Source: Taxillus chinensis (taxonomy: Eukaryota; Streptophyta; Magnoliopsida; Santalales; Loranthaceae). Taken from it: a stretch of 64,000 nucleotides of DNA. Within the stretch, counting starts at the first letter, position 1; every line of letters starts with the position of its first letter. The notes under the pieces are model-generated. The model made no database searches, was not told where the DNA came from, and was given only the letters and a program-made list of their open reading frames with translations. The stretch lies in assembly GCA_023512835.1 (NCBI GenBank), contig CM042087.1, positions 4,994,021 to 5,058,020 on the forward strand, given 5' to 3'. The translations under genes and the position numbers were made by a program. Shown in pieces: positions 1 to 64,000 of the stretch.

Positions 1-1302
1 GAATGTTGCATGGATACCAATGCAACATTTTCCACCCGAGTTAGGTATGGTCAACCACCTCCTCGGGCGCCATACCTACCCTCAGGAATGGGTGTAGACT
101 TAGCCCACCGTCGTGAGTGCTACACCGAGACTCGGGACCGCAGATCCTGGCCAAATCTCAAGGGGTCCAATTATCATGCCTGGCCCATAACTCAGCTCAA
201 TCCCATCACATTTGGGTGATCAATCTCAAACAACAATATAATCGATACTAAAAGTGTGGCTTAGTAACACATCTCAACTTAATACAAAAAGGCGGTCTTC
301 CTCAACGAGTATATCACAAACAAGGTTCACATGGCCGACATAGTCGGTTACAAACAACATATACCAGCCTCACAGGCTTAAAACCAAACACGCAACATAC
401 AACAGCCACACAGGAATATTATCAAACACGTAGTGAGCGTAACCACACAAACATTTTATCAAACACCTAGTGGGCATGGACAACCCAACGATTTCCAGCC
501 CACTCCCAAACATCAAATCAACCAATATGCCATTGAAGGCCAACATCCATATAGGAGATCACACCTATATGGATTTACATATATACATATAAGCATGTAT
601 AGGACAGATACCCTAAGACAGAGAAAGACTGGGAAGAACGGAGTCCCTACCTTGCAAACGTCCTCTGCTCTAGCCTCTACGATACACCGACCACCCACGT
701 AAACCTCTACGGCCAAGATCCGAAGGTTCCCTCACTCTCTCTCTCTTTGCGGCGGCTGCAACAACAATAGAAAGCCCTAAACCCTAAACCTAAGCCTCAA
801 CACCATTATATAGATACCACACATCAAAACGACATAGTTTTGATTTAGTGAAACCTAGGATCAAAACGACGTAGTTTTGATCACACAAGCTACCACCTTC
901 CCGCTTCCATACAGGGCAAAATACTCATAATTTCAACATGGTCCTTTGGGGAAAAATCATTAGAATGACAAAACCAAGGTAACCATGCAAAAATATGTCT
1001 GTACGCCAATTTGAACGCCAATTTCCCAATTGGCGTGCAGCTCCAAATGCCCTCAAACTTTATCCCAAGCCTCCTTGCATCATGTAAAAGACATCCATGT
1101 AATAAAAACCTTGCATGCCAAATGTGTCCAATTCGCGTGCACGTCCTCTTGGCCTGAAACTTCTGTGGTAGATAGAAGACATCATTCTAAGAATCTTTTG
1201 GTCTGCACGCCAATTCATCTGAGCCCATCTACTAGGTCAAAATCTAGAAAGTTCCCATTCAGAAGGTAAGACTGCGACTAACTCAAAACACGGGTCCTTA
1301 CA
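1..1302 (-). repeat. Partial Ty3/gypsy LTR (G0), cut by the window start
   Basis: From about position 360 onward this matches the LTRs of G2 (28869-30705 and 36303-38163) in the same orientation. Shared parts include the tandem 'caaacacctagtg' units, a CT-rich stretch, the 'ccctaaaccctaaacctaa' leader, two palindromes and the 'cctgcacgccaattt' segments. The right terminus is TTACA at 1302, so the minus-strand LTR begins TGTAAGGACC. Copia A gag sequence resumes immediately at 1303, so the element went into that gag. Divergence from G2 is clear, so it is a related family or older copy. Whether it is a solo LTR or a full element cannot be told, because the rest lies outside the window. Confidence 0.8.
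806..881 (-). promoter_or_regulatory. Predicted LTR core promoter with paired palindromes
   Basis: On the minus strand two 22-bp near-palindromes (arms ATCAAAAC and GTTTTGAT around an ACGT-type centre) lie at 860-881 and 823-844, followed by a TATATAA-like box at 806-812. The same arrangement occurs in both G2 LTRs. In this copy one palindrome centre is mutated (GACATAG rather than GACGTAG). Promoter function is inferred from position and conservation. Confidence 0.5.
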
Positions 1303-1433
1303 ATCCGGATCAGTCCTAAATGTAGAAGTTATTTTCCTTGATTTTAGCCACTTATGGTTTATTTCCTTTTCCTTGTCAAGCTCATTTTTGAGTCTTTTAA
1401 GATTTACAGTTAGGCCATTGAAGTTTGTATTAA

Positions 1434-1835
1434 CCGTAGTATTTTTTTGTTTTTGGGATCCGGTCGCATTTGTTACCTGTTAGATGGTCACCCAGGAGGC
1501 TTCCCATCTACGGCTTGATCTCTGGCCATCCCCGCTTTATTACCGCATGTAGCCCCCAAGTATTTGTCTCGTTGAGTTAGGGCAGACCTCCGGATCTCCC
1601 TCAGGGGGTTATCTAGCTCAGCATCCTGGGAATATGATACGGTCCCCGAGCTAGTCCTTTCCTGAGACACCATACCTTTGCCGTCCACCTGATTCCGCCG
1701 AGCTGGTTTCACAAGAAAATACCTTCATGGGTGGGCAGCCCCAGAGGTCACCCATCCTAAAATTGCTCTAGTTAAATCCTCACTTAACTATGGAGTTCCC
1801 TCAAACCATCCACTACCAAAGCAACCACATGAGGT
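1434..1835 (-). mobile_element. SINE-like insertion with 5S rRNA-derived sequence
   Basis: A 402-bp segment absent from the homologous gag of B (about 14815-14850). It is flanked by near-identical 17-bp direct repeats, ATTGAGGTTTGTATTAA (1836-1852) and ATTGAAGTTTGTATTAA (1417-1433), one mismatch apart. On the minus strand it begins with 5S rRNA-like sequence and ends in an A-rich tail (about 1441-1454). A long TSD plus A-rich tail is the signature of LINE-mobilised SINEs, not of LTR elements (4-6 bp TSD). The main alternative is a fragment of a Cassandra-type TRIM, whose LTRs also carry 5S sequence, but the TSD length argues against it. The family was not recognised. Confidence 0.65.
1735..1805 (-). 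other. 5S rRNA-like region with pol III C-box
   Basis: On the minus strand this reads GAACTCC, then AGTTAAG, then after a spacer AGGATGGGTGACCTC. These are the order and approximate spacing of the central and 3' parts of plant 5S rRNA, including the internal control region (C-box) bound by TFIIIA. The start of 5S is poorly conserved and the sequence after the C-box departs from 5S. It is therefore a derived pol III promoter-like head rather than a functional 5S gene. Confidence 0.6.
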
Positions 1836-3366
1836 ATTGAGGTTTGTATTAAGCAAGTGATTTTCGGCTCTCGGATCACGATACCAAGTCTCCTTACTCG
1901 TAAAGTCGGCTATGTCTTTTTAAAGATTGGAAATAGTGAATTCAAGACGCTTAGCCTGACCACTCATGTCTTGGTACATTTGAGTAATTATTAATCTCTC
2001 ATTCTTTTTATTATCACGTTCGGCGAAGAGATTCTAATCTACTCATGAGCTCGAGAGATAGAAGGTATCTCGGTGTTTGCCATGAGGCAAGGCGTTCGGC
2101 TTCTCGGTTCGCTCACATCGAGAGGATTCCTCCTCTTCTTCCGAGCCGCTTCTATACTTTGAGCCGAACGTCTTTCTCTTGTTCTTGTTGTGATCCAAGG
2201 TAGAGCGTCGAGGTTTAACCTTGTCACTTTTGTCGGATGCCTTGGACTTAGCCTTGCAATCCTTGGCCCAGTGACCTAATCTCCCACAGTTATAGCAATC
2301 TTGGGAAGTAGACTCCGATCGCTCTTTCCTTCTAGAGGATGAGGATGATCCTCTTTTGCTTCCCCTTTTGCACTTTCTCAAAAGTCGCTCAAATGATTTG
2401 AGTAAAAGGGCTATCTCCTTTTTAGCATATGGGTCAGTGTTATCTGACTCTTCCTTATCATCCTCGTGCCAAGTGTTTAAACACTTTATCTAGCTTTAAG
2501 AGCTACTCCCTTTTCTTTCCGAGCAATTTTCTCATCTCGGTCGAGTATTTAAACCTTGATCTCATGAGCCCGTAGCTCTCCATAAATTTCTTCCAGGGAA
2601 GCACATTGCCAATTGTCATTGTCCTACATCTAGAGCTGCTTGGAGTAGTAGTGATTCGGCAAGGAATGAAAGAACTTGTCATTTATCTGAAAGTCAGAAT
2701 AACGCTCATTGACAGTTTTCAAATCTAGAATGAGCTTGCCAAATCTCTGATATATGCTCGCAAGGGATTCGCCAGGTTTGTGTGTAAAGCTCTCAAAGTC
2801 CTGTCTGAGAGCGCAAATAATGTTCTGCATTTGGGATTGACTTCCCTCATAGAGGATTGTCAGTTTATCCCAGACAGCTTTCGCTGTTGTGTAGCCCTAA
2901 ACGTTCATAAAAGCTTCGGAATCCAAATACGACGTAACATAGGCTAGAGCCTTTTCGTTTGCGTACTGCTAGGCTCTTTCCTCATTAGTGAGTTTAGCGT
3001 CTGTCTTTGGCCTTCTTACTCCATTGCCTCCTATTGTCATCGGAATACGATTCTCCAGATGAAAACAAGGCCACATGAGATGATCATAGCACATCATGAA
3101 CATGAGAATGCTAGCTTTCCACTGGGAGAAAAGCTCGGGTGTGAACTTTGGCAATTTGGTAAGAGTGAATCCAGAACTCCGTTGTTGAGGAGCAGTACTG
3201 GTTTGAGTACTTGTGCTCGGATTGACATTATCACTACCAATGCGGTTGGGGATGGGCTCTTGAGCACCTCCGGAGTTGAGGCGAGCATTGAACAATATGC
3301 TGCTTTCTTCGGCCATTTAAGTATTGAGCGAGAGAGGGGGATCTCTACCTTGAGCAGGTAGAACTT

Positions 3367-3378
3367 GCTCTGATACCA
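3367..3378 (-). other. Primer binding site of copia A
   Basis: Minus strand TGGTATCAGAGC, complementary to the 3' end of initiator tRNA-Met, starting two bases inside the 5' LTR edge at 3381. It marks the start of the internal region and fixes the element's orientation. Confidence 0.9.
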
Positions 3379-3380
3379 CT

Positions 3381-4721
3381 TGTTGGTCCCGGGAAGCCTA
3401 GAGGGGGTGAATAGGCTTTTGAAAAACTCTTCTCACTCTTTTTAGTACAACACTTAATCTAGTTAAAGATAAAATCAATGTGGAAGACAACTAGAAAGTG
3501 GAAGTAATTTCTATTATTATCACAAGATAATTACAACAAATTGTAGCACATTAAAGTTGAGTACAAGCTTTTGGATTTACAGAAGTGTGTCTATCTTCTG
3601 TTTAAAGTAACACTCTGTTTTACAGTAACGCACACACTAGCCAAAATGAAATTCTCTAAAGCTCTTTCACATGTATGCTCACACAAAAATATACAGGACT
3701 TAGTATATATAGACATCCCCAGGAAACATTTTCGGAATAGGATTTTCCGAGCAGTGTTTAGCATTGAAGACTTCTCGGAAAATACATCTGCTATAATTGT
3801 TGTGGATGTAGAGCTCAAAATGTTAGAAGTATTAGCATATTGAATTGCTTCGCATGATTCCAACTACGTTAAAGGCTTTGTCCATGCATCCGAGTGATCC
3901 ACGTGTAAGATGATAAATGTGCAACGGATCTTTCTTACATCGAGATACGGTGAGTTGATGACTTTGAATGCGGAGTTGATTAGTAGGAGCAATGTCGTCT
4001 TAGTCCATTGTAAGGTTCTTTATTCCGTGTTAATAAAGCTCGGATCCTTACTCCATGTTAGTGGTTACTTACTTCGTGTCAGTTTGATACTTGAATCATT
4101 ATTCCATGTCATCACTTCCTCACTCCGTGTAAACGAAAGATTTGGAAGGCTTACTCCGCTTGAGTAAAGGTTTGGATGGCTTACTCCGTGTCCGCGCTTT
4201 CTTACTCGCTTGAGTAAAGGTTTGAATTCCTTACTCCGCTTCTCTTTTCCATAGTCCGTGCAAACGAAAGACTCGGGTCCTTATCCCGCACAAGTCCTTC
4301 CTTACTCCACGTGAATGACACTTCGATTCCTTACCTCGTGTCTTTTTGTCCTTAGTCCGCGTGAGTGAAACACTTAGCTCCTTATTCCGTAATTTCTCTC
4401 TTACTCCTGAGTTGTATACTAGGATTCTTAGTGCATTTGAATGTAAGACCTGGATTCCGTAGTCCATATCTTTAAGTGCTTAGTCCGCACTAATAATCTT
4501 TACTCCGTATCTTGTAATGACTTGGTTATTTACTAAGTTGATTGACATCACTCACGTTGGTTCAAATCGGATTATGTATCCTATCCTTAGCTTTGTACTC
4601 ACGAGTGAAGATCTAGATTAACACTCATCTTCGCAACATGTTAGAATTTACATTGAAATACCTTAAACCAAATTACATAGGGTTTTATCAGCATCATCCA
4701 AATTCTGGTTTCATTCCAACA
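3381..4721 (-). repeat. Copia A 5' LTR (duplicated block, copy 1)
   Basis: A 1,341-bp LTR in minus orientation, from TGTTGGTCCC at 3381 to CCAACA at 4721; it matches the reverse complement of the B LTRs. It contains a degenerate array of 'TTACTCCG' sub-repeats (about 4019-4520), the complement of the CGGAGTAA motif in B. This copy still has the unoccupied target sites into which G1 (near 3357) and G2 (near 3832) inserted in copy two. Confidence 0.9.
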
Positions 4722-5020
4722 ATACTCTCTTAGTTTATATCCTAAACCATTCTATTTTTATAAAATGTATTATTTTCTCATGTTCATGATGTAATCCTTT
4801 TCCTTAGGGGTAGCCTAATCTCAATTGTTCTACATCTTATGTGTTTGATTATTGTTCTCATTTATCCATGATGTTAATTTTATATTGGTGCTTATATTAC
4901 ATGTAATATGTTAGAGGATTGATAAAATATAAACAATATGTTTATTTGCAAGCTAGAGTGAGTAGGATAAAGGATTGAATGATAAAATCCCAAAATCAGA
5001 CCCTAGAACAATCACAGGTT
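4722..5020. repeat. Flank of copia A, duplicated at 39160-39455
   Basis: About 295 bp of AT-rich non-coding sequence outside the 5' LTR of A. It is nearly identical to 39160-39455, which follows the second LTR copy. It ends at 'aatcaca' (5016) and switches within a few bases to copia gag sequence. It therefore records a tandem duplication that included LTR, gag start and flank. No gene is visible. Confidence 0.85.
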
Positions 5021-5023
5021 ATT

Positions 5024-5421
5024 GAATCCAAAGACGACGTAACATTGCCTAGAACCTTTTCGTTTGCATACTACCAGGCTCTTTCCTCATTAGTGAGTTC
5101 AGCGTTTGTCTTTGGCCTTCTTACTCCATTGCCTCTTATTGTCATCAGAATAGGATTCTCCTTATGAAGACAAGGCCACATAAGATGATCATTGCACATC
5201 ATGAACATGCACATGCGAGCTTTCCACTGGAAGAAAAGCTCGGGTGTGAACTTTGGCAATTTGGTAAGAGTGAATCTTGAACTCCGTTGTTGAGGAGCAG
5301 TATTGGTTTGAGCACTTATGCTAGGATTGACATTATCACTGCCACTGCAGTTGGGGATGGGCTCTTGAGCACCTCCGGGGTTGAGGCGAGCGTTAAATAG
5401 TTTGCTGCTTTCTTTGGCCAT
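5024..5421 (-). pseudogene. gag: Copia A gag N-terminus (duplicated block, copy 2)
   Basis: The first 116 codons of gag from an ATG at 5421 (MAKESSKLFNARLNPGG) through the 'LTKLPKFTPELFFQWKA' motif to 'TNAELTNEERA', then a few more codons to 5024. It is the second copy of the gag start at 2921-3316 and is more intact than copy one over this stretch. It ends abruptly at the duplication junction with the flank at 5016-5024. Upstream (5422-5453) the leader is cut by G1; it continues at 28388, where the PBS and LTR are found. Confidence 0.85.
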
Positions 5422-5851
5422 TTAAGTATTGAGAGAGAGAGGGATCTCTACCTTGTAAAGACCCTTACTTGGGTGAGGTTGGAAGTTTGGCCCGAATAGA
5501 GTTTGAATATCTATTCGGCAGCGTGACCTCAACACGTGCGTTGAGTTATTATTAATATTATTTAATATGGTGATTTTAATATGTTAAGTTTATTATTAAA
5601 TATTAAACTTATTAATTTAATTATTTAAATTATTTAAGTAGGTGAGTATTTATAATAATGAATGTAATGATTATTATTATTATTACAATTGTTGCGTTGA
5701 TTATTATTAAGGGATTATAGTGTAAGTATTTTAAATATTGGACTTTATTTTTATTAATATAATTATTTGGGATTAATTCTTATAATGAAATATTATTATT
5801 GTTATTATTATTATTACTTTATTATTACTATTATTATTATGTATTTGTTAG

Positions 5852-5858
5852 TATAAAT
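5852..5858 (+). promoter_or_regulatory. Predicted TATA box of G1 LTR
   Basis: TATAAAT, about 400 bp into the LTR, followed by 'aggggaacctagg' and a G+C-richer leader. The same box occurs in the 3' LTR copies (near 25232 and 26682). The promoter role is inferred from position. Confidence 0.45.
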
Positions 5859-6403
5859 AGGGGAACCTAGGAAATAAACCCTACGTTCCGTTTGTTGTGC
5901 ACAGAGCCTGATAGGGAGAGCAGTGGGTTTGAAGCCACCGGGTTCAATCTGTCATTCGATCCTTCGAGATTAATCTCAGGTAGGTGATTCTAGTCCCTTC
6001 GCTGTTGTCATGCATAAACGCGAATAGTTAGAGGCATATACATATATATGTATATTCATGTTTTGTTACACGATTGGGATAGGTTTTCCTTCCCTCCGTC
6101 TGGAGATACTTTCCTGGGTGTGCTTGATCTTCATTGGTTGTTTTTTTGGCCGTTCTTCCAATAGTACGTGGAGAAGATGGAGGTCGGGACCTGTATAGCC
6201 GGTACATGATTTAAAAAAAAAACAAACACTTTTATTGTGTTGCCGCAAGACGTGTGGGCCATCTATATGGGTGATGACCAAGCCAGCAAGTTTGGCCTTG
6301 AATTCTGTGTCTGGGTCAATTCTGGTGGCTGCTGCACGTGAGCTGAGAGACGAGGAAGGGAGGGGGCGGCTGTTGCACTGCCTCCCCCTCAGTCGACGAA
6401 AAT

Positions 6404-6496
6404 GCCAGCCCTAACGGGCTGGCGGTAGGCGAATTTCGCCAGCCCGTAGGCGGATTTTAGCCAGCCCAATATGGGCTGGCTAAGTTCTAGGCTGGC
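6404..6496. repeat. Hairpin-rich block in G1 5' LTR
   Basis: GCCAGCCC and its complement GGGCTGGC alternate: GCCAGCCCTAACGGGCTGGC makes a perfect stem with a short loop, and AGCCAGCCCAATATGGGCTGGCT makes another. The 3' LTR copy at 27193-27300 has one extra stem-loop unit. Confidence 0.75.
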
Positions 6497-6813
6497 CAAT
6501 CATATTAGTTAATGGCTTGGCTAAATTATAGTAGCCGGTTTCTCTTCATGGGTCTTAGAATTTTAATATTAGAATTTTGGACTACTAATATTCCCAGCTC
6601 ATTGTTAATAATTTGATACTAATTAGATGTGGCTAAATATATATATATATATACTTACTTATTATCTGTAGTATAGTTGGCGTTGGAAATGATATTTATA
6701 GATTAATGTTAATCATGTGATGGATGTACATACTTATGCATATATTCATATATCTACTTAACATTGGTGGTATGTTATTGTTGAATTGGGCATTTTACAT
6801 GCTGTTTGATTAT

Positions 6814-6980
6814 AAAATTGGCTATCTGTGGTTTATTTTTCTTTGGTGATTGATTGTGCTTAATTGAAAATGCTATTGTGCTAATTCAAACCTAGGAGGT
6901 CTAAGTAAATAACCACATAATTTGGTTGTTTGACTAGTGCGCAGTAGTTAATAGATATTGTTAATATGTGTTGGTGTAGA
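6814..6980 (+). other. G1 leader remnant, no primer binding site
   Basis: The 167 bp between the truncated 5' LTR and the gag start contain no TGGTATCAGAGC-like tRNA-Met site and no other recognisable PBS. This fits a deletion running from inside the LTR into the leader. Confidence 0.55.
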
Positions 6981-8090
6981 ATGGCACCCAAGACTAGGGC
7001 TCAAGGTCCAGCAGAGGAGCTATCCATTCAGTCCGAATCACAAGGAGAATAGAGTTCTTCGGTACCTACCTTGGGTTCAGAGATTGCTGCTCAGATTGGG
7101 GCTCAAATATTGAGCCAAATCTAGGGTGTCATGCAAGGCACCATGAGAGATGTGGCTAGAGAGGTGATGCAGGAGGAACTGAGGAAGCAGCAGCCTCAGC
7201 AGGAGCAGCAGCAAGAGGTTCTAGAGGAGAGCCAGCCACAAGTCATGGCAGTTCCGCCAGCAGTACCGATCGACTGGGTGAGTCGATTCCTAAAGCAAAA
7301 ACCGACGAAGTTTGAGGCAAATACGAGACCCGATGAGGCCGAGGAATGGGACAAGTGGACAGAAGACATCTTCGAGCTGATCCAGGTGCCCAAAGAGGCT
7401 AAGGTCCGCTTAGCCACACATTTCCTAGTAGGTGGGGCCGACAGGTGGTGGGACGCTGTGAAGCATGTTCACGAGAGCCCGATGGCATGGGAGGCTTTCG
7501 TGGAGCTCTTCTACACAGAGTATTTCCCTCGCTCTGTGCAGAAGATGAGGCAACGGGAGTACTACACACTGGAACAGGGCAGTCGGACTGTGGCAGAGTA
7601 TGTCATTGCTTTCACTGAGCTTGGGAGATTTGCCCTAGAGTCATGGAAGGTTGAGGCTAATAAGACACAGGATCTCATTGATGGGCTGAGACCATCACTC
7701 AGGAGGGGATTGAACATGATGGAGTTGACCACGTACAGTGACGCGGTCAACAAAGCACTTATTGGAGAACGAGACTTAAACCAAATCAGGACTCAGAAAC
7801 CAGGGAGCTCATCAGGGCCTAGCCAGAAAAGGCCAAGAGAGGAGCAGTTTGAGGGACAGGGAGACAAGAGGCCGGTGCCCAAATTTTCACATTCAGGGAA
7901 CTCAGGTAGTAGTTTTACCTCACGGTTTTTGGGGACATGTCGATCTTGCGGACTTCTAGGACACAAGGAGGCGGATTGTAGGCAGAAGAGTGGCAACCCA
8001 CCCAAGTGCTTTCGATGTGGGGGACTGGACACAAGATAGGAGAGTGTCCTTCTGCCAGCTCAGCTAGTGTTGTGGGGCCTCATCGACCTC
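6981..8090 (+). pseudogene. gag: G1 gag
   Basis: Gypsy capsid/nucleocapsid gene. The likely start is ATG 6981 (MAPKTRAQG), in frame with the long open stretch 7131-8039 but separated from it by TAG codons at 7050 and 7122, both readable as former CAG. A retrotransposon-gag domain lies at about 7290-7740 ('FLVGGADRWWDAVK', 'ELFYTEYFPRSVQKM'). The first CCHC knuckle CRSCGLLGHKEADC is intact (about 7940-7980). The second (from about 8010) is broken by a 1-nt loss after 'CFRCGGL', which produces the stop at 8037. The frame then runs on toward the protease. Confidence 0.88.
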
Positions 8091-8224
8091 GTGACTAGAG
8101 CCAGAGGAGTGGGGCTCCATATCAGAGACCAGCTCAGTCAGGACAGTCAGTACAGGGATGACCTGTTACACAGCAGCCTCAGCGGGAGGCCCAGGCTCAG
8201 AAGGGACAGAATGATCGAGCTACG

Positions 8225-8605
8225 ATGAGTCAGGCCAGCAGGAGTGTTCAGAAGGGGAGGAACTATGCTATTACTGATAGAGAGGCAGAAGTTCCACCAG
8301 TTAATGAGGCAAGTCAAGGGCCAGCTGCGGTGAGAGGTACGATTTTGGTTTCACGCACTATTTGTACTGTCTTGATTGACACTGGTGCTACACACTCTTT
8401 TATCGCACACTCCACTGTAGAGGGATTAGAGTTGGATTGTACTACTGTTGATCAGCCCCTTGTTGTTGATACACCCGTAGGGGGCCTAGTGGTGATTGAT
8501 AGGGTTTGTTCGGGATGTGAGGTTACTCTAGCAGGTATCGACCTCCAGTGTAACCTATTTGTGATGCACTTTGATGTCTTTGATATGATTTTGGGTATGG
8601 ACTAG
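8225..8605 (+). pseudogene. pol: G1 aspartic protease
   Basis: Retropepsin domain that processes the polyprotein. The active-site motif LIDTGATHSF is present (about 8372-8401) and the C-terminal 'FDMILGMD' flap/dimer signature ends at 8602. A TAG stop follows at 8603-8605, where the G2 homologue has Trp (GMDWL), so TGG to TAG. The downstream RT segment (from 8768) is in the same frame. In the gap, 8606-8767 still reads as the connector but carries a second stop near 8757. Confidence 0.88.
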
Positions 8606-8767
8606 TTGACCCGTATGGAGGCAGTGATTGAGTGTTATAGGCGACGAGTGACCTTCCTCACACTAGAGGGGACTCGGGGTACTTTCGTGGGTGAGTGGTC
8701 TGATGATGCGTGCAAGTTGGGCCCTTTGAGGCAAGGATGGGGTGATGTAACCCATTAGTTAGCCAAT

Positions 8768-10060
8768 TTGACTCTTGTTGACACCCAGCAGGAGGGTAAA
8801 GCGGTGTTACCCAAGGTGGTGGATCAGTTTCCTGAGGACTTGGTTGATTTACCACCAGAGAGGGAGGTGGACTTTTCGATAGAATTGCTACCCGGGATGG
8901 CACCTATCAGGTTGGCGGCCTACAGAATGGCACCAGTCGAGCTTAGAGAGCTCAAGAGGCAGATAGACGACCTCTTGGCGCGTGGTTTTATTAGACGGAG
9001 TAGTTCACCTTGGAGTGCTCCGGTGTTATTCGCCAAAAAGGCGGATGGTTCGCTTCGGTTGTGTATTGACTACCGACAGTTGAACCAGGTGACAGTGAAG
9101 AACAGATACCCCCAACCGAGGATCGATGATTTGTTTGACTAGTTCAGGGGTGCCCGTTGGTTCTCCAAGATTGATTTGAGATTTGGATACCATCAGTTGC
9201 GTGTGCGGGAGTCAGACATCCCGAAGACAGCCTTCAGTTGCAGATATGGCCATTATGAGTGGCTAGTGATGCCCTTTGGGCTCACAAATGCCCCAGCGGT
9301 GTTCATGGGGTTAATGAATCAGATCTTTACACATTATCTTGATCAGTTCGTGGTGGTCTTTATAGATGATATCTTGATTTATTCCCAGATAGAGAGCGAG
9401 CATGAGGAGCATTATATGTGGTGTTGCAGACGTTGAGGGACCATAGACTATACGCAAAATTCACAAAGTGTGATTTTTGGCTGCAACGGGTGAAATTTTT
9501 TGGGCACGTGGTATCATCGGAGGGTATCATAGTGGATCCTGGCAAGATTGAGGCAGTGATGTCATGGAAGCACCCAACGAATGTCTTTGAGATCCAGAGC
9601 TTTCTAGGGTTGGCCGGTTATTATAGGAGGTTCGTTAAGGACTTCTCCCGTTTAGCTGCACCGATGACTAGCTTAACCCGAAAGGGGGTACGATTTGTCT
9701 GGTCGGATGCTTGTGAGGAGGCTTTCAGTCAACTAAAGGCTAGATTGACTTCAACACCTATCCTGGTCCTACCACAGGAGGGTGTACCCTATGAGGTCAA
9801 TTGTGATGCCTCTAATGTTGGTTTGGGTTGCGTGCTCATGTAGGAAGGATGGGTAATTGCTTATGGTTCCCGTCAGTTGAGGACCGATGAGAAGAACTAC
9901 CCTACGCACGATTTAGAGCTAGCTGCAGTGATCTTTGCATTGAAGAGTTGGCAGCACTATCTCCTTGGGGAGAAGTTTGTGGTATATACTGACCACAAGA
10001 GTTTACAGTACATATTTTCTCAGCGGGATTTGAATCTCCGACGAGGCGTTGGGTAGAGTA
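8768..10060 (+). pseudogene. pol: G1 reverse transcriptase and RNase H
   Basis: RT core in order: '[31 protein letters not shown]' region, then '[20 protein letters not shown]', '[13 protein letters not shown]' and the catalytic box [13 protein letters not shown] (about 9343-9385). A TAG at 9140 replaces Gln. A frameshift near 9410 moves the frame, after which 'FLGHVVSS'-type sequence (here FFGHVVSS), '[13 protein letters not shown]' and the RNase H start '[17 protein letters not shown]' follow, ending in TAG at 9841. RNase H continues with '[14 protein letters not shown]' and '[13 protein letters not shown]' to a second frameshift near 10040. Catalytic Asp residues are retained; the gene is dead through stops and frameshifts. 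Confidence 0.9.
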
Positions 10061-10061
10061 T

Positions 10062-11642
10062 ATGCGACGGTTCCGGTTCGATCTTCAGTATACACCCGGG
10101 AAAGGGAATGTAGTAGCTGATGCCCTGAGCCAGAAGAGCCAAGCCGTAGTGGCTCTCTGTTCTGTCAAGGAATGGGAGATGATGGGGCAACTAGCTGCTC
10201 TGAGGTTACAGCCAATGCAAGGAGCAGTGCAGGGTATGCTGAGTGCAGTTATAGCAGTGCCTGAGTTGTGACGTCAGGTTATTGAGGGCCAGTTGGGGGA
10301 TGTTGAGTATGAGGTCCTTCGAGATCAGATTCAGACTGCCGTGCTTTCCACTGATTGGATGGAAGATTCTGATCATGTGCTGCGCTATCGAGGTCGACTG
10401 ATAGTTCCATCTTCTCTTCGGGAGACAGTTTTATGGGAATTCCATCACTCTCATTTGGCTGTTCACCCTGGAGGAACGAAGATGTATCATGCTGTGCGAC
10501 AATAGTTTTGGTGGTCAGGCCTTAAGAAGGCTATAGCGGAGTTTGTTCGACGGTGCTTGACATGCCAACAGGTCAAGGCCAAGCATATGCGGTCTGCCGG
10601 TGAGTTGAAGTCGTTACCTGTGCCAGAGTGAAAGTGGGATCATGTGACTATGGACTTTGTCACAGGGCTTCCTCGTTCCAAGGGTCATGATACTATTTGG
10701 GTTGTTGTGGATCGTTTGACGAAATCTGCCCACTTTATTCCGATTCGCGAGACCGATCCGGTCCGAACCTTGGGGCAACGTTATGTCGACGTGGTGGTAC
10801 GGTTGCATGGTGTGCCATTATCGATTGTTTCTGATAGGGATGCACGGTTCACTTCGCAGTTCTGGCAACAGCTACAGCGTGCATTGGGCACCCGAGTGAA
10901 CCTGAGTACAGCTTATCACCCTCAGAAAGATGGCCAGTCTGAGCGCACTATTCAGGAGGCTCACCTTCCCTTGGTGGAGTTCTCCTACAACAATAGCTAT
11001 CAGGCTACGATAGGGATGACGCCATATGAGGCATTGTATGGGCGACCTTGTCGCTCTCCTTTGTGTTGGGCTAAGGCAGGGGAAACAGTTGTTTTAGGTC
11101 CCGATATGGTCCAGGAGACTATCGACTTGGTTCATCTGATCCGACAGCGTATGTTGACAACCCAGAGTCGACAGAAGTCATATGCTAACAAACGGCGGCG
11201 ACCACTTCAGTTCGTCGTAGGGGATCGCGTCTTCTTGCAAGTCTCGCCACGGCGGGGGCACAGGCGTTTTGGGCGATGGTCCAAACTCTCACCTTGATTT
11301 GTGGGTCCTTTTCCTATTCTTGCTATTGTGGGACCGGTTGCCTATCGATTGGAGTTACCACCTGAGTTGGCTCGTGTTCATGATGTTTTCCATGTCTCCC
11401 AATTGCGAAGATATTACCCGGATCCTTCCCATGTGCTTGATTGGCGTGAGATAGAGCTAGCTGATGATGGTTCCATTGTAGAGGCACCAGTTCAGATTTT
11501 AGACCGGCGGGAGCAGGTCTTGCGAGGCAAGACGATTCCGTTGGTCCGAGTTTTGTGGCGCCACCGTAATATGGAGGAGCAGACCTGGGAGCGGGAGAGT
11601 CAGATGCGTGTTCTTCACCCCGAGCTATTCGAGGACGAATAG
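10062..11642 (+). pseudogene. pol: G1 integrase with chromodomain-like C-terminus
   Basis: Begins with the RNase H/integrase linker '[15 protein letters not shown]' (10092 on). The H2C2 zinc finger follows ('HHSHLAVHPGGTKMYHAV', then 'RRCLTCQQVKA'), with stops at 10269 (TGA), 10504 (TAG) and 10630 (TGA for Trp). The catalytic core has D in 'MDFVTGLP', D in '[13 protein letters not shown]' and E in 'GQSERTIQ'. Relative to G2, about 17 codons are missing just after this Glu. After a frameshift near 11297 the GPF/Y-type module and the C-terminal '[21 protein letters not shown]' chromodomain-like block run to a stop at 11640-11642 (ending FEDE). Confidence 0.9.
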
Positions 11643-11675
11643 TCCTGAGGTGGGGAGGATGTCAAGATCTTTACT
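11631..11675 (+). repeat. First copy of the duplicated PPT-like motif in G1
   Basis: 'GAGGACGAATAGTCCTGAGG', then 'tggggaggatgtcaag', overlaps the end of pol. It is repeated with few changes about 230 bp downstream at the genuine LTR edge (11875-11910). The 'gatgtcaag' here mimics the LTR start 'gatgtaaag'. Confidence 0.7.
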
Positions 11676-11862
11676 ATGCGTTGAGGTAGTTAGTTTTGTT
11701 GTTTTTGTTTGTGCTTATGGTTGTTAATATTCTTGGTTGCGTATGATTTGATGTGATGTTGGTTACCTCGTTCATGGGTGTTGTTTTGTCTATTATGTTA
11801 CTTATAGCTAAGTTTTGCATACTTATGTTAGCCGAGGACGTGCTACCTCGTTGGGGTTGACT

Positions 11863-11900
11863 TGTCTTTTCGGGGACGAAGAGTCCTAAGGTGGGAAGGA
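11863..11900 (+). other. G1 polypurine tract
   Basis: The purine-rich AAGGTGGGAAGGA abuts the 3' LTR start TGTAAAGACC at 11901. It primes plus-strand DNA synthesis in this class of element. It is preceded by the second copy of the 'GGGGACGAAGAGTCCT' motif. The interval 11643-11862 between pol and this site is non-coding. Confidence 0.8.
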
Positions 11901-12011
11901 TGTAAAGACCCATACTTGGGTGAGGTTGGAAGTTTGGCCCGAATAGAGTTTGAATATCTATTCGGCAGTGTGACCTCAACACGAGCATTGAGTTATTATT
12001 ATTATTATTTA
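11901..12011 (+). repeat. G1 3' LTR, left part
   Basis: The first 111 bp of the 3' LTR, matching 5454-5564, up to the copia B insertion. The last five bases ATTTA (12007-12011) are the left TSD of B. The LTR resumes at 24912. Confidence 0.92.
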
Positions 12012-12312
12012 TGTTGGATCAAACCCAGAATTTGGATAATGCTGATAAAACCTTATGTAATTTGATCTGAGATCTCTTGTGTTTATTTAATCGTTGCAGA
12101 AGATATGTTATTAATCCGGAGATACACTCGTGAGAGCAAAGCTAAGGACAGGATACATAATCCTGATCCGAACAAGAGTGAGTGTCGTCAAACACTTGGT
12201 AAATAACCAAGTCACCAATACAGACGGAACAAGGAACATTCGTGCGGACTAAGTCAAATTGACGCTAAGTAAGAGTCTTGGTTTACAAGGTCGCACGAAG
12301 TAAAAGAAGCCA

Positions 12313-12675
12313 CGGAGTAAGGCATCCGAGTCTTTCATACATGCGGAGTAAGGAAGTACAAATGCGGAATAAGGACCCGAGTCTTTATTAGACACGGAGT
12401 AAGGAAATTAGATGTAGAGTAAGGAATCCGGACAACTTACTCATACGGAGTAAGGAAGCGCTAGTACGGAGTAAGGACTTCGATCCTTTAAGACTCGCCC
12501 GGAGTAAGGAACTTACATACGGAGTAAGCAATTTACATACGGAGTAAGGAACTTACATGCGGAGTAAGGAAGCGCTGGCACGGACTAAGGATTCCAGTAC
12601 CAAATAGATACGGAGTAAGCAATCACTGACACGGAGTAAGGTTCCGAGCTTCATTAGCTACGGAGTAAGGAAAAT
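12313..12675 (+). repeat. CGGAGTAAG sub-repeat array in B 5' LTR
   Basis: About 12 exact CGGAGTAAG cores by eye, plus variants (CGGAATAAG, CGGACTAAG). They are irregularly spaced, often about 20 bp apart with ACTTACAT between. The array lies upstream of the TATA box, so in the predicted U3. Related arrays occur in every SIRE-type LTR in the window. Confidence 0.85.
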
Positions 12676-12974
12676 TACACCGGACCAAGAAGATACTGCT
12701 TCAACTCAACCGCATTTAAAGTTATCAGCTCGCGGTGTCCCGATGTAAGACAAACTCGTTGAGAACCTAAAGAATCTTACACGTGGATCACCCAGATATG
12801 TGGACACAACCTTAATTGTATTTGGGAACTCACAAACGCACTTATACTCTTCAAACCCAAAATCTTGAGCTCCACAAACCGCAGCAGTCAAGGCAGAGAG
12901 ATTACCGAGGGATAGTTAGTGCTGAACGCATTCTGAAACTACAAGTTCCAAGGTTGTCTCTTAGGAATGTTTTG

Positions 12975-12983
12975 TATAAATAT
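12975..12983 (+). promoter_or_regulatory. Predicted TATA box of copia B LTR
   Basis: TATAAATAT within 'ttttgtataaatattcat', about 960 bp into the LTR and downstream of the sub-repeat array. It is conserved in the 3' LTR and in C (near 54016-54024). Function is inferred. Confidence 0.45.
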
Positions 12984-13304
12984 TCATACTTGTACATTAG
13001 TGAATTAGAGCGCGTATGTGCATTTGTAAGCAAAGATTAACCCTGTGTATGCACAAGCGGCTTTAATTTTTGGGAGATAGAATTTGGCTAGTGTGTGAGT
13101 TCATTTGTAAACAGAGTGTAAGAGAGTCTTGCTTCTATTTTGTTGTATTTATCTTGTGATAATAAAACAAAATACTTCCACTATCTGGTTATCTTCCGCA
13201 GTGATTATATCACTTAACTAGATAAGTGTTTGTGTCTTAAGAGAAAGAAAAGAGTTTCGATAAGAGCCTATTCACCCCCCTCTAGGCTCCAAGAGACCAT
13301 CAAG

Positions 13305-13316
13305 TGGTATCAGAGC
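13305..13316 (+). other. Primer binding site of copia B
   Basis: TGGTATCAGAGC, complementary to initiator tRNA-Met, two bases after the 5' LTR end. Confidence 0.95.
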
Positions 13317-13367
13317 AAGTTCTATTTATTTGTTCTAAGTAGAGATCCCACTCTTTCAATCTCAGAA

Positions 13368-14513
13368 ATGGCCGAAGAAAGCAGTATGCTATTCAACACT
13401 CGCCTTAACTCCGGAGGTGCACAGGAGCCCATCCCGAATCGAAGCGGCGAGTGAAAATGTCGACCCACCTCAACCTGCTGCTGCCGCCTTCTCAACCACG
13501 GAGTTCTGGCTTTACTCTGACGAAACCGCCCAAATTCACACCTGAGCTTTTCTCTCAGTGGAAAGCTCGCATGAAGATGTTTATGGTATGCCATGATCAT
13601 CTTATGTGGCCATGTCTTCATCAAGAGATTCCAATTCCGATGACTATCGGAGAACATGGAGTTAGGACGCCAAAGACAGATGCTGAACTTACCAACGATG
13701 AAAGAGCCTGGCAGTGCGCTAGTGAAAAGGCTCTAGCTTATGTTACATCGTCTTTCGATTCCGAGGCTTTCACGGACGTCCAGGGCTGCACGACAGCAAA
13801 AGCTGTTTCGGACAAACTGACAATCCTCTATGAGGGGAGTCAGTCCCAGATGCAGAACGTGATCTGTACTCTCAGACAGAACTTTGAGAGTTTCAATCAT
13901 AAACCGGGCGAATCACTCGAAAGCATCTATCGGAGATTCGACAAGCTCATTCTTGAGTCAAGACGTCAATGAGCACTATTCTCAATCCCAGATCAATGAC
14001 AAGTTCTTTCGCTCCTTGCCGGATCGCTACTACTCCAAACAACTCCAGATGCAATCGGACAAGAACTGCGAGTATGTTCCCCTTGAAGAACTATATGGAG
14101 AGCTGCGGACTCACGAAGTCAGGTTTAAGTACTCTGACCGGGATGAGAAAAGAGCTCGGAAAGAAAAGGGGTTAGCTCTCAAAGCTACTGAATGTCTAAA
14201 CATACTAAGGAATGATGATACGGACGTGTCCAAGAATTCGGATTCTGACGAGGAGGAGGAGATATCACTTCTTGTCAAATCCTTTGAGCGATTCCTACGG
14301 AAAAGCAGAAAAGGGTTCAGGAGACGCTCATCATCATCTTTCCAAAGGAAGGAGCAACCGGAGTCCAGTTCCCAGGAATGCTTCAACTGTGGGAAAACCG
14401 GTCACTGGGCCAAGGAATGCAGGTCCAAATCAAAAGTGGCCGAGAAAAGTGACAAGGTAACTCCTCGCCGCTCCACCTCGGACAACGGAAGAACAAGAGG
14501 AAGGCGCTCGTAA
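13368..14513 (+). pseudogene. gag: Copia B gag, N-terminal and zinc-knuckle part
   Basis: Start ATG 13368 (MAEESSMLFNTRLNSGG), matching the start in elements A and C. It holds the copia gag domain with 'LTKPPKFTPELFSQWKARM' (about 13519-13575), a UBN2-type segment with 'NHKPGESLESIYRRFDKLI' and the knuckle CFNCGKTGHWAKEC (about 14379-14420). A frameshift near 13450 gives an early stop. A second near 13960 splits the middle, where 'DVNEHYSQSQINDKFFRSLP' resumes. A third near 14500 leads into the next segment at 14522. The product would form the virus-like particle and bind RNA; in this copy it is broken. Confidence 0.9.
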
Positions 14514-14521
14514 CAAAATAC

Positions 14522-15667
14522 ATGAGTGGCTCGGAAGAAGAGGAGGAATCCTCGGATGATGAGCCAACCACTAAGCCGAACGTCTGCCTCATGGCAAATA
14601 CTGAGGTACCTTCTATCTCTGAGCTCCTGAGTAAATTAGAATCTCTTACTACTGCTTGTGATCATGAAAAGAATGAGAGACTAATAATTACTCAAATGTA
14701 CAAAGATATGGAAAGTCAGAATAAACGTCTTCAATTTACTATTAATAGACTCGAAAAGGACATTACTGACTTTAGAGGAAAAGAAGCTTGGTATCACGAT
14801 CTAAGAGCTGAAAATCATTTGTTAAATACCAATCTCTCAGGCCTAAAAGTTATAGTAAAAAGACTCGAAAATGAACTAGAACAAGAAAAGGAAATAAATC
14901 GTAAGTGGCTAAAATCCAGGGAAATAGCCTCTACCTTTAGGACTGACCCTGACGACATCCGAGTCAAACCTGGCCTAGGTTCCGAGTCATCAACATCCAT
15001 AGCTCAAGCTACTGAGTGTCCTCCGGATTTCACTCCTAAACTAACCAACTTATATCCTGTTAGTACATCTAAACCGTTGGATGGTTTCATTTCAGGTGGC
15101 ACCATAGTTTATGACTGTGGAGTAGAGGCTGTTACTGCACTTCCCGAAGCAGTAGCACCCGTAACTAAAGATGAAGGAAAGGCTGCTGCAGCTAAAGCCA
15201 AAACTGTAGCACCCAAAAAGAAAGACAAGGCTAAGGCTGATGCATCTAGGGCCAAGAGCGCATCAAACAAACGCAATGGATTAGGCCACAGGGAACAGAG
15301 TAGAAAGTCTGTAAAATCTAAGAGACCTGTATCCCTTGTTTGTACTTCACATTATAGTGTCTGTTCCATCTGTAGGGAAATAGGTCATTATCACTATGAA
15401 TGTTGGAGTTTATCTGATAACTGGCTTTGTAATCAATTTCATATCAATAAAGATCAGTTAAACAAAAAGGGTTCTTCGAGCAAAACAAAATCTAAACCTC
15501 GAAGGAGTATCTCTCCCAAGAAAACCCAAATAAAAGAGGTAGCTAAAACTAACAAGCTAAAGTCAACTTGGAGAGCTAAAAGTCCTAGCAAAATCAAATC
15601 CATAAATGTTAACAATACTGCTGCTCTCTCTAACCGCCAGAAACAAGTTTGGGCTCCAAAAGTGTAA
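14522..15667 (+). CDS. gag: Copia B gag C-terminal extension: coiled coil and second zinc knuckle
   Basis: An open stretch of 381 codons continuing gag. It starts acidic (MSGSEEEEESSDDE). About 110 residues rich in heptad-like Leu/Ile with charged residues follow ('LLSKLESL', 'NRLEKDITDF', 'RLENELEQEKEINRKW'), a predicted coiled coil. Next is a Lys/Ala-rich basic tract. A second CCHC knuckle, CSICREIGHYHYEC (about 15361-15402), comes before a basic Ser/Lys tail. A long gag with coiled coil suits the SIRE/Maximus group. It ends in TAA at 15665, in the same frame as the protease at 15701. Confidence 0.85.
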   Translation: MSGSEEEEESSDDEPTTKPNVCLMANTEVPSISELLSKLESLTTACDHEKNERLIITQMYKDMESQNKRLQFTINRLEKDITDFRGKEAWYHDLRAENHLLNTNLSGLKVIVKRLENELEQEKEINRKWLKSREIASTFRTDPDDIRVKPGLGSESSTSIAQATECPPDFTPKLTNLYPVSTSKPLDGFISGGTIVYDCGVEAVTALPEAVAPVTKDEGKAAAAKAKTVAPKKKDKAKADASRAKSASNKRNGLGHREQSRKSVKSKRPVSLVCTSHYSVCSICREIGHYHYECWSLSDNWLCNQFHINKDQLNKKGSSSKTKSKPRRSISPKKTQIKEVAKTNKLKSTWRAKSPSKIKSINVNNTAALSNRQKQVWAPKV

Positions 15668-15700
15668 ACTATTGTCTTTCAGGAGCATCTCTGGAATGCA

Positions 15701-16105
15701 TTGCCGGATCACTTGAAGTTAAAGATCAAAAAAAGCAAGTGGATCCTTGATAGTGGATGCTCCGGACATATGACGGGTGATCAGACTCTGCTTGTAGGAG
15801 TTAATGATAAACAAGGTCCATCCGTTTCATATGGCGACAACACCAAAGGTAAGACTGTCGGGTATGGTACCTTAACTAACGGCTGTGTATCAATCACTAG
15901 AGTTGCACTAGTCGAAGGTTTAAAACATAATTTGCTAAGTGTCAGTAATTTATGTGATAAAGGATTTACTGTTTCCTTTTTGTCCAACACCTGTACAGTA
16001 AGAGAAAACTTATCTGGAGATGTTAAGTTATCCGGATCAAGAGATGGGGACATTTACTCAGTGGTCTTAAGAAATAATTCTTCGACCAGTATGCTTCCTC
16101 ACTAA
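15701..16105 (+). pseudogene. pol: Copia B aspartic protease
   Basis: Retropepsin of the copia type: WILDSGCSGHMTGD (about 15740-15780) contains the D-S-G active site, and 'HNLLSVSNLCDKGFTVSF' follows. It is in the same frame as the gag extension, separated only by the TAA at 15665 and 11 codons. This arrangement (gag and pol in one frame divided by a stop) is seen in SIRE-type elements. The segment closes at 16103 (TAA) through a frameshift just before the GAG-pre-integrase region. Confidence 0.9.
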
Positions 16106-17267
16106 AGCATCAAATGAAGACAGTTGGCTATGGCACAAGCGATGCGCACATTTAAACTTTAAGACTTTGTCTAAATTAGCGTCACTTGATCTTGTCACTT
16201 GGTCTACCTAAACTCAAGTTCTCCAGAGACTCTCTCTGTCGAGAATGCCAATTGGGCAAACAGACCAAACATAGCTTTAAGAGCAAATCAGTTAATTCAA
16301 TAACTGCTCCTCTACAACTTCTTCATATGGACCTATGTGGTCCTATATCTGTTCCGTCACTAGCTGGTGCGAGATATACCCTAGTGGTTATCGATGATTT
16401 CACCAGATACACATGGGTGATGTTCCTGAAATCAAAGGATCAAACTTTTGAGCATCTAGTAGATCTCTTCAACTGGATAAGCAACTCACAAGGACTGGGC
16501 ATAAAGTGCATCAGGAGTGATCATGGTACAGAATTTGACTTTTCAGAAATGAGATCATATTGTTCTGACAGGGCATACAGCATGACTTCTCTGCGCCCAG
16601 AACTCCTCAACAAAATGGAGTAGCTGAGCGCAAGAATCGCACTTTAGTCGAGGCTGGTAGATCTATGTTAGCAGGGGCAACGCTTCCTCTCAGTCTATAG
16701 GCTGAAGCTGTGTCCACTGCCTGCTATGTTTAGAACAGAACTCTAATAAATAAATCTACCATGAAAACACCCTATGAGATGTGGAGAAGGCGAAAGCCTT
16801 CAATTTCACATTTCAGAGCCTTTGGGTGTACTTGCTATATACTAAACAACGGCAAAGAACCCCGGAATAAATTTGAACCAAAATCTGATGATGGGATCTT
16901 TGTCGGGTACTCATTTCATAGCAAAGCTTATCGGGTCTTCAATAGAAAACTTTTTAAAGTTGAAGAATCTATCCATGTGACCTTTGATGAAACTAACCTT
17001 GATTTGTCAAAAGTCGGTTCTTCAAGTTCTAATGTGCAGGTCATGGACAGCAACGTCAATTATTCAAAGTTTATGAATGTTCCTGTTACACATCTTGACC
17101 AACCACGTGGCATCAGCGAAGCACAAAGAAATTATATGGATGATGCTACGGATGACTCGGACTCCGGACTACCATTTAGCTCCGGATATACTCCTACGGA
17201 TACCCAAAATTCCGGAGCACCTTCAAGTCCGTCCGGACTAGTTAACACCGAAAGAAACAAGTGTTGA
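16106..17267 (+). pseudogene. pol: Copia B integrase
   Basis: The HHCC zinc finger spans 'WLWHKRCAHLNFKTLSKLA' (about 16124-16180) and 'CRECQLGKQ' (about 16240-16265), with a frameshift between them near 16195. The catalytic D appears in 'LLHMDLCGPI' and D in 'IRSDHGTEFD'. A 1-nt insertion near 16573 shifts the frame, so the third acidic residue (in 'NGVAERKN', about 16614-16640) is in another frame. More stops lie near 16700 and 16735. From 16761, 'KTPYEMWRRRKPSISHFRAFGC' and 'FVGYSFHSKAYRVFN' form the C-terminal part. The frame is lost again at 17265. Confidence 0.9.
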
Positions 17268-17436
17268 AGAACCATCTAGTTCATCCGTACCTCTCAATAC
17301 GGAAACATCTAGTCCGGACGAAGCTCAACCAGCGGATACAACTGAACCACCTAATCTGGAAGAGCTTCAAATTGTTCAAGATCATCCATCACATGCACAG
17401 AATTACAGATGGACTCGAAACCATCCCTCAGATCAA

Positions 17437-18380
17437 GTGATTGGTGATCCTACTGTTGGTGTAAGAACAAGAGCAGCCACCTCCAACATGAGTCTTTACT
17501 CGTGTTTTCTATCTCAAATAGAACCAAAGGTGGTAGATAAAGCTCTTCAGGATTCAAATTGGATAGAAGCCAGGCAAGAAGAGTCAATCAATTTAAGAGA
17601 AATAATGTGTGGACCTTAGTGCCAAGGCCTAAGTCTCAGCAAGTCATTGGCGTTAAATGGGTGTTCCGGAACAAGCTTGATACGGATGGAATAGTAATCC
17701 GGAATAAAGCCAGACTGGTAGCCAAAGGATATCGTCAAGAAGAAGGAATAAATTATGATGAGACCTTTGCTCCGGTAGCAAGACTTGAGGCAATCCGAAT
17801 GTTTCTGGCGTATGCTTCATATGAAAACTTCATAGTTTATCAAATGGACGTCAAGAGCGCATTCCTGAATGGAGATCTTCAAGAGGAGGTGTACGTTGAA
17901 CAACCTCCCGGCTTCATTGAACCTAAGGCAGGACATCTTGTCTACAAGCTTCGGAAAGCTTTATATGGATTGAAGAAAGCTCCAAGAGCCTGGTACGACA
18001 CACTGTCAGAATTCCTACTTGCTCACAACTTCCAAAAAGGGAAGATAGACACCACCCTATTTCTACGAAAAGAGAAAGGACACACTCTGATCGTACAAAT
18101 ATACGTGGATGATATCATTTTTGGATCAACGAATCCGAAGCTTTGTGAAGAGTTTGCTAAGTTGATGACAGGCAAGTTTGAGATGAGCATGATGGGAGAA
18201 CTGTCCTACTTCCTTGGAATAGAAGTTAAACAATTAAAGGAAGGAATCTTCATTAATCAAGCTAAGTACACTCGCGATCTTATTAAGAAGTTTGGTATGG
18301 AAGGTTCATCTCCTGTCAAAACTCCCATGCCTGTCAGTGCCAAGTTAGATCCGGATGTTGATGGCATATCAGTAATGTGA
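17437..18380 (+). pseudogene. pol: Copia B reverse transcriptase
   Basis: The connector 'RTRAATSNMSLYSCFLSQIEP' leads, after a frameshift near 17580, into the RT: '[16 protein letters not shown]', '[17 protein letters not shown]', '[16 protein letters not shown]', '[20 protein letters not shown]', '[19 protein letters not shown]' and the catalytic box YVDDIIFGS (about 18102-18128). The catalytic residues look intact. The open stretch ends at 18378 by a frameshift. The region 17268-17436 between integrase and RT is acidic and Ser/Pro-rich linker sequence, out of frame. Confidence 0.93.
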
Positions 18381-19046
18381 CTGACTACAGAGGGATGATC
18401 GGATCCTTGCTGTATCTTATAGCAAGTCACCCAGACATTATGTTTGCAACTTGCATCTGTGCACGATACCAGGCGAATCCCAAGGAGTCACATATGCTTC
18501 ATGTTAAACGGATATTAAGGTATCTCAAGGGAATGATGAATTTGGGACTCGGTACCCAAAGGAGTTCAACTTCACCTTATCCGGATACTCGATGCCGACT
18601 TCGCTGGATGTCGCATTGACAGGAAGAGCACAAGTGATACATGTCAGTTTCTTGGAAATAGATTAATTTCATGGTTCAGTAAGAAGCAGAATTCCGTATC
18701 AACCTCTACTGCTGAAGCGGAATATATAGCTACTGGGAGTTGCTGCGCACAACTACTCTGGATGCAAAGTCAACTTACTGACTACGGTTTCAACATGTCA
18801 TCTATTCCACTCTACTGTGACAACACTAGCGCTATTGCTATCAGCAACAATCCTGTCATGCATCCTAAGATGAAGCATATTGAAGTCCGGTATCACTTCA
18901 TACGTGATCATGTTCTTAAAAGTCACATCTCACTGGAACACGTTGCTACTGAAGATCAACTGGCCGACATTTTTACAAAGCCCCTACCTGATGCAAGATT
19001 CTCTGAACTACTCTTTCGTTTAGGTATGCTCGACTTTTCTGCATAG
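18377..19046 (+). pseudogene. pol: Copia B RNase H
   Basis: 'GMIGSLLYLIASHPDIMFATCICARYQ' and 'HMLHVKRILRYLKGMMN' (RT thumb/connection) lead into RNase H. A frameshift near 18590 interrupts 'DADFAG'-type sequence. The rest reads 'STSTAEAEYIATGSCCAQLLWM' (about 18700-18765) and then 'YCDNTSAIAISNNPVMHPKMKHIE', 'RYHFIRDHV' and 'ATEDQLADIFTKPLPDARF' to a stop at 19044. This is the normal end of copia pol. Confidence 0.92.
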
Positions 19047-20719
19047 TTTCACCTTTAATTTGCCCAACAGTATACTTACTATCAGAACATGCATTGTGCT
19101 TTTATTGAAAGTGGAAGATATATACTGATTTTAATGCTGATCATACTTACTGATTAACGGCTTCATGCTTCTGATATTAATATCAACTTCATTGTGGGAG
19201 GATGCTTGCGTTTCCCGACTGAAGTCGTTTAAGCTAACATGATTAAAGTTTATATGATTTACCTCCTTCTAGTTTCATGATCTTAATTTCCACTAAACAC
19301 CACATGACAATAGCATGTTCATTTAGATTACTCTATTAACATGTATAGTTGAAGAAATGAAATGGGTTAGCTCGGAATGCCTGGTGGATGAACACTCAAT
19401 CGCAGTCTGGTCAGCTTCTGAAGTAAGTTTCCTAAAAAGATAGACAGTGCTGAATTCTACAAACCGAAAGTGTCAACCGAGAGGATTGCAAAATCTACGA
19501 GGGAGAAAATGCTTTATATATTATTCAGTAATACCCCCCGTATATGTCTCATGACCTCTTTCCTGGCTGTCTATTTGAGGGGGAGCTCTTCATTGAGAGG
19601 ATTAAATGATCTACGGGGGAGCAATAATGAACCCCTAATATGTCTCGGATACTCCCTCCTCTAAACTTTTACTTTCGAATCTGACTGGACATGCTGTTTA
19701 GGGTCAGAAAAGTGGCATGCTTGGATGTATTTTCTTTCTTCAACCATGCATTTTAATAGGCTAATCACCTGCTTACTTTTGACATGTGTTCGCTTCCACA
19801 TTTTTCACTCATGAATCCTAAATTGGCCAAATCATATGATCTTTAATTAATCTTAGCTACGTTGTTCAGCAAGACAGTTTCGCTATGTTGACCTATATGA
19901 ACTTGTGTATTGTTATCTGACATATGCCCTGATTCAGTAATATTGCTCATTCTCACGTATGTATATGTCTCTTACATCTCTGGAATGCATAAGTTCTGTT
20001 TCTCATTAGTTCGGATTATGTCGTTTTTCACTGATTATTTTCCCTAATCCGTACTAATCCTTGCCTGTTAAGCTTTTGTATTTTCAGTTCATTTTTTTTA
20101 GCTACAGGTTCAGATTCTCTTTGCAACCGTATCGATAAATCTAGTCCATAGTCTTGGATTTGAAGTGTTGTGGTACTTCTCTTCTCTTCAACTTATTGAC
20201 TGCAAAGGAATCAACTTTACTCTCTCACCGAACTCTGTCTACTACGGACACGGTCTACTTTTCATCCGGATACTCTTCCTCGACTATTATTTACTCCAGA
20301 TGATTGTCGGTTCATTCCTCCGGACTCCTGACACAGTTTAATTGCGACAATCCAAGTCTCCCTATATGTCGCGTGCTTTTGAGGAGGAATCATGATGATT
20401 CATTAAATGCAAATCTCGGGATGCACACACACTTCTTTGGATGGCAACCAGCTGTTACACTTACTTAGTCATGCGGTCTCCACGACATCGTTTCACTCGG
20501 AGGCGCATCGATATCCAGACTCATGACATCAGCCTGTCAAGCGGGTCCCTATTTCACTCGCCAATTCCTAGACCCGCTGACATTTGCGGACTCGGTCTTA
20601 TATGTTCTGATCATTCCTGCGCAGCACGAGTATTGCTTATTTCAAATCCCTAAACCTCTCGTTGCTCCTTCCATCGCCAAGACCTCACCTTTCCTCTTGT
20701 CCTTCAAATTTCATCTACA
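19047..20719 (+). other. Long spacer between pol and ORF3
   Basis: 1.67 kb without a credible gene. It is T-rich, with purine-rich islands at 19490-19660. It ends in a pyrimidine-rich leader ('cctcacctttcctcttgtcc') directly before the ORF3 ATG. Element C keeps the same spacer (about 59830-61430), so it is a real part of this family. It may hold signals for a separate ORF3 transcript, but nothing specific was recognised. Confidence 0.6.
19490..19660 (+). repeat. Repeated PPT-like islands in the B spacer
   Basis: Two related units: 'aatctacgagggagaaaatgc ... gtatatgtctcatgac' and 'gatctacgggggagcaataa ... atatgtctcggata', with 'tgagggggagctc' between them. Each carries a G-rich purine run resembling the true PPT (AATTAGGGGAGA at 23577). 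C has the same pair at about 60250-60415. Confidence 0.55.
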
Positions 20720-23393
20720 ATGGCACCTAGAATATCTCTTTCTAGCATTAATCCTGGCCATCTAGTTGATTGGAATGCTGTCTCTAATCCTCCGGATTGG
20801 TTTTTCCAGCTTCGCCCTCTCCTTGAAGCCTCGCATATACTCAACCTGATCTCCAATCCCGTCGATCTTTTTATCGACGACATCATTGAGTATTACCAAC
20901 GGATTCGCTGCACCACCGATTCCATAACCTCTTATGTCCGCGGTGAATCCATCATCATCACTCCGGCCGTTCTCCGCGCTGCTCTCCACCTACCTCTTGG
21001 TGAACCACAACGCCCAGATGCCGATCCAATGGCGGCTTCTATGGGTTGCACACAAAAAGGCAAGGAATACAAGGTGAAATCCTTCCAAGGTCGCTATCGA
21101 TGTATGGCGACCATCTTGAGTCGATGCTTACTGGCTCGCACATCCGCCCTCGACTCCGTTCCGTACGACCTTCTCCTGGCCATGTACGGCGTTTTTGAAG
21201 GTCTTCCGATGGATTGGGGGATGTTCTTGTTTCGGTTGCTGCAGAATGGTCCCAAGAACCATTCCTTCGGGCGCATCCTCAGCATTGTCTTCCGGCATCT
21301 TAATCCGGACCATTTTGCCCAATATGATGATGTTCCATTTCCTTCGGCTTATTACCTTCGTTATCTTACGCCGGATGGGAACATGACAGCCCGCCGACCA
21401 TCTGCAACTCTCCGCATACTCCCTGCCTCGGAACAACAAGGAAGTTCATGGTGACCCCTCCGACAGCCTAAGCCCCGACGTCGGTTCTGCACCCCGATCC
21501 TCCCGGATTCGGTCCATTGCAAGACCTTCTCATTCTCGGGCCTCCCGAGACAGCGTTCGTGCCGACCCATCCGAGGTTGCGGGGCCATCTCAGGTCGAGT
21601 GCCCTAAAGTCGTTTCCTCGGCCCCTCTCGCTGCGGATGTCCCCACTCCCTCCTCCTCCGTGTTGCTGCCGCGGTTGATACCGCTGTTGCGGCCGCCACT
21701 GCTGATGTCCCGGCCTCTTCTCCGGAAGCCCCTTTGCCTCCCCTACCTCAACCCCGAGATTACCTTGACCATCTCTCCGCCGAGACCTTAACGAACCTAT
21801 GGCTCCATTTTAGCCTTGCCCACACTGCCTCCATTCCTGACAACGATCTCCGGGTGTTTTACACACGCCATACCCAATCCCCGGAGACAATGATCATCTG
21901 GAACTTGGATCACGGCTTTCTTACGCCGGCCTCCATTCCAGATGTGGCGTTCACTACTCCCTCCAGCCTAGCACATTCCGCCAGGGGTCCTTCTCCTACT
22001 AAGGCTAGCCCCACTTCTCCTACTGCCGCTATTCCCGTGGTTGACCTTTCTGGTCATAGCGGGTCAGCTGCTCCGGATGCCTCTGATGCTCCGGATACCC
22101 CTTCTGCTGCTGCTGCTGCTGCTGATACTCCTACGGACTCCTCTGCCCAACACACTCCTGCTCCTGTTCATGCGGGGGAGTCCTCCAAAGCTCCGGAGTT
22201 GGTCCTTGGGCGTGCCTCTTTTGGCACGGTCCACTCCGACGCTGTGCTTTCCGCCCAGCTAGACCGACACGCCCAAGCTCAAAGCGCCCAAATTTCCGCC
22301 ATCGCTGCCAAGGTTGATGCCCTCGGCGCCCAACTCCTCTCCGCTCTCACTGACTCCTCCACTTCAATGGAGTAGAAAATGGATCTCGTCGCCTCGTCCG
22401 TCCATTCATTGTCTACCTCCTTCGCGGACCTAGCGCACACGATGGCTCGTCCTCCCGTTGCTTCCCGGTGATCTGCCAAACCGGGGGAGAAAGTGTCATC
22501 TGATCCGTCTGCTCCTTCTGCACCACAACCATCTACTCGGACTGAGAAGCGGCCTGCCTCTTCAGTGCTTCAGGGAGTTCAAATTCCCAAACGAAGCCGC
22601 TTCTCTCAGCTAAGCTCCTCTACTGCAGCTCCAGCTCCTCCTCCATCCTCCTCATCCGCAGCCAACACCTTCCTCCCATCATATGCGGCGTTTGACCCTT
22701 CTGATGCGGATGGAAGTGTTCGCAAAGCAATGAAGTCCTATGCAGCGTCTTCTGCTGAGAGAAGATGTCTTTCTGAAATGTACCCTTTCTCCCTGGACGA
22801 CATTCAGACTCTTTGTTTGGAGAAAGGACTCTTTACTACAGAAGACATTGACAACTTCTCGAGGGCTACTAAAATGGAGATGAGGCTGTTTCCATCTCTA
22901 TACAAGGATGGGCACTTGTTTGAAGTTCTGCCGTGCTGGAATGAAGGCTATCTTCCCAGTGTGGATCTAATTCAGTCCTTCATCGACGGATAGCAAGCCA
23001 TGGTAAACTCTCTCAACTATCCTCATTCCATACCAGATCATGACGCCACACTTCATGATGGCTATCTTCATGATTCAGTCCAAGCAAATGATTCTCATTG
23101 ACTCTCATCAGATAGTGGAGCACTTTGTAAGAAAGAATCAATGGGAACCACTGTGTCTCAGGCTGACTGAAGCTGTGAAGAAAGCCGGTTTATATGAAGA
23201 GTTGGGTATCACACCCTTGGGTCCAACTGAGAAGCTGAAGGCGACATTCCGGGGCAAGAAGCAAGTGCCACAACAGCCGGATGGAGATAGCTGCGGGGCC
23301 TTTGTCTGTTACTTCATCAAGTCCTTTTTGACTGTGGACAAATCGTGGAGCCAACACACTACTTATACGATGAAGCCAGACAATGGAGCTTAA
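20720..23393 (+). pseudogene. Copia B ORF3: transposon-domain/Ulp1-like fusion, broken
   Basis: A third gene after pol, about 890 codons in its undamaged form. The start is ATG 20720 (MAPRISLSS); the same start context occurs in C at 61431. Residues 1-240 form a globular domain with 'DWFFQLRPLLEASHILNLI', 'FIDDIIEYYQRI' and 'VRGESIIITPAVLRAALHLP', resembling the putative plant transposon protein family. A Ser/Pro/Ala-rich linker follows (to about 22260), then a helical stretch, a domain with 'YPFSLDDIQTLCLEKGLF', and the C-terminal Ulp1-like protease. Damage: frameshifts near 21430 and 21660, TAG at 22373, TGA at 22469, and about 11 nt missing at 22989 relative to C. Not env-like: no signal peptide or membrane segment is seen. 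Confidence 0.75.
22994..23393 (+). pseudogene. Ulp1/SENP-like (C48) cysteine protease domain of ORF3
   Basis: C-terminal part of ORF3, in a shifted frame. 'TLSTILIPYQIMTPHF' (in B with small changes upstream) gives the catalytic His at 23049. 'QMILIDSH' gives the Asp at 23100. 'PQQPDGDSCGAFVCYF' gives Gln at 23274 and the nucleophile Cys at 23292, with Gln six residues before Cys as in C48 peptidases. Known C48 enzymes remove SUMO or related modifiers; activity on any substrate here is inferred only. In C the region around the Cys codon is altered, possibly by sequence error. Length from His to Cys is about 81 residues, on the short side for the family. Confidence 0.75.
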
Positions 23394-23576
23394 AGAGAAG
23401 GCAGCAACTATGATCTTCAAGTATAGTAAGCCTTATGTACCTTAGTGAAAATCTTGTATTAAGGCTGAATTGTACTTAGTTGCTATTAAATGAAATTGGT
23501 TGTGATGTATATTCTGTATGTTATCTTTTTGCACTGCTTACCAGATCAGATTACAAAGGGTTTGGGCATATCCATA

Positions 23577-23588
23577 ATTAGGGGAGAT
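23577..23588 (+). other. Copia B polypurine tract
   Basis: AATTAGGGGAGA immediately before the 3' LTR start TGTTGGATCA. The interval from ORF3 to here (23394-23576) is AT-rich and non-coding. Confidence 0.85.
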
Positions 23589-24906
23589 TGTTGGATCAAA
23601 CCCAGAATTTGGATAATGCTGATAAAACCTTATGTAATTTGATCTGAGATCTCTTGTGTTTATTTGATCGTTGCAGAAGATATGTTATTAATCCGGAGAT
23701 ACACTCGTGAGAGCAAAGCTAAGGACAAGATACATAATCCTGATCCAGACAAGAGTGAGTGTCGTCAAACACTTGGTAAATAACCAAGTCACCAATACAT
23801 ACGGAACAAGGAACATTCGTGCGGACTAAGTCAAATTGACACTAAGTAAGAGTCTTGGTTTACAAGGTCGCACGAAGTAAAAGAAGACACGGAGTAAGGC
23901 ATCCGAGTCTTCCATACATGCGGAGTAAGGAAGTACAAATGCGGAATAAGGACCCGAGTTTTTATTAGACACGGATTAAGGAAATTAGATGCGGAGTAAG
24001 GAATCCGGACAACTTACTCGTACGGAGTAAGGAAGCGCTAGTACGGAGTAAGGAACTTACATACGGAGTAAGGAACTTACATACGGAGTAAGGAATTTAC
24101 ATATGGAGTAAGGAACTTACATACGGAGTAAGGAATTTACATACGGAGTAAGGAACTTACATGCGGAGTAAGGAAGTGCTGGCACAGACTAAGGATTCCA
24201 GTACCAAATAGATACGGAGTAAGCAATCACTGACACGGAGTAAGGTTCCGAGCTTCATTAGCTACGGAGTAAGGAAAATTACACCGGACCAAGAAGATAC
24301 TGGTTCAACTCAACCGCATTTAAAGTAATCAGCTCGCGGTGTCCCGATGTAAGACAAACTCATTGAGAACCTGAAGAATCTTACACGTGGATCACCCGGA
24401 TATGTGGACACAACCTTAATTATATTTGGGAACTCACAAACGCACTTATACTCTTCAAACCCAAAATCTTGAGCTCCACAAACCGCAGCAGTCAAGGCAG
24501 AGAGATTATCGAGGGATAGTTAGTGCTGAACGCATTCCGAAACTACAAGTTCCAAGGTTGTCTCTTAGGAATATTTTGTATAAATATTCATACTTGTACA
24601 TTAGTGAATTAGAGCGCGTATGTGCATTTGTAAGCAAAGATTAACCCTGTGTATGCACAAGCGGCTTTAATTTTTGGGAGATAGAATTTGGCTAGTGTGT
24701 GAGTTCATTTGTAAACAGAGTGTAAGAGAGTCTTGCTTCTATTTTGTTGTATTTATCTTGTGATAATAAAACAAGATACTTCCACTATCTGGTTATCTTC
24801 CGCAGTGATTATATCACTTAACTAGATAAGTGTTTGTGTCTTAAGAGAAAGAAAAGAGTTTCGATAAGAGCCTATTCACCCCCCTCTAGGCTCCAAGGGA
24901 CCATCA
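23589..24906 (+). repeat. Copia B 3' LTR
   Basis: 1,318 bp, from TGTTGGATCA to GACCATCA, followed by the TSD ATTTA. Highly similar to 12012-13302; it is longer by about 27 bp because the CGGAGTAAG array differs. Confidence 0.95.
23890..24276 (+). repeat. CGGAGTAAG sub-repeat array in B 3' LTR
   Basis: About 13 exact CGGAGTAAG cores plus variants. The stretch 24041-24170 is a near-regular tandem run of 21-bp units (core plus ACTTACATA). The 5' LTR has a different unit order there, showing repeat slippage or recombination since insertion. Confidence 0.85.
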
Positions 24907-24911
24907 ATTTA

Positions 24912-25151
24912 ATGTGGTGATTTTAATATGTTAAGTTTATTATTAAATATTAAACTTATTAATTTAATTATTTAAATTATTTAAGTAGGTGAGTATTTAT
25001 AATAATGAATGTAATGATTATTATTATTATTACAATTGTTGCGTTGATTATTATTAAGGGATTATAATGTAAGTATTTTAAATATTGGACTTTATTTTTA
25101 TTAATATAATTATTTGGGATTAATTCTTATAATGAAATATTATTATTGTTA

Positions 25152-25218
<67 letters not shown>

Positions 25219-25529
25219 GTATTTGTTAGTATAAATAGGGGGAACCTAGGGAATAAACCTTACGTTCCGTTTGTTGTGCACAGAGCTTGATAGGGAGAGT
25301 AGTGGGTTTGAAGCCGCCGGGTTCAATCTGTCATTCGATCCTTCGAGATTAATCTCAGGTAGGTGATTCTAGTCCCTTCGCTATTGTCTTGCATAAACGC
25401 GAATAGTTAGAGGTATATACATATATATATGTATATTCATGTTTCGTTGCATGATTGGGATTGGTTTTCCTTCCCTCCGTCCGGAGATACTTTCTTGGGT
25501 GTGCTTGATCTTCATTGGTTGTTTTTATC
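24912..25529 (+). repeat. G1 3' LTR, copy left of the gap
   Basis: Continues the G1 LTR after the copia B TSD and matches 5565-6145 of the 5' LTR. It breaks off at the run of N. The same sequence appears again at 26357 onward with only a few differences. Confidence 0.85.
25154..25218. repeat. (TTA)n microsatellite in G1 LTR
   Basis: About 21 uninterrupted ATT/TTA units. The 5' LTR (about 5790-5841) has only a short interrupted tract, so it expanded in this LTR lineage. Confidence 0.95.
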
Positions 25530-26029
25530 NNNNNNNNNNNNNNNNNNNNNNNNNNNNNNNNNNNNNNNNNNNNNNNNNNNNNNNNNNNNNNNNNNNNNNN
25601 NNNNNNNNNNNNNNNNNNNNNNNNNNNNNNNNNNNNNNNNNNNNNNNNNNNNNNNNNNNNNNNNNNNNNNNNNNNNNNNNNNNNNNNNNNNNNNNNNNNN
25701 NNNNNNNNNNNNNNNNNNNNNNNNNNNNNNNNNNNNNNNNNNNNNNNNNNNNNNNNNNNNNNNNNNNNNNNNNNNNNNNNNNNNNNNNNNNNNNNNNNNN
25801 NNNNNNNNNNNNNNNNNNNNNNNNNNNNNNNNNNNNNNNNNNNNNNNNNNNNNNNNNNNNNNNNNNNNNNNNNNNNNNNNNNNNNNNNNNNNNNNNNNNN
25901 NNNNNNNNNNNNNNNNNNNNNNNNNNNNNNNNNNNNNNNNNNNNNNNNNNNNNNNNNNNNNNNNNNNNNNNNNNNNNNNNNNNNNNNNNNNNNNNNNNNN
26001 NNNNNNNNNNNNNNNNNNNNNNNNNNNNN
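25530..26029. other. Assembly gap, 500 N
   Basis: Exactly 500 undetermined bases, a typical placeholder length. Any reading frame across it is meaningless. Confidence 0.99.
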
Positions 26030-26356
26030 AAGTTCCAAGGTTGTCTCTTAGGAATGTTTTGTATAAATAGCATTTGTAAGCAAAGATTAACCTGTGTATG
26101 CACAAGCGGCTTTAATTTTTGGGAGATAAAATTTGGCTAGTGTGTGAGTTCATTTGTAAACAGAGTGTAAGAGAGTCTTGCTTCTATTTTGTTGTATTTA
26201 TCTTGTGATAATAAAACAAGATACTTCCACTATCTGGTTATCTTCCGCAGTGATTATATCACTTAACTAGATAAGTGTTTGTGTCTTAAGAGAAAGAAAA
26301 GAGTTTCGATAAGAGCCTCTTCCCCCCCTCCCCCCTTAGGCTCCAAGGAACCATCA
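26030..26356 (+). repeat. Second copy of the B 3' LTR end, right of the gap
   Basis: Repeats the end of the copia B 3' LTR (from 'aagttccaagg', compare 24546 onward) to CCATCA at 26356, followed again by ATTTA and G1 LTR. It lacks about 36 bp after 'tataaata' and has a garbled C-rich stretch near 26323-26336. Most likely a redundant contig end. Confidence 0.85.
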
Positions 26357-26595
26357 ATTTAATGTGGTGATTTTAATATATTAAGTTTATTATTAAATAT
26401 TAAACTTATTAATTTAATTATTTAAATTATTTAAGTAGGTGAGTATTTATAATAATGAATGTAATGATGATTATTATTATTACAATTGTTGCGTTGATTA
26501 TTATTAAGGGATTATAATGTAAGTATTTTAAATATTGGACTTTATTTTTATTAATATAATTATTTGGGATTAATTCTTATAATGAAATATTATTA

Positions 26596-26599
<4 letters not shown>

Positions 26600-26668
<69 letters not shown>
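26600..26668. repeat. (TTA)n microsatellite, second copy
   Basis: About 23 units; counterpart of 25154-25218 in the sequence duplicated across the gap. The small difference in length fits either allelic or sequencing variation. Confidence 0.95.
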
Positions 26669-27192
26669 GTATTTGTTAGTATAAATAGGGGGAACCTAGG
26701 GAATAAACCTTACGTTCCGTTTGTTGTGCACAGAGCTTGATAGGGAGAGTAGTGGGTTTGAAGCCGCCGGGTTCAATCTGTCATTCGATCCTTCGAGATT
26801 AATCTCAGGTAGGTGATTCTAGTCCCTTCGCTATTGTCTTGCATAAACGCGAATAGTTAGAGGTATATACATATATATATGTATATTCATGTTTCGTTGC
26901 ATGATTGGGATTGGTTTTCCTTCCCTCCGTCCGGAGATACTTTCTTGGGTGTGCTTGATCTTCATTGGTTGTTTTTTTGGCCGTTCTTCCAACAGTACAT
27001 GATTAAAAAAACAAACACTATTATTGTGTTGCTGCAGGACGCATGGGCCATCTGTACGGGTGATGACCAAGCCAACAAGTCTGGCCTTGAATTCTGTGTC
27101 TGGGTCAATTCTGGTGGCTGCTGCACGTGAGCCGAGAGAAGAGGAAGGGAGGGGGGCAGCTGTTGCACTGCCTCCCCCTTAGTCGACAAAAA

Positions 27193-27300
27193 CGCCAGCC
27201 CTAACGGGCTGGCGGTAGGCGAATTTCGCCAGCCCCAACGGGCTGGCGGTAGGCGGATTTTAGCCAGCCCAATATGGGCTGGCTGAGTTCTAGGCTGGCC
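27193..27300. repeat. Hairpin-rich block in G1 3' LTR
   Basis: Counterpart of 6404-6496 with an extra CGCCAGCCC..GGGCTGGCG stem unit; two near-identical units of about 40 bp lie in tandem. Confidence 0.75.
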
Positions 27301-27421
27301 AATCATATTAGTTAATGGCTTGGCTAAATTATGGTAGCCGGTTTCTCTTCATGGGTCTTAGAATTTTGGAGTACTAATATTCCCAGCTCATTGTTAGTAA
27401 TTTGATACTAATTAGATGTGG

Positions 27422-27422
<1 letters not shown>

Positions 27423-27464
<42 letters not shown>
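27423..27464. repeat. (TA)n microsatellite
   Basis: About 21 TA units; the 5' LTR has about 8 at the same place (near 6637-6652). Confidence 0.95.
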
Positions 27465-27466
<2 letters not shown>

Positions 27467-28403
27467 CTGTAGTATAGTTGGCGTTGGAAATGATATTTAT
27501 AGATTAATGTTAATCATGTGATGGATGTACATACTTATGCATATATTCATATATCTACTTAACATTGGTGGTATGCTATTGTTGAATTGGGCGTTTTACA
27601 TGCTGTTTGACTGTTGTACTGAGTTTTGATTATTGTAAATTCTTTATTTTATTATCTGGGGTATTGGTGGTGAAATTGATTGGGTTAATTATGGGTCCCA
27701 CATAGGGCAGGCAAGAGGCTGCGGGTCCCCTATATGGCTGGTTAACTCAGGTCCCATATGTGGCAGGTTGTCATTAGGGACACCGCAGGTCCCACATATG
27801 GCTGTCTGGTAGTGACTGGGATCCCAGGAGTTGGTCATGGGAGTTTCATCAATGATTGGATTACTCAGGGCGAACCCTTATTGAATGAATTATAATGTGT
27901 GTGGCGTATAAATTGCGATAAAATTGGACACTACACTGGCACGCATGCACTAATCATATAGACCTAGGGTTTATGTGATATGACCTTGGAGCTGGAGATC
28001 ACCTACTGGGCATTTGTGCTCACCCTACTTAATTTATATTTTCCATAGGTTGTAGAGAATAGCTGTTGGAGCCATAGCAGAGCTGGTTGGGACATCTTTA
28101 TGTAGAATTATCCCCCATGAACTCGTTTACTAATTATTTATTTATTTTCCGGACATGGGTCCGTGACAGTTGTACAAACCTGATTAGTTAGACTTCAGTA
28201 ATATAATTTGCAGACATATCTATTCATGTCTTGTATGTTGTATTGGAATATTTACTAGTACAATGCTACCCCCATTGTAGTATTGTACAGGGTTGAATCA
28301 GTCACCAACCCCTCGACCCCGGAGTGGGCGTGGGGAAGTCGCATACCTAGTCCTGTGGGTTTTGGGATTTAGGGGTGTGATATACCTTGAGCAGGTACAA
28401 CTT

Positions 28404-28415
28404 GCTTTGATACCA
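28404..28415 (-). other. Primer binding site of copia A, copy 2
   Basis: Minus strand TGGTATCAAAGC, one base different from the canonical TGGTATCAGAGC, beside the LTR edge at 28419. It was separated from its gag (5421) by the G1 insertion. Confidence 0.85.
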
Positions 28416-28868
28416 CTTATTGGTCCCGGGAAGCCTAGAAGGGGGTGAATAGGCTTTTGAAAAAGTCTTCTCACTGTTTTTAGCGCAACACTTAATCTGG
28501 TTAAAAATAAAATCAATGCGGAAGACAACCATATAGTGGAAGTAATTTGTATTATTATCACAAAATAATTACAACAAATTGTAGCAGATTAAAGCTAAGT
28601 ACATGCTTTTGGATCTACTGAAAGTGTATCTATCTTCTGTTTATAGTAACACTCTATTTTATAGTAACGCACAAACTATCCAAAATGAAATTCTCTAAGC
28701 TCTTTCACATGTATGCTCACATGAAAATATACAGGACTTTGTATATAGAGACATCCCTAGGAAACATTCTTGGAATAGGATTTTTCGAGCAGTGTGTAGC
28801 ATTGAAGACTTCTCGGGAAATACATCTGCTATAATTGTTGTGGATGTGGAGTTCAAGATGTTGGAAGT

Positions 28869-30705
28869 TGTCACGCCCCGGTTTTCCAACCCGAGGAGAC
28901 CGGAACGTGACCCTCCCTTTACCCGGGTTTGGATAAAGGGGTGGAACACAACATACAGTTCAGAAAACAAAATCACACAATTATTTAATTGAAACCACAT
29001 GCCTTTATTGTGTTTCAAACTTCATTTCAATATCTCCCCGCTGGGGTTACAATGCCTCAATAAAATTACATAACGCAAATAACATAAAACAAAGCCACAA
29101 AATAGAACTCTTTCCACCTTGGTGTTCCCACCTAACGCCTGTAGGTTCCTGCAAGAAAACACATCATAGTAGGAGGGGTGAGCATCCACAGCTCAGTAGG
29201 GATCATGTCTCCCCAACCCATCCCATGCTCCTAGCATCTACATGTCATGTGTACAAGTGCAGTGTCGTGTTACAATAATTCCAACAGACAATAACAAACC
29301 ACATCAGTAGCCATAATTATCCACCACACAAACCACAAGTGATTTAACCGCCTCTTCACGCCAATGATTTAACCGCCTCTCAGGCATAGTTTCCACAGTC
29401 AGTCTCACTGACATTAACTCAGCCTCTCAGGCTCCACAGTCAGTCTCACTGACATCAACTCAGCCTCTCAGGCTCCACAGTACACAAGCATTGCCTCAGC
29501 CTCTTAGGCTTCTTAGGCTCCACAGACAACAACAAACATTTAACATATATCTCAGTTATTCAGGCATAACAACAAACACTTAACATGCATGTCCACCCTG
29601 GTATAACATCAAACACCTAGCATGCATATCCTCACAGACATTACATCAAACACCATTCAAGCATAACCACACTGGCATAACATCAATTGCATAACATGCA
29701 TGGCCTCACAGGCATAATATCAAACACCTAGTGTGCAGCGCCACACAGGCCTAATCTCAACCCATACTTGCCACTGAAGGCCAACATTCATATAGGAGGT
29801 CACACCTATATGAATTTACATATAAATAGTATAACAATAACAATAGAAGCTCTATAAATCCTTTACACAGGGCCTAACCCCAGAACAGATCAGGTGAGAC
29901 AGAACCCCTACCTTGGAAACGTCCTCCTGCTCTTGCTCCCGCGCTAGACACCGTTCTCCCCACGCAAGACGCTCTGGCAGTGAGCCAGCAGCTCTCCTTC
30001 CCCCTCTCTCTCTCTCTCTCTGCGATGGCTGGTGGAGCAACAAACCCTAAACCTAAAACAGAGGGCTCTTCATCCTTATATAGGCAACGCAACATCAAAA
30101 CGACGTAGTTTTGATTAAGTGAACCCCAGCATCAAAACGACGTAGTTTTGATTACACAAGTTACAACCTTTCCGCATCCATACTCGACAAAATATCCATA
30201 ATTCCAACATGGTCCTTTGGGAAAAGATGATTAGAATAACAAAACTAAGGTAAACATGCAAAAATATGCCTGCACGCCAATTTGGACGCCAATTCCCCAA
30301 TTAGTGTGCAGCTCCAAATGCACTCAAACTTCACCCCAAGCCTCCTTGCATCTTGTAGAGGTCTGAGAAGCAAAAATATGCTTGCACGTGAAATGGGTGA
30401 ATTCACGTGCAGCTCCAAATGCTCTGAAATTTCTGTGGTAGATAGAGGACCTCATTCTAAGAAACTTTTGTTCTTACACACCAATTGTTTGAGGCCATCT
30501 ACTATATCAAAAGTGAGCTCCAAAATCTGCCAAAACAGCTTAAAACCGCATGTATATGCATAGCATCTTCCTAGGGCATAAATGTACGTTATCACTTGTC
30601 ACATGCACCTCCCAAAAGTCCCCTCTTGGGCTCATCTCTTACCTCAAACTTGTGCACCAACATCCAAGGTGTTTGTGGTTAACTTCTTATACACGGTTCA
30701 TTACA
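28869..30705 (-). repeat. G2 3' LTR
   Basis: 1,837 bp. Contains tandem units 'cagcctctcaggctccacag' (about 29390-29520), 'catcaaacacctag' units (29590-29750), a short CT tract (30004-30023), paired palindromes (30094-30115 and 30131-30152) and, on the minus strand, a TATATA box at 30077-30082. Confidence 0.93.
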
Positions 30706-30735
30706 TCCTCTCCCCCTTAAGACTTTTCGTCCTCA
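30706..30735 (-). other. G2 polypurine tract
   Basis: Minus strand TTAAGGGGGAGAGGA abuts the 3' LTR start TGTAATG. Just upstream, 'GAGGACGAAAAGTC' repeats the motif at the end of pol (31050-31075). The spacer 30736-31057 between PPT and pol is AC-rich and non-coding. Confidence 0.88.
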
Positions 30736-31057
30736 AAAAGAAATGACATACGAGGAAAACAAACACAAGCTACCCATTTGCCACACAGCGAGCCACAACA
30801 CCCAAATGGGTCATACACCGCGCACAGCACATAACGGCACATAACAAGGTACCACCATAATCCATAACCACATGCATCACAATAATGCATATAACATATA
30901 TCCGCATGTCACATATACACATCTCAACACATATCACAAATATGAACACATGTCTAAAAGACAATACAAATACACCAAATCACACACAACTAATACAAGA
31001 AAACACATCACTACCCCTTGGCCAACAGCCACCAACAGCCACCTCCCACTCTTAAGA

Positions 31058-32350
31058 TTATTCGTCCTCGAACAATTCTGGGTGCTGCTCACGCATCACG
31101 GACTCACGTTCCTATGTCTCCTCCTCAATGCCACGATGCTGCCATAGCACGCGAACCAAAGGAATAGCACGACCACGCAAAAGCTTCTCTCGCCGATCTA
31201 GGATACGGATAGGGGCCTCAACAACGGACATGTCATCCTCAATGTCTAATGTCCCCCAATCGATCACATGGGTGGGGTCAGGGTGATACTTCCGCAACTG
31301 GGACACGTGGAATACATTGTGCACCCTACTCAGCTGCGGTGGCAAAGCTAACCGGTAAGCCACCGGCCCCACACGAGTCAGAACCTCAAAAGGACCAATA
31401 AACCGGGGAGATAGCTTCGAACCTCGCCCAAACCGTCAATGTCCACGACGTGGAGAGACACGAAGGAACAAATGATCGCCCACAGAAAACTCCAAAGGTC
31501 GCCGCCGCTGGTCCGCATAAGATTTCTGCCGACTCTGAGCTGATAACAACCGCTGACGAATCGACTTAACCTTCTCGGTAGCCTCTTGAACCAACTGTGG
31601 TCCCAAGAGAGCTGTCTCCCCCACCTCGGTCCAACACAAAGGTGATCGACACGGCCGCCCATATAACGCCTCAAAAGGAGCCATCCCAATGGATGCCTGA
31701 TAACTGTTGTTGTAGGCAAACTCCACCAAAGCAAGGTGAGTTGCCCACGAACCCCCAAAATCTAACACACAGGCCCGTAACATGTCCTCCAAAGTCTGAT
31801 TCGTCCTCTCTGTCTGGCCGTCAGTCTCAGGGTGAAAGGCTGTACTCAAGTGAAGTTTGGTTCCCATAGCCTCTTGTAAACCTGCCCAAAAACGGGAAGT
31901 GAACCTCGAATCCCGGTCAGAGACAACCGATGATGGTACGCTATGCAATCTCACAATCTCGTTCATGTATAGCTGACTCAAGGTCCCAATAGAGTCCCGC
32001 TCGCGAACAGCCAGGAAATGGGCCGACTTTGTGAGTCGATCCACAATCACCCAAATCATATCTTTCCTCCCAGTGGTGGGTGGAAGACCAGTCACAAAGT
32101 CCATCGCGATGTGGTCCCATTTCCACTCCGCTATTGGCAACGGCTGTAACATACCTGCCGGCCGCTGATGCTCAGCTTTCACCTGCTGACACGTGAGGCA
32201 CCGCGAAACAAAGGCAGCCACATCGCGTTTTATCCAAGGCCACCAAAAATGTCCCCGAAGCGCATGGTACATCTTTGTACCCCCTGGATGCACAGCAACT
32301 CTAGACTGGTGAAACTCCCTTATCACCTTATCCCTGAGAGAAGAAGCCAC
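31058..32350 (-). pseudogene. pol: G2 integrase with chromodomain-like C-terminus
   Basis: One frame from 32350 to a natural stop at 31058-31060. The zinc finger has 'FHQSRVAVHPGGTKMYHAL' and 'CLTCQQVKAEHQ'. The catalytic core has D in '[10 protein letters not shown]', D in 'VSDRDSRFTSRFW' and E in 'TDGQTERTNQ', with intact 'LRACVLDFGGSW' and 'YNNSYQASIGMAPFEALYGR'. The C-terminus shows 'RFIGPFEVL', '[19 protein letters not shown]' and '[21 protein letters not shown]', ending FEDE. Only two stops interrupt it: near 31434 (Arg CGA to TGA) and 31112 (Trp to TAG). It is linked to the RT part through the stop at 32363. Confidence 0.93.
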
Positions 32351-32362
32351 TACTAACCGCCC

Positions 32363-35074
32363 CTAAAACGACAACTCATGCTCAGTACCCTCTGTCCAGT
32401 CCTCAGATAGCTCACCAGCCTCAATACGAGCATGGAGAACCTCACACTCAATGTCACCCAACTGTCCCTCCTGGACGCGCTGGTACAACTCAGGCACAAC
32501 CACCAAAGGACTCAGAACTGTCCCACCATCACGAACAACAGGCTGCAGCTGCAACATCGCCAACTGCTCCATCAGCTTCCACTCTCGCACGGCCACCTCA
32601 GCTTTCCCTTTTCTGCTCAACGCATCAGCCACAACATTACCCTTGCCCGGGGTATAAGCAAGAGTAAAGTCAAAGGTTTGCAAATACTCCACCCATCTCC
32701 TCTGCCTCAAATTCAAGTCGTTCTGGGTAAAGATGTACTGAAGGCTCTTGTGATCCGAGAACACTACAAACTTCTCCCCCAAGAGGTAATACTGCCAACT
32801 CTTCAGGGCGAAGATGACAGCGGCCAACTCAAGGTCATGAGTAGGATAATTCTGCTCATGAGGCTTCAGCTGCCTTGACCCATAAGCTACCACACTATGC
32901 TCCTGTATAAGCACACACCCCAAACCAACCCTGGACGCATCACAATACACCCCATATGTGATATCCTCCCGAGGTAACCTCAACACCGGTGCAGTGGTCA
33001 AACGGGTTTTGAGAGCCTCAAACGCCTGCTGACACTTATCAGTCCACTCAAACTTCACTCCCTTCCGAGTCAACGCCGTCATAGGAGCTGCCAAACGGGA
33101 GAATCCCTCTACAAAACGACGGTAATAACCTGCCAAGCCAAGAAAACTATGAATCTCGAAAACATTGGTTGGCCTCTCCCATGATGATACCGCCTCAATC
33201 TTGGCTGGGTCCACTCTAACCCCTTTAGCGGATACTACGTGGCCAAGGAAATGGACCTCCTGCATCCAAAACTCGCATTTGTTAAACTTAGCAAACAACC
33301 GCTGGTCCCTCAAGGTTTGCAACACTGTTGCCAAATGCTCCACATGCTCCCTCTCGGTCTTGGAATATACCAAGATATCGTCTATAAACACCACCACGAA
33401 CGAGTCTAAGTATGGGGCAAAGACTTGGTTCATCAAATGCATAAACACTGCCGGCGCATTAGTGAGCCCAAAAGGCATCACTATCCACTCATAGTGCACA
33501 TACCTGCACCGAAAGGCCGTCTTAGGGATGTCTTCCTGCCTAACCCTCAACTGATGATACCCCGACCGTAGATTTATCTTGGAAAACCACCGGGCTCCAC
33601 TCAATTGATCAAACAGGTCATCGATCCGAGGCAACGGATACTTGTTCTTCACAGTCACCAAATTCAGCTTCCTATAGTCGATGCAGAGACGAAGCGTGTC
33701 ATCTGCCTTCTTAGCAAAGAGCACCGGAGCACCCCAGGGTGAGGTACTCGGTCTAATATACCCCTGGTCCACCAACTCTTCTATTTGCCTCTGTAGCTCC
33801 CTCAACTCAGCTGGTCCCATCCGATAAGCCACTTGGGATATCGGTCCAGTCCCCGGTACCAACTCAATGGTGAACTCTACACTCCTCTTAGGAGGTAAAC
33901 TCCTCAACTGGTCAGGAAAGACATCCTGAAATTGGTCAACAACTGCTGGCCACACTCTCTTTTCCACTTTCCCCTCCTCAGCAAAGGTCAAGGCTGCCAA
34001 CCTGTGGGTAATGGCACCCCACTGGTCTAGCACTGGCCCAGCCCAACTAGCCTCACAATCCCACTCCCCCTGCAAGGTGCAAGAAACCCCCGCAGGTGAC
34101 ACAAAGGATACCCGCCGCCCATAACAGTCTATCTTGGCCTGGAAAGCCATAAGCCAATCCATACCCAAGATCAGGTCAAAAGCACGCAAGGGCAATACAT
34201 GCAGGTCGAAGCTCAGCTCCACACTTCCTATAGTTAACACACAGTCACGGCAAACACGCCGCACTTCAATCATAACCCCCACTGGAGACTTAACAACTAG
34301 GGCCTTCGCTGCCTCCACACAAGCTAACCCCAAGCTATCTATCATAAGCTCAGCAATAAAAGAACACGATGCACCCGTATCGAAAAGAACAGAAGCTAAT
34401 GTACGGGAGATCAAAAGGGTACCGCTAACCACCGATGGTCCTGCTCCACCCTCAGCCGGTGGGGGTGGTAGCTCAGCCTCCTCCTGGTACGTCGCCTCCA
34501 GCGTAAACACCCTTCCTTGGCCCGTGCCACTGGTCGGCTCACTCACTGGACGCTTCCCGCCATGGCTGCCTCCCACTTCAGTCTGCTGACGCTCTTGCCT
34601 CCCCTGAGGTTGGGTCTGGCTAGATCCCGCATGGCTAGCCTGCCACTGACGGGCTGGCCTCTCCGCTGGAGCGCGAAAACTAGCATCACTCCTCATGCTA
34701 GATGCCACACCTCCTGCTCCCCTGTTGCCACTCTTGCACACCCGGCTCAAGTGGCCCTCTCGCCCACAGTTGTTACACCGCCAGTCCTTCTTGGGATATT
34801 CCCTCTTGAAGTGACCTTGCCTCCCACAACAAAGACAACCGTTGGGGGAACCTCCTGCTGAACCTCCCTGCCCACTACCGCCAAGGGTGAACCTCCCTGG
34901 GTTCACAGATGGTAGACCCCGGATGCGGAAAGAACTATTATCTCTCTCCTCAGTCTTGGGCCTCTTGGACCCAGAATCGCGTTCAGACCCACCTTGCAAC
35001 TGGCGACCCTGGTGAACCTGCCTCCCATCATCCAGTTCCCTCTCAGCTATGCGCTGTCTCAACAACCTCAACAT
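32363..35074 (-). CDS. pol: G2 zinc knuckles, protease, reverse transcriptase, RNase H
   Basis: An open stretch of 903 codons. In order: basic linker; knuckles ([14 protein letters not shown], last Cys lost to Tyr, and [14 protein letters not shown]); protease with [13 protein letters not shown] and '[10 protein letters not shown]'; RT with '[29 protein letters not shown]', '[17 protein letters not shown]', '[17 protein letters not shown]' and [13 protein letters not shown]; RNase H with '[18 protein letters not shown]', '[16 protein letters not shown]' and '[13 protein letters not shown]'; then '[16 protein letters not shown]'. All catalytic motifs look intact. It begins by a frameshift from gag near 35055 and stops at 32363 where Arg is expected. 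Confidence 0.94.
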
Positions 35075-35837
35075 AGGTCCTCAAACGCAGAATCGCCACC
35101 CTCTGCCTAAGAGCTAGCCTGAGACCCAAGGTGAACTTGTGGGCTTTCAGGTTCTCATTTGCCACAGTCTCGGGGGCAAACCTACTCAGGCTCCGGAACT
35201 CCCGCTCATACTCGGGCACCGTCTTTGATCCTTGCTTCAGGCTGCCAAATTCTTCTCTCTTCTGCCATCTCAAGGACTCAGGGAAAAACTCATCATGGAA
35301 GAGTTGCAAAAACTCCTCCCACAGCATAAACTGCACCGCATGGCTCCCCGCGACACTCTGCTACCACTCCAGAGCATTCTCCTCTAGCTGCCGAATGGCC
35401 AGCCTCACCTTATCCTCCTCCCGGGGTAGGAGAAAGGAAAACACATGTTCGATCTGTCTCAGCCAGTGCTCAGCTAACACTAGGTCCTCCTCTCCTTTGA
35501 ATCGCGGAGGTTGTTCCTTTCGGAACCGTGTCACTACGTCATCCTCTGCACGAATCGGTATACCACTCAGCGAACCCTCACGCTCCCGGGGTAGCTCCCC
35601 CACTGGTGGTGGTGGTGGTGGCACGACCTGCTGGGCTGCCATCTCGCGGCGCACCTCCTCCCATACCTCTTGCCGGATACCCTCCCTCAGCTCTAGGACT
35701 TCCAGCCGGATGCCTTCTCGCAGCTACGCCAGCAACAGTGCATGTCCTCCAACGGACTGCCCCGCACCCGGGCCCTCATGGGCAGATGACTCATCAGCCA
35801 CTGCCCCGGACGCACGTGTCACTCTACTCGGTGGCAT
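35043..35837 (-). pseudogene. gag: G2 gag
   Basis: Start ATG 35837 (MPPSRVTRASGAV). TAG at 35724 interrupts the N-terminal helical repeat ('LREGIRLEVLELREGIRQEVWEEVR'). The frame continues with 'VTRFRKEQPPRFKGEEDLVLAEHWLRQIEHVF' (retrotransposon gag domain) to a second stop near 35361 (in 'EW*QSV', Trp expected). It then runs through 'EEFLQLFHDEFFPESLRWQKREEF' to 35043, where a 1-nt indel moves into the pol frame. The product is the particle-forming Gag. Confidence 0.9.
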
Positions 35838-36302
35838 TCTTACTACAGGAAGTAAGAAGCACAAACGTCAGAACACGTTCGACAATTATCGGGTTTCACT
35901 ACCTCTACCCCACTATCAAGTCAAGTAGTACATGGCATCACACACATTTTACACATTGCACCAATCAACATTGCACACAATTCAAATAAACAAGGACTTT
36001 TCCTTGTAGTCATGCTCAAGGTACTTCAAATAACATCAGAGTTGCACAGTTCACACCTTATCACATTATTCACATTTTGTTCAAGGTATCCACACCTTCA
36101 CATACAACAACCAATGCAACTAGTGCCCTAATGCCAATGCATGCAAATCCTACCTCAGGTCTGGACTACCCCAAGTACACCTTAGAGGCTCCAAGAGGAC
36201 CGTGTTGATCAGGCACGTCCCTCCTGGTTCCCCCCAAAGGACTCAAGATAACCAGATCCGCCCACTACCCTAGGCTATCTAGACCATGCTCTGATACCAT
36301 AT
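35838..36302 (-). other. G2 leader with primer binding site
   Basis: 465 bp of untranslated leader. The PBS is at 36288-36299 (minus strand TGGTATCAGAGC, tRNA-Met), three bases inside the 5' LTR edge at 36303. No gene is visible. Confidence 0.9.
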
Positions 36303-37426
36303 TGTCACGCCCCGGTTTTCCAACCCGAGGAGACCGGAACGTGACCCTCCCTTTACCCGGGTTTGGATAAAGGGGTGGAACACAACATACACTCTAGAAA
36401 ACAAAATCACACAATTATTTAATTAAAACCACATGCCTTTATTGTGTTTCAAACTTCATTTCAATATCTCCCCACTGGGGTTACAATGCCTCAATAAAAT
36501 TACATAACGCAAATAACATAAAACAAAGCCACAAAATAGAACTCTTCTACCTTGGTGTTCCCACCTAACGCCTATAGGTTCCTGCAAGAAAACACACCAT
36601 AGTAGGAGGGGTGAGCATCCACAGCTCAGTAGGGATCATGTCTCCCCAACCCATCCCATGCTCCTAGCATCTACATGCCATGTGTACAAGTGCAGTGTCG
36701 TGTTACAATAATTCCAACAGACAATAACAAACCACATCAGTAGCCATAATTATCCACCACTCAAACCACAAGTGATTTAACCGCCTCTTCACGCCAATGA
36801 TTTAACCGCCTCTCAAGCATAGTTTCCACAGTCAGTCTCACTGACATTAACTCAGCCTCTCAGGCTCCACGGTCGATCTCACGACATCAACTCAACCTCT
36901 CAGGCTCCATAGGTACACAAGCATTGCCTCGGCCTCTCAGGCTTCTTAGGCTCCACGACAACAACAAACATTTAACATATATCTCAATTATTCAGGCATA
37001 ACAACAAACACTTAACATGCATGTCCACCCTGGTATAACATCAAACACCTAGCATGCATATCCTCACAGACATTACATCAAACACCATTCAGGCATAACC
37101 ACACTGGCATAACATCAATTGTATAACATGCATGGCCTCACAGGCATAATATCAAACACCTAGTGTGCAGCGCCACACAGGCCTAATCTCAACCCATACT
37201 TGCCACTGAAGGCCAACATTCATATAGGAGGTCACACCTATATGAATTTACATATAAATAGTATAACAATAACAACGAAGCTCTATAAATCCTCTACACA
37301 GGGGCCTAACCCCCGAGCAGTTAGGTGAGACAGAACCCCTACCTTGGAAACGTCCTCCTGTTCTTGCTCCCGCGCTAGACACCGTCCTCCCCACGCAAGA
37401 CGCTCCGGCAGCAAGCCAGCAGCTCT

Positions 37427-37430
<4 letters not shown>

Positions 37431-37478
<48 letters not shown>
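37431..37478. repeat. (CT)n microsatellite in G2 5' LTR
   Basis: 24 CT units, against about 10 in the 3' LTR (30004-30023) and about 8 in G0 (near 741). On the transcribed strand it lies just downstream of the predicted TATA box and start, in the untranslated leader. Confidence 0.95.
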
Positions 37479-37480
<2 letters not shown>

Positions 37481-37533
37481 GACGGCTGGTGGAGCAACAA
37501 ACCCTAAGCCTAAAACAGAGGGCTCTTCATCCT

Positions 37534-37610
37534 TATATAGACAACACAACATCAAAACGACGTAGTTTTGATTAAGTGAACCCCAAAGATCAAAATGACG
37601 TAGTTTTGAT
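37534..37610 (-). promoter_or_regulatory. G2 core promoter: TATA box and paired palindromes
   Basis: On the minus strand two near-palindromes with arms ATCAAAAC/GTTTTGAT around an ACGT core lie upstream (about 37589-37610 and 37551-37572), then CTATATAAGG (TATATA at 37534-37539). Their spacing of about 38 bp is kept in all three LTRs of this type. The ACGT core suggests bZIP-type binding; that is an inference. Confidence 0.55.
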
Positions 37611-39159
37611 TACACAAGTTACAACCTTTCCGCATCCATACTCGACAAAATATCCATAATTTCAACATGGTCCTTTGGGAAAAGATGATTAGAATAACAA
37701 AACTAAGGTAACCATGCAAAAATATGCCTGCACGCCAATTTGAACGCCAATTCCCCAATTGGCGTGCAGCTCCAAATGCACTTAAACTTCACCCCAAGCC
37801 TCCTTGCATCTTGTAGAGGTCTGAGAAGCAAAAATATGCTTGCACGTGAAATGGGTGAATTCACGTGCAGCTCCAAATGCTCTGAAATTTCTGTGGTAGA
37901 TAGAGGACCTCATTCTAAGCAACTTTTGTTCTTGCACGCCAATTGTTTGAGGCCATCTACTATATCAAAAGTGAGCTCCAAAATCTACCAAAACAGCTTA
38001 AAATCGCATGTATATGCATAACATCTTCCTAGGGCATAAATGTACGTTATCACTTGTCACATGCACCTTCCAAAAGTCCCCTCTTGGGCTCATCTCTTAC
38101 CTCAAACTTGTGCACCAACATCCAAGGTGTTTGTGGTTAACTTCTTACACACGGTTCATTACAAAAGTATTAACATATTGAATTGCTTCGCATAATTCCA
38201 ACTACATTAAAGGCTTTGTCCACGCATCCGAGTGATCCACGTGTAAAATGATAAATGTTCAACGGCTCTTTCTTACATCGAGATACAGCGAGCTGATAAC
38301 TTTGAATGCGGAGCTGATTACTAAGAGCAGTGTCATCTTAGTCCGTTGTAAGGTTCTTTACTCCGCGTTAATAAAGCTCAGATCCTTACTCCATGTCAGT
38401 GGTTGCTTACTCCGTGTCAATGGTTGCTTACTCCGTGTTAGTTTGATACTTGAATCATTATTCCGTGTCAACGCTTCCTCACTCCGTGTAAATGAAAGAT
38501 TCGGAAGGCTTACTTTGTGTCAGCGCTTCCTTACTCCGTTTGAGTAAAGGTTCGGATGACTTACTCCATGTCAGCGCTTCCTTACTCCGCTTGAGTAAAG
38601 GTTTGGATGGCTTACTCCGTGTTAGCACTTCCTTACTCCGCTTGATTAAAGGTTCGGATTCCTTACTCTGCTTCTCTTTTTCATAGTCCGTGCAAACGAA
38701 AGACTCGGGTCCTTATTTCGCACAAGTCCTTCCTTACTCTGCGCGAATGACAGACTCGGATTCCTTACTCCGTGTCTTTTTGTCTTTAGTCCGCGTGAGT
38801 AAAACACTTAGCTCCTTATTCCACAATTTCTCACTTACTCCGCCAAGTTGTAGACTAGGATTCTTAGTCCGTTTGAATGTAAGACCTGAATTCCTTAGTC
38901 CATATCTTTAAGTGCTTAGTCCATGCTAATAATCTTTACTCCGTATCTTGTAATGACTTAGTTATTTACCAAGTTGATTGACATTACTCACGTTGGTCCG
39001 GATCAGGATTATGTATCCTATCCTTAGCTTTGTACTCACGAGTGAAGATCTAGATTAACACTCATCTTCTGCAACATGTTAGAATTTACATTGAAATACC
39101 TTAAACCAAATTACATAGGATTTTATCAGCATCATCCAAATTCTAGGTTCGTTCCAACA

Positions 39160-39455
39160 ATACTCTCTTAGTTTATATCCTAAACCATTCTATTTTTATA
39201 AAATGTATTATTTTCTCATGTTCATGATGTAATTTTTTCCTTAGGGGTAGCCTAATCTCAATTGTTCTATGTCTTATGTGTTTGATTATTGTTCTCATTT
39301 ATCTATGATGTTAATTTATATTGGTGCTTGTATTACATGTAATATGTTAGAGGATTGATAAAATATAAACATTATGTCTATTTACAAGCTAGAGTGAGTA
39401 AGATAAAGGATTGAATGATAAAATCCCAAAATCAGACCCTAGAACAATCACATGG
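39160..39455. repeat. Flank of copia A, copy 2
   Basis: Nearly identical to 4722-5020. Here it continues into unique sequence ('tggtattgagtcttgagaat'), so this is the original flank and 5016-5024 is the duplication junction. Confidence 0.85.
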
Positions 39456-39905
39456 TATTGAGTCTTGAGAATAGTTTGTAGCTTATGGGAAGCTATGGTT
39501 AGTGTTAGATTGTTAATGAATTTGGCTCTATTTCTACGTGTTGCAAGAGTAATTAAATCGTTATTAGGAGTTTATTTATATTTTGATTTATTTAATTTTA
39601 TTATAAAAAATATTTTTGAAGGCTATGTTTGTTTTAACTGTTTTTTGTTTTCGTTTTAAAAATGTGATAGCTGTTTTCTATTACAGAAAATATAAAACCG
39701 AAGACAACAAAAGATTAATTTCATTCTTTAGAACTTAAAAAGGTAAAAACAATTTTTTGGTGTTTTTAGTTTTTTTTTTACTCGAAAACATCAATTATAT
39801 TTTAAAATGAAAACAAAAAATGAACAAAACAAACATGTCATTGGCCAATAGAATCATCTAGGTTAAGATCCTCTTCTATATTCATATAACAACCACCAAA
39901 CTTGC
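39456..39905. other. Anonymous AT-rich sequence
   Basis: No coding potential. It holds an inverted repeat (39624-39836) and ends at the TSD of copia D (CTTGC, 39901-39905). Confidence 0.6.
39624..39836. mobile_element. Putative MITE (terminal inverted repeats of about 37 bp)
   Basis: The left arm ATGTTTGTTTTAACTG.. and the right arm ..TGAACAAAACAAACAT are imperfect inverted complements over roughly 37 bp around an A/T-rich core of about 140 bp. Size and structure fit a MITE. No clear target site duplication was found, so the family is unassigned. Confidence 0.45.
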
Positions 39906-40171
39906 TGTGGAGATAAAAATGACAAATACAATGTAATAATCTGGAAGTTAATGATTGCATTAATCTTAGAATACAATATGGCATTAAATAGCCTTACAAT
40001 AGAAACCGTAAATAAACTGAATGCTAAAAACAAGCAACCCGTTATCAATGCCAGCCTGAAATGGCTATACACGTGGATCACAAACCAGAAAAGATTTGGT
40101 TCTCTTATTACACATGCCTATAACTAATAATATTATAACTGTTATCTTAATAAGCAATTATTATCATAACA
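39906..40171 (-). repeat. Copia D 3' LTR
   Basis: 266 bp, TGTTATGATA..(minus strand) to ..CCACA; its partner is at 46007-46274. The adjacent PPT is on the minus strand, GTTTAAGGGAGGAAA (40172-40186). Confidence 0.92.
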
Positions 40172-40302
40172 TTTCCTCCCTTAAACAAATCAAAGATTTG
40201 TTTACTGTTGATTATAATTGGACATCTTTAGCTGGTGCTTGACAGACTGCTCACGGTCACTTTCATCTGGTGCTTGACAGACTCCTAATAAATTCTGAAT
40301 TT

Positions 40303-40734
40303 CTAAAATGTATCTTGCTTGGGAGGTTTTGTCAACATATCAGCAACTTGTTCTTGAGTATTACAATAAGCTAAATCCACAACTCCTTCCTTTGTCAGAT
40401 CACACAAGAAATGAAAGCGAACATCAATGTGTTTACAATGGCCATGTAACACAGGATTTTTAAAAAGCTTAATTGTTGAATTGTTGTCACAAAACATAGT
40501 AGTGTTGTACCATTGTGAGTGACCAAGCTTCTCCAAAATCCTTCTTATCCATATGATTTGACTGGCATAGTATGTGGCTGCCACAAATTCAGCCTTAGTC
40601 GTTGAAAGAGTGACTATTGGCTGCTTTTTAGAAGACCAGGAAACAGCTCCCGAGCCAAGCAAGAAGACATATCTTGAAGTACTTTTTCTATCTTCTAAAT
40701 CTCCAACGTAATCACTATCAACATATGCTACCAA
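40303..40734 (-). pseudogene. pol: Copia D RNase H
   Basis: An open stretch from 40734: 'VAYVDSDYVGDLEDRKSTSRYVF', 'WSSKKQPIVTLSTTKAEFVAA' (Glu catalytic position present), 'FCDNNSTIKLFKNPVLHGHCKHIDVRFHF', 'QVADMLTKP', ending at 40303. This is the C-terminal end of pol. The spacer to the PPT (40187-40302) is non-coding. Confidence 0.9.
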
Positions 40735-40782
40735 TTCTTTGCTTCCTCCCTTTTTATAGAAAATTCCAAAATTTGTTGTTCC

Positions 40783-41341
40783 TCATAAATATCTTAAAAC
40801 CCTTTTTATTGCTTGCAAATGCAAATCAGTTGACCGTTCCATATATCGACTAATAAGACTAACTGCAAACATGAGATCGGGTCTAGTGGCCATTAGGTAC
40901 ATCAAGCTACCTATCACTTGTTTGAAGAACATGGAATTTACTGTAACTCCATCTTTATCCTTCCAAATTTTGAAGCCCGGTAATATTGGATTAAGTACTG
41001 AGTTACTGTCTTCCATACCAAAATGTTGTAATACTGCCAAAGCATATTTATTTTGATAAATAAAAAATTCCATCATCTTTCTGTAGTACCTCAAGACCAA
41101 GAAAATATTTCATCCTTCCAAGATCAGACATATCAAATTCATTCATCATAGAAGACTTAAAGTCTTTGATCATAAACTCATCATTTTCGGTAAAAAGAAG
41201 ATTATCGACATAGACACTAACAATCCAGATTTTACCTTCTTCACTGACCTTAACAAATAAGGTGTGCTCATTGTGACATTGTTCAAATCCCTCCTTGATA
41301 AAGTAAGCTTCTTTACGTTTGACTGCTTCTTCAAAGAACAT
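40783..41341 (-). pseudogene. pol: Copia D reverse transcriptase with large internal deletion
   Basis: Reads 'MFFEEAVKRK' and jumps directly to 'EAYFIKEGFEQCHNEHTLF'. The fingers/palm motifs normally between them ([28 protein letters not shown]) are absent, so roughly 150 codons are lost. The catalytic box reads YVDNLLFTEND, with the second Asp changed to Asn. 'YFLGLEVLQKDDGIF' and the connection 'QVIGSLMYLMATRPDLMFAVSLISRYM' follow after a frameshift near 41045. Confidence 0.9.
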
Positions 41342-41345
41342 AGGA

Positions 41346-42513
41346 TCAGTGGAATCTGTAAAAAAATGCCAAATTTGTCACATCTTCTTCTTCCGAGAGT
41401 CCTTCTCCACTCTCGTAATCATTCATCCAAAATGGTTTTGTTTTAAACCTCCTCTCAGTGCGTCCTTCTTCATTTAACAAGCTCTGTTCTGTATTTGAAA
41501 ATGCAGGATCTATTTCTCTATCACTGTCAATACTTTCATTGTTTTCTTCATTGCTGTCATTAAGAACAGTAGTCTCTTCATTATCTCCCCATTCTAACTC
41601 ATCTGCAACCAACTCTTTATGACTCATATTCCAGTCCCAGTTCTTATCTTATTCAAATTTGACATCACGACTAATGACAATCTTCTTTAACACTGGATCA
41701 TAAAGTCTGTAAGCTTTAGACTCCTCACTTACCCCAAATAGTACACAGCTGAAGCTTTTATCTTCTAGCTTGGTTCTCTTTACGTCAGATATGTGCACAT
41801 GGGAGACACATCTAAACACTCGAAAATGTTCAACCGATGATTTAATTCCAGTCCAAGCCTCTTCAGGTGTCATATTCTTGATAATAGAAGTTGGACTTCG
41901 ATTAAGAATATGTATAGTCCAGTTTATTGCTTCAGGCCAGAGTATTTTTGGAATCCTTTTTTCTGACAATATGCATCGAGCCATGTTCATAATTGTTCTA
42001 TTTTTTCTTTCTGCTACCCCGTTTTGCTGCAGGGTGTATGCTACTGTCAATTATCTCTTAATGCCATTCTCTATACAGAATTGATTAAATTCTTGTGAAG
42101 TAAATTCTCCTCCTCGGTTAGTACGCAAACACATAATATAATTACCTGATTCTTTCTCAACATGTTTCTTAAAAATTTTGAACATACTGAAAGCAGCTGA
42201 TTTTTCACATAGATAATAGACCCATGTTTTTCGACTAAAATCATCAATAATACACATTATGTACCTTTTGTTACTGGTTGAAATGGGAGTAATTGGACCA
42301 CATAAATCTGCATGAATTAGTTAAAGTTTCTGTGATGCTCTCCAGATACTCTTTTGGAAATGGATTACGTTGCAGCTTTCCTATCATGCAGTCTTTACAC
42401 AAGTTTGTGGAAACAGCAAACTGTGGCAGTCCATGTACCAACTTGTTATTCCATAGTGTTTTCAGACTTGTATAACTCAAATGTCCATACCTTTGATGCC
42501 ATAACTGTGACAT
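41346..42513 (-). pseudogene. pol: Copia D integrase and linker
   Basis: GAG-pre-integrase finger: 'LWHQRYGHLSYTSLKTL' and 'CKDCMIGKLQR' (42513-42271). The core has 'MCIIDDFSRKTWVYYL' (42257) and 'RTNRGGEFTSQEFNQFC' (the second catalytic Asp is replaced by Asn), then 'LQQNGVAERKNRTIMNMAR' with the catalytic Glu (42050 on). The C-terminal part 'TPEEAWTGIKSSVEHFRVF' ends at 41649. An acidic linker (41627-41346) leads to the RT remnant. Three stops or frameshifts divide it. Confidence 0.9.
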
Positions 42514-42552
42514 ATCTTGAGTGGTTGTGAGATAACATACAACCTTACTTGG

Positions 42553-43449
42553 TTAAGAAATGGCTAGAATAAAGAATATTCGATTTCCTGATACTTCAAA
42601 TTGTATAATTAATCCCTTCTTTGGATGATAAATCTGACATTTATCATGTCGAATGAGAATTATGAGTCTTTTCTCCTGTAACTGCCCTATACTCAGCAAA
42701 TTATTTTTTAATTCTGGTACATAGAACGCTTCTGCAACTACATACCCAGTTCCATTCACCTGCAAATTCACGCTACCTTTGCCTATAACTGATATCTTTG
42801 AATTATCTCCAAGCTTAACCTTCTGTCTAAAATTTTCATTTAGATCAGTAAACAAAGTTTTATCACAACTCATATGATAGCTGTATCTCGAGTCCAAAAT
42901 CCAAATGTTTTTCTTTGTTTCCTCATTGATTTCTACTTTTGACATAAGCAACATCGTGTCTTCTTCATCAAATTCAGCAACATTTGCTTCTTTGCTCCAA
43001 CTTGGACATTCATAATGAAAATGTCCAAGTTTGTGACACTTATAACATTCAGTGAAATATTTATTAGGACGTCCTCTTCCTCTGCCTCTTCCTCGAAATA
43101 AGCCTTTATCACGTCCTCTTCCACCTGATATGTCATCATAACCTTTACCATGTCCTCTTCCACCTGATATGTCATCATGACTCATCCTTAAGACCTGTTC
43201 TTCTCCATCATGTTTGTGAAATTTCTGCTCATGAACGATCAGAGTGCTTTGTAATTCATCAACAAACAAGTGATCAATATCCCTTGATTCTTTAATAGAA
43301 CAGACTATGTAATTAAATTTGTCTGTTAAGGAACAAAGAATTTTTTCTACAATGGTGACATCTACCATACGTTCACTATTTATTCTCATTTTATCGGCAA
43401 CAGTCATTACACGAGAAAAATAATCATAAACTTTCTCACCAGGTTTCAT
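42553..43449 (-). pseudogene. gag: Copia D gag C-terminal half and protease
   Basis: 298 codons from 43449: UBN2-type gag sequence ('KPGEKVYDYFSRVMTVADKM', 'VEKILCSLTDKFNYIVCSI'), a tandem 'DDISGGRG(H/R)(G/D)KG' duplication, an Arg/Gly-rich stretch, and the knuckle CYKCHKLGHFHYEC. The protease then shows 'IWILDSRYSYHMSCDK', where the expected Asp-Ser-Gly is Asp-Ser-Arg. 'AFYVPELKNNLLSIGQLQ' follows. The N-terminal gag lies at 43450-43558 and 45917-45968, so a piece of gag (perhaps 100 codons) is missing before 43449. Confidence 0.9.
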
Positions 43450-43563
43450 CTCTAACAGTCACAATTACTCCATCTGCTGGCTCTTCATAGCCGATCTCTA
43501 CTAGATGCCAATATTCCTTAGATCTTAAGAAGTTTTCCACCAATAGACTCTAATGATCATAAT

Positions 43564-44007
43564 TGTAAGGATCCGTATATGTGTTAACATAACTTATAAT
43601 CTATATTTGATGTTAAGAATGTTATTTTGAGAATGTAGCCATTAATACGATCATTTTGACGATAATTGGGCCTAATTTGAGGTCCAGAAGCCTCCAGGGG
43701 TTATTTAATAAATTTTGGGAGTTAAATGGAGAGTTAATAAGTGAAAATTAGAATTTTGAAGGGCTTTTTGGAAATTATTAAGGAATAGGATGAATTTTAA
43801 TTAAAAATAAGGTTTTGGGGTTTTATTATTTATTATAACTTTGTTTTGAGAAACCCTAGCCGTCGGAAGAAAGTTCTTAGTGTTCTTCGCATTCTTCATC
43901 GTTCTTCGCCGATTCTAGACCGTTCTTGCGAGTTTAATCCCTTCGGAAGGCAAGAGGTAGGTGATTCTTGATTCCTTGTTATTCTACTGCATGAACACAA
44001 CAGGGAT

Positions 44008-44038
<31 letters not shown>

Positions 44039-45911
44039 CTAAACGTTTGGATATGTATGTATTTATATAAATATATTCATTTATGTGTATATACATACGG
44101 CTGGGTGATTGTTGCAGTGTGGCGTGATTCGACCGGTTCCGAATCCTTGGACGAGCTACTGCACCTGTTATCCCTTTTATCATATTCTAATTAGTTATTA
44201 TTAATTTCTACCTGTACCAGGCCAGTTGGCCTGGTTTCATCCGTGTGGCAGCAGCAACACACCAGGCTGTCAAATGACAGCCTGGTTAGCGTCTCCATGA
44301 CGGGGGGTGGGGGGGCCTATACGTTCCTGCCTCCACAATCCGTTCGATTCAATGCAGCACAAGGGTTTTGTTTTATTTTATTTAATTTTCTCTTAATAAA
44401 AAAAAGGGGGCATCTTTACATGCGTGGTTTCGTGGCAGTGAAAGAAAAGGGGCATCTTCTTTTTAGTGTCAGATTTTTTTAAAAAAAGGGGAGCTTAATT
44501 GATTATGGGAATTAAGTTGTGTGTGTCAATAGTTAATATATGTGGGTAATAAATTCGTGCATTAAATCCGTGCATTATTATGAAGTCGTGCATGGTATTA
44601 TATATGTGTATTTTGATAATTATCAAGATATATAGATAAATTTAATTTAATTTGATTTAGTAGTAAAAATAACATATTCATTGATACCATTCCAATAGCA
44701 AGGTCAAACAAGAATTATGATATTGTTAGTTTAATAATGAAAATAGTGCTTGGGTTTGATATTATAGTTTAATAATATGAAGTATTACTTGAAGCTTGAT
44801 ATTATTAATTTATCATTTAAAATATTGTCGGAGGCTTACATTAATAGTTTGATATTACAAACATTGTTTGTGGCTTGATATTTATAGTCTGACACTAGAA
44901 ATATTGTTTGTAGTTCAATGTTAGAAATTTGACATTTAAATGTTACTTGTACATAGCTTAATATTACTTAATTGATATTTAAGGTGTTGGATATTTGATG
45001 AATATTTATATATGTATGTATATCTATATATATTATTTGTGGTTAGCGCCGGATTGATGAATTAAATATTTTGTAAGGCTGTTGTATTGAATTTTGACTA
45101 TTGGAATATTCTATTTATTGATTATATGTGGAATTAGTGGTGGAGTTGGTTGGGTTAACCGCAAGTCCCACATAGGGCTGGCAAGAGGCTATAGGTCCCC
45201 TATGTGGCTGGTTAACTAAGGTCCCATATGTGGCAGGTTGTTGTTAAGGACACCACAGGTCCCACATATGGCTATCTGGTAACGATTGGGATCCTTGGAG
45301 CTGGATGTGGGGATCTCCTGGATGGTTGGATTGTTTGGTGTGTACCCTTAATGAATGAAATGTAATGTGTGTGATATTATATTTTGTGATTGAATGTAAG
45401 CTTATTGTGATAAAGTAGGACACTACACTGGCACAAGCATACACCGATCATGTAGACTTAGGAATTCATGTTATAGGATGGTGAGGAGATGGAGATCACC
45501 TACTGGGCATTGGTGCTCACCCCTACTTTATTGACATGTTTCAGGTATCGACTCATTCGCTAGAGGCTAGTCCGAAGCTAATTTTTGTTTGTTTTAAATT
45601 TTGTAATAACTTGGTTTATGGATTTTGTAAAACATGATTGATTTTATTATTTGAACATCCGGACGAGGCTCCGTGGAAGTTGTATTGGAATTATAATATG
45701 ACTCTGTTATTAATAAATTATTTTCTTTAACTTCATAGCATGTGGGAATGTACAGGAATACCCCTGATGTATGAATGTACAGGTTTATCTCGGACAGCAC
45801 CCGATGTGTAGTCCATATCGGTGCTAGTCACCAACCCCTTGACCCTTCGGGTGCGGGCATGGGGAAGTCACACTCTTAGTTCCGGTCATTCTGGGATTTG
45901 GGAGCGTGACA
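43564..45911 (+). mobile_element. Solo gypsy LTR inside copia D gag
   Basis: 2,348 bp from TGTAAGGATCC to GAGCGTGACA, with perfect TSDs ATAAT (43559-43563 and 45912-45916) and no internal region, so a solo LTR left by LTR-LTR recombination. The 3' third resembles the G1 LTR ('gtcccacatagggctggcaagaggct', 'ggtcccatatgtggcaggttg', 'tcaccaacccc'). The 5' part is different, so this is a related family. It has a (TA)n tract (44010-44038) and no coding sequence. Confidence 0.93.
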
Positions 45912-45968
45912 ATAATGACCATCGAAACGAGGAATCACTGGCTGTATAAAATTTCCTTCACTCGTCAT
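45912..45968 (-). pseudogene. gag: Copia D gag N-terminus
   Basis: Starts at ATG 45968 (MTSEGNFIQPVIPRFDGHY), the usual copia gag opening. It is cut after about 19 codons by the solo LTR and resumes at 43558 with 'DHWRLLVENFLRSKEYWH'. Confidence 0.85.
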
Positions 45969-45991
45969 AGCACAAGTCACCCAAACCGCCC

Positions 45992-46003
45992 GCTCTAATA
46001 CCA
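45992..46003 (-). other. Primer binding site of copia D
   Basis: Minus strand TGGTATTAGAGC, one mismatch from the tRNA-Met type, three bases from the 5' LTR edge. Confidence 0.85.
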
Positions 46004-46006
46004 AAT

Positions 46007-46274
46007 TGTTGAGATAGAAATGACAAATACAATGTAATAATCTGGAAGTTAATGACTGCATTAATCTTAGAATACAATATGGCATTAAATAGCCTTACAA
46101 TAGAAACCGTAAATAAACTGAATGCTAAAAACAAGCGACCCATTATCAACGGTAGCCATGAAATGGATATACACGTGGATCACAAACCAGAAAAAGATTT
46201 GGTTCTCTTATTACACACACCTATAACTGATAATATTGTAACTTTTATCTTAATAAGCAGTTATTATCATGACA
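46007..46274 (-). repeat. Copia D 5' LTR
   Basis: 268 bp, highly similar to 39906-40171, bordered by the TSD CTTGC. Confidence 0.92.
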
Positions 46275-46279
46275 CTTGC

Positions 46280-46900
46280 CTCTTAGGCATCTTAGTTGGG
46301 ATATTGTGAATTTTAGTTTGATAGGTACAACGTGTAATAGCCATATTAATTAACAAAAAAAAACATCTAAGCCAAACAAAATGAGATGTAATAACTTTTT
46401 CTCATTTTACATATTTCACTTAGTCGTCAATGTTGTGCCTATTTATTTTTATATCTATACCTTGTGTCAAAGCATTCACCATGGAATAGCGAAATATTTT
46501 AATAAATTTGGTTATATGGAGTAATATTGGTCACAAATTCGACTCGAAATCTGTATTTTATTATAAATTTTATTAAAATTTCAAACTTTGAGGTACAGCT
46601 AGTCAAATTTGGCTAATTGGTGCCTCGAAGTTTGATATTTAATAAAAATTTTAGTTAAAAAATACAAATCTCAAGTTAAATATATGACTAATATTATTTC
46701 ATGTAAACAAATTTATTGAAATATTTGACTATTCTACTATGAATACTCTTAGTCAACATGATAATCGCAAATAATGCATTGGAAATTTAATGAGCATAGT
46801 TACTGATTTACCCATTACCTTCACTTAACATAAAGAATAGTTAAAATTAATATTATAAAATATGTTATCCACATGAATTGGAGGATCAGAACTTACGCTC
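46280..46900. other. Anonymous AT-rich sequence
   Basis: Right flank of copia D. No gene, RNA gene or recognisable repeat seen; it contains a weak inverted pair around 46530-46700 ('aatttgactcg'/'caagttaaat' type). Confidence 0.5.
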
Positions 46901-47322
46901 TGCTTGGCAAAGGGTAGAAAAAAGGTGGATAAATTTAGGATGGAAAATATATAGAAAGAAAATATGTGGAAAGAAAAGGGGTGAAAAATTTGATTGGTTG
47001 GTTGGGGTAGAAAAAAGGTAGAAGAAGTGTATTTTATAATTTGATAGGAAGTAAAAAAAAATAAAAAACAAACTAATTTTGAAAATACTAATTTAACCTC
47101 ATATGTTAAATAATATAAAAGTGAATAAAAGGCAAATTAGACAAATGATGGCTACGGTAAGTTTTTCATAGACTTTCACACCAATTTGGTGCGGATTATA
47201 TTTCACATAATTCCATAACAATTTTACTTGGCTCCACCAGTTTTCCCCACCAACCAAGCAGTTAAAAAATTTATTTCCACCCCTTTTCCATAGGAAATCC
47301 GTTTTTCCATACTTGCCAAGCA
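46901..47322. mobile_element. Putative MITE with TGCTTGGCAA termini
   Basis: TGCTTGGCAA at 46901-46910 and its exact complement TTGCCAAGCA at 47313-47322 bracket 422 bp of AT-rich, non-coding sequence. Arm similarity continues weakly inward ('ggtagaaaaaaggtgg' against 'ccaccccttttcc'). No clear TSD was found. The size and inverted ends fit a non-autonomous DNA transposon of unknown superfamily. Confidence 0.5.
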
Positions 47323-50195
47323 AAAGATTAAGAAAGAAAAAAAACGGCACGAAATAATGCACGCCTGGTGTGTGTATATATATATATATATATAAATCAA
47401 GAGGTGGGTATATTTTTCCCAACCGGTTCAAAACAAACCTAAGCCGAGTCCAAAAATCCTAACATATTAAATTCGGATGCCATCGACGCTCAATATCCCT
47501 TTCGAGTTTTGGTCCCCCATACGTGGGTAGGTGTGTAGGCCTTATGATATAACTTTTTACCGCGCGCGGGTGGGAGATTTGATTTGGGTTGATCGGACAA
47601 AACTGATAAAGTTTCCAGAGCACCTTCAATCTTTCTCACGTAGCAGTACAGCCAGTTCTGGCCGGCATATGTGGAGGAATATTATGACATACTGAACACG
47701 TTATACCTGGGTAAAGCATGTGAATCAATCAGTAAAAGAATCGAACATTGTTGTCTCTCCTTAACAGCACGCGCGCATACTGAAAGGGGAGGGCGTGAGA
47801 GAAACTGCAATGATTACTGACATATTTTAAAACTAATTTCACAAAGTTTACCCCCATAAATTATTACATGTTACAACGTTTTGTACCCACAATCTTCGCT
47901 TCGCGGCTCTGCCCTCCGTGTGACCCATCAGCAGTTATTGATCACAGATCCAGATATTTTAATTATTCACACCGAAACGAAATCCAATGTAGTGGGGAGC
48001 CACCATGTGGGAAGCAATCGGTTGGGGGATGAAATCATCCGAACACGGAGCAAAAGTCTTAGGACCCAAATGCATATATACCGGTAGATGGGTTGACATT
48101 AGAAAATGAACAACCCGTCCAGTAGCTGGACCCAGGTTGATCCTCTGCCTGTGACAGACGAATTTTGTAGCCAAGCCAATTGAATCTATGGGTGCCAGCC
48201 CTCCAATGCCCGTAGCGTAGCCAATTGCAAGTCCTCTTAGATGACAAGTGATCCACGAAACTAACTAATCACCACCAAACCAGCTGCTATATCCGCTTTG
48301 CATGCAATGAGCCACCAGGGGTCTCATCCTGTGCCTAGCTAAGTGGTAATATATCACACATAGTGCAGTCCCTTGGTGTTCTTGTCGTTGTCATAGGCAA
48401 TAACATTTTTACTTATACATGGAAGTACCTGCTTGATTTCCAGATTCCTTTAAAAATTAAAAAAGAAAAAGACATTAAGTAACAAGTAAAAATTGATCTA
48501 AGTCAGTCCGAAACACTCCGTGACTTTGTGGCAGCGTATCTTCAGGCTTGTTGGTTGGCTCATTAGCCAAGTTTCAATGGGTTGGGTGGGTGCCACAAAA
48601 AGGAAGTGGAAATGTTTTGCAGCTCGGGCGTGGGGTTGTAGTTGGGTCCCATTTTATTGACTATGAAGGAGGTTCTGTTCTTAAAAATATGATAAGGTGA
48701 AAATACAGCATAATGGTGACAGATGGGAAGGAAGGTGACCCCATGACCATGAATTATATTGGTCAGAGCTGTTCTCCATATGTTCCCGCCGTAAGCACCG
48801 AGCAGCCCCAATGAATGGATATCCAACATTATTTCCGACCATCCATGCTGGTAAACCACGTAGCATTCCGCAATTTTGGTCATTCATTTGCCCAAATCAA
48901 GCATTGATGTGTGGGGTGGCTACATGTTAGTTGGTTCAGATGATACCTAGTGCACATATCATTGCAAGTTGAGTTTGATGTTACCATTCAGACCCGGCCT
49001 CTAGCATTCCGCATTTTTAGCTGAAATTTGACCATGCTAAAGAAAAGGAAAAAGAATTGGACCTGCACATCTTTTACGATCATTATCACACCTTACTCTC
49101 AAAAAGAAAAAGAAAATGCTGAATGATATTGTAATTTACAACTATGTCTAATATCACGACTACAAACATTAAACTATATTTGAGAATGAGACTCGATTGG
49201 GCTTTAGAATAATTTTTTGCCTTGGGAGCGTTGAGACTAGTGGATTCACTTTACCGGGAAAAATTTTAAAATATTTTTTAATTTTAAAAAATAGAAAAAT
49301 CTGCTAGGCTCCTTGATGTGTTTTTTTTTTTAAATAATATGGTGTGGAGTTGTTGGGGTCCGGGTATTTTGTCAACAATATTTTGAAGGCCGGCCCAGGT
49401 TCATTTTCAATTCGAACAGCTACTCATTAATCAAGCCTACTCTAAAACATGACTGGACCCAAGCGAGTTTTGAACACTTTCTGTGTAGAGGACAACGCCC
49501 CGACCCACGGGCATATTTTCGAACATTTTCTGGTGAAGAGGTTGAGAGAAACAAAAACAACCATCTATTTCGTGGGCTATTGCCACCTGTGTAGTGCAGA
49601 CACGTGTCCATACGTAATTGTCCTACATATAAAAAGAATACAAGATTATGATAAAATTTATAGTCGAATACAAGATTATGAATAAAAGAATCGTATATTA
49701 GCAAATAAATATTGTAATTTTCAACACCTACATATAAAAAGGAAAAAGAAAACATGATGAAAAATGGCCTTAAGTCTTCGTATCTAAAATTAATACAATG
49801 ACCTCCTTGTCCCACTTTCTATATTAATCATTAATAAAAAATTTAGATTCATCACCACTAATATTATGCCTAAAAGGAAGGACCGACTCATTAAGTAAAA
49901 GATTTACAACTTCAAGCTTTTCGACATTTACACATGAATGAAATGCATCATCCCTAACATCTTACATTTTTGTCTCATTTTTATTAAATATATATATATA
50001 TATAAATTTTAACTTTAGTTATATATATTATATAATTATAATTATAATTAATTAATAATAAAATTTATTGTCTCATAATATTTGTAATAAACATATTGCT
50101 AGTTGCAATAGTAAAAAATAAATTATATAATTTTAAAAAGTATCTGATTTGGTAAGTCTTTTTATACTTTTATGTCATTACTTGTGACTCAGGTG
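47323..50195. other. Anonymous non-coding sequence
   Basis: 2.9 kb with no supported gene or tRNA and no element boundaries that I can see. It has a (TA)n tract near 47376-47393, a direct repeat 'atacaagattatga' at 49637 and 49669, and an AT-rich low-complexity stretch at 49980-50060. It may be old transposon relics or true intergenic DNA. Confidence 0.5.
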
Positions 50196-50203
50196 GTACT
50201 AAT

Positions 50204-52092
50204 GAAGGGTAAAATCGGTCCATTTTAAGTTGTTTTGAGCTATTTTTTTTTAACCAAATTGATGTTTTTCCATTTGGACAAAATCAAATCAAACCAAATT
50301 GGACTGAATTGATTCAGTTTGGGTAAGTTCAGTTTGAACCAGTGGTTTGAAAATTTATCGGTTCGATTGGTTTAAGTCGGTTTGATCAATCAATTTTTAA
50401 GTTCTTAAAAGTTGAAATAATATAATAAAAAATAAATAGTGTGTAAACACATCAATACTAATATATATCAAATTTATAATTCTAAAAGCCTCAAAATTAG
50501 ATAATATAATTCACAAACATAATATATAAAGTATTAACAATTAATCTTAAATAAATAGGTTTCAAAACATAAGATAAAAAAAACAATTGTTGGTCCCGGG
50601 GAGCCTAGAGGGGGGTGAATAGGCTCTTTTTGAAAACTCTTTCTAACTCTTTGCCACAACACTTAATCTAGTTAATGAATAAAATCAATGTGAAAGATAA
50701 CTAGATAGTGGAAGTATCCTGTTTATTATCAAAAGATAATTACAACAAAATGGTAGCAGAATAAAGTTGATTACAAGCTTTTGAATCTACTGAAAGAATA
50801 TCTTTCTTTTGTTTATAGTAGCACTCTGTTTTACAATTACACACTTACTAGCCAGAAGTTGATTTCGCTAAGCTCTTTCACATGTACGCGCATCTATGAA
50901 AATATACAAGACTTAGTATTTACAGACATCCTTAGAAAACATTCTTAGAACAGGATTTTTCAAACAGTGTGTAGCATTGAAGACTTCTCGGAAAATACAT
51001 CTACTATAACTGCTGCGGATGTGGAGCTCAAGATGTTGAAAATATAACCGTATTGAATTGCTTCGCATGATTTCAACTGCATTAATGACTTGGTCCACGC
51101 ATCTGAGTGATCCACGTGTAAGATGATAAATGTTCATCGAATCTTTTTTACATCGGGACACAGCGAGCTGATACCTTTGAATGCGGAGCTGATTAGTGGG
51201 AACAATGTTGTCTTAGTCCGTTGTAAGGTTCCTTACTCCATATTAAGGAAGTTCAGATCCTTACTATGTGTCAGTGGTTGCTTATTCTGTGTCAGCACTT
51301 CCTTACTCCGCTTGAGTGAAGGTTCGGATGGCTTACTCTGTGTTAATGCTTTCTTACTCCGCTTGAGTGAAGGTTTGGATTCCTTACTCCGTGTCAGCGT
51401 TTCCTTACTCCGCTTGAGTGAAGGTCCGGATTCCTTACTCCATGCGAACAAGAGCTAAGTCCTTATTCCGCACAAATCCTTCCTTACTCTACGCAAATGA
51501 AAGACTCAAATTCCTTACTCCGTGTCTTTCTATCCTTAGTCAGCATGAGTGAAGGACTTAGCTCCTTATTCCGCAATTTCTCTCTTACTCCTTGCGGGTT
51601 TTAGACTAGGATTCTTAGTTCGTTTAAGTGATAGACTTAGATTCCTTAGTCCATATCTTTAATTGCTTAGTCCACGCTAATAATCCTTACTCCGTATTTT
51701 GTAATGACTTGGTTATTTACTAAGCAGATTGACAACACTCACTTTGGTCCAGATTAGGATTATGTATCCTATCCTTAGCTTTTCACTCACGAGTGAAGAT
51801 CCAGATTAACACTTGTCTTCTGCATCATATTAGAAATTACATTGAAAGATCTCAAACCAAATTACATAGGGTTTTGTCAGCATCATCCAAATTCTGGGTT
51901 CGATCCAATAACAATATTATTCAGTTCACTTCGGTTTAAACCACGATTTTAAAATACGAAATCAAACCAAACCGATATATTATTTGGCTTCAAACCAAGC
52001 CAAACCGATTTTATTTGGTCATGACAGCTTGATAAATTAGTGGTTTCGGCAGGTCAATTTGGACAGTTTGCCAGTTTAGAAATTCACCCCTA
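50204..52092. mobile_element. hAT-like non-autonomous element, split by a solo LTR
   Basis: Flanked by 8-bp near-identical repeats GTACTAAT (50196-50203) and GTGCTAAT (52093-52100). The ends are GAAGGGTAAAAT and ..ATTCACCCCTA, imperfect inverted repeats close to the plant hAT terminus TAGGGGTG. The interior holds repeated 'aaaccaaaccgat'/'atcggttcgattggttt' units typical of such elements. Without the nested LTR it is about 560 bp. No transposase. Confidence 0.55.
50587..51910 (-). mobile_element. Solo SIRE-type copia LTR
   Basis: 1,324 bp from TGTTGGTCCC to CCAATA (terminal CA changed to TA), with perfect TSDs ACAAT (50582-50586 and 51911-51915). It matches the A and B LTRs, including the TTACTCCG sub-repeat array (51230-51700). 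No internal sequence, so a solo LTR. Reading frames through the array are not genes. Confidence 0.93.
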
Positions 52093-52100
52093 GTGCTAAT

Positions 52101-52810
52101 CGCAGTTTTAGATAATAATGTCTAGACATGAGTTATACAATTTGTATTTCATCCCTCTGTAACGAAACTTCCTAGATCTGTCCCTGTGGCTATCTTTTGA
52201 AGTAATGATGCTTATAAACCATAAGAAAAAGCCTTCAAAACTTTGAATCCATATTTCACCTATTTTGCGTGGAATCAAAATCTATGAAACCTCCTCTCTT
52301 GTCTATGTAACATATGTACCCTAAATTGATCTTAATGTGTATCATCACTCAATTTCATTTGGGCTCATTGTTGACTTCTAATTTGGTAGGATCATGAACG
52401 GTCCTTAAGTCTTTCTCACCCAACAAGCTTACAAACAGAAACATTATATGATGAAAAATAAATACAAAGTCAGCACAAACCAATACGTCAGTGTGATTGG
52501 TCACCTAATAGTGGTTTATAGTTCCAGAAAAAGATTCAAAAATTAGCTACATGTAAAGAAAGGTTAACACCGCCACAATGCCTAACATTAATACCTAATT
52601 TTCAGAAAAAATGTTTTTGCTTGTTTGTTTTACTTGGTTTTATGTTAATTAAGAAAACAAAGTTTTATAACATGTTTTGAAAAAAGGGAATATAGGACCC
52701 ATGGTACTTCATGGCAAAGTTTTGAAAACAAACATATTTGAATATTTCAGACATGCGAATGTATCAAGATAATCGAATAGCAACTAGATGAATCACACAA
52801 GCATATATAA

Positions 52811-52873
<63 letters not shown>

Positions 52874-53174
52874 ACAATTATATGTTAAACCTAATTATCC
52901 AACAATTGGTTTTATCTAATAGGATAGAGTAGGATCAAGAACCACCTACCTAGATTAAGCTTCGAAGGATTGAATGTCTGGAATGCTTCTCCAAACCTTA
53001 TCATCTTCCTTCACCAAGCTTTCTGCGCAGACGACGAACAGACTAACCGAAAAAAAACCGTAGCTTCCCCCCCCCCTCTTTTCCTTTATATACTTGTTGG
53101 ACCATAATTTGACCAGGTCAAATACATTTTATCAAATTCAATTTTTCTTCTATGTCGCCATGGTTTGTGGAAAT
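52101..53174. other. Anonymous sequence before copia C
   Basis: No gene recognised. Contains an (AC)n(AT)n microsatellite and a C-run (53068-53080). The left edge of copia C is blurred, and no TSD could be read. Confidence 0.5.
52810..52868. repeat. (AC)n(AT)n compound microsatellite
   Basis: About 10 AC units followed by about 20 AT units. Confidence 0.95.
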
Positions 53175-54302
53175 TTTATAGACAAACCCGAATTGGATAA
53201 GCCGATAAAGCCTTATGAATTGATCCGAGATCTTTGGTTTATTTGATCATTGCGAAGGTATGTTACAATCCAAAGATGCACTCTGAGAGCAAAGCTAAGG
53301 ACGGGGATACATAATCCTGATCCGGACAAGAGTGAGTAGTCGCCAAACACTTGGTAAAAACCAAGAACAAATACATACGGAATAAGGAACAATCCTACGG
53401 ACTAAGAACTTAAAGGATAAGCGCGGAGTAAGGAAACTAGACGCGGAGTAAAAAGAAACCAGATGCGGAGTAAGGAACCGGACTTATTACTCGCCCGGAG
53501 TAAGGAACTTACATACGGAGTAAGGAACTTACATACGGAGTAAGGAACTTACATGCGGAGTAAGGAACTTACATGCGGAGTAAGTGAACTTACATGCGGA
53601 GTAAGGAACTTACATGCGGAGTAAGGAAGCGGGCTAACACGGACTAAGGATTCCAAGATCGAATAGATACGGAGTAAGCAACCACCGACACGGAGTAAGG
53701 TTCCGAGCTCATTAACTACGGAGTAAGGAAAATACACCGGACCAAGAAGACACTCGCCCAACAAAACCGCATTTAAAGTTATCGCTCGGCCGTCCCGACG
53801 TAAGACGAACGCATTTAAACAAGAAGAATCTTACACGGGATCATCCGGATATGTGGACACAACCTTAATTGTATCCGAACTCACAAAGACACTTATACTC
53901 TTCAAATCCAAGATCTTGAGCTCCACAACCGCAGCAGCCAAGGCATGGACTACCGAGGGATAGAGGCGGAACGCTCCGGAACTTCAAGTTCCAAGGTTGC
54001 TCTTAGGAATGTTTTGTATAAATATTCATACTTATACTTCATGTAAAAAAGAGTGTGTGCTCAAAGGGGTAAAAAGAGAAAAAGGAACTTGGCTAGAGTG
54101 TGAGTTCAATTTTTGTAAACAGAGTGTAAGAGAGTGTTGCTTCTATTTTGTTAATCACCTTGTGATAATAAAAAAAAATACTTCACTATCTGGTTATTTC
54201 CCAGTGATTTATCACTTAAACTAGATAAGTCTTTGTGTCTTGAGAGAAAGAAAGAGTTCAAATAAGAGCCTATTCACCCCCCCTTAGGCCAAGGGACCAT
54301 CA
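53175..54302 (+). repeat. Copia C 5' LTR
   Basis: Matches the B LTR from 'caaaccc.gaattggat' (53182) to 'gggaccatca' (54302). The first bases (TGTTGGAT in B) are replaced by 'tttataga', so the exact edge is uncertain. It has a CGGAGTAAGG array (about 53415-53730) including six near-regular units with ACTTACAT, and a TATAAATAT box at about 54016. Confidence 0.85.
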
Positions 54303-54304
54303 AG

Positions 54305-54315
54305 TGGTATCGAGC
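54305..54315 (+). other. Primer binding site of copia C
   Basis: TGGTATCGAGC: the canonical TGGTATCAGAGC with CAG read as CG, two bases after the LTR, as in B. Confidence 0.8.
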
Positions 54316-54355
54316 AAGTTCTACTTCAAGTAGAGATCCCACCTTCAATCTCGAA

Positions 54356-56570
54356 ATGGCCGAAGAAAGCAAGATGCTATTCAACACTTGCCTTAACTCC
54401 AAGGTGCACAGGAGCCCGTCCCGAATCGAAGCAAGCAAGTGAAAAAGTCGACCCACCTCAACCTGCGCCGCCGCCGTTCTCAACCACGGAGTTCGGGTTT
54501 ACTCTAACGAAACCGCCCAAATTCACACCCGAGCTTTTCTCCCGGAAAGCTCGCATGAAGATGTTTATGGTTTGCCATGATCATCTTATGGGCCATGTCT
54601 TCATCGGAGATTCCAATTCCGATGACTATCGGAGAACATGGAGAAGGAGGCCAAAGACCGACGCCGAACTTACCAACGATGAAAGAGCCCGGCAAGGCGC
54701 TAGTGAAAAGGCTCGGCTTATGTTACATCGTCTTTGGATTCCGAGGCTACGTACGTCCAGGGCTGCACGACAAAGAAAAAGCCGTTTGGGACAAACCGAC
54801 AATCCTCATGAGGGAGTCGCCCCAGGTGCAATGTGATCCGTACTCTGTACGTAACTTTGAGAGTTTTAATCATAAACCGGGCGAATCACTTGAAAGCATC
54901 TATCGGAGATTCGGCAAGCTCATACTTGAACCAAGAGCAATGAGCATTACCAATCCCGGATCAAGACAAGTTCTTTCGCTCCTTGCCGGATCGCTACTAC
55001 CCAAACAACTCCGATGCAACGACAAAAACGGCAAGATGTTCCCTAAGAACTATATGGAGAGCAGGGACTCACGAAGTCGTTTAAGACTCGACGGAGATGA
55101 GAAAATAGCTCGGAAAGAAAAAGGGGTAGCTCTCAAAGCTGCATGTCTAAACATACCGAGGAATGATGATACGACGTATCCGACAATTCCGATTCCGACG
55201 AGGAGGAGGAGATAGCCCTTCTTGTCAAATCCTTTGAGCGATTCCTACGGAAAAGCGTAAAAGGGATCGAAGACGCCATCATCATCGTCCAACGGAAGGA
55301 GCGACCGGAGTCCAGCTCCCGGAATGTTTCAACCGTGGGAAAACCGGTCACCGGGCCAAGGAATGCAGGTCCAAAGCAAAGGTGGCCGAGAAAAGGACAA
55401 GGAACTCCTCGCCGCTCCACCTCGATAACAAAGAAGAGCAAGAGAAAGGCGTTCGTGACAAAAACATGAGGGCTCAAGAAGAGGAGGAACCTCGATGATG
55501 AGCCGACCACTAAGCCGAACGTCCGCCCCATGGCAAAGCCGAGGTACCTTCATCTTCGAGCTCCCGAGTAAATTAGAATCTCTTACTATTGCAGGATCAT
55601 GAAAAGAAAGAGAGACTAATAATTACTCAAATGTACAAAAGATATGGAAAGTCGAATAAACGTCTCGAATTTACTATTAATAGACTCGAAAAGGACGTCA
55701 CCGACTTCGAAGGAAAGGAAGCTTGGTATCATGATCAAGAGCTGAAAATCATTTGTAAATACCAATCTCTGGCCTAAAAGTTATAGAGAAAAGACTCGAA
55801 AATGAACCGAACAGAAAAGGAAATAAATCGTAAGGGCTAAAATCCGGGAAATAGCCTCTACCTTTAGACCGACCCGACGACATTCGAGTCAAACCTGGCC
55901 TAGGTTCTAACCATCAACCTCCATAGCTCAAGCTACCGAGTGCCCCGGATTTCACTCCTAAACTAACCAACTTATATCCCGTTATACATCTAAACCGTTG
56001 GATGGTTTCATTTCGTGGCACCATAGATATGATCATGGAACAGAGGTCACATCGCCCTCCCGAAGCAAGAAGACCCGTAACTAAAGATGAAGGGAAGGCC
56101 GCCGCAGTAAAGCCAAAAACCAGTAAGACCCAAAAAAGAAAAGACAAGGCTAAGGCCGACGCATTTAGGGCCAAGAGCGCGTCACCCAAACGTAATGGAT
56201 TAGGCCACAGGAACGAGAGAAAAACCGTAAAATCTAAGAGACCAGTATCCCCTGTTTGTACTTCACATTATAGGTCTGCCCATCCGTAGGAAATGGGTCA
56301 TTATCACTATGAATGTTGGAGTCTATCCATAGCTGGCTTTGTAATCAATTTCAATCAAATAAAGATCAGCCTTAATAAAAAGGGTTCTTCGAGCAAAACA
56401 AAATCTAAATCTAAAAAGAGGTCTCTCCCAAGAAAACCCAAATAAAAAGAAGCAAATGAAACTAACAAGTTAATGTCAACGGGAAAGCTAAGAGTCCTAA
56501 CAAAATCAAATCCGTAAATGTGACAATACGTCGCTCACTCTAACCGCCCAAACAAGTTGGGCACCAAAAG
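54356..56570 (+). pseudogene. gag: Copia C gag (fragmented)
   Basis: Starts at ATG 54356 (MAEESKMLFNT). Recognisable parts by comparison with B: 'TKPPKFTPELF' (about 54510-54545), 'NHKPGESLESIYRRFGKLI' (about 54870-54925), a damaged knuckle region near 55322-55365, the coiled-coil extension (55560-55860), the Lys/Ala-rich basic tract (56080-56240) and the second knuckle remnant 'GHYHYECW' (about 56298-56325). Many 1-2-nt losses break the frame. A TAA lies near 56574, where B also has its gag stop. Confidence 0.85.
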
Positions 56571-56629
56571 GTAAATCGTTGTCTTTCAGAGCATCTCCGG
56601 AATGAATGCCAGATCACTTGAAGTTAAAG

Positions 56630-56995
56630 ATCAATCAAAGCAAGTGGATCCTTGATAGTGGATGCTCCGGACATATGACGGTGACCAGACTCTGCTTGTA
56701 GAGTTAATGATAAACAAGGTCCATCCGTTTCATATGGCGACAACAAAGAAAGGTAAGACCGTCGGGTATGGCACTTTAACTAACGCTATCAATCACTAAA
56801 GTTGCACTAGTGAAGGTTTAAAGCATAATTTGCTAAGTCGAGAACTAGTGACAAAGGATTTATCGTTTCTTTTTGTCCAACACCAGACAAAGAAGAGAAA
56901 ACTTATCCGGAGATGTTAAGTTATCCGGATCAAAAGACGGGGACATATATTCAAGGGTCTTAAGAAAAATTCTTCGACCCGTATGCTTCCTCACG
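56630..56995 (+). pseudogene. pol: Copia C protease
   Basis: 'KWILDSGCSGHM' with the active Asp-Ser-Gly is readable at about 56645-56685. The rest follows B to 'ENLSGDVKLSGSKDGDIYS' with several frameshifts. Confidence 0.85.
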
Positions 56996-57870
56996 AAAGC
57001 AACAGATGAAGATAAGTGGTTATGGCACAAGCGATGCGCACATTTAAATTTTAAGACTTTGTCTAAATTGGCCACTTGATCTTGTCACTGGTCTACCCAA
57101 ACTCAAGTTCTCCAGAGACACTCGTCGAGAATGCCAACTTGGTAAACGGACCAAACACGCCTTTAAGAGCAAATCAGCTTAACTCAATAACGCTCCCTCT
57201 CGAACTTCTTCATATGGACCTATGTGGTCCTATATCTCGTTTCATCACTAGCAAAAGTGGAGATATACCCTTGTGGTTATCGATGATTTCACCGATACAC
57301 ATGGGTGATGTTCCCAAATCAAAGGATCAAACTTTTGAACATCTGTAGATCTCTTCAATCGGATAAGCAACTCACAAGGACCGAGCATTAAAGCATCGGA
57401 GTGATCATGGTACAATTTGACTTTTCTAAATGAGATCATATTGTTCAACAGGGCATACAAAGATGACTTCTCTCGCTCCCTAACCCCACAACAAAAAGGG
57501 GTAGCCGAGCGCAAGAATCGAACTTTAGTAAGCTGGTAGATCCATGTTAGCAGGGGCAACGCTTCCTCTCGCCCATGGGTCAAGCCGTGTCCACCGCCCG
57601 CTATGTTCAACGAACTCTAATAAATAAATCTACCATGAAAACACCCTATGAGATGTGGAGAGGACGAAAACCTTCAATTTCACATTTCGAGCCTTTGGGT
57701 GTACTTGCATATACCGATAAATGGCAAAAGAGACCCGAATAAATTTGAACCAAAAATCAGATGATGGGATTTTGTCGGATACTCACTTCATAGCAAGGCT
57801 TATCGGGTCTTCAATAGAAAACTTTTTAAAGTTAAGAATCTATCCATGTAACCTTTGATAAGCTAATCTT
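56996..57870 (+). pseudogene. pol: Copia C integrase
   Basis: 'WLWHKRCAHLNFKTLSKLA' (zinc-finger His residues, about 57018-57075), the 'ECQLG..'-type Cys pair (57125-57150), 'LLHMDLCGPI' with catalytic Asp (about 57205-57235), a 'SDHG' segment (57400), 'GVAERKNRT' with Glu (57497-57525) and 'MKTPYEMW' onward (57630). The order is that of B; the frame is broken repeatedly. Confidence 0.85.
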
Positions 57871-58439
57871 GTTTGGTCAAAAGTCGGTCCTTCAAATTCC
57901 AATATGCAAGTCATGGACAGAACGCCGATTACTCAAAGTTTATGAATATTCCGTTACACATCCCGACCGTATCCCGACCAACCACGTGGCATCAGCGAAA
58001 CACAACGAAATTTTATGGATGATGCTACGGATGACTCGACCGGACACCACTTAGCCCGGACAAACTCCTACGGATACACAAAATTCCGGGGCCCCTTCAA
58101 GTTCGTCCGGACTAGTTAACACCGGAAGAAACAAGTGTGCAGTAACCAACTAGTTCTTCCGTACCTTAATTACGGGCGAAGCTCAATCGGTCGATACAAC
58201 CGAACCACCCAATCTGGAAGAGCTTCAAATTGTTCAAGATCACCAACACATGCACTGTAATTATGTGGACCCGAAACCATCCCCGATCAAGTGATTGGTG
58301 ATCCTACTGCTGGTTAAGAACAAGAGCAGCCACCTCAAACATGAGTCTTTACTCATGCTTTATCTCAAATAGAACCAAAGGTGGTAGATGAAGCTCTTCA
58401 AGATTCAAACCGGATAGAGGCCAGCAAGAAGAGTCAATC

Positions 58440-59170
58440 AATTTAAGAGAAATAATGTGTGGACCTTAGTACCAAGGCCTAAGTCTCAGAAGTCATTGGC
58501 GTTAAATGGGTGTTCGGAACAAGCTTGATACGGATGGAATAGGAATCCGGAACAAAGCCAGACCGGTAGCCAAAGGATATCGTCAAGAAGTAAGGAATAG
58601 ATATGATGAAACCTTTGCCCGGTCGCAAAGACTTGAGGCAATCCGAATGTTTGGCGATGCTTCATATGAAAACTTCATAGTTTATCAAAAGGACGTCAAG
58701 AGCGCATTCCCAAGGAGACCTTCAAGAGGAGGTGATGAACAACCTCCCGGCTTCATTGAACCTAAGGCAAGGACATCTTGTCTACAAACTTCGTAAAGCT
58801 CTATATGGCTTAAGCAAGCTCCAAGAGCCTGGTACGACACACTCGTCGAATTCTACTTGCCATAACTTCCAAAAAGGGAAGATAGACACCACCCTATTTC
58901 TACGACAAGAGAAAGGACACACTCGATCATACAAATATACGTGGACGTATCATTTTCGGATCAACGAACCAAGCTTTGTGAAGAGTTTGCTAAGTTGATG
59001 ACAGGCAAGTTTGAAATGAGCATGATGGGAGAACCGCCCTACTTCTTGGAATTAAGTCAAACAATTAAAGGAAGGAATCTTTATCAATCAGGCAAGTACA
59101 CTCGCGATCTAATTAAGAAGTTTGGTATGGAAGGTTCATCCCGTCAAAACTCCAATGCCGCGCCAAGTTA
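58440..59170 (+). pseudogene. pol: Copia C reverse transcriptase
   Basis: Recognisable: 'FRNKLDTDG' region (58515), '[11 protein letters not shown]', 'DVKSAF' (58690), 'PPGFIEPKA' (58745), 'LRKALYG' (58788), a disrupted YVDD box near 58935-58960, and '[21 protein letters not shown]' (58970-59030). Differences from B are single- or double-base gaps, many at CTG or CAG. The linker 57871-58439 between integrase and RT is acidic and Ser/Pro-rich as in B. Confidence 0.87.
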
Positions 59171-59830
59171 GATCGGATGGACGGCATATCAAGAAGTGAC
59201 CGATTACGAGGGATGATCGATCCTTGCCTATCTTACAAAGAAGTCGCCCGGACATTATGTTTGCAACTGCATTTGTGCACGATATCGGCAAATCCCAAGG
59301 AGTCACATATGCTTCATGTAAAACGGATATTAAGGTATCTCAAAGGGACGATGAATTTGGGCCCTACCCAAAGGAGTCCAACTTCACCTTATCCGGGTAC
59401 TCATGCCGACTTCGCTGGATGTCGATCGACAGGAAAGCACAAGCGGTACGTGTCGGTTTTTGAAATAGATTGATCTCATGGTTCAAGTAGAAGCGAGAAT
59501 CCGTATCAACCTCACCGCCAGGCGGAATATATAGCCGCTTGAAGTTGTCGCGCAACTACTTTGGATGAAAGTCAACTTACCGACTACGGATTCGCCATGT
59601 CCTCTATTCCACTTTACCGACAACACTAGGCAATTGCCATCAGAACAATCCCGTCATGCATCCTAAGACGAAGCACATTGAGGTTATCACTTCATACGCA
59701 TCATGTTCTCAAAAACCATATTTCACTCGGAACATGTTGCCACCAAGATCAATTAGCAGACATATTTACAAAGCCTCTACCGATGCAGGTTTTCCAACTA
59801 CTCTTCCGATTAGGTAGCTCACCTTCTCGC
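59171..59830 (+). pseudogene. pol: Copia C RNase H
   Basis: 'NPKESHMLHVKRILRYLKGTMN' (59290-59355) and 'TKPLP'-like sequence near 59770-59785 frame the RNase H region, with the aligned 'YCDNTSAIA' and 'MHPKMKHIE' segments degraded in between. It ends where B pol ends. Confidence 0.82.
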
Positions 59831-61430
59831 TAGTCATTTGAGTTACCCAACAAGATATTTACTCACGCACCATGCATTGTATGTTTACCGAAAGTAGTAG
59901 AAACTCTCACCCGTATTGCCATCATACTTACCGCTCAACGGTTTCATGCTTCATATTAATCTCAACCTCATTATGGGAGGACGCGCGTTTCCCGATCAAG
60001 TGTTTAAAGCTAACATAATTACAGTTATATGATTTACCTCACCGATTCATGATCTTCACATCCATTAATCACCACATGACCAAAGCATGTTCATTTAGAT
60101 TACCTATTAACGGCATAGTAAGAAGTGAAATGGGCTAGCTTGAATGCCTGGTGGATGAATACACAAACGCATTCGACAGCTTCGAAGTATAGTTTTCAAT
60201 AAGATGGAAAAGGCTGAACTACAAATTGGAACGGTCAACCGAGAGGATCGCACAATCTACGGGGAGAAAATGCTTTATATTTTATTCAAGAATACCCCCG
60301 TATATGTCTCATGACCTTTTCCTTGACTGCCTATCCGAGGGGGAGCTTTTCATTGAGAGGATTAAATGATCTACGGGGAGCAAAGCAAGAACCCCTAATA
60401 TGTCTCGGATTCTCCCCCTCTACGCTTACTTCCTGGATCTGACCGACATGCCGTTTTAAATCGAAAAGTGGCATGTTTGGATGTATTTTCTTTCTTCAAC
60501 CATGATTTTAATCACTAATCATCTGCATTCTTTTGACATGTGTTCACCTTATCATTACACACTCATGAATCCTAATGAAGCCAAATCATAGATCTTTAAT
60601 TAATCTTAGCTACGCGCTCAAAAAGACGGTTTCGTATGTTACCTATATGAACTGTGATTGCTATCCACATATGCCCTAATTCAAGAATATGATCACTTTC
60701 ACATTGCTACGCCTACTACATTCTTAGCCAGCATGAGTTCGCTTTCTTATTAGTTCGGATTATGTTGTTTTTCACCGATTATCTTCTTAACCGTACTAAC
60801 CTTGCCTGGTTTTGTATTTTCGATATCTTTATTTAGCTACAGGTTCAGATTTTCTTTGCAACCATATTGATAAACCAGTCCATAGTCTCGGATTTGAAGT
60901 GTTGTGGTACTTCTCTCTCTTCACTTATTATCGCAAAGGAATCACTCTACATTCTCACCAAACTCGTTTATGACGGACAAGGTCTATTATTCATCCGGAT
61001 ACTCTTTCACGAATATTATTAACTCCGGATAGTGTCGGCTCTTTCCTCGACTCGACTTTGTTCAATTGTGACAATCCACGTATACTCATATGTCGCATGC
61101 TTTTGAGGAGGAATAAGATGATTCATTAAATGCCTATCTCGGGTGCACATACACTTCTCTGGATGGCAACCAGTTGTAATCTCTACTTGGTCAGCGGTCT
61201 CCACGACATCGTTTTATATGGAGACGCCGATATCCGGACAAATGACATCAGATGTCGCGCGGGTCCCCACCTCACTCCCACATTCCTAGACCCGCCGACA
61301 TTTGCGGACTCGGTCTTATATGTTCGATCATTCCGCGAAGCACGAGTATTGCCATTTCAAATCCCTAACCCTTGTTGCCCTCTACCGTCAAGACCTCACC
61401 TTTCCTCTTTTCCTTCCCATCAAATCCGCA
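59831..61430 (+). other. Copia C spacer between pol and ORF3
   Basis: 1.6 kb colinear with B 19047-20719. It keeps the two PPT-like islands ('ctacggggagaaaatgc' at 60258, 'gatctacggggagcaaag' at 60368) and the pyrimidine-rich leader before ORF3. No gene. Confidence 0.75.
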
Positions 61431-63990
61431 ATGGCACCCAATCTTTCTTTCGGCGTTACTCGCGGCGGCCATCTCGTTGATTGGAATGCGTCTCGATCCT
61501 CCGGATTGGTTTCACCAGCTTCGCCCTCTTCTTGAAGCCTCGCACATACTTAACCTGGTCTCCAATCCCATCGATCTTCTTATCGATGACATTCTTGAGT
61601 ATTACCAACGGATTCGCCGCACCACCGATTCCATAACCTCTCATGTCCCTAATCCATCATCATCACTCCGGCCGTTCCCGCGCCGCTCTCACCTTCCTCT
61701 TGGTGAACCACAGCGTCCGGATGCCGAACCATGGCGGCTTCTATGGGGTGCACGTCCAAAGGGAAGGAATACAAGGTGAAACCTTCCAGGGTCGCTATCG
61801 ACGTATGGCGACTATTCTAAGTCGATGCCTACCGGTGCACATCCGCCCGGACTCGCTCCGTACGATCTTCACCGGCCATGTACGGCGTCTTTGAAGGTCT
61901 TCCAATGGATTGGGGATGTTCTTATTTCGTTTGCTACAAAATGGTCCCAAAACCATTCCTTCGGGCGATCTCGCATTGTCTTCCGGATCTTCGCCGACCA
62001 TTTCGCCCAGTTGATGGTTCGTTTCCCTCGGCTCTTTACCTTCGTCACCTACGCCGGACGGGAACATGACCGCCGCCGACCCAATGTAGCTCCCGCGTTC
62101 TCCCCGCCCCGAACAACAAGGCAGCCGTGGTGACCCCTCCGACGCCCAAGCCCACGAGGTCGCTTCGCACACCGATCCTCCCGGATTCGGTCCGTTGTCG
62201 CGCCCTCCCACTCACGGGCCCCCGCCAAGCGTCCGTGCTGAACCGTCCGAGGTGCGGGGCCTCTCGCCGCAGGCGCCTAAAGTCGTTTCCCCACCCCCTC
62301 GCCCGATGTCCCCACTCCCCCACATCCGCTAAGCCGCCGCGGTGATACCGCCGTTGCCGTCGCCACCGCCGATGTCCCGGCCGCTCTCCAAGCCCCCTTG
62401 CCCCTACCTCAACCCCGAGATTACCTTGACCATCTCTCCGCGTCACCTTAACGGACCCGGCCCGTTTCGCCTGCCCACACCTCTTCCATTCCCGACACCG
62501 ATCTCCGGTGTTTTACACCCGCAATACCCAATCCCCGAGACTATGATCATCCGGAATCGGACCACGGCTTTCTACGCAGGCCGCCATTCCCGATGTGTCT
62601 TCCCTACACCTCGGCCCGCCCTGTACCCGAAGTCCTTCTACCGCTAAGGCTGGACCCTCTTCTCCCGCCGCCGCGATTCCCGTGGTTGACTTGTCCGGTC
62701 AAAGCGGGTCTTGCTCCGGATGCCTCCGACGCTCCGGATGCCTCGATGCTCCGGATGCTCCCTCGCTGCCGCACTCCCGCGGACTCCTCCGCCCACCGCA
62801 CTCCCGCCCCGTTCATGCGGGGAGTCCTCCAAAGCTCCAGAGTTAGCACTTGGGCTGCCTCGTTTGGCACGGTCCACCCGATGCCGTGCTTTCCGCTCAC
62901 TGGACCGCCAGCCCACGCTCATAGCGCCCAAATTTCCGCCATCGCCGCCAAAGTTATGCCCTCGGCGCCCAACTACTCTCCGCCCTCACCGACTCCTACT
63001 TCCATTGAGCGAAAATGGATCTTGTCGCCACCCCGTTCATTCACCGTCACTCCTTCGCGATCCGGCGCATACTGGCTCGTCCCCCGTTGCTTCCCGGCGA
63101 TCCGCCAAACCGGGGAGAAAGTGTCATTTGATCCGTCTACCCTTCGCCCCACAACCATCTTTCCGGACCAAAGCGGCCCGCCACTTCGTGCTTCAGGGAG
63201 TTCAAATTCCCAAACGAAGCCGCTTCTCTCAACCAAGCTCCTCTACCGCACCCGCCTCCCCTCCATCCCCATCCGCAGCCGATACCTTCCTCCCATCCCA
63301 GTTTGACCCGTCTCGATGCGGATGGAAGCTGCGCAAGGCAATGAAAGCCTAGCCGCGTCTCGCCGAGAGAAGATGTCTTTCTGAAAGTATCCTTTCTCTC
63401 CGGCCGACATTCGACTCTTTGTTCGGAGAAAGGACTCTTACTACGTAAGACATTGACAACTTCTCGAGGGCCGCTAAGATGGAGATGAGGCCGTTTCCAT
63501 CTCTTTACGAAGACGGGCACTTGTTTAAGTTCCGCCATGTTGGAATGAGGGCTATCTTCCCGGTGGGAGTTAATTCAGACTTACATTGACGGAACCGCCG
63601 AGGATAGCAAGCCATGGAAAACTCTCTCAACCATCCTCATTCGTACCGGATCATGTCGCCACACTTCATGATGGCGTCTTATGATTCAGGCCAAGCAGAT
63701 GATTCTCATTGATTCATCAGATTGTGGAGCACTCGTTAGAAGAATCAATGGGAACCTCTGTGTCTCGTACTAACCGAAGCCGTGAAGAAAGCCGGATTAT
63801 ATGAAGAGTTGGGTATCACACCCCCGCGTTTGACCGAGAAACTCAAGGCGACATTCCGGGGCAAGAAGCAAGGCCACAACAAACGGATGGAGATAGGCAA
63901 GGAGCCTTTGTTTGTCATTTCATCAAATCGTTCTTAATCTGGACAAACATTGGAGCCAACACCCACCTTTACATGCACAGACAATGGAGC
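61431..63990 (+). pseudogene. Copia C ORF3: transposon-domain/Ulp1-like fusion (fragmented)
   Basis: Starts at ATG 61431 (MAPNLSFGVTRGGHLVDWN), aligned with B 20720. Recognisable: 'FHQLRPLLEASHILNLVSNPIDLLIDDILEYYQRIR' region (61510-61620), 'HLPLGEPQRPDAE' (61690-61730), the Ser/Pro/Ala-rich linker (62100-62900), 'FQTKRSRFSQ'-like sequence near 63215, and the protease region with 'KQMILID' (about 63695-63715) and 'EELGITP' (63805-63825). The codon region that holds the catalytic Cys in B ('GDSCGAF') reads differently here (63888-63908). Where B has stops (22373, 22469), C keeps sense-like codons. Presence in both copies shows ORF3 is a family feature. Confidence 0.75.
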
Positions 63991-64000
63991 TAAGAGAGAA

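Follow-up and report, generated by a model that had tools for sequence, protein, structure and literature searches.

Does a plant copia retrotransposon carry, as its third gene, a Ulp1/SENP-like cysteine protease, and what might such an enzyme do for the element? These questions are raised by positions 20,720 to 23,393 of the window, the whole 64,000-nucleotide stretch of Taxillus chinensis DNA that was analysed here. A forward extra ORF occurs in 74% of SIRE elements; the known ones form 19 groups with little similarity between groups, 21.4% of extra ORF proteins have some CDD domain, and the paper reporting these figures, Neumann 2019, itself raises the question whether such ORFs function at all (PMC6317226). 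Our preferred explanation for the present gene, ORF3, is that it encodes a nuclear SUMO/UBL isopeptidase that aids its element, perhaps by relieving SUMO-dependent repression, and we put the chance of this at about even.

Element B is a Sirevirus/SIRE-type copia element

Element B is an LTR-bounded copia element on the forward strand at 12012-24906. The target-site duplication ATTTA adjoins its 5' LTR at 12007-12011 and its 3' LTR at 24907-24911. The 5' LTR (12012-13302, + strand, 1291 bases) and the 3' LTR (23589-24906, + strand, 1318 bases) are 96.6% identical, with 44 differences over 1291 aligned bases plus 27 gap columns. The K2P distance between them is 0.035; at the substitution rates that we assume, the insertion would presumably be about 1.3 to 2.5 million years old, a date that applies to element B only. 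A primer-binding site of the tRNA-Met type, TGGTATCAGAGC, is located 3' of the 5' LTR (13305-13316, +). Gag-pol (13409-19046, +), which is split across several frames, comprises gag, integrase, reverse transcriptase (RT) and RNase H. Pfam profiles matched in the order Retrotran_gag_2, rve and RVT_2 (copia gag, integrase core and RT), with integrase before RT, and the RNase H piece had no RNase H match in Pfam and is assigned by position only. The first-pass annotation had described perfect LTR/TSD boundaries and a complete copia pol. The boundaries were reproduced; the completeness held for the domain set but not for the reading frames, as gag-pol is broken.

An internal polypurine octamer, AGGGGGAG, lies between pol and ORF3 (19578-19585, +), and the exact octamer is also found there in 16 of 20 copies fetched from the genome (see below). 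The terminal polypurine tract, AGGGGAG plus AT, precedes the TG of the LTR (23580-23588, +), forming a Sirevirus-type attachment site. The tract reads AGGGGAG in element B and TGGGGGAG in 16 of 18 copies, one base off AGGGGGAG, the octamer that in the SIRE lineage forms the terminal tract and recurs in the linker. The AT/TG junction is present in element B and in all 18 fetched copies (of 20) in which the LTR start was located, and such a junction between polypurine tract and LTR is typical of Sireviruses (PMC2829016). Element B resembles SIRE-lineage copia elements in its LTRs, Met-type primer-binding site, AT/TG site and internal polypurine octamer, and also in its layout of gag-pol, an untranslated stretch and then a forward extra ORF of the kind called 'env-like'. 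We assign element B to the Sirevirus/SIRE-type copia elements on these structural signatures, rather than on a tree.

ORF3 is the third gene of a large family

ORF3 of element B (20720-23393, +) is located downstream of pol and is broken. Three of its pieces, 20720-21451, 21608-22372 and 22472-22990, lie in a common frame, and a fourth, 23007-23390, lies in a different one. Stops fall at 21452, 21605, 22373, 22469 and 22991, a frame change lies ahead of the region of the catalytic His, and a different frame stays open between the stops at 21452 and 21605. The N-terminal region (20720-21451, +) weakly matches the Transposase_32 profile PF20167 (E = 1e-4, 22.7 bits), below the cut-off of 45, which was likewise not reached by two uninterrupted ORF3s from the genome (15.1 and 14.4 bits). 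A search of NCBIfam profiles gave a single match at E = 0.42 and nothing significant. Protein databases were searched with ORF3 of element B in one frame and with the C-terminal part taken from an uninterrupted ORF3, and gave no match at the thresholds set; in the viral contigs, searches with the C48 frame, with the RT and with the C48 alignment found no relative. Conservation of the stretch between pol and ORF3 in 18 sequences made no one splice acceptor stand out.

A second element in the window, element C (53183-64000), ends at the window edge and can be aligned with element B over 11.5 kb at 84% identity with 804 gaps. As had been claimed from the sequence, it carries this gene at the corresponding position (61430-64000, +), but this copy carries many indels, and its catalytic Cys codon is unreadable.

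The source genome (521 Mb, 264 contigs) was searched with the 128-aa C48 frame of element B. The first look yielded 7,656 candidates. Scoring was applied to 150 of them, every one of which matches the C48 frame, at 91-100% identity. From these 150, 20 copies were fetched as stretches of 8.5-9 kb picked for long open frames. Pol lies 5' of ORF3 in 18 of the 20 (RT in 17, RNase H alone in one). ORF3 is broken in 18 of the 20 and uninterrupted in two, with lengths of 907 and 910 aa; a search for copies with an uninterrupted ORF3 had been proposed in the first-pass annotation.

Because copies chosen by protein are biased to conserved proteins, two further samples were added. Twenty copies were selected through the non-coding DNA that follows ORF3 (the 24 best of 40 listed, minus element B and three already fetched), and all 20 have the C48 domain. 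For another 20 the criterion was the rank of the RT match (the 22 best below element B, minus two already fetched). The C48 domain is present at a fixed distance from the RT in 15 of them, one of which, L087, has only the first 62 residues of the domain; the other five have at that place the ORF3 N-terminal region (one copy), pol (one) or DNA unlike element B (three). Capture of the gene by one copy is rejected by the uniform match of the scored candidates and by the presence of the domain in most RT-chosen copies. With pol upstream in nearly all fetched copies, ORF3 belongs to the family, as suspected from elements B and C: this large copia family of the Sirevirus/SIRE type has it as a third gene, an extra ORF in forward orientation on the 3' side.

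The C-terminus of ORF3 matches the Peptidase_C48 profile

The Peptidase_C48 (Ulp1-type) catalytic domain was delimited at 22778-23393 (+), its left end being the limit of the stretch aligned across copies. The first-pass annotation had placed the catalytic residues at His 23049, Asp 23100, Gln 23274 and Cys 23292 and had suggested a profile search. The four codons are located as described, the Gln being the second of PQQ, and all fall within the 128-aa frame 23007-23390. The search bore out the assignment: this frame matches PF02902 with an E-value of 5.5e-5 and 23.5 bits, above the gathering cut-off of 20.7, over residues 84-109 only, corresponding to the last third of the profile. Both uninterrupted ORF3s also exceed the cut-off (22.3 and 21.5 bits), and the C-terminal domains of all 20 fetched copies match (E = 0.01 or better; best 1.2e-6), with H95, D112, Q170 and C176 invariant among them. 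The order and spacing of His, Asp, Gln and Cys agree with what we take to be the usual C48 spacing. In shuffled sequences, a His followed by an aromatic residue, with an Asp 17 residues on and 45-70 residues before a Cys, arises in 0.4% of cases, and in 4.5% when the aromatic residue is left out. A chance motif is rejected in view of the profile match, the family-wide presence and the selection described below, and the profile supports the C-terminus of ORF3 as a Peptidase_C48 homologue.

Comparison with solved structures gave SENP1 as the best match, with E-values of 0.034 for the short frame, 0.07 for the profile and 0.36 for whole ORF3, none of them significant alone. The His region of ORF3 is in register with HWCLAVVDF..ITYYDS of SENP1, in an alignment with a negative score. 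The AlphaFold2 model, made from a shallow alignment, had a mean pLDDT of 41.9, too low for a fold to be read from it. Chains named 'Deubiquitinase and deneddylase Dub1' are also among the weak PDB matches, at a non-significant E of about 0.1, and would suit a C48 domain that acts on ubiquitin, NEDD8 or another UBL instead of SUMO and serves chiefly to keep element proteins from being degraded. We consider this unlikely, given that the best PDB match is a SUMO protease and that the linker contains a SUMO-interaction-like motif (see below), each of which is a weak argument against it.

Conservation of the catalytic residues was then counted among 80 loci, 75 of which have the domain. In 50 the domain is clean, meaning that a minimum of 220 of its 225 codons form a single piece with an identity of 85% or more, and 37 of the clean domains are stop-free. 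Each of these 37 has His, Asp, Gln and Cys (30/30, 4/4 and 3/3 in the three samplings). With broken domains included, the 40 protein-chosen copies retain Asp, Gln and Cys in all 40 and His in 39, one having Tyr. The 20 copies chosen by the non-coding stretch, broken ones included, retain His in 20, Asp in 19, Gln in 17 and Cys in 14, a result that counts against our preferred explanation. In the clean samples, none of the four codons has a non-synonymous variant common to at least three copies; a non-synonymous change in the Cys codon is private in both the non-coding and the RT clean samples, which puts it in two copies when the two samples are pooled (n = 14), and this too counts against our preferred explanation.

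These counts bear on another reading, in which ORF3 is an env-like or structural protein and its C48-like tail a non-catalytic binding module. ORF3 indeed sits where Sireviruses have env-like genes (PMC2829016; PMC6317226), and its N-terminal region and linker are conserved as well. The retention of all four catalytic positions in every stop-free clean domain, and the lack, in the clean samples, of any non-synonymous variant at these codons in three or more copies, argue against a non-catalytic tail, with the Cys change in two copies as an exception, and we regard this reading as improbable.

Purifying selection acts on ORF3

Selection was assessed by the vN/vS logic of PMC9073684, in which private variants are mostly post-insertion and shared ones have passed through replication. 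Counts are given as non-synonymous to synonymous (N:S) for private variants, variants in two copies and variants in at least three copies, in this order, with the ratio to the context-matched mutational expectation in brackets; p-values compare the private class with the last one and are indicative only, since copies related by descent are not independent. For the C48 domain of 36 of the 40 protein-chosen copies, the counts were 137:61 (0.82), 21:29 (0.36) and 18:50 (0.19), with p = 9e-10. The ORF3 N-terminal region (12 of 19 copies) gave 117:94 (0.50), 19:30 (0.32) and 12:44 (0.13), with p = 5e-6. Within pol, the counts were 63:35 (0.81), 8:16 (0.22) and 0:25 for RT (12 of 17 copies; p = 6e-10) and 237:83 (0.83), 48:16 (0.99) and 43:48 (0.33) for RNase H (14 of 18 copies; p = 3e-6).

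Three further counts merge pieces across frames and therefore include wrong-frame codons. They were 221:71 (0.90), 73:30 (0.78) and 27:39 (0.30) for C48 in the 20 non-coding-chosen copies (p = 1.1e-7), 283:80 (1.03), 95:53 (0.60) and 58:81 (0.34) for C48 in 57 of 60 pooled copies (p = 4e-14), and 292:161 (0.71), 79:69 (0.47) and 53:90 (0.26) for the ORF3 linker in 20 copies (p = 1.2e-8). That the linker is likewise under selection (0.26 for shared variants) counts against our preferred explanation. So does the weakening of the contrast between private and shared variants in the small clean samples. Comparing private variants with those in at least three copies, the clean C48 domains gave 55:26 (0.88) versus 8:20 (0.15) in the non-coding-chosen sample (n = 8; p = 0.0004), 39:38 (0.44) versus 6:7 (0.35) in the RT-chosen sample (n = 6; p = 1), and 76:53 (0.57) versus 14:27 (0.21) in the two combined (n = 14; p = 0.007). 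Constraint along ORF3 is uneven, since in 50-residue windows over 20 long copies the variants found in at least three copies number 5:28 (N:S) across ORF3 701-910 versus 73:50 across 201-300.

Non-synonymous variants are near neutral when private and depleted when shared, as in RT, and ORF3 is therefore selected: purifying selection acts on it, protease included. Neutral evolution of ORF3 in all young copies, which the first-pass annotation had named as evidence against its proposal, does not describe the gene as a whole, the C48 ratio falling from its private to its shared value as given above (only element B is dated). The same depletion among shared variants rejects neutral decay. It also speaks against ORF3 being a decaying host fragment carried as a passenger, as do the existence of uninterrupted copies and the presence of the gene across the family; the broken state of ORF3 in element B and in most fetched copies is what a passenger would show, but we consider this origin very improbable.

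The linker carries SUMO-interaction-like and nuclear-localisation-like motifs

Two motifs were recognised post hoc in the linker of ORF3. The first, VVDLS followed by acidic residues (22037-22051, +), corresponds to what we take to be the consensus of a SUMO-interaction-like motif. It is readable in element B and in 19 of 20 copies, two copies having IVDLS. The second, KRPASSVLQGVQIPKRSR (22547-22600, +), resembles a bipartite nuclear-localisation signal as we understand such signals, and both of its basic clusters are found in element B and in 16 of 20 copies. Neither motif is readable in element C. Shuffled linkers contained the SUMO-interaction-like motif in 0.9% and the nuclear-localisation-like motif in 0.5% of cases, figures that are optimistic because the sequence had already been read when the motifs were noticed.

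In adenovirus-like and pox-like viruses, clan CE proteases act as maturation proteases, and the C48 domain could similarly cut the element's own proteins; the selection on ORF3 would fit this as it fits any function in the element. Such a role is doubtful to us, as copia elements already have an aspartic protease in pol, and a nuclear-type signal and a SUMO-interaction-like motif would be unexpected in a maturation enzyme.

A possible role of ORF3 in SUMO-dependent repression

Under the SUMO/UBL isopeptidase explanation, the ORF3 product would be a protein of about 910 aa with a plant-transposon-type N-terminal region, a low-complexity linker bearing the SUMO-interaction-like and nuclear-localisation-like motifs, and a C-terminal cysteine isopeptidase of Ulp1 (C48) type. 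The protein would enter the nucleus and may bind SUMO or SUMO-marked proteins through the linker motif. The C48 domain would then remove SUMO or a SUMO-like modifier, both the catalysis and the SUMO substrate being presumed from homology. Removal of SUMO could lower SUMO-dependent repression of the encoding element, or could protect the element, and thereby benefit it.

Precedents exist in yeast, where Ulp1 mutants and loss of Ulp1 tethering raise the RNA of the copia-type element Ty1 and reduced SUMO conjugation derepresses it, and where the explanation preferred by the authors is a fall in the SUMOylation of factors that they do not identify (PMC8585004). Arabidopsis Vandal elements with a Ulp1-bearing VANC (KIU) induce hypomethylation of related elements; the part played by the Ulp1 domain is not established in that report (PMC13317346). 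The evidence from plants is mixed. The silencing factor MOM1 binds SUMO, and the contact is reported to be dispensable for silencing (PMC6084981); the SUMO ligase SIZ1 does not help the histone deacetylase HDA6 but restrains it, and HDA6 is not modified by SUMO1 (PMC8616286). These reports on MOM1 and on SIZ1 and HDA6 argue against a simple link between SUMO and silencing in plants. We advance only tentatively, as somewhat less probable than the isopeptidase explanation itself, the broader proposal that a lineage of LTR retrotransposons took on a deSUMOylating enzyme as its third gene and uses it against silencing, a role in which it would have converged with the Ulp1-bearing VANC proteins of Vandal DNA transposons.

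Relation to known Ulp1-bearing elements

ORF3 would differ from the known SIRE extra ORFs in its C48 domain, none being named among them in the passages of PMC6317226 that the comparison covered. The closest parallel in plants is KIU/Kaonashi of the Vandal/Mutator group, a transposon-borne Ulp1 domain that is strongly conserved in eudicots (PMC13317346). KIU/Kaonashi belongs to a DNA transposon without LTRs and has its Ulp1 domain on a VANC-type protein, whereas the present domain is part of a retrotransposon ORF3 with another N-terminal region. A MULE gene of this type was considered and rejected for the locus, as element B has LTRs, a primer-binding site and copia pol. Ulp1 domains are also found in Mutator and Ginger1 DNA transposons (PMC2836005), and Ulp1-like domains in the nematode non-LTR retrotransposons NeSL and Utopia (PMC4640811). 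Like Ginger1, NeSL and Utopia, the present family is an independent pairing of a Ulp1-like protease with a mobile element (PMC2836005; PMC4640811). Ginger1 has the domain in a fusion with its transposase (PMC2836005), and in the nematode elements NeSL and Utopia the RT protein carries it N-terminally (PMC4640811), whereas here it is encoded by a separate gene after pol. The aORF of sunflower Athila is likewise a forward 3' ORF with partial similarity to Transposase_32 (PF20167); it encodes 487 aa in a gypsy element, and the main text of its description does not mention 'Ulp1' (PMC11728184). We found no report of a Ulp1 domain in a copia element in the open-access listings and the passages of papers that the search covered, and ORF3 is not a proven first.

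In one SIRE extra ORF an enzyme domain can now be recognised, its catalytic positions are intact and selection has left a signature within a single genome; the question of what SIRE extra ORFs do thereby becomes directly testable in vitro. The finding also connects the copia elements of plants with SUMO, whose pathway is tied to the control of the copia-type Ty1 in yeast (PMC8585004). If the proposed function is true, it would supply a biochemical function for one group of the 'env-like' ORFs of Sireviruses, and a deSUMOylating third gene would help to explain the high copy number of this family.

Element C, the second copy (53183-64000, cut by the window end) of the copia family to which the SIRE-type element B (12012-24906) belongs, differs from element B in base composition. 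Word counts over 54290-64000 of element C gave 4.4 CTG per kb, compared with 18.7 in element B, and 24.8 CCG per kb, roughly twice the 11.6 in element B. The same interval carries small indels by the hundreds. This CTG-poor, CCG-rich, and indel-laden state resembles the pattern of long-read miscalling at methylated CHG sites. Element C looks like a case of such systematic miscalling in a long-read assembly, an inferred cause. Because of this apparent miscalling, the breaks in element C may be assembly artefacts rather than real.

The end of the 3′ LTR of element B and its flank (24646-25050) are repeated at 26091-26500 with 97-99% identity, and a run of N separates the two copies. The region 24646-26500 is probably an assembly duplication, as though the contigs on either side of the gap had overlapping ends. 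In both LTRs of element B, a 20-base unit resembling CGGAGTAAGGAACTTACATA is repeated in tandem (12480-12591 in the 5′ LTR, 24024-24195 in the 3′ LTR), with unequal copy numbers.

Three further elements lie at 7125-11297, 32363-35723, and 40303-43458: two gypsy-type elements, one on each strand, and a minus-strand copia element with Pol_BBD and Retrotran_gag_2 domains, unlike the family of B and C. A probable third copy of that family, truncated by the window start, occupies 1-3361 on the minus strand, an assignment made by eye on its gag zinc-knuckle frame.
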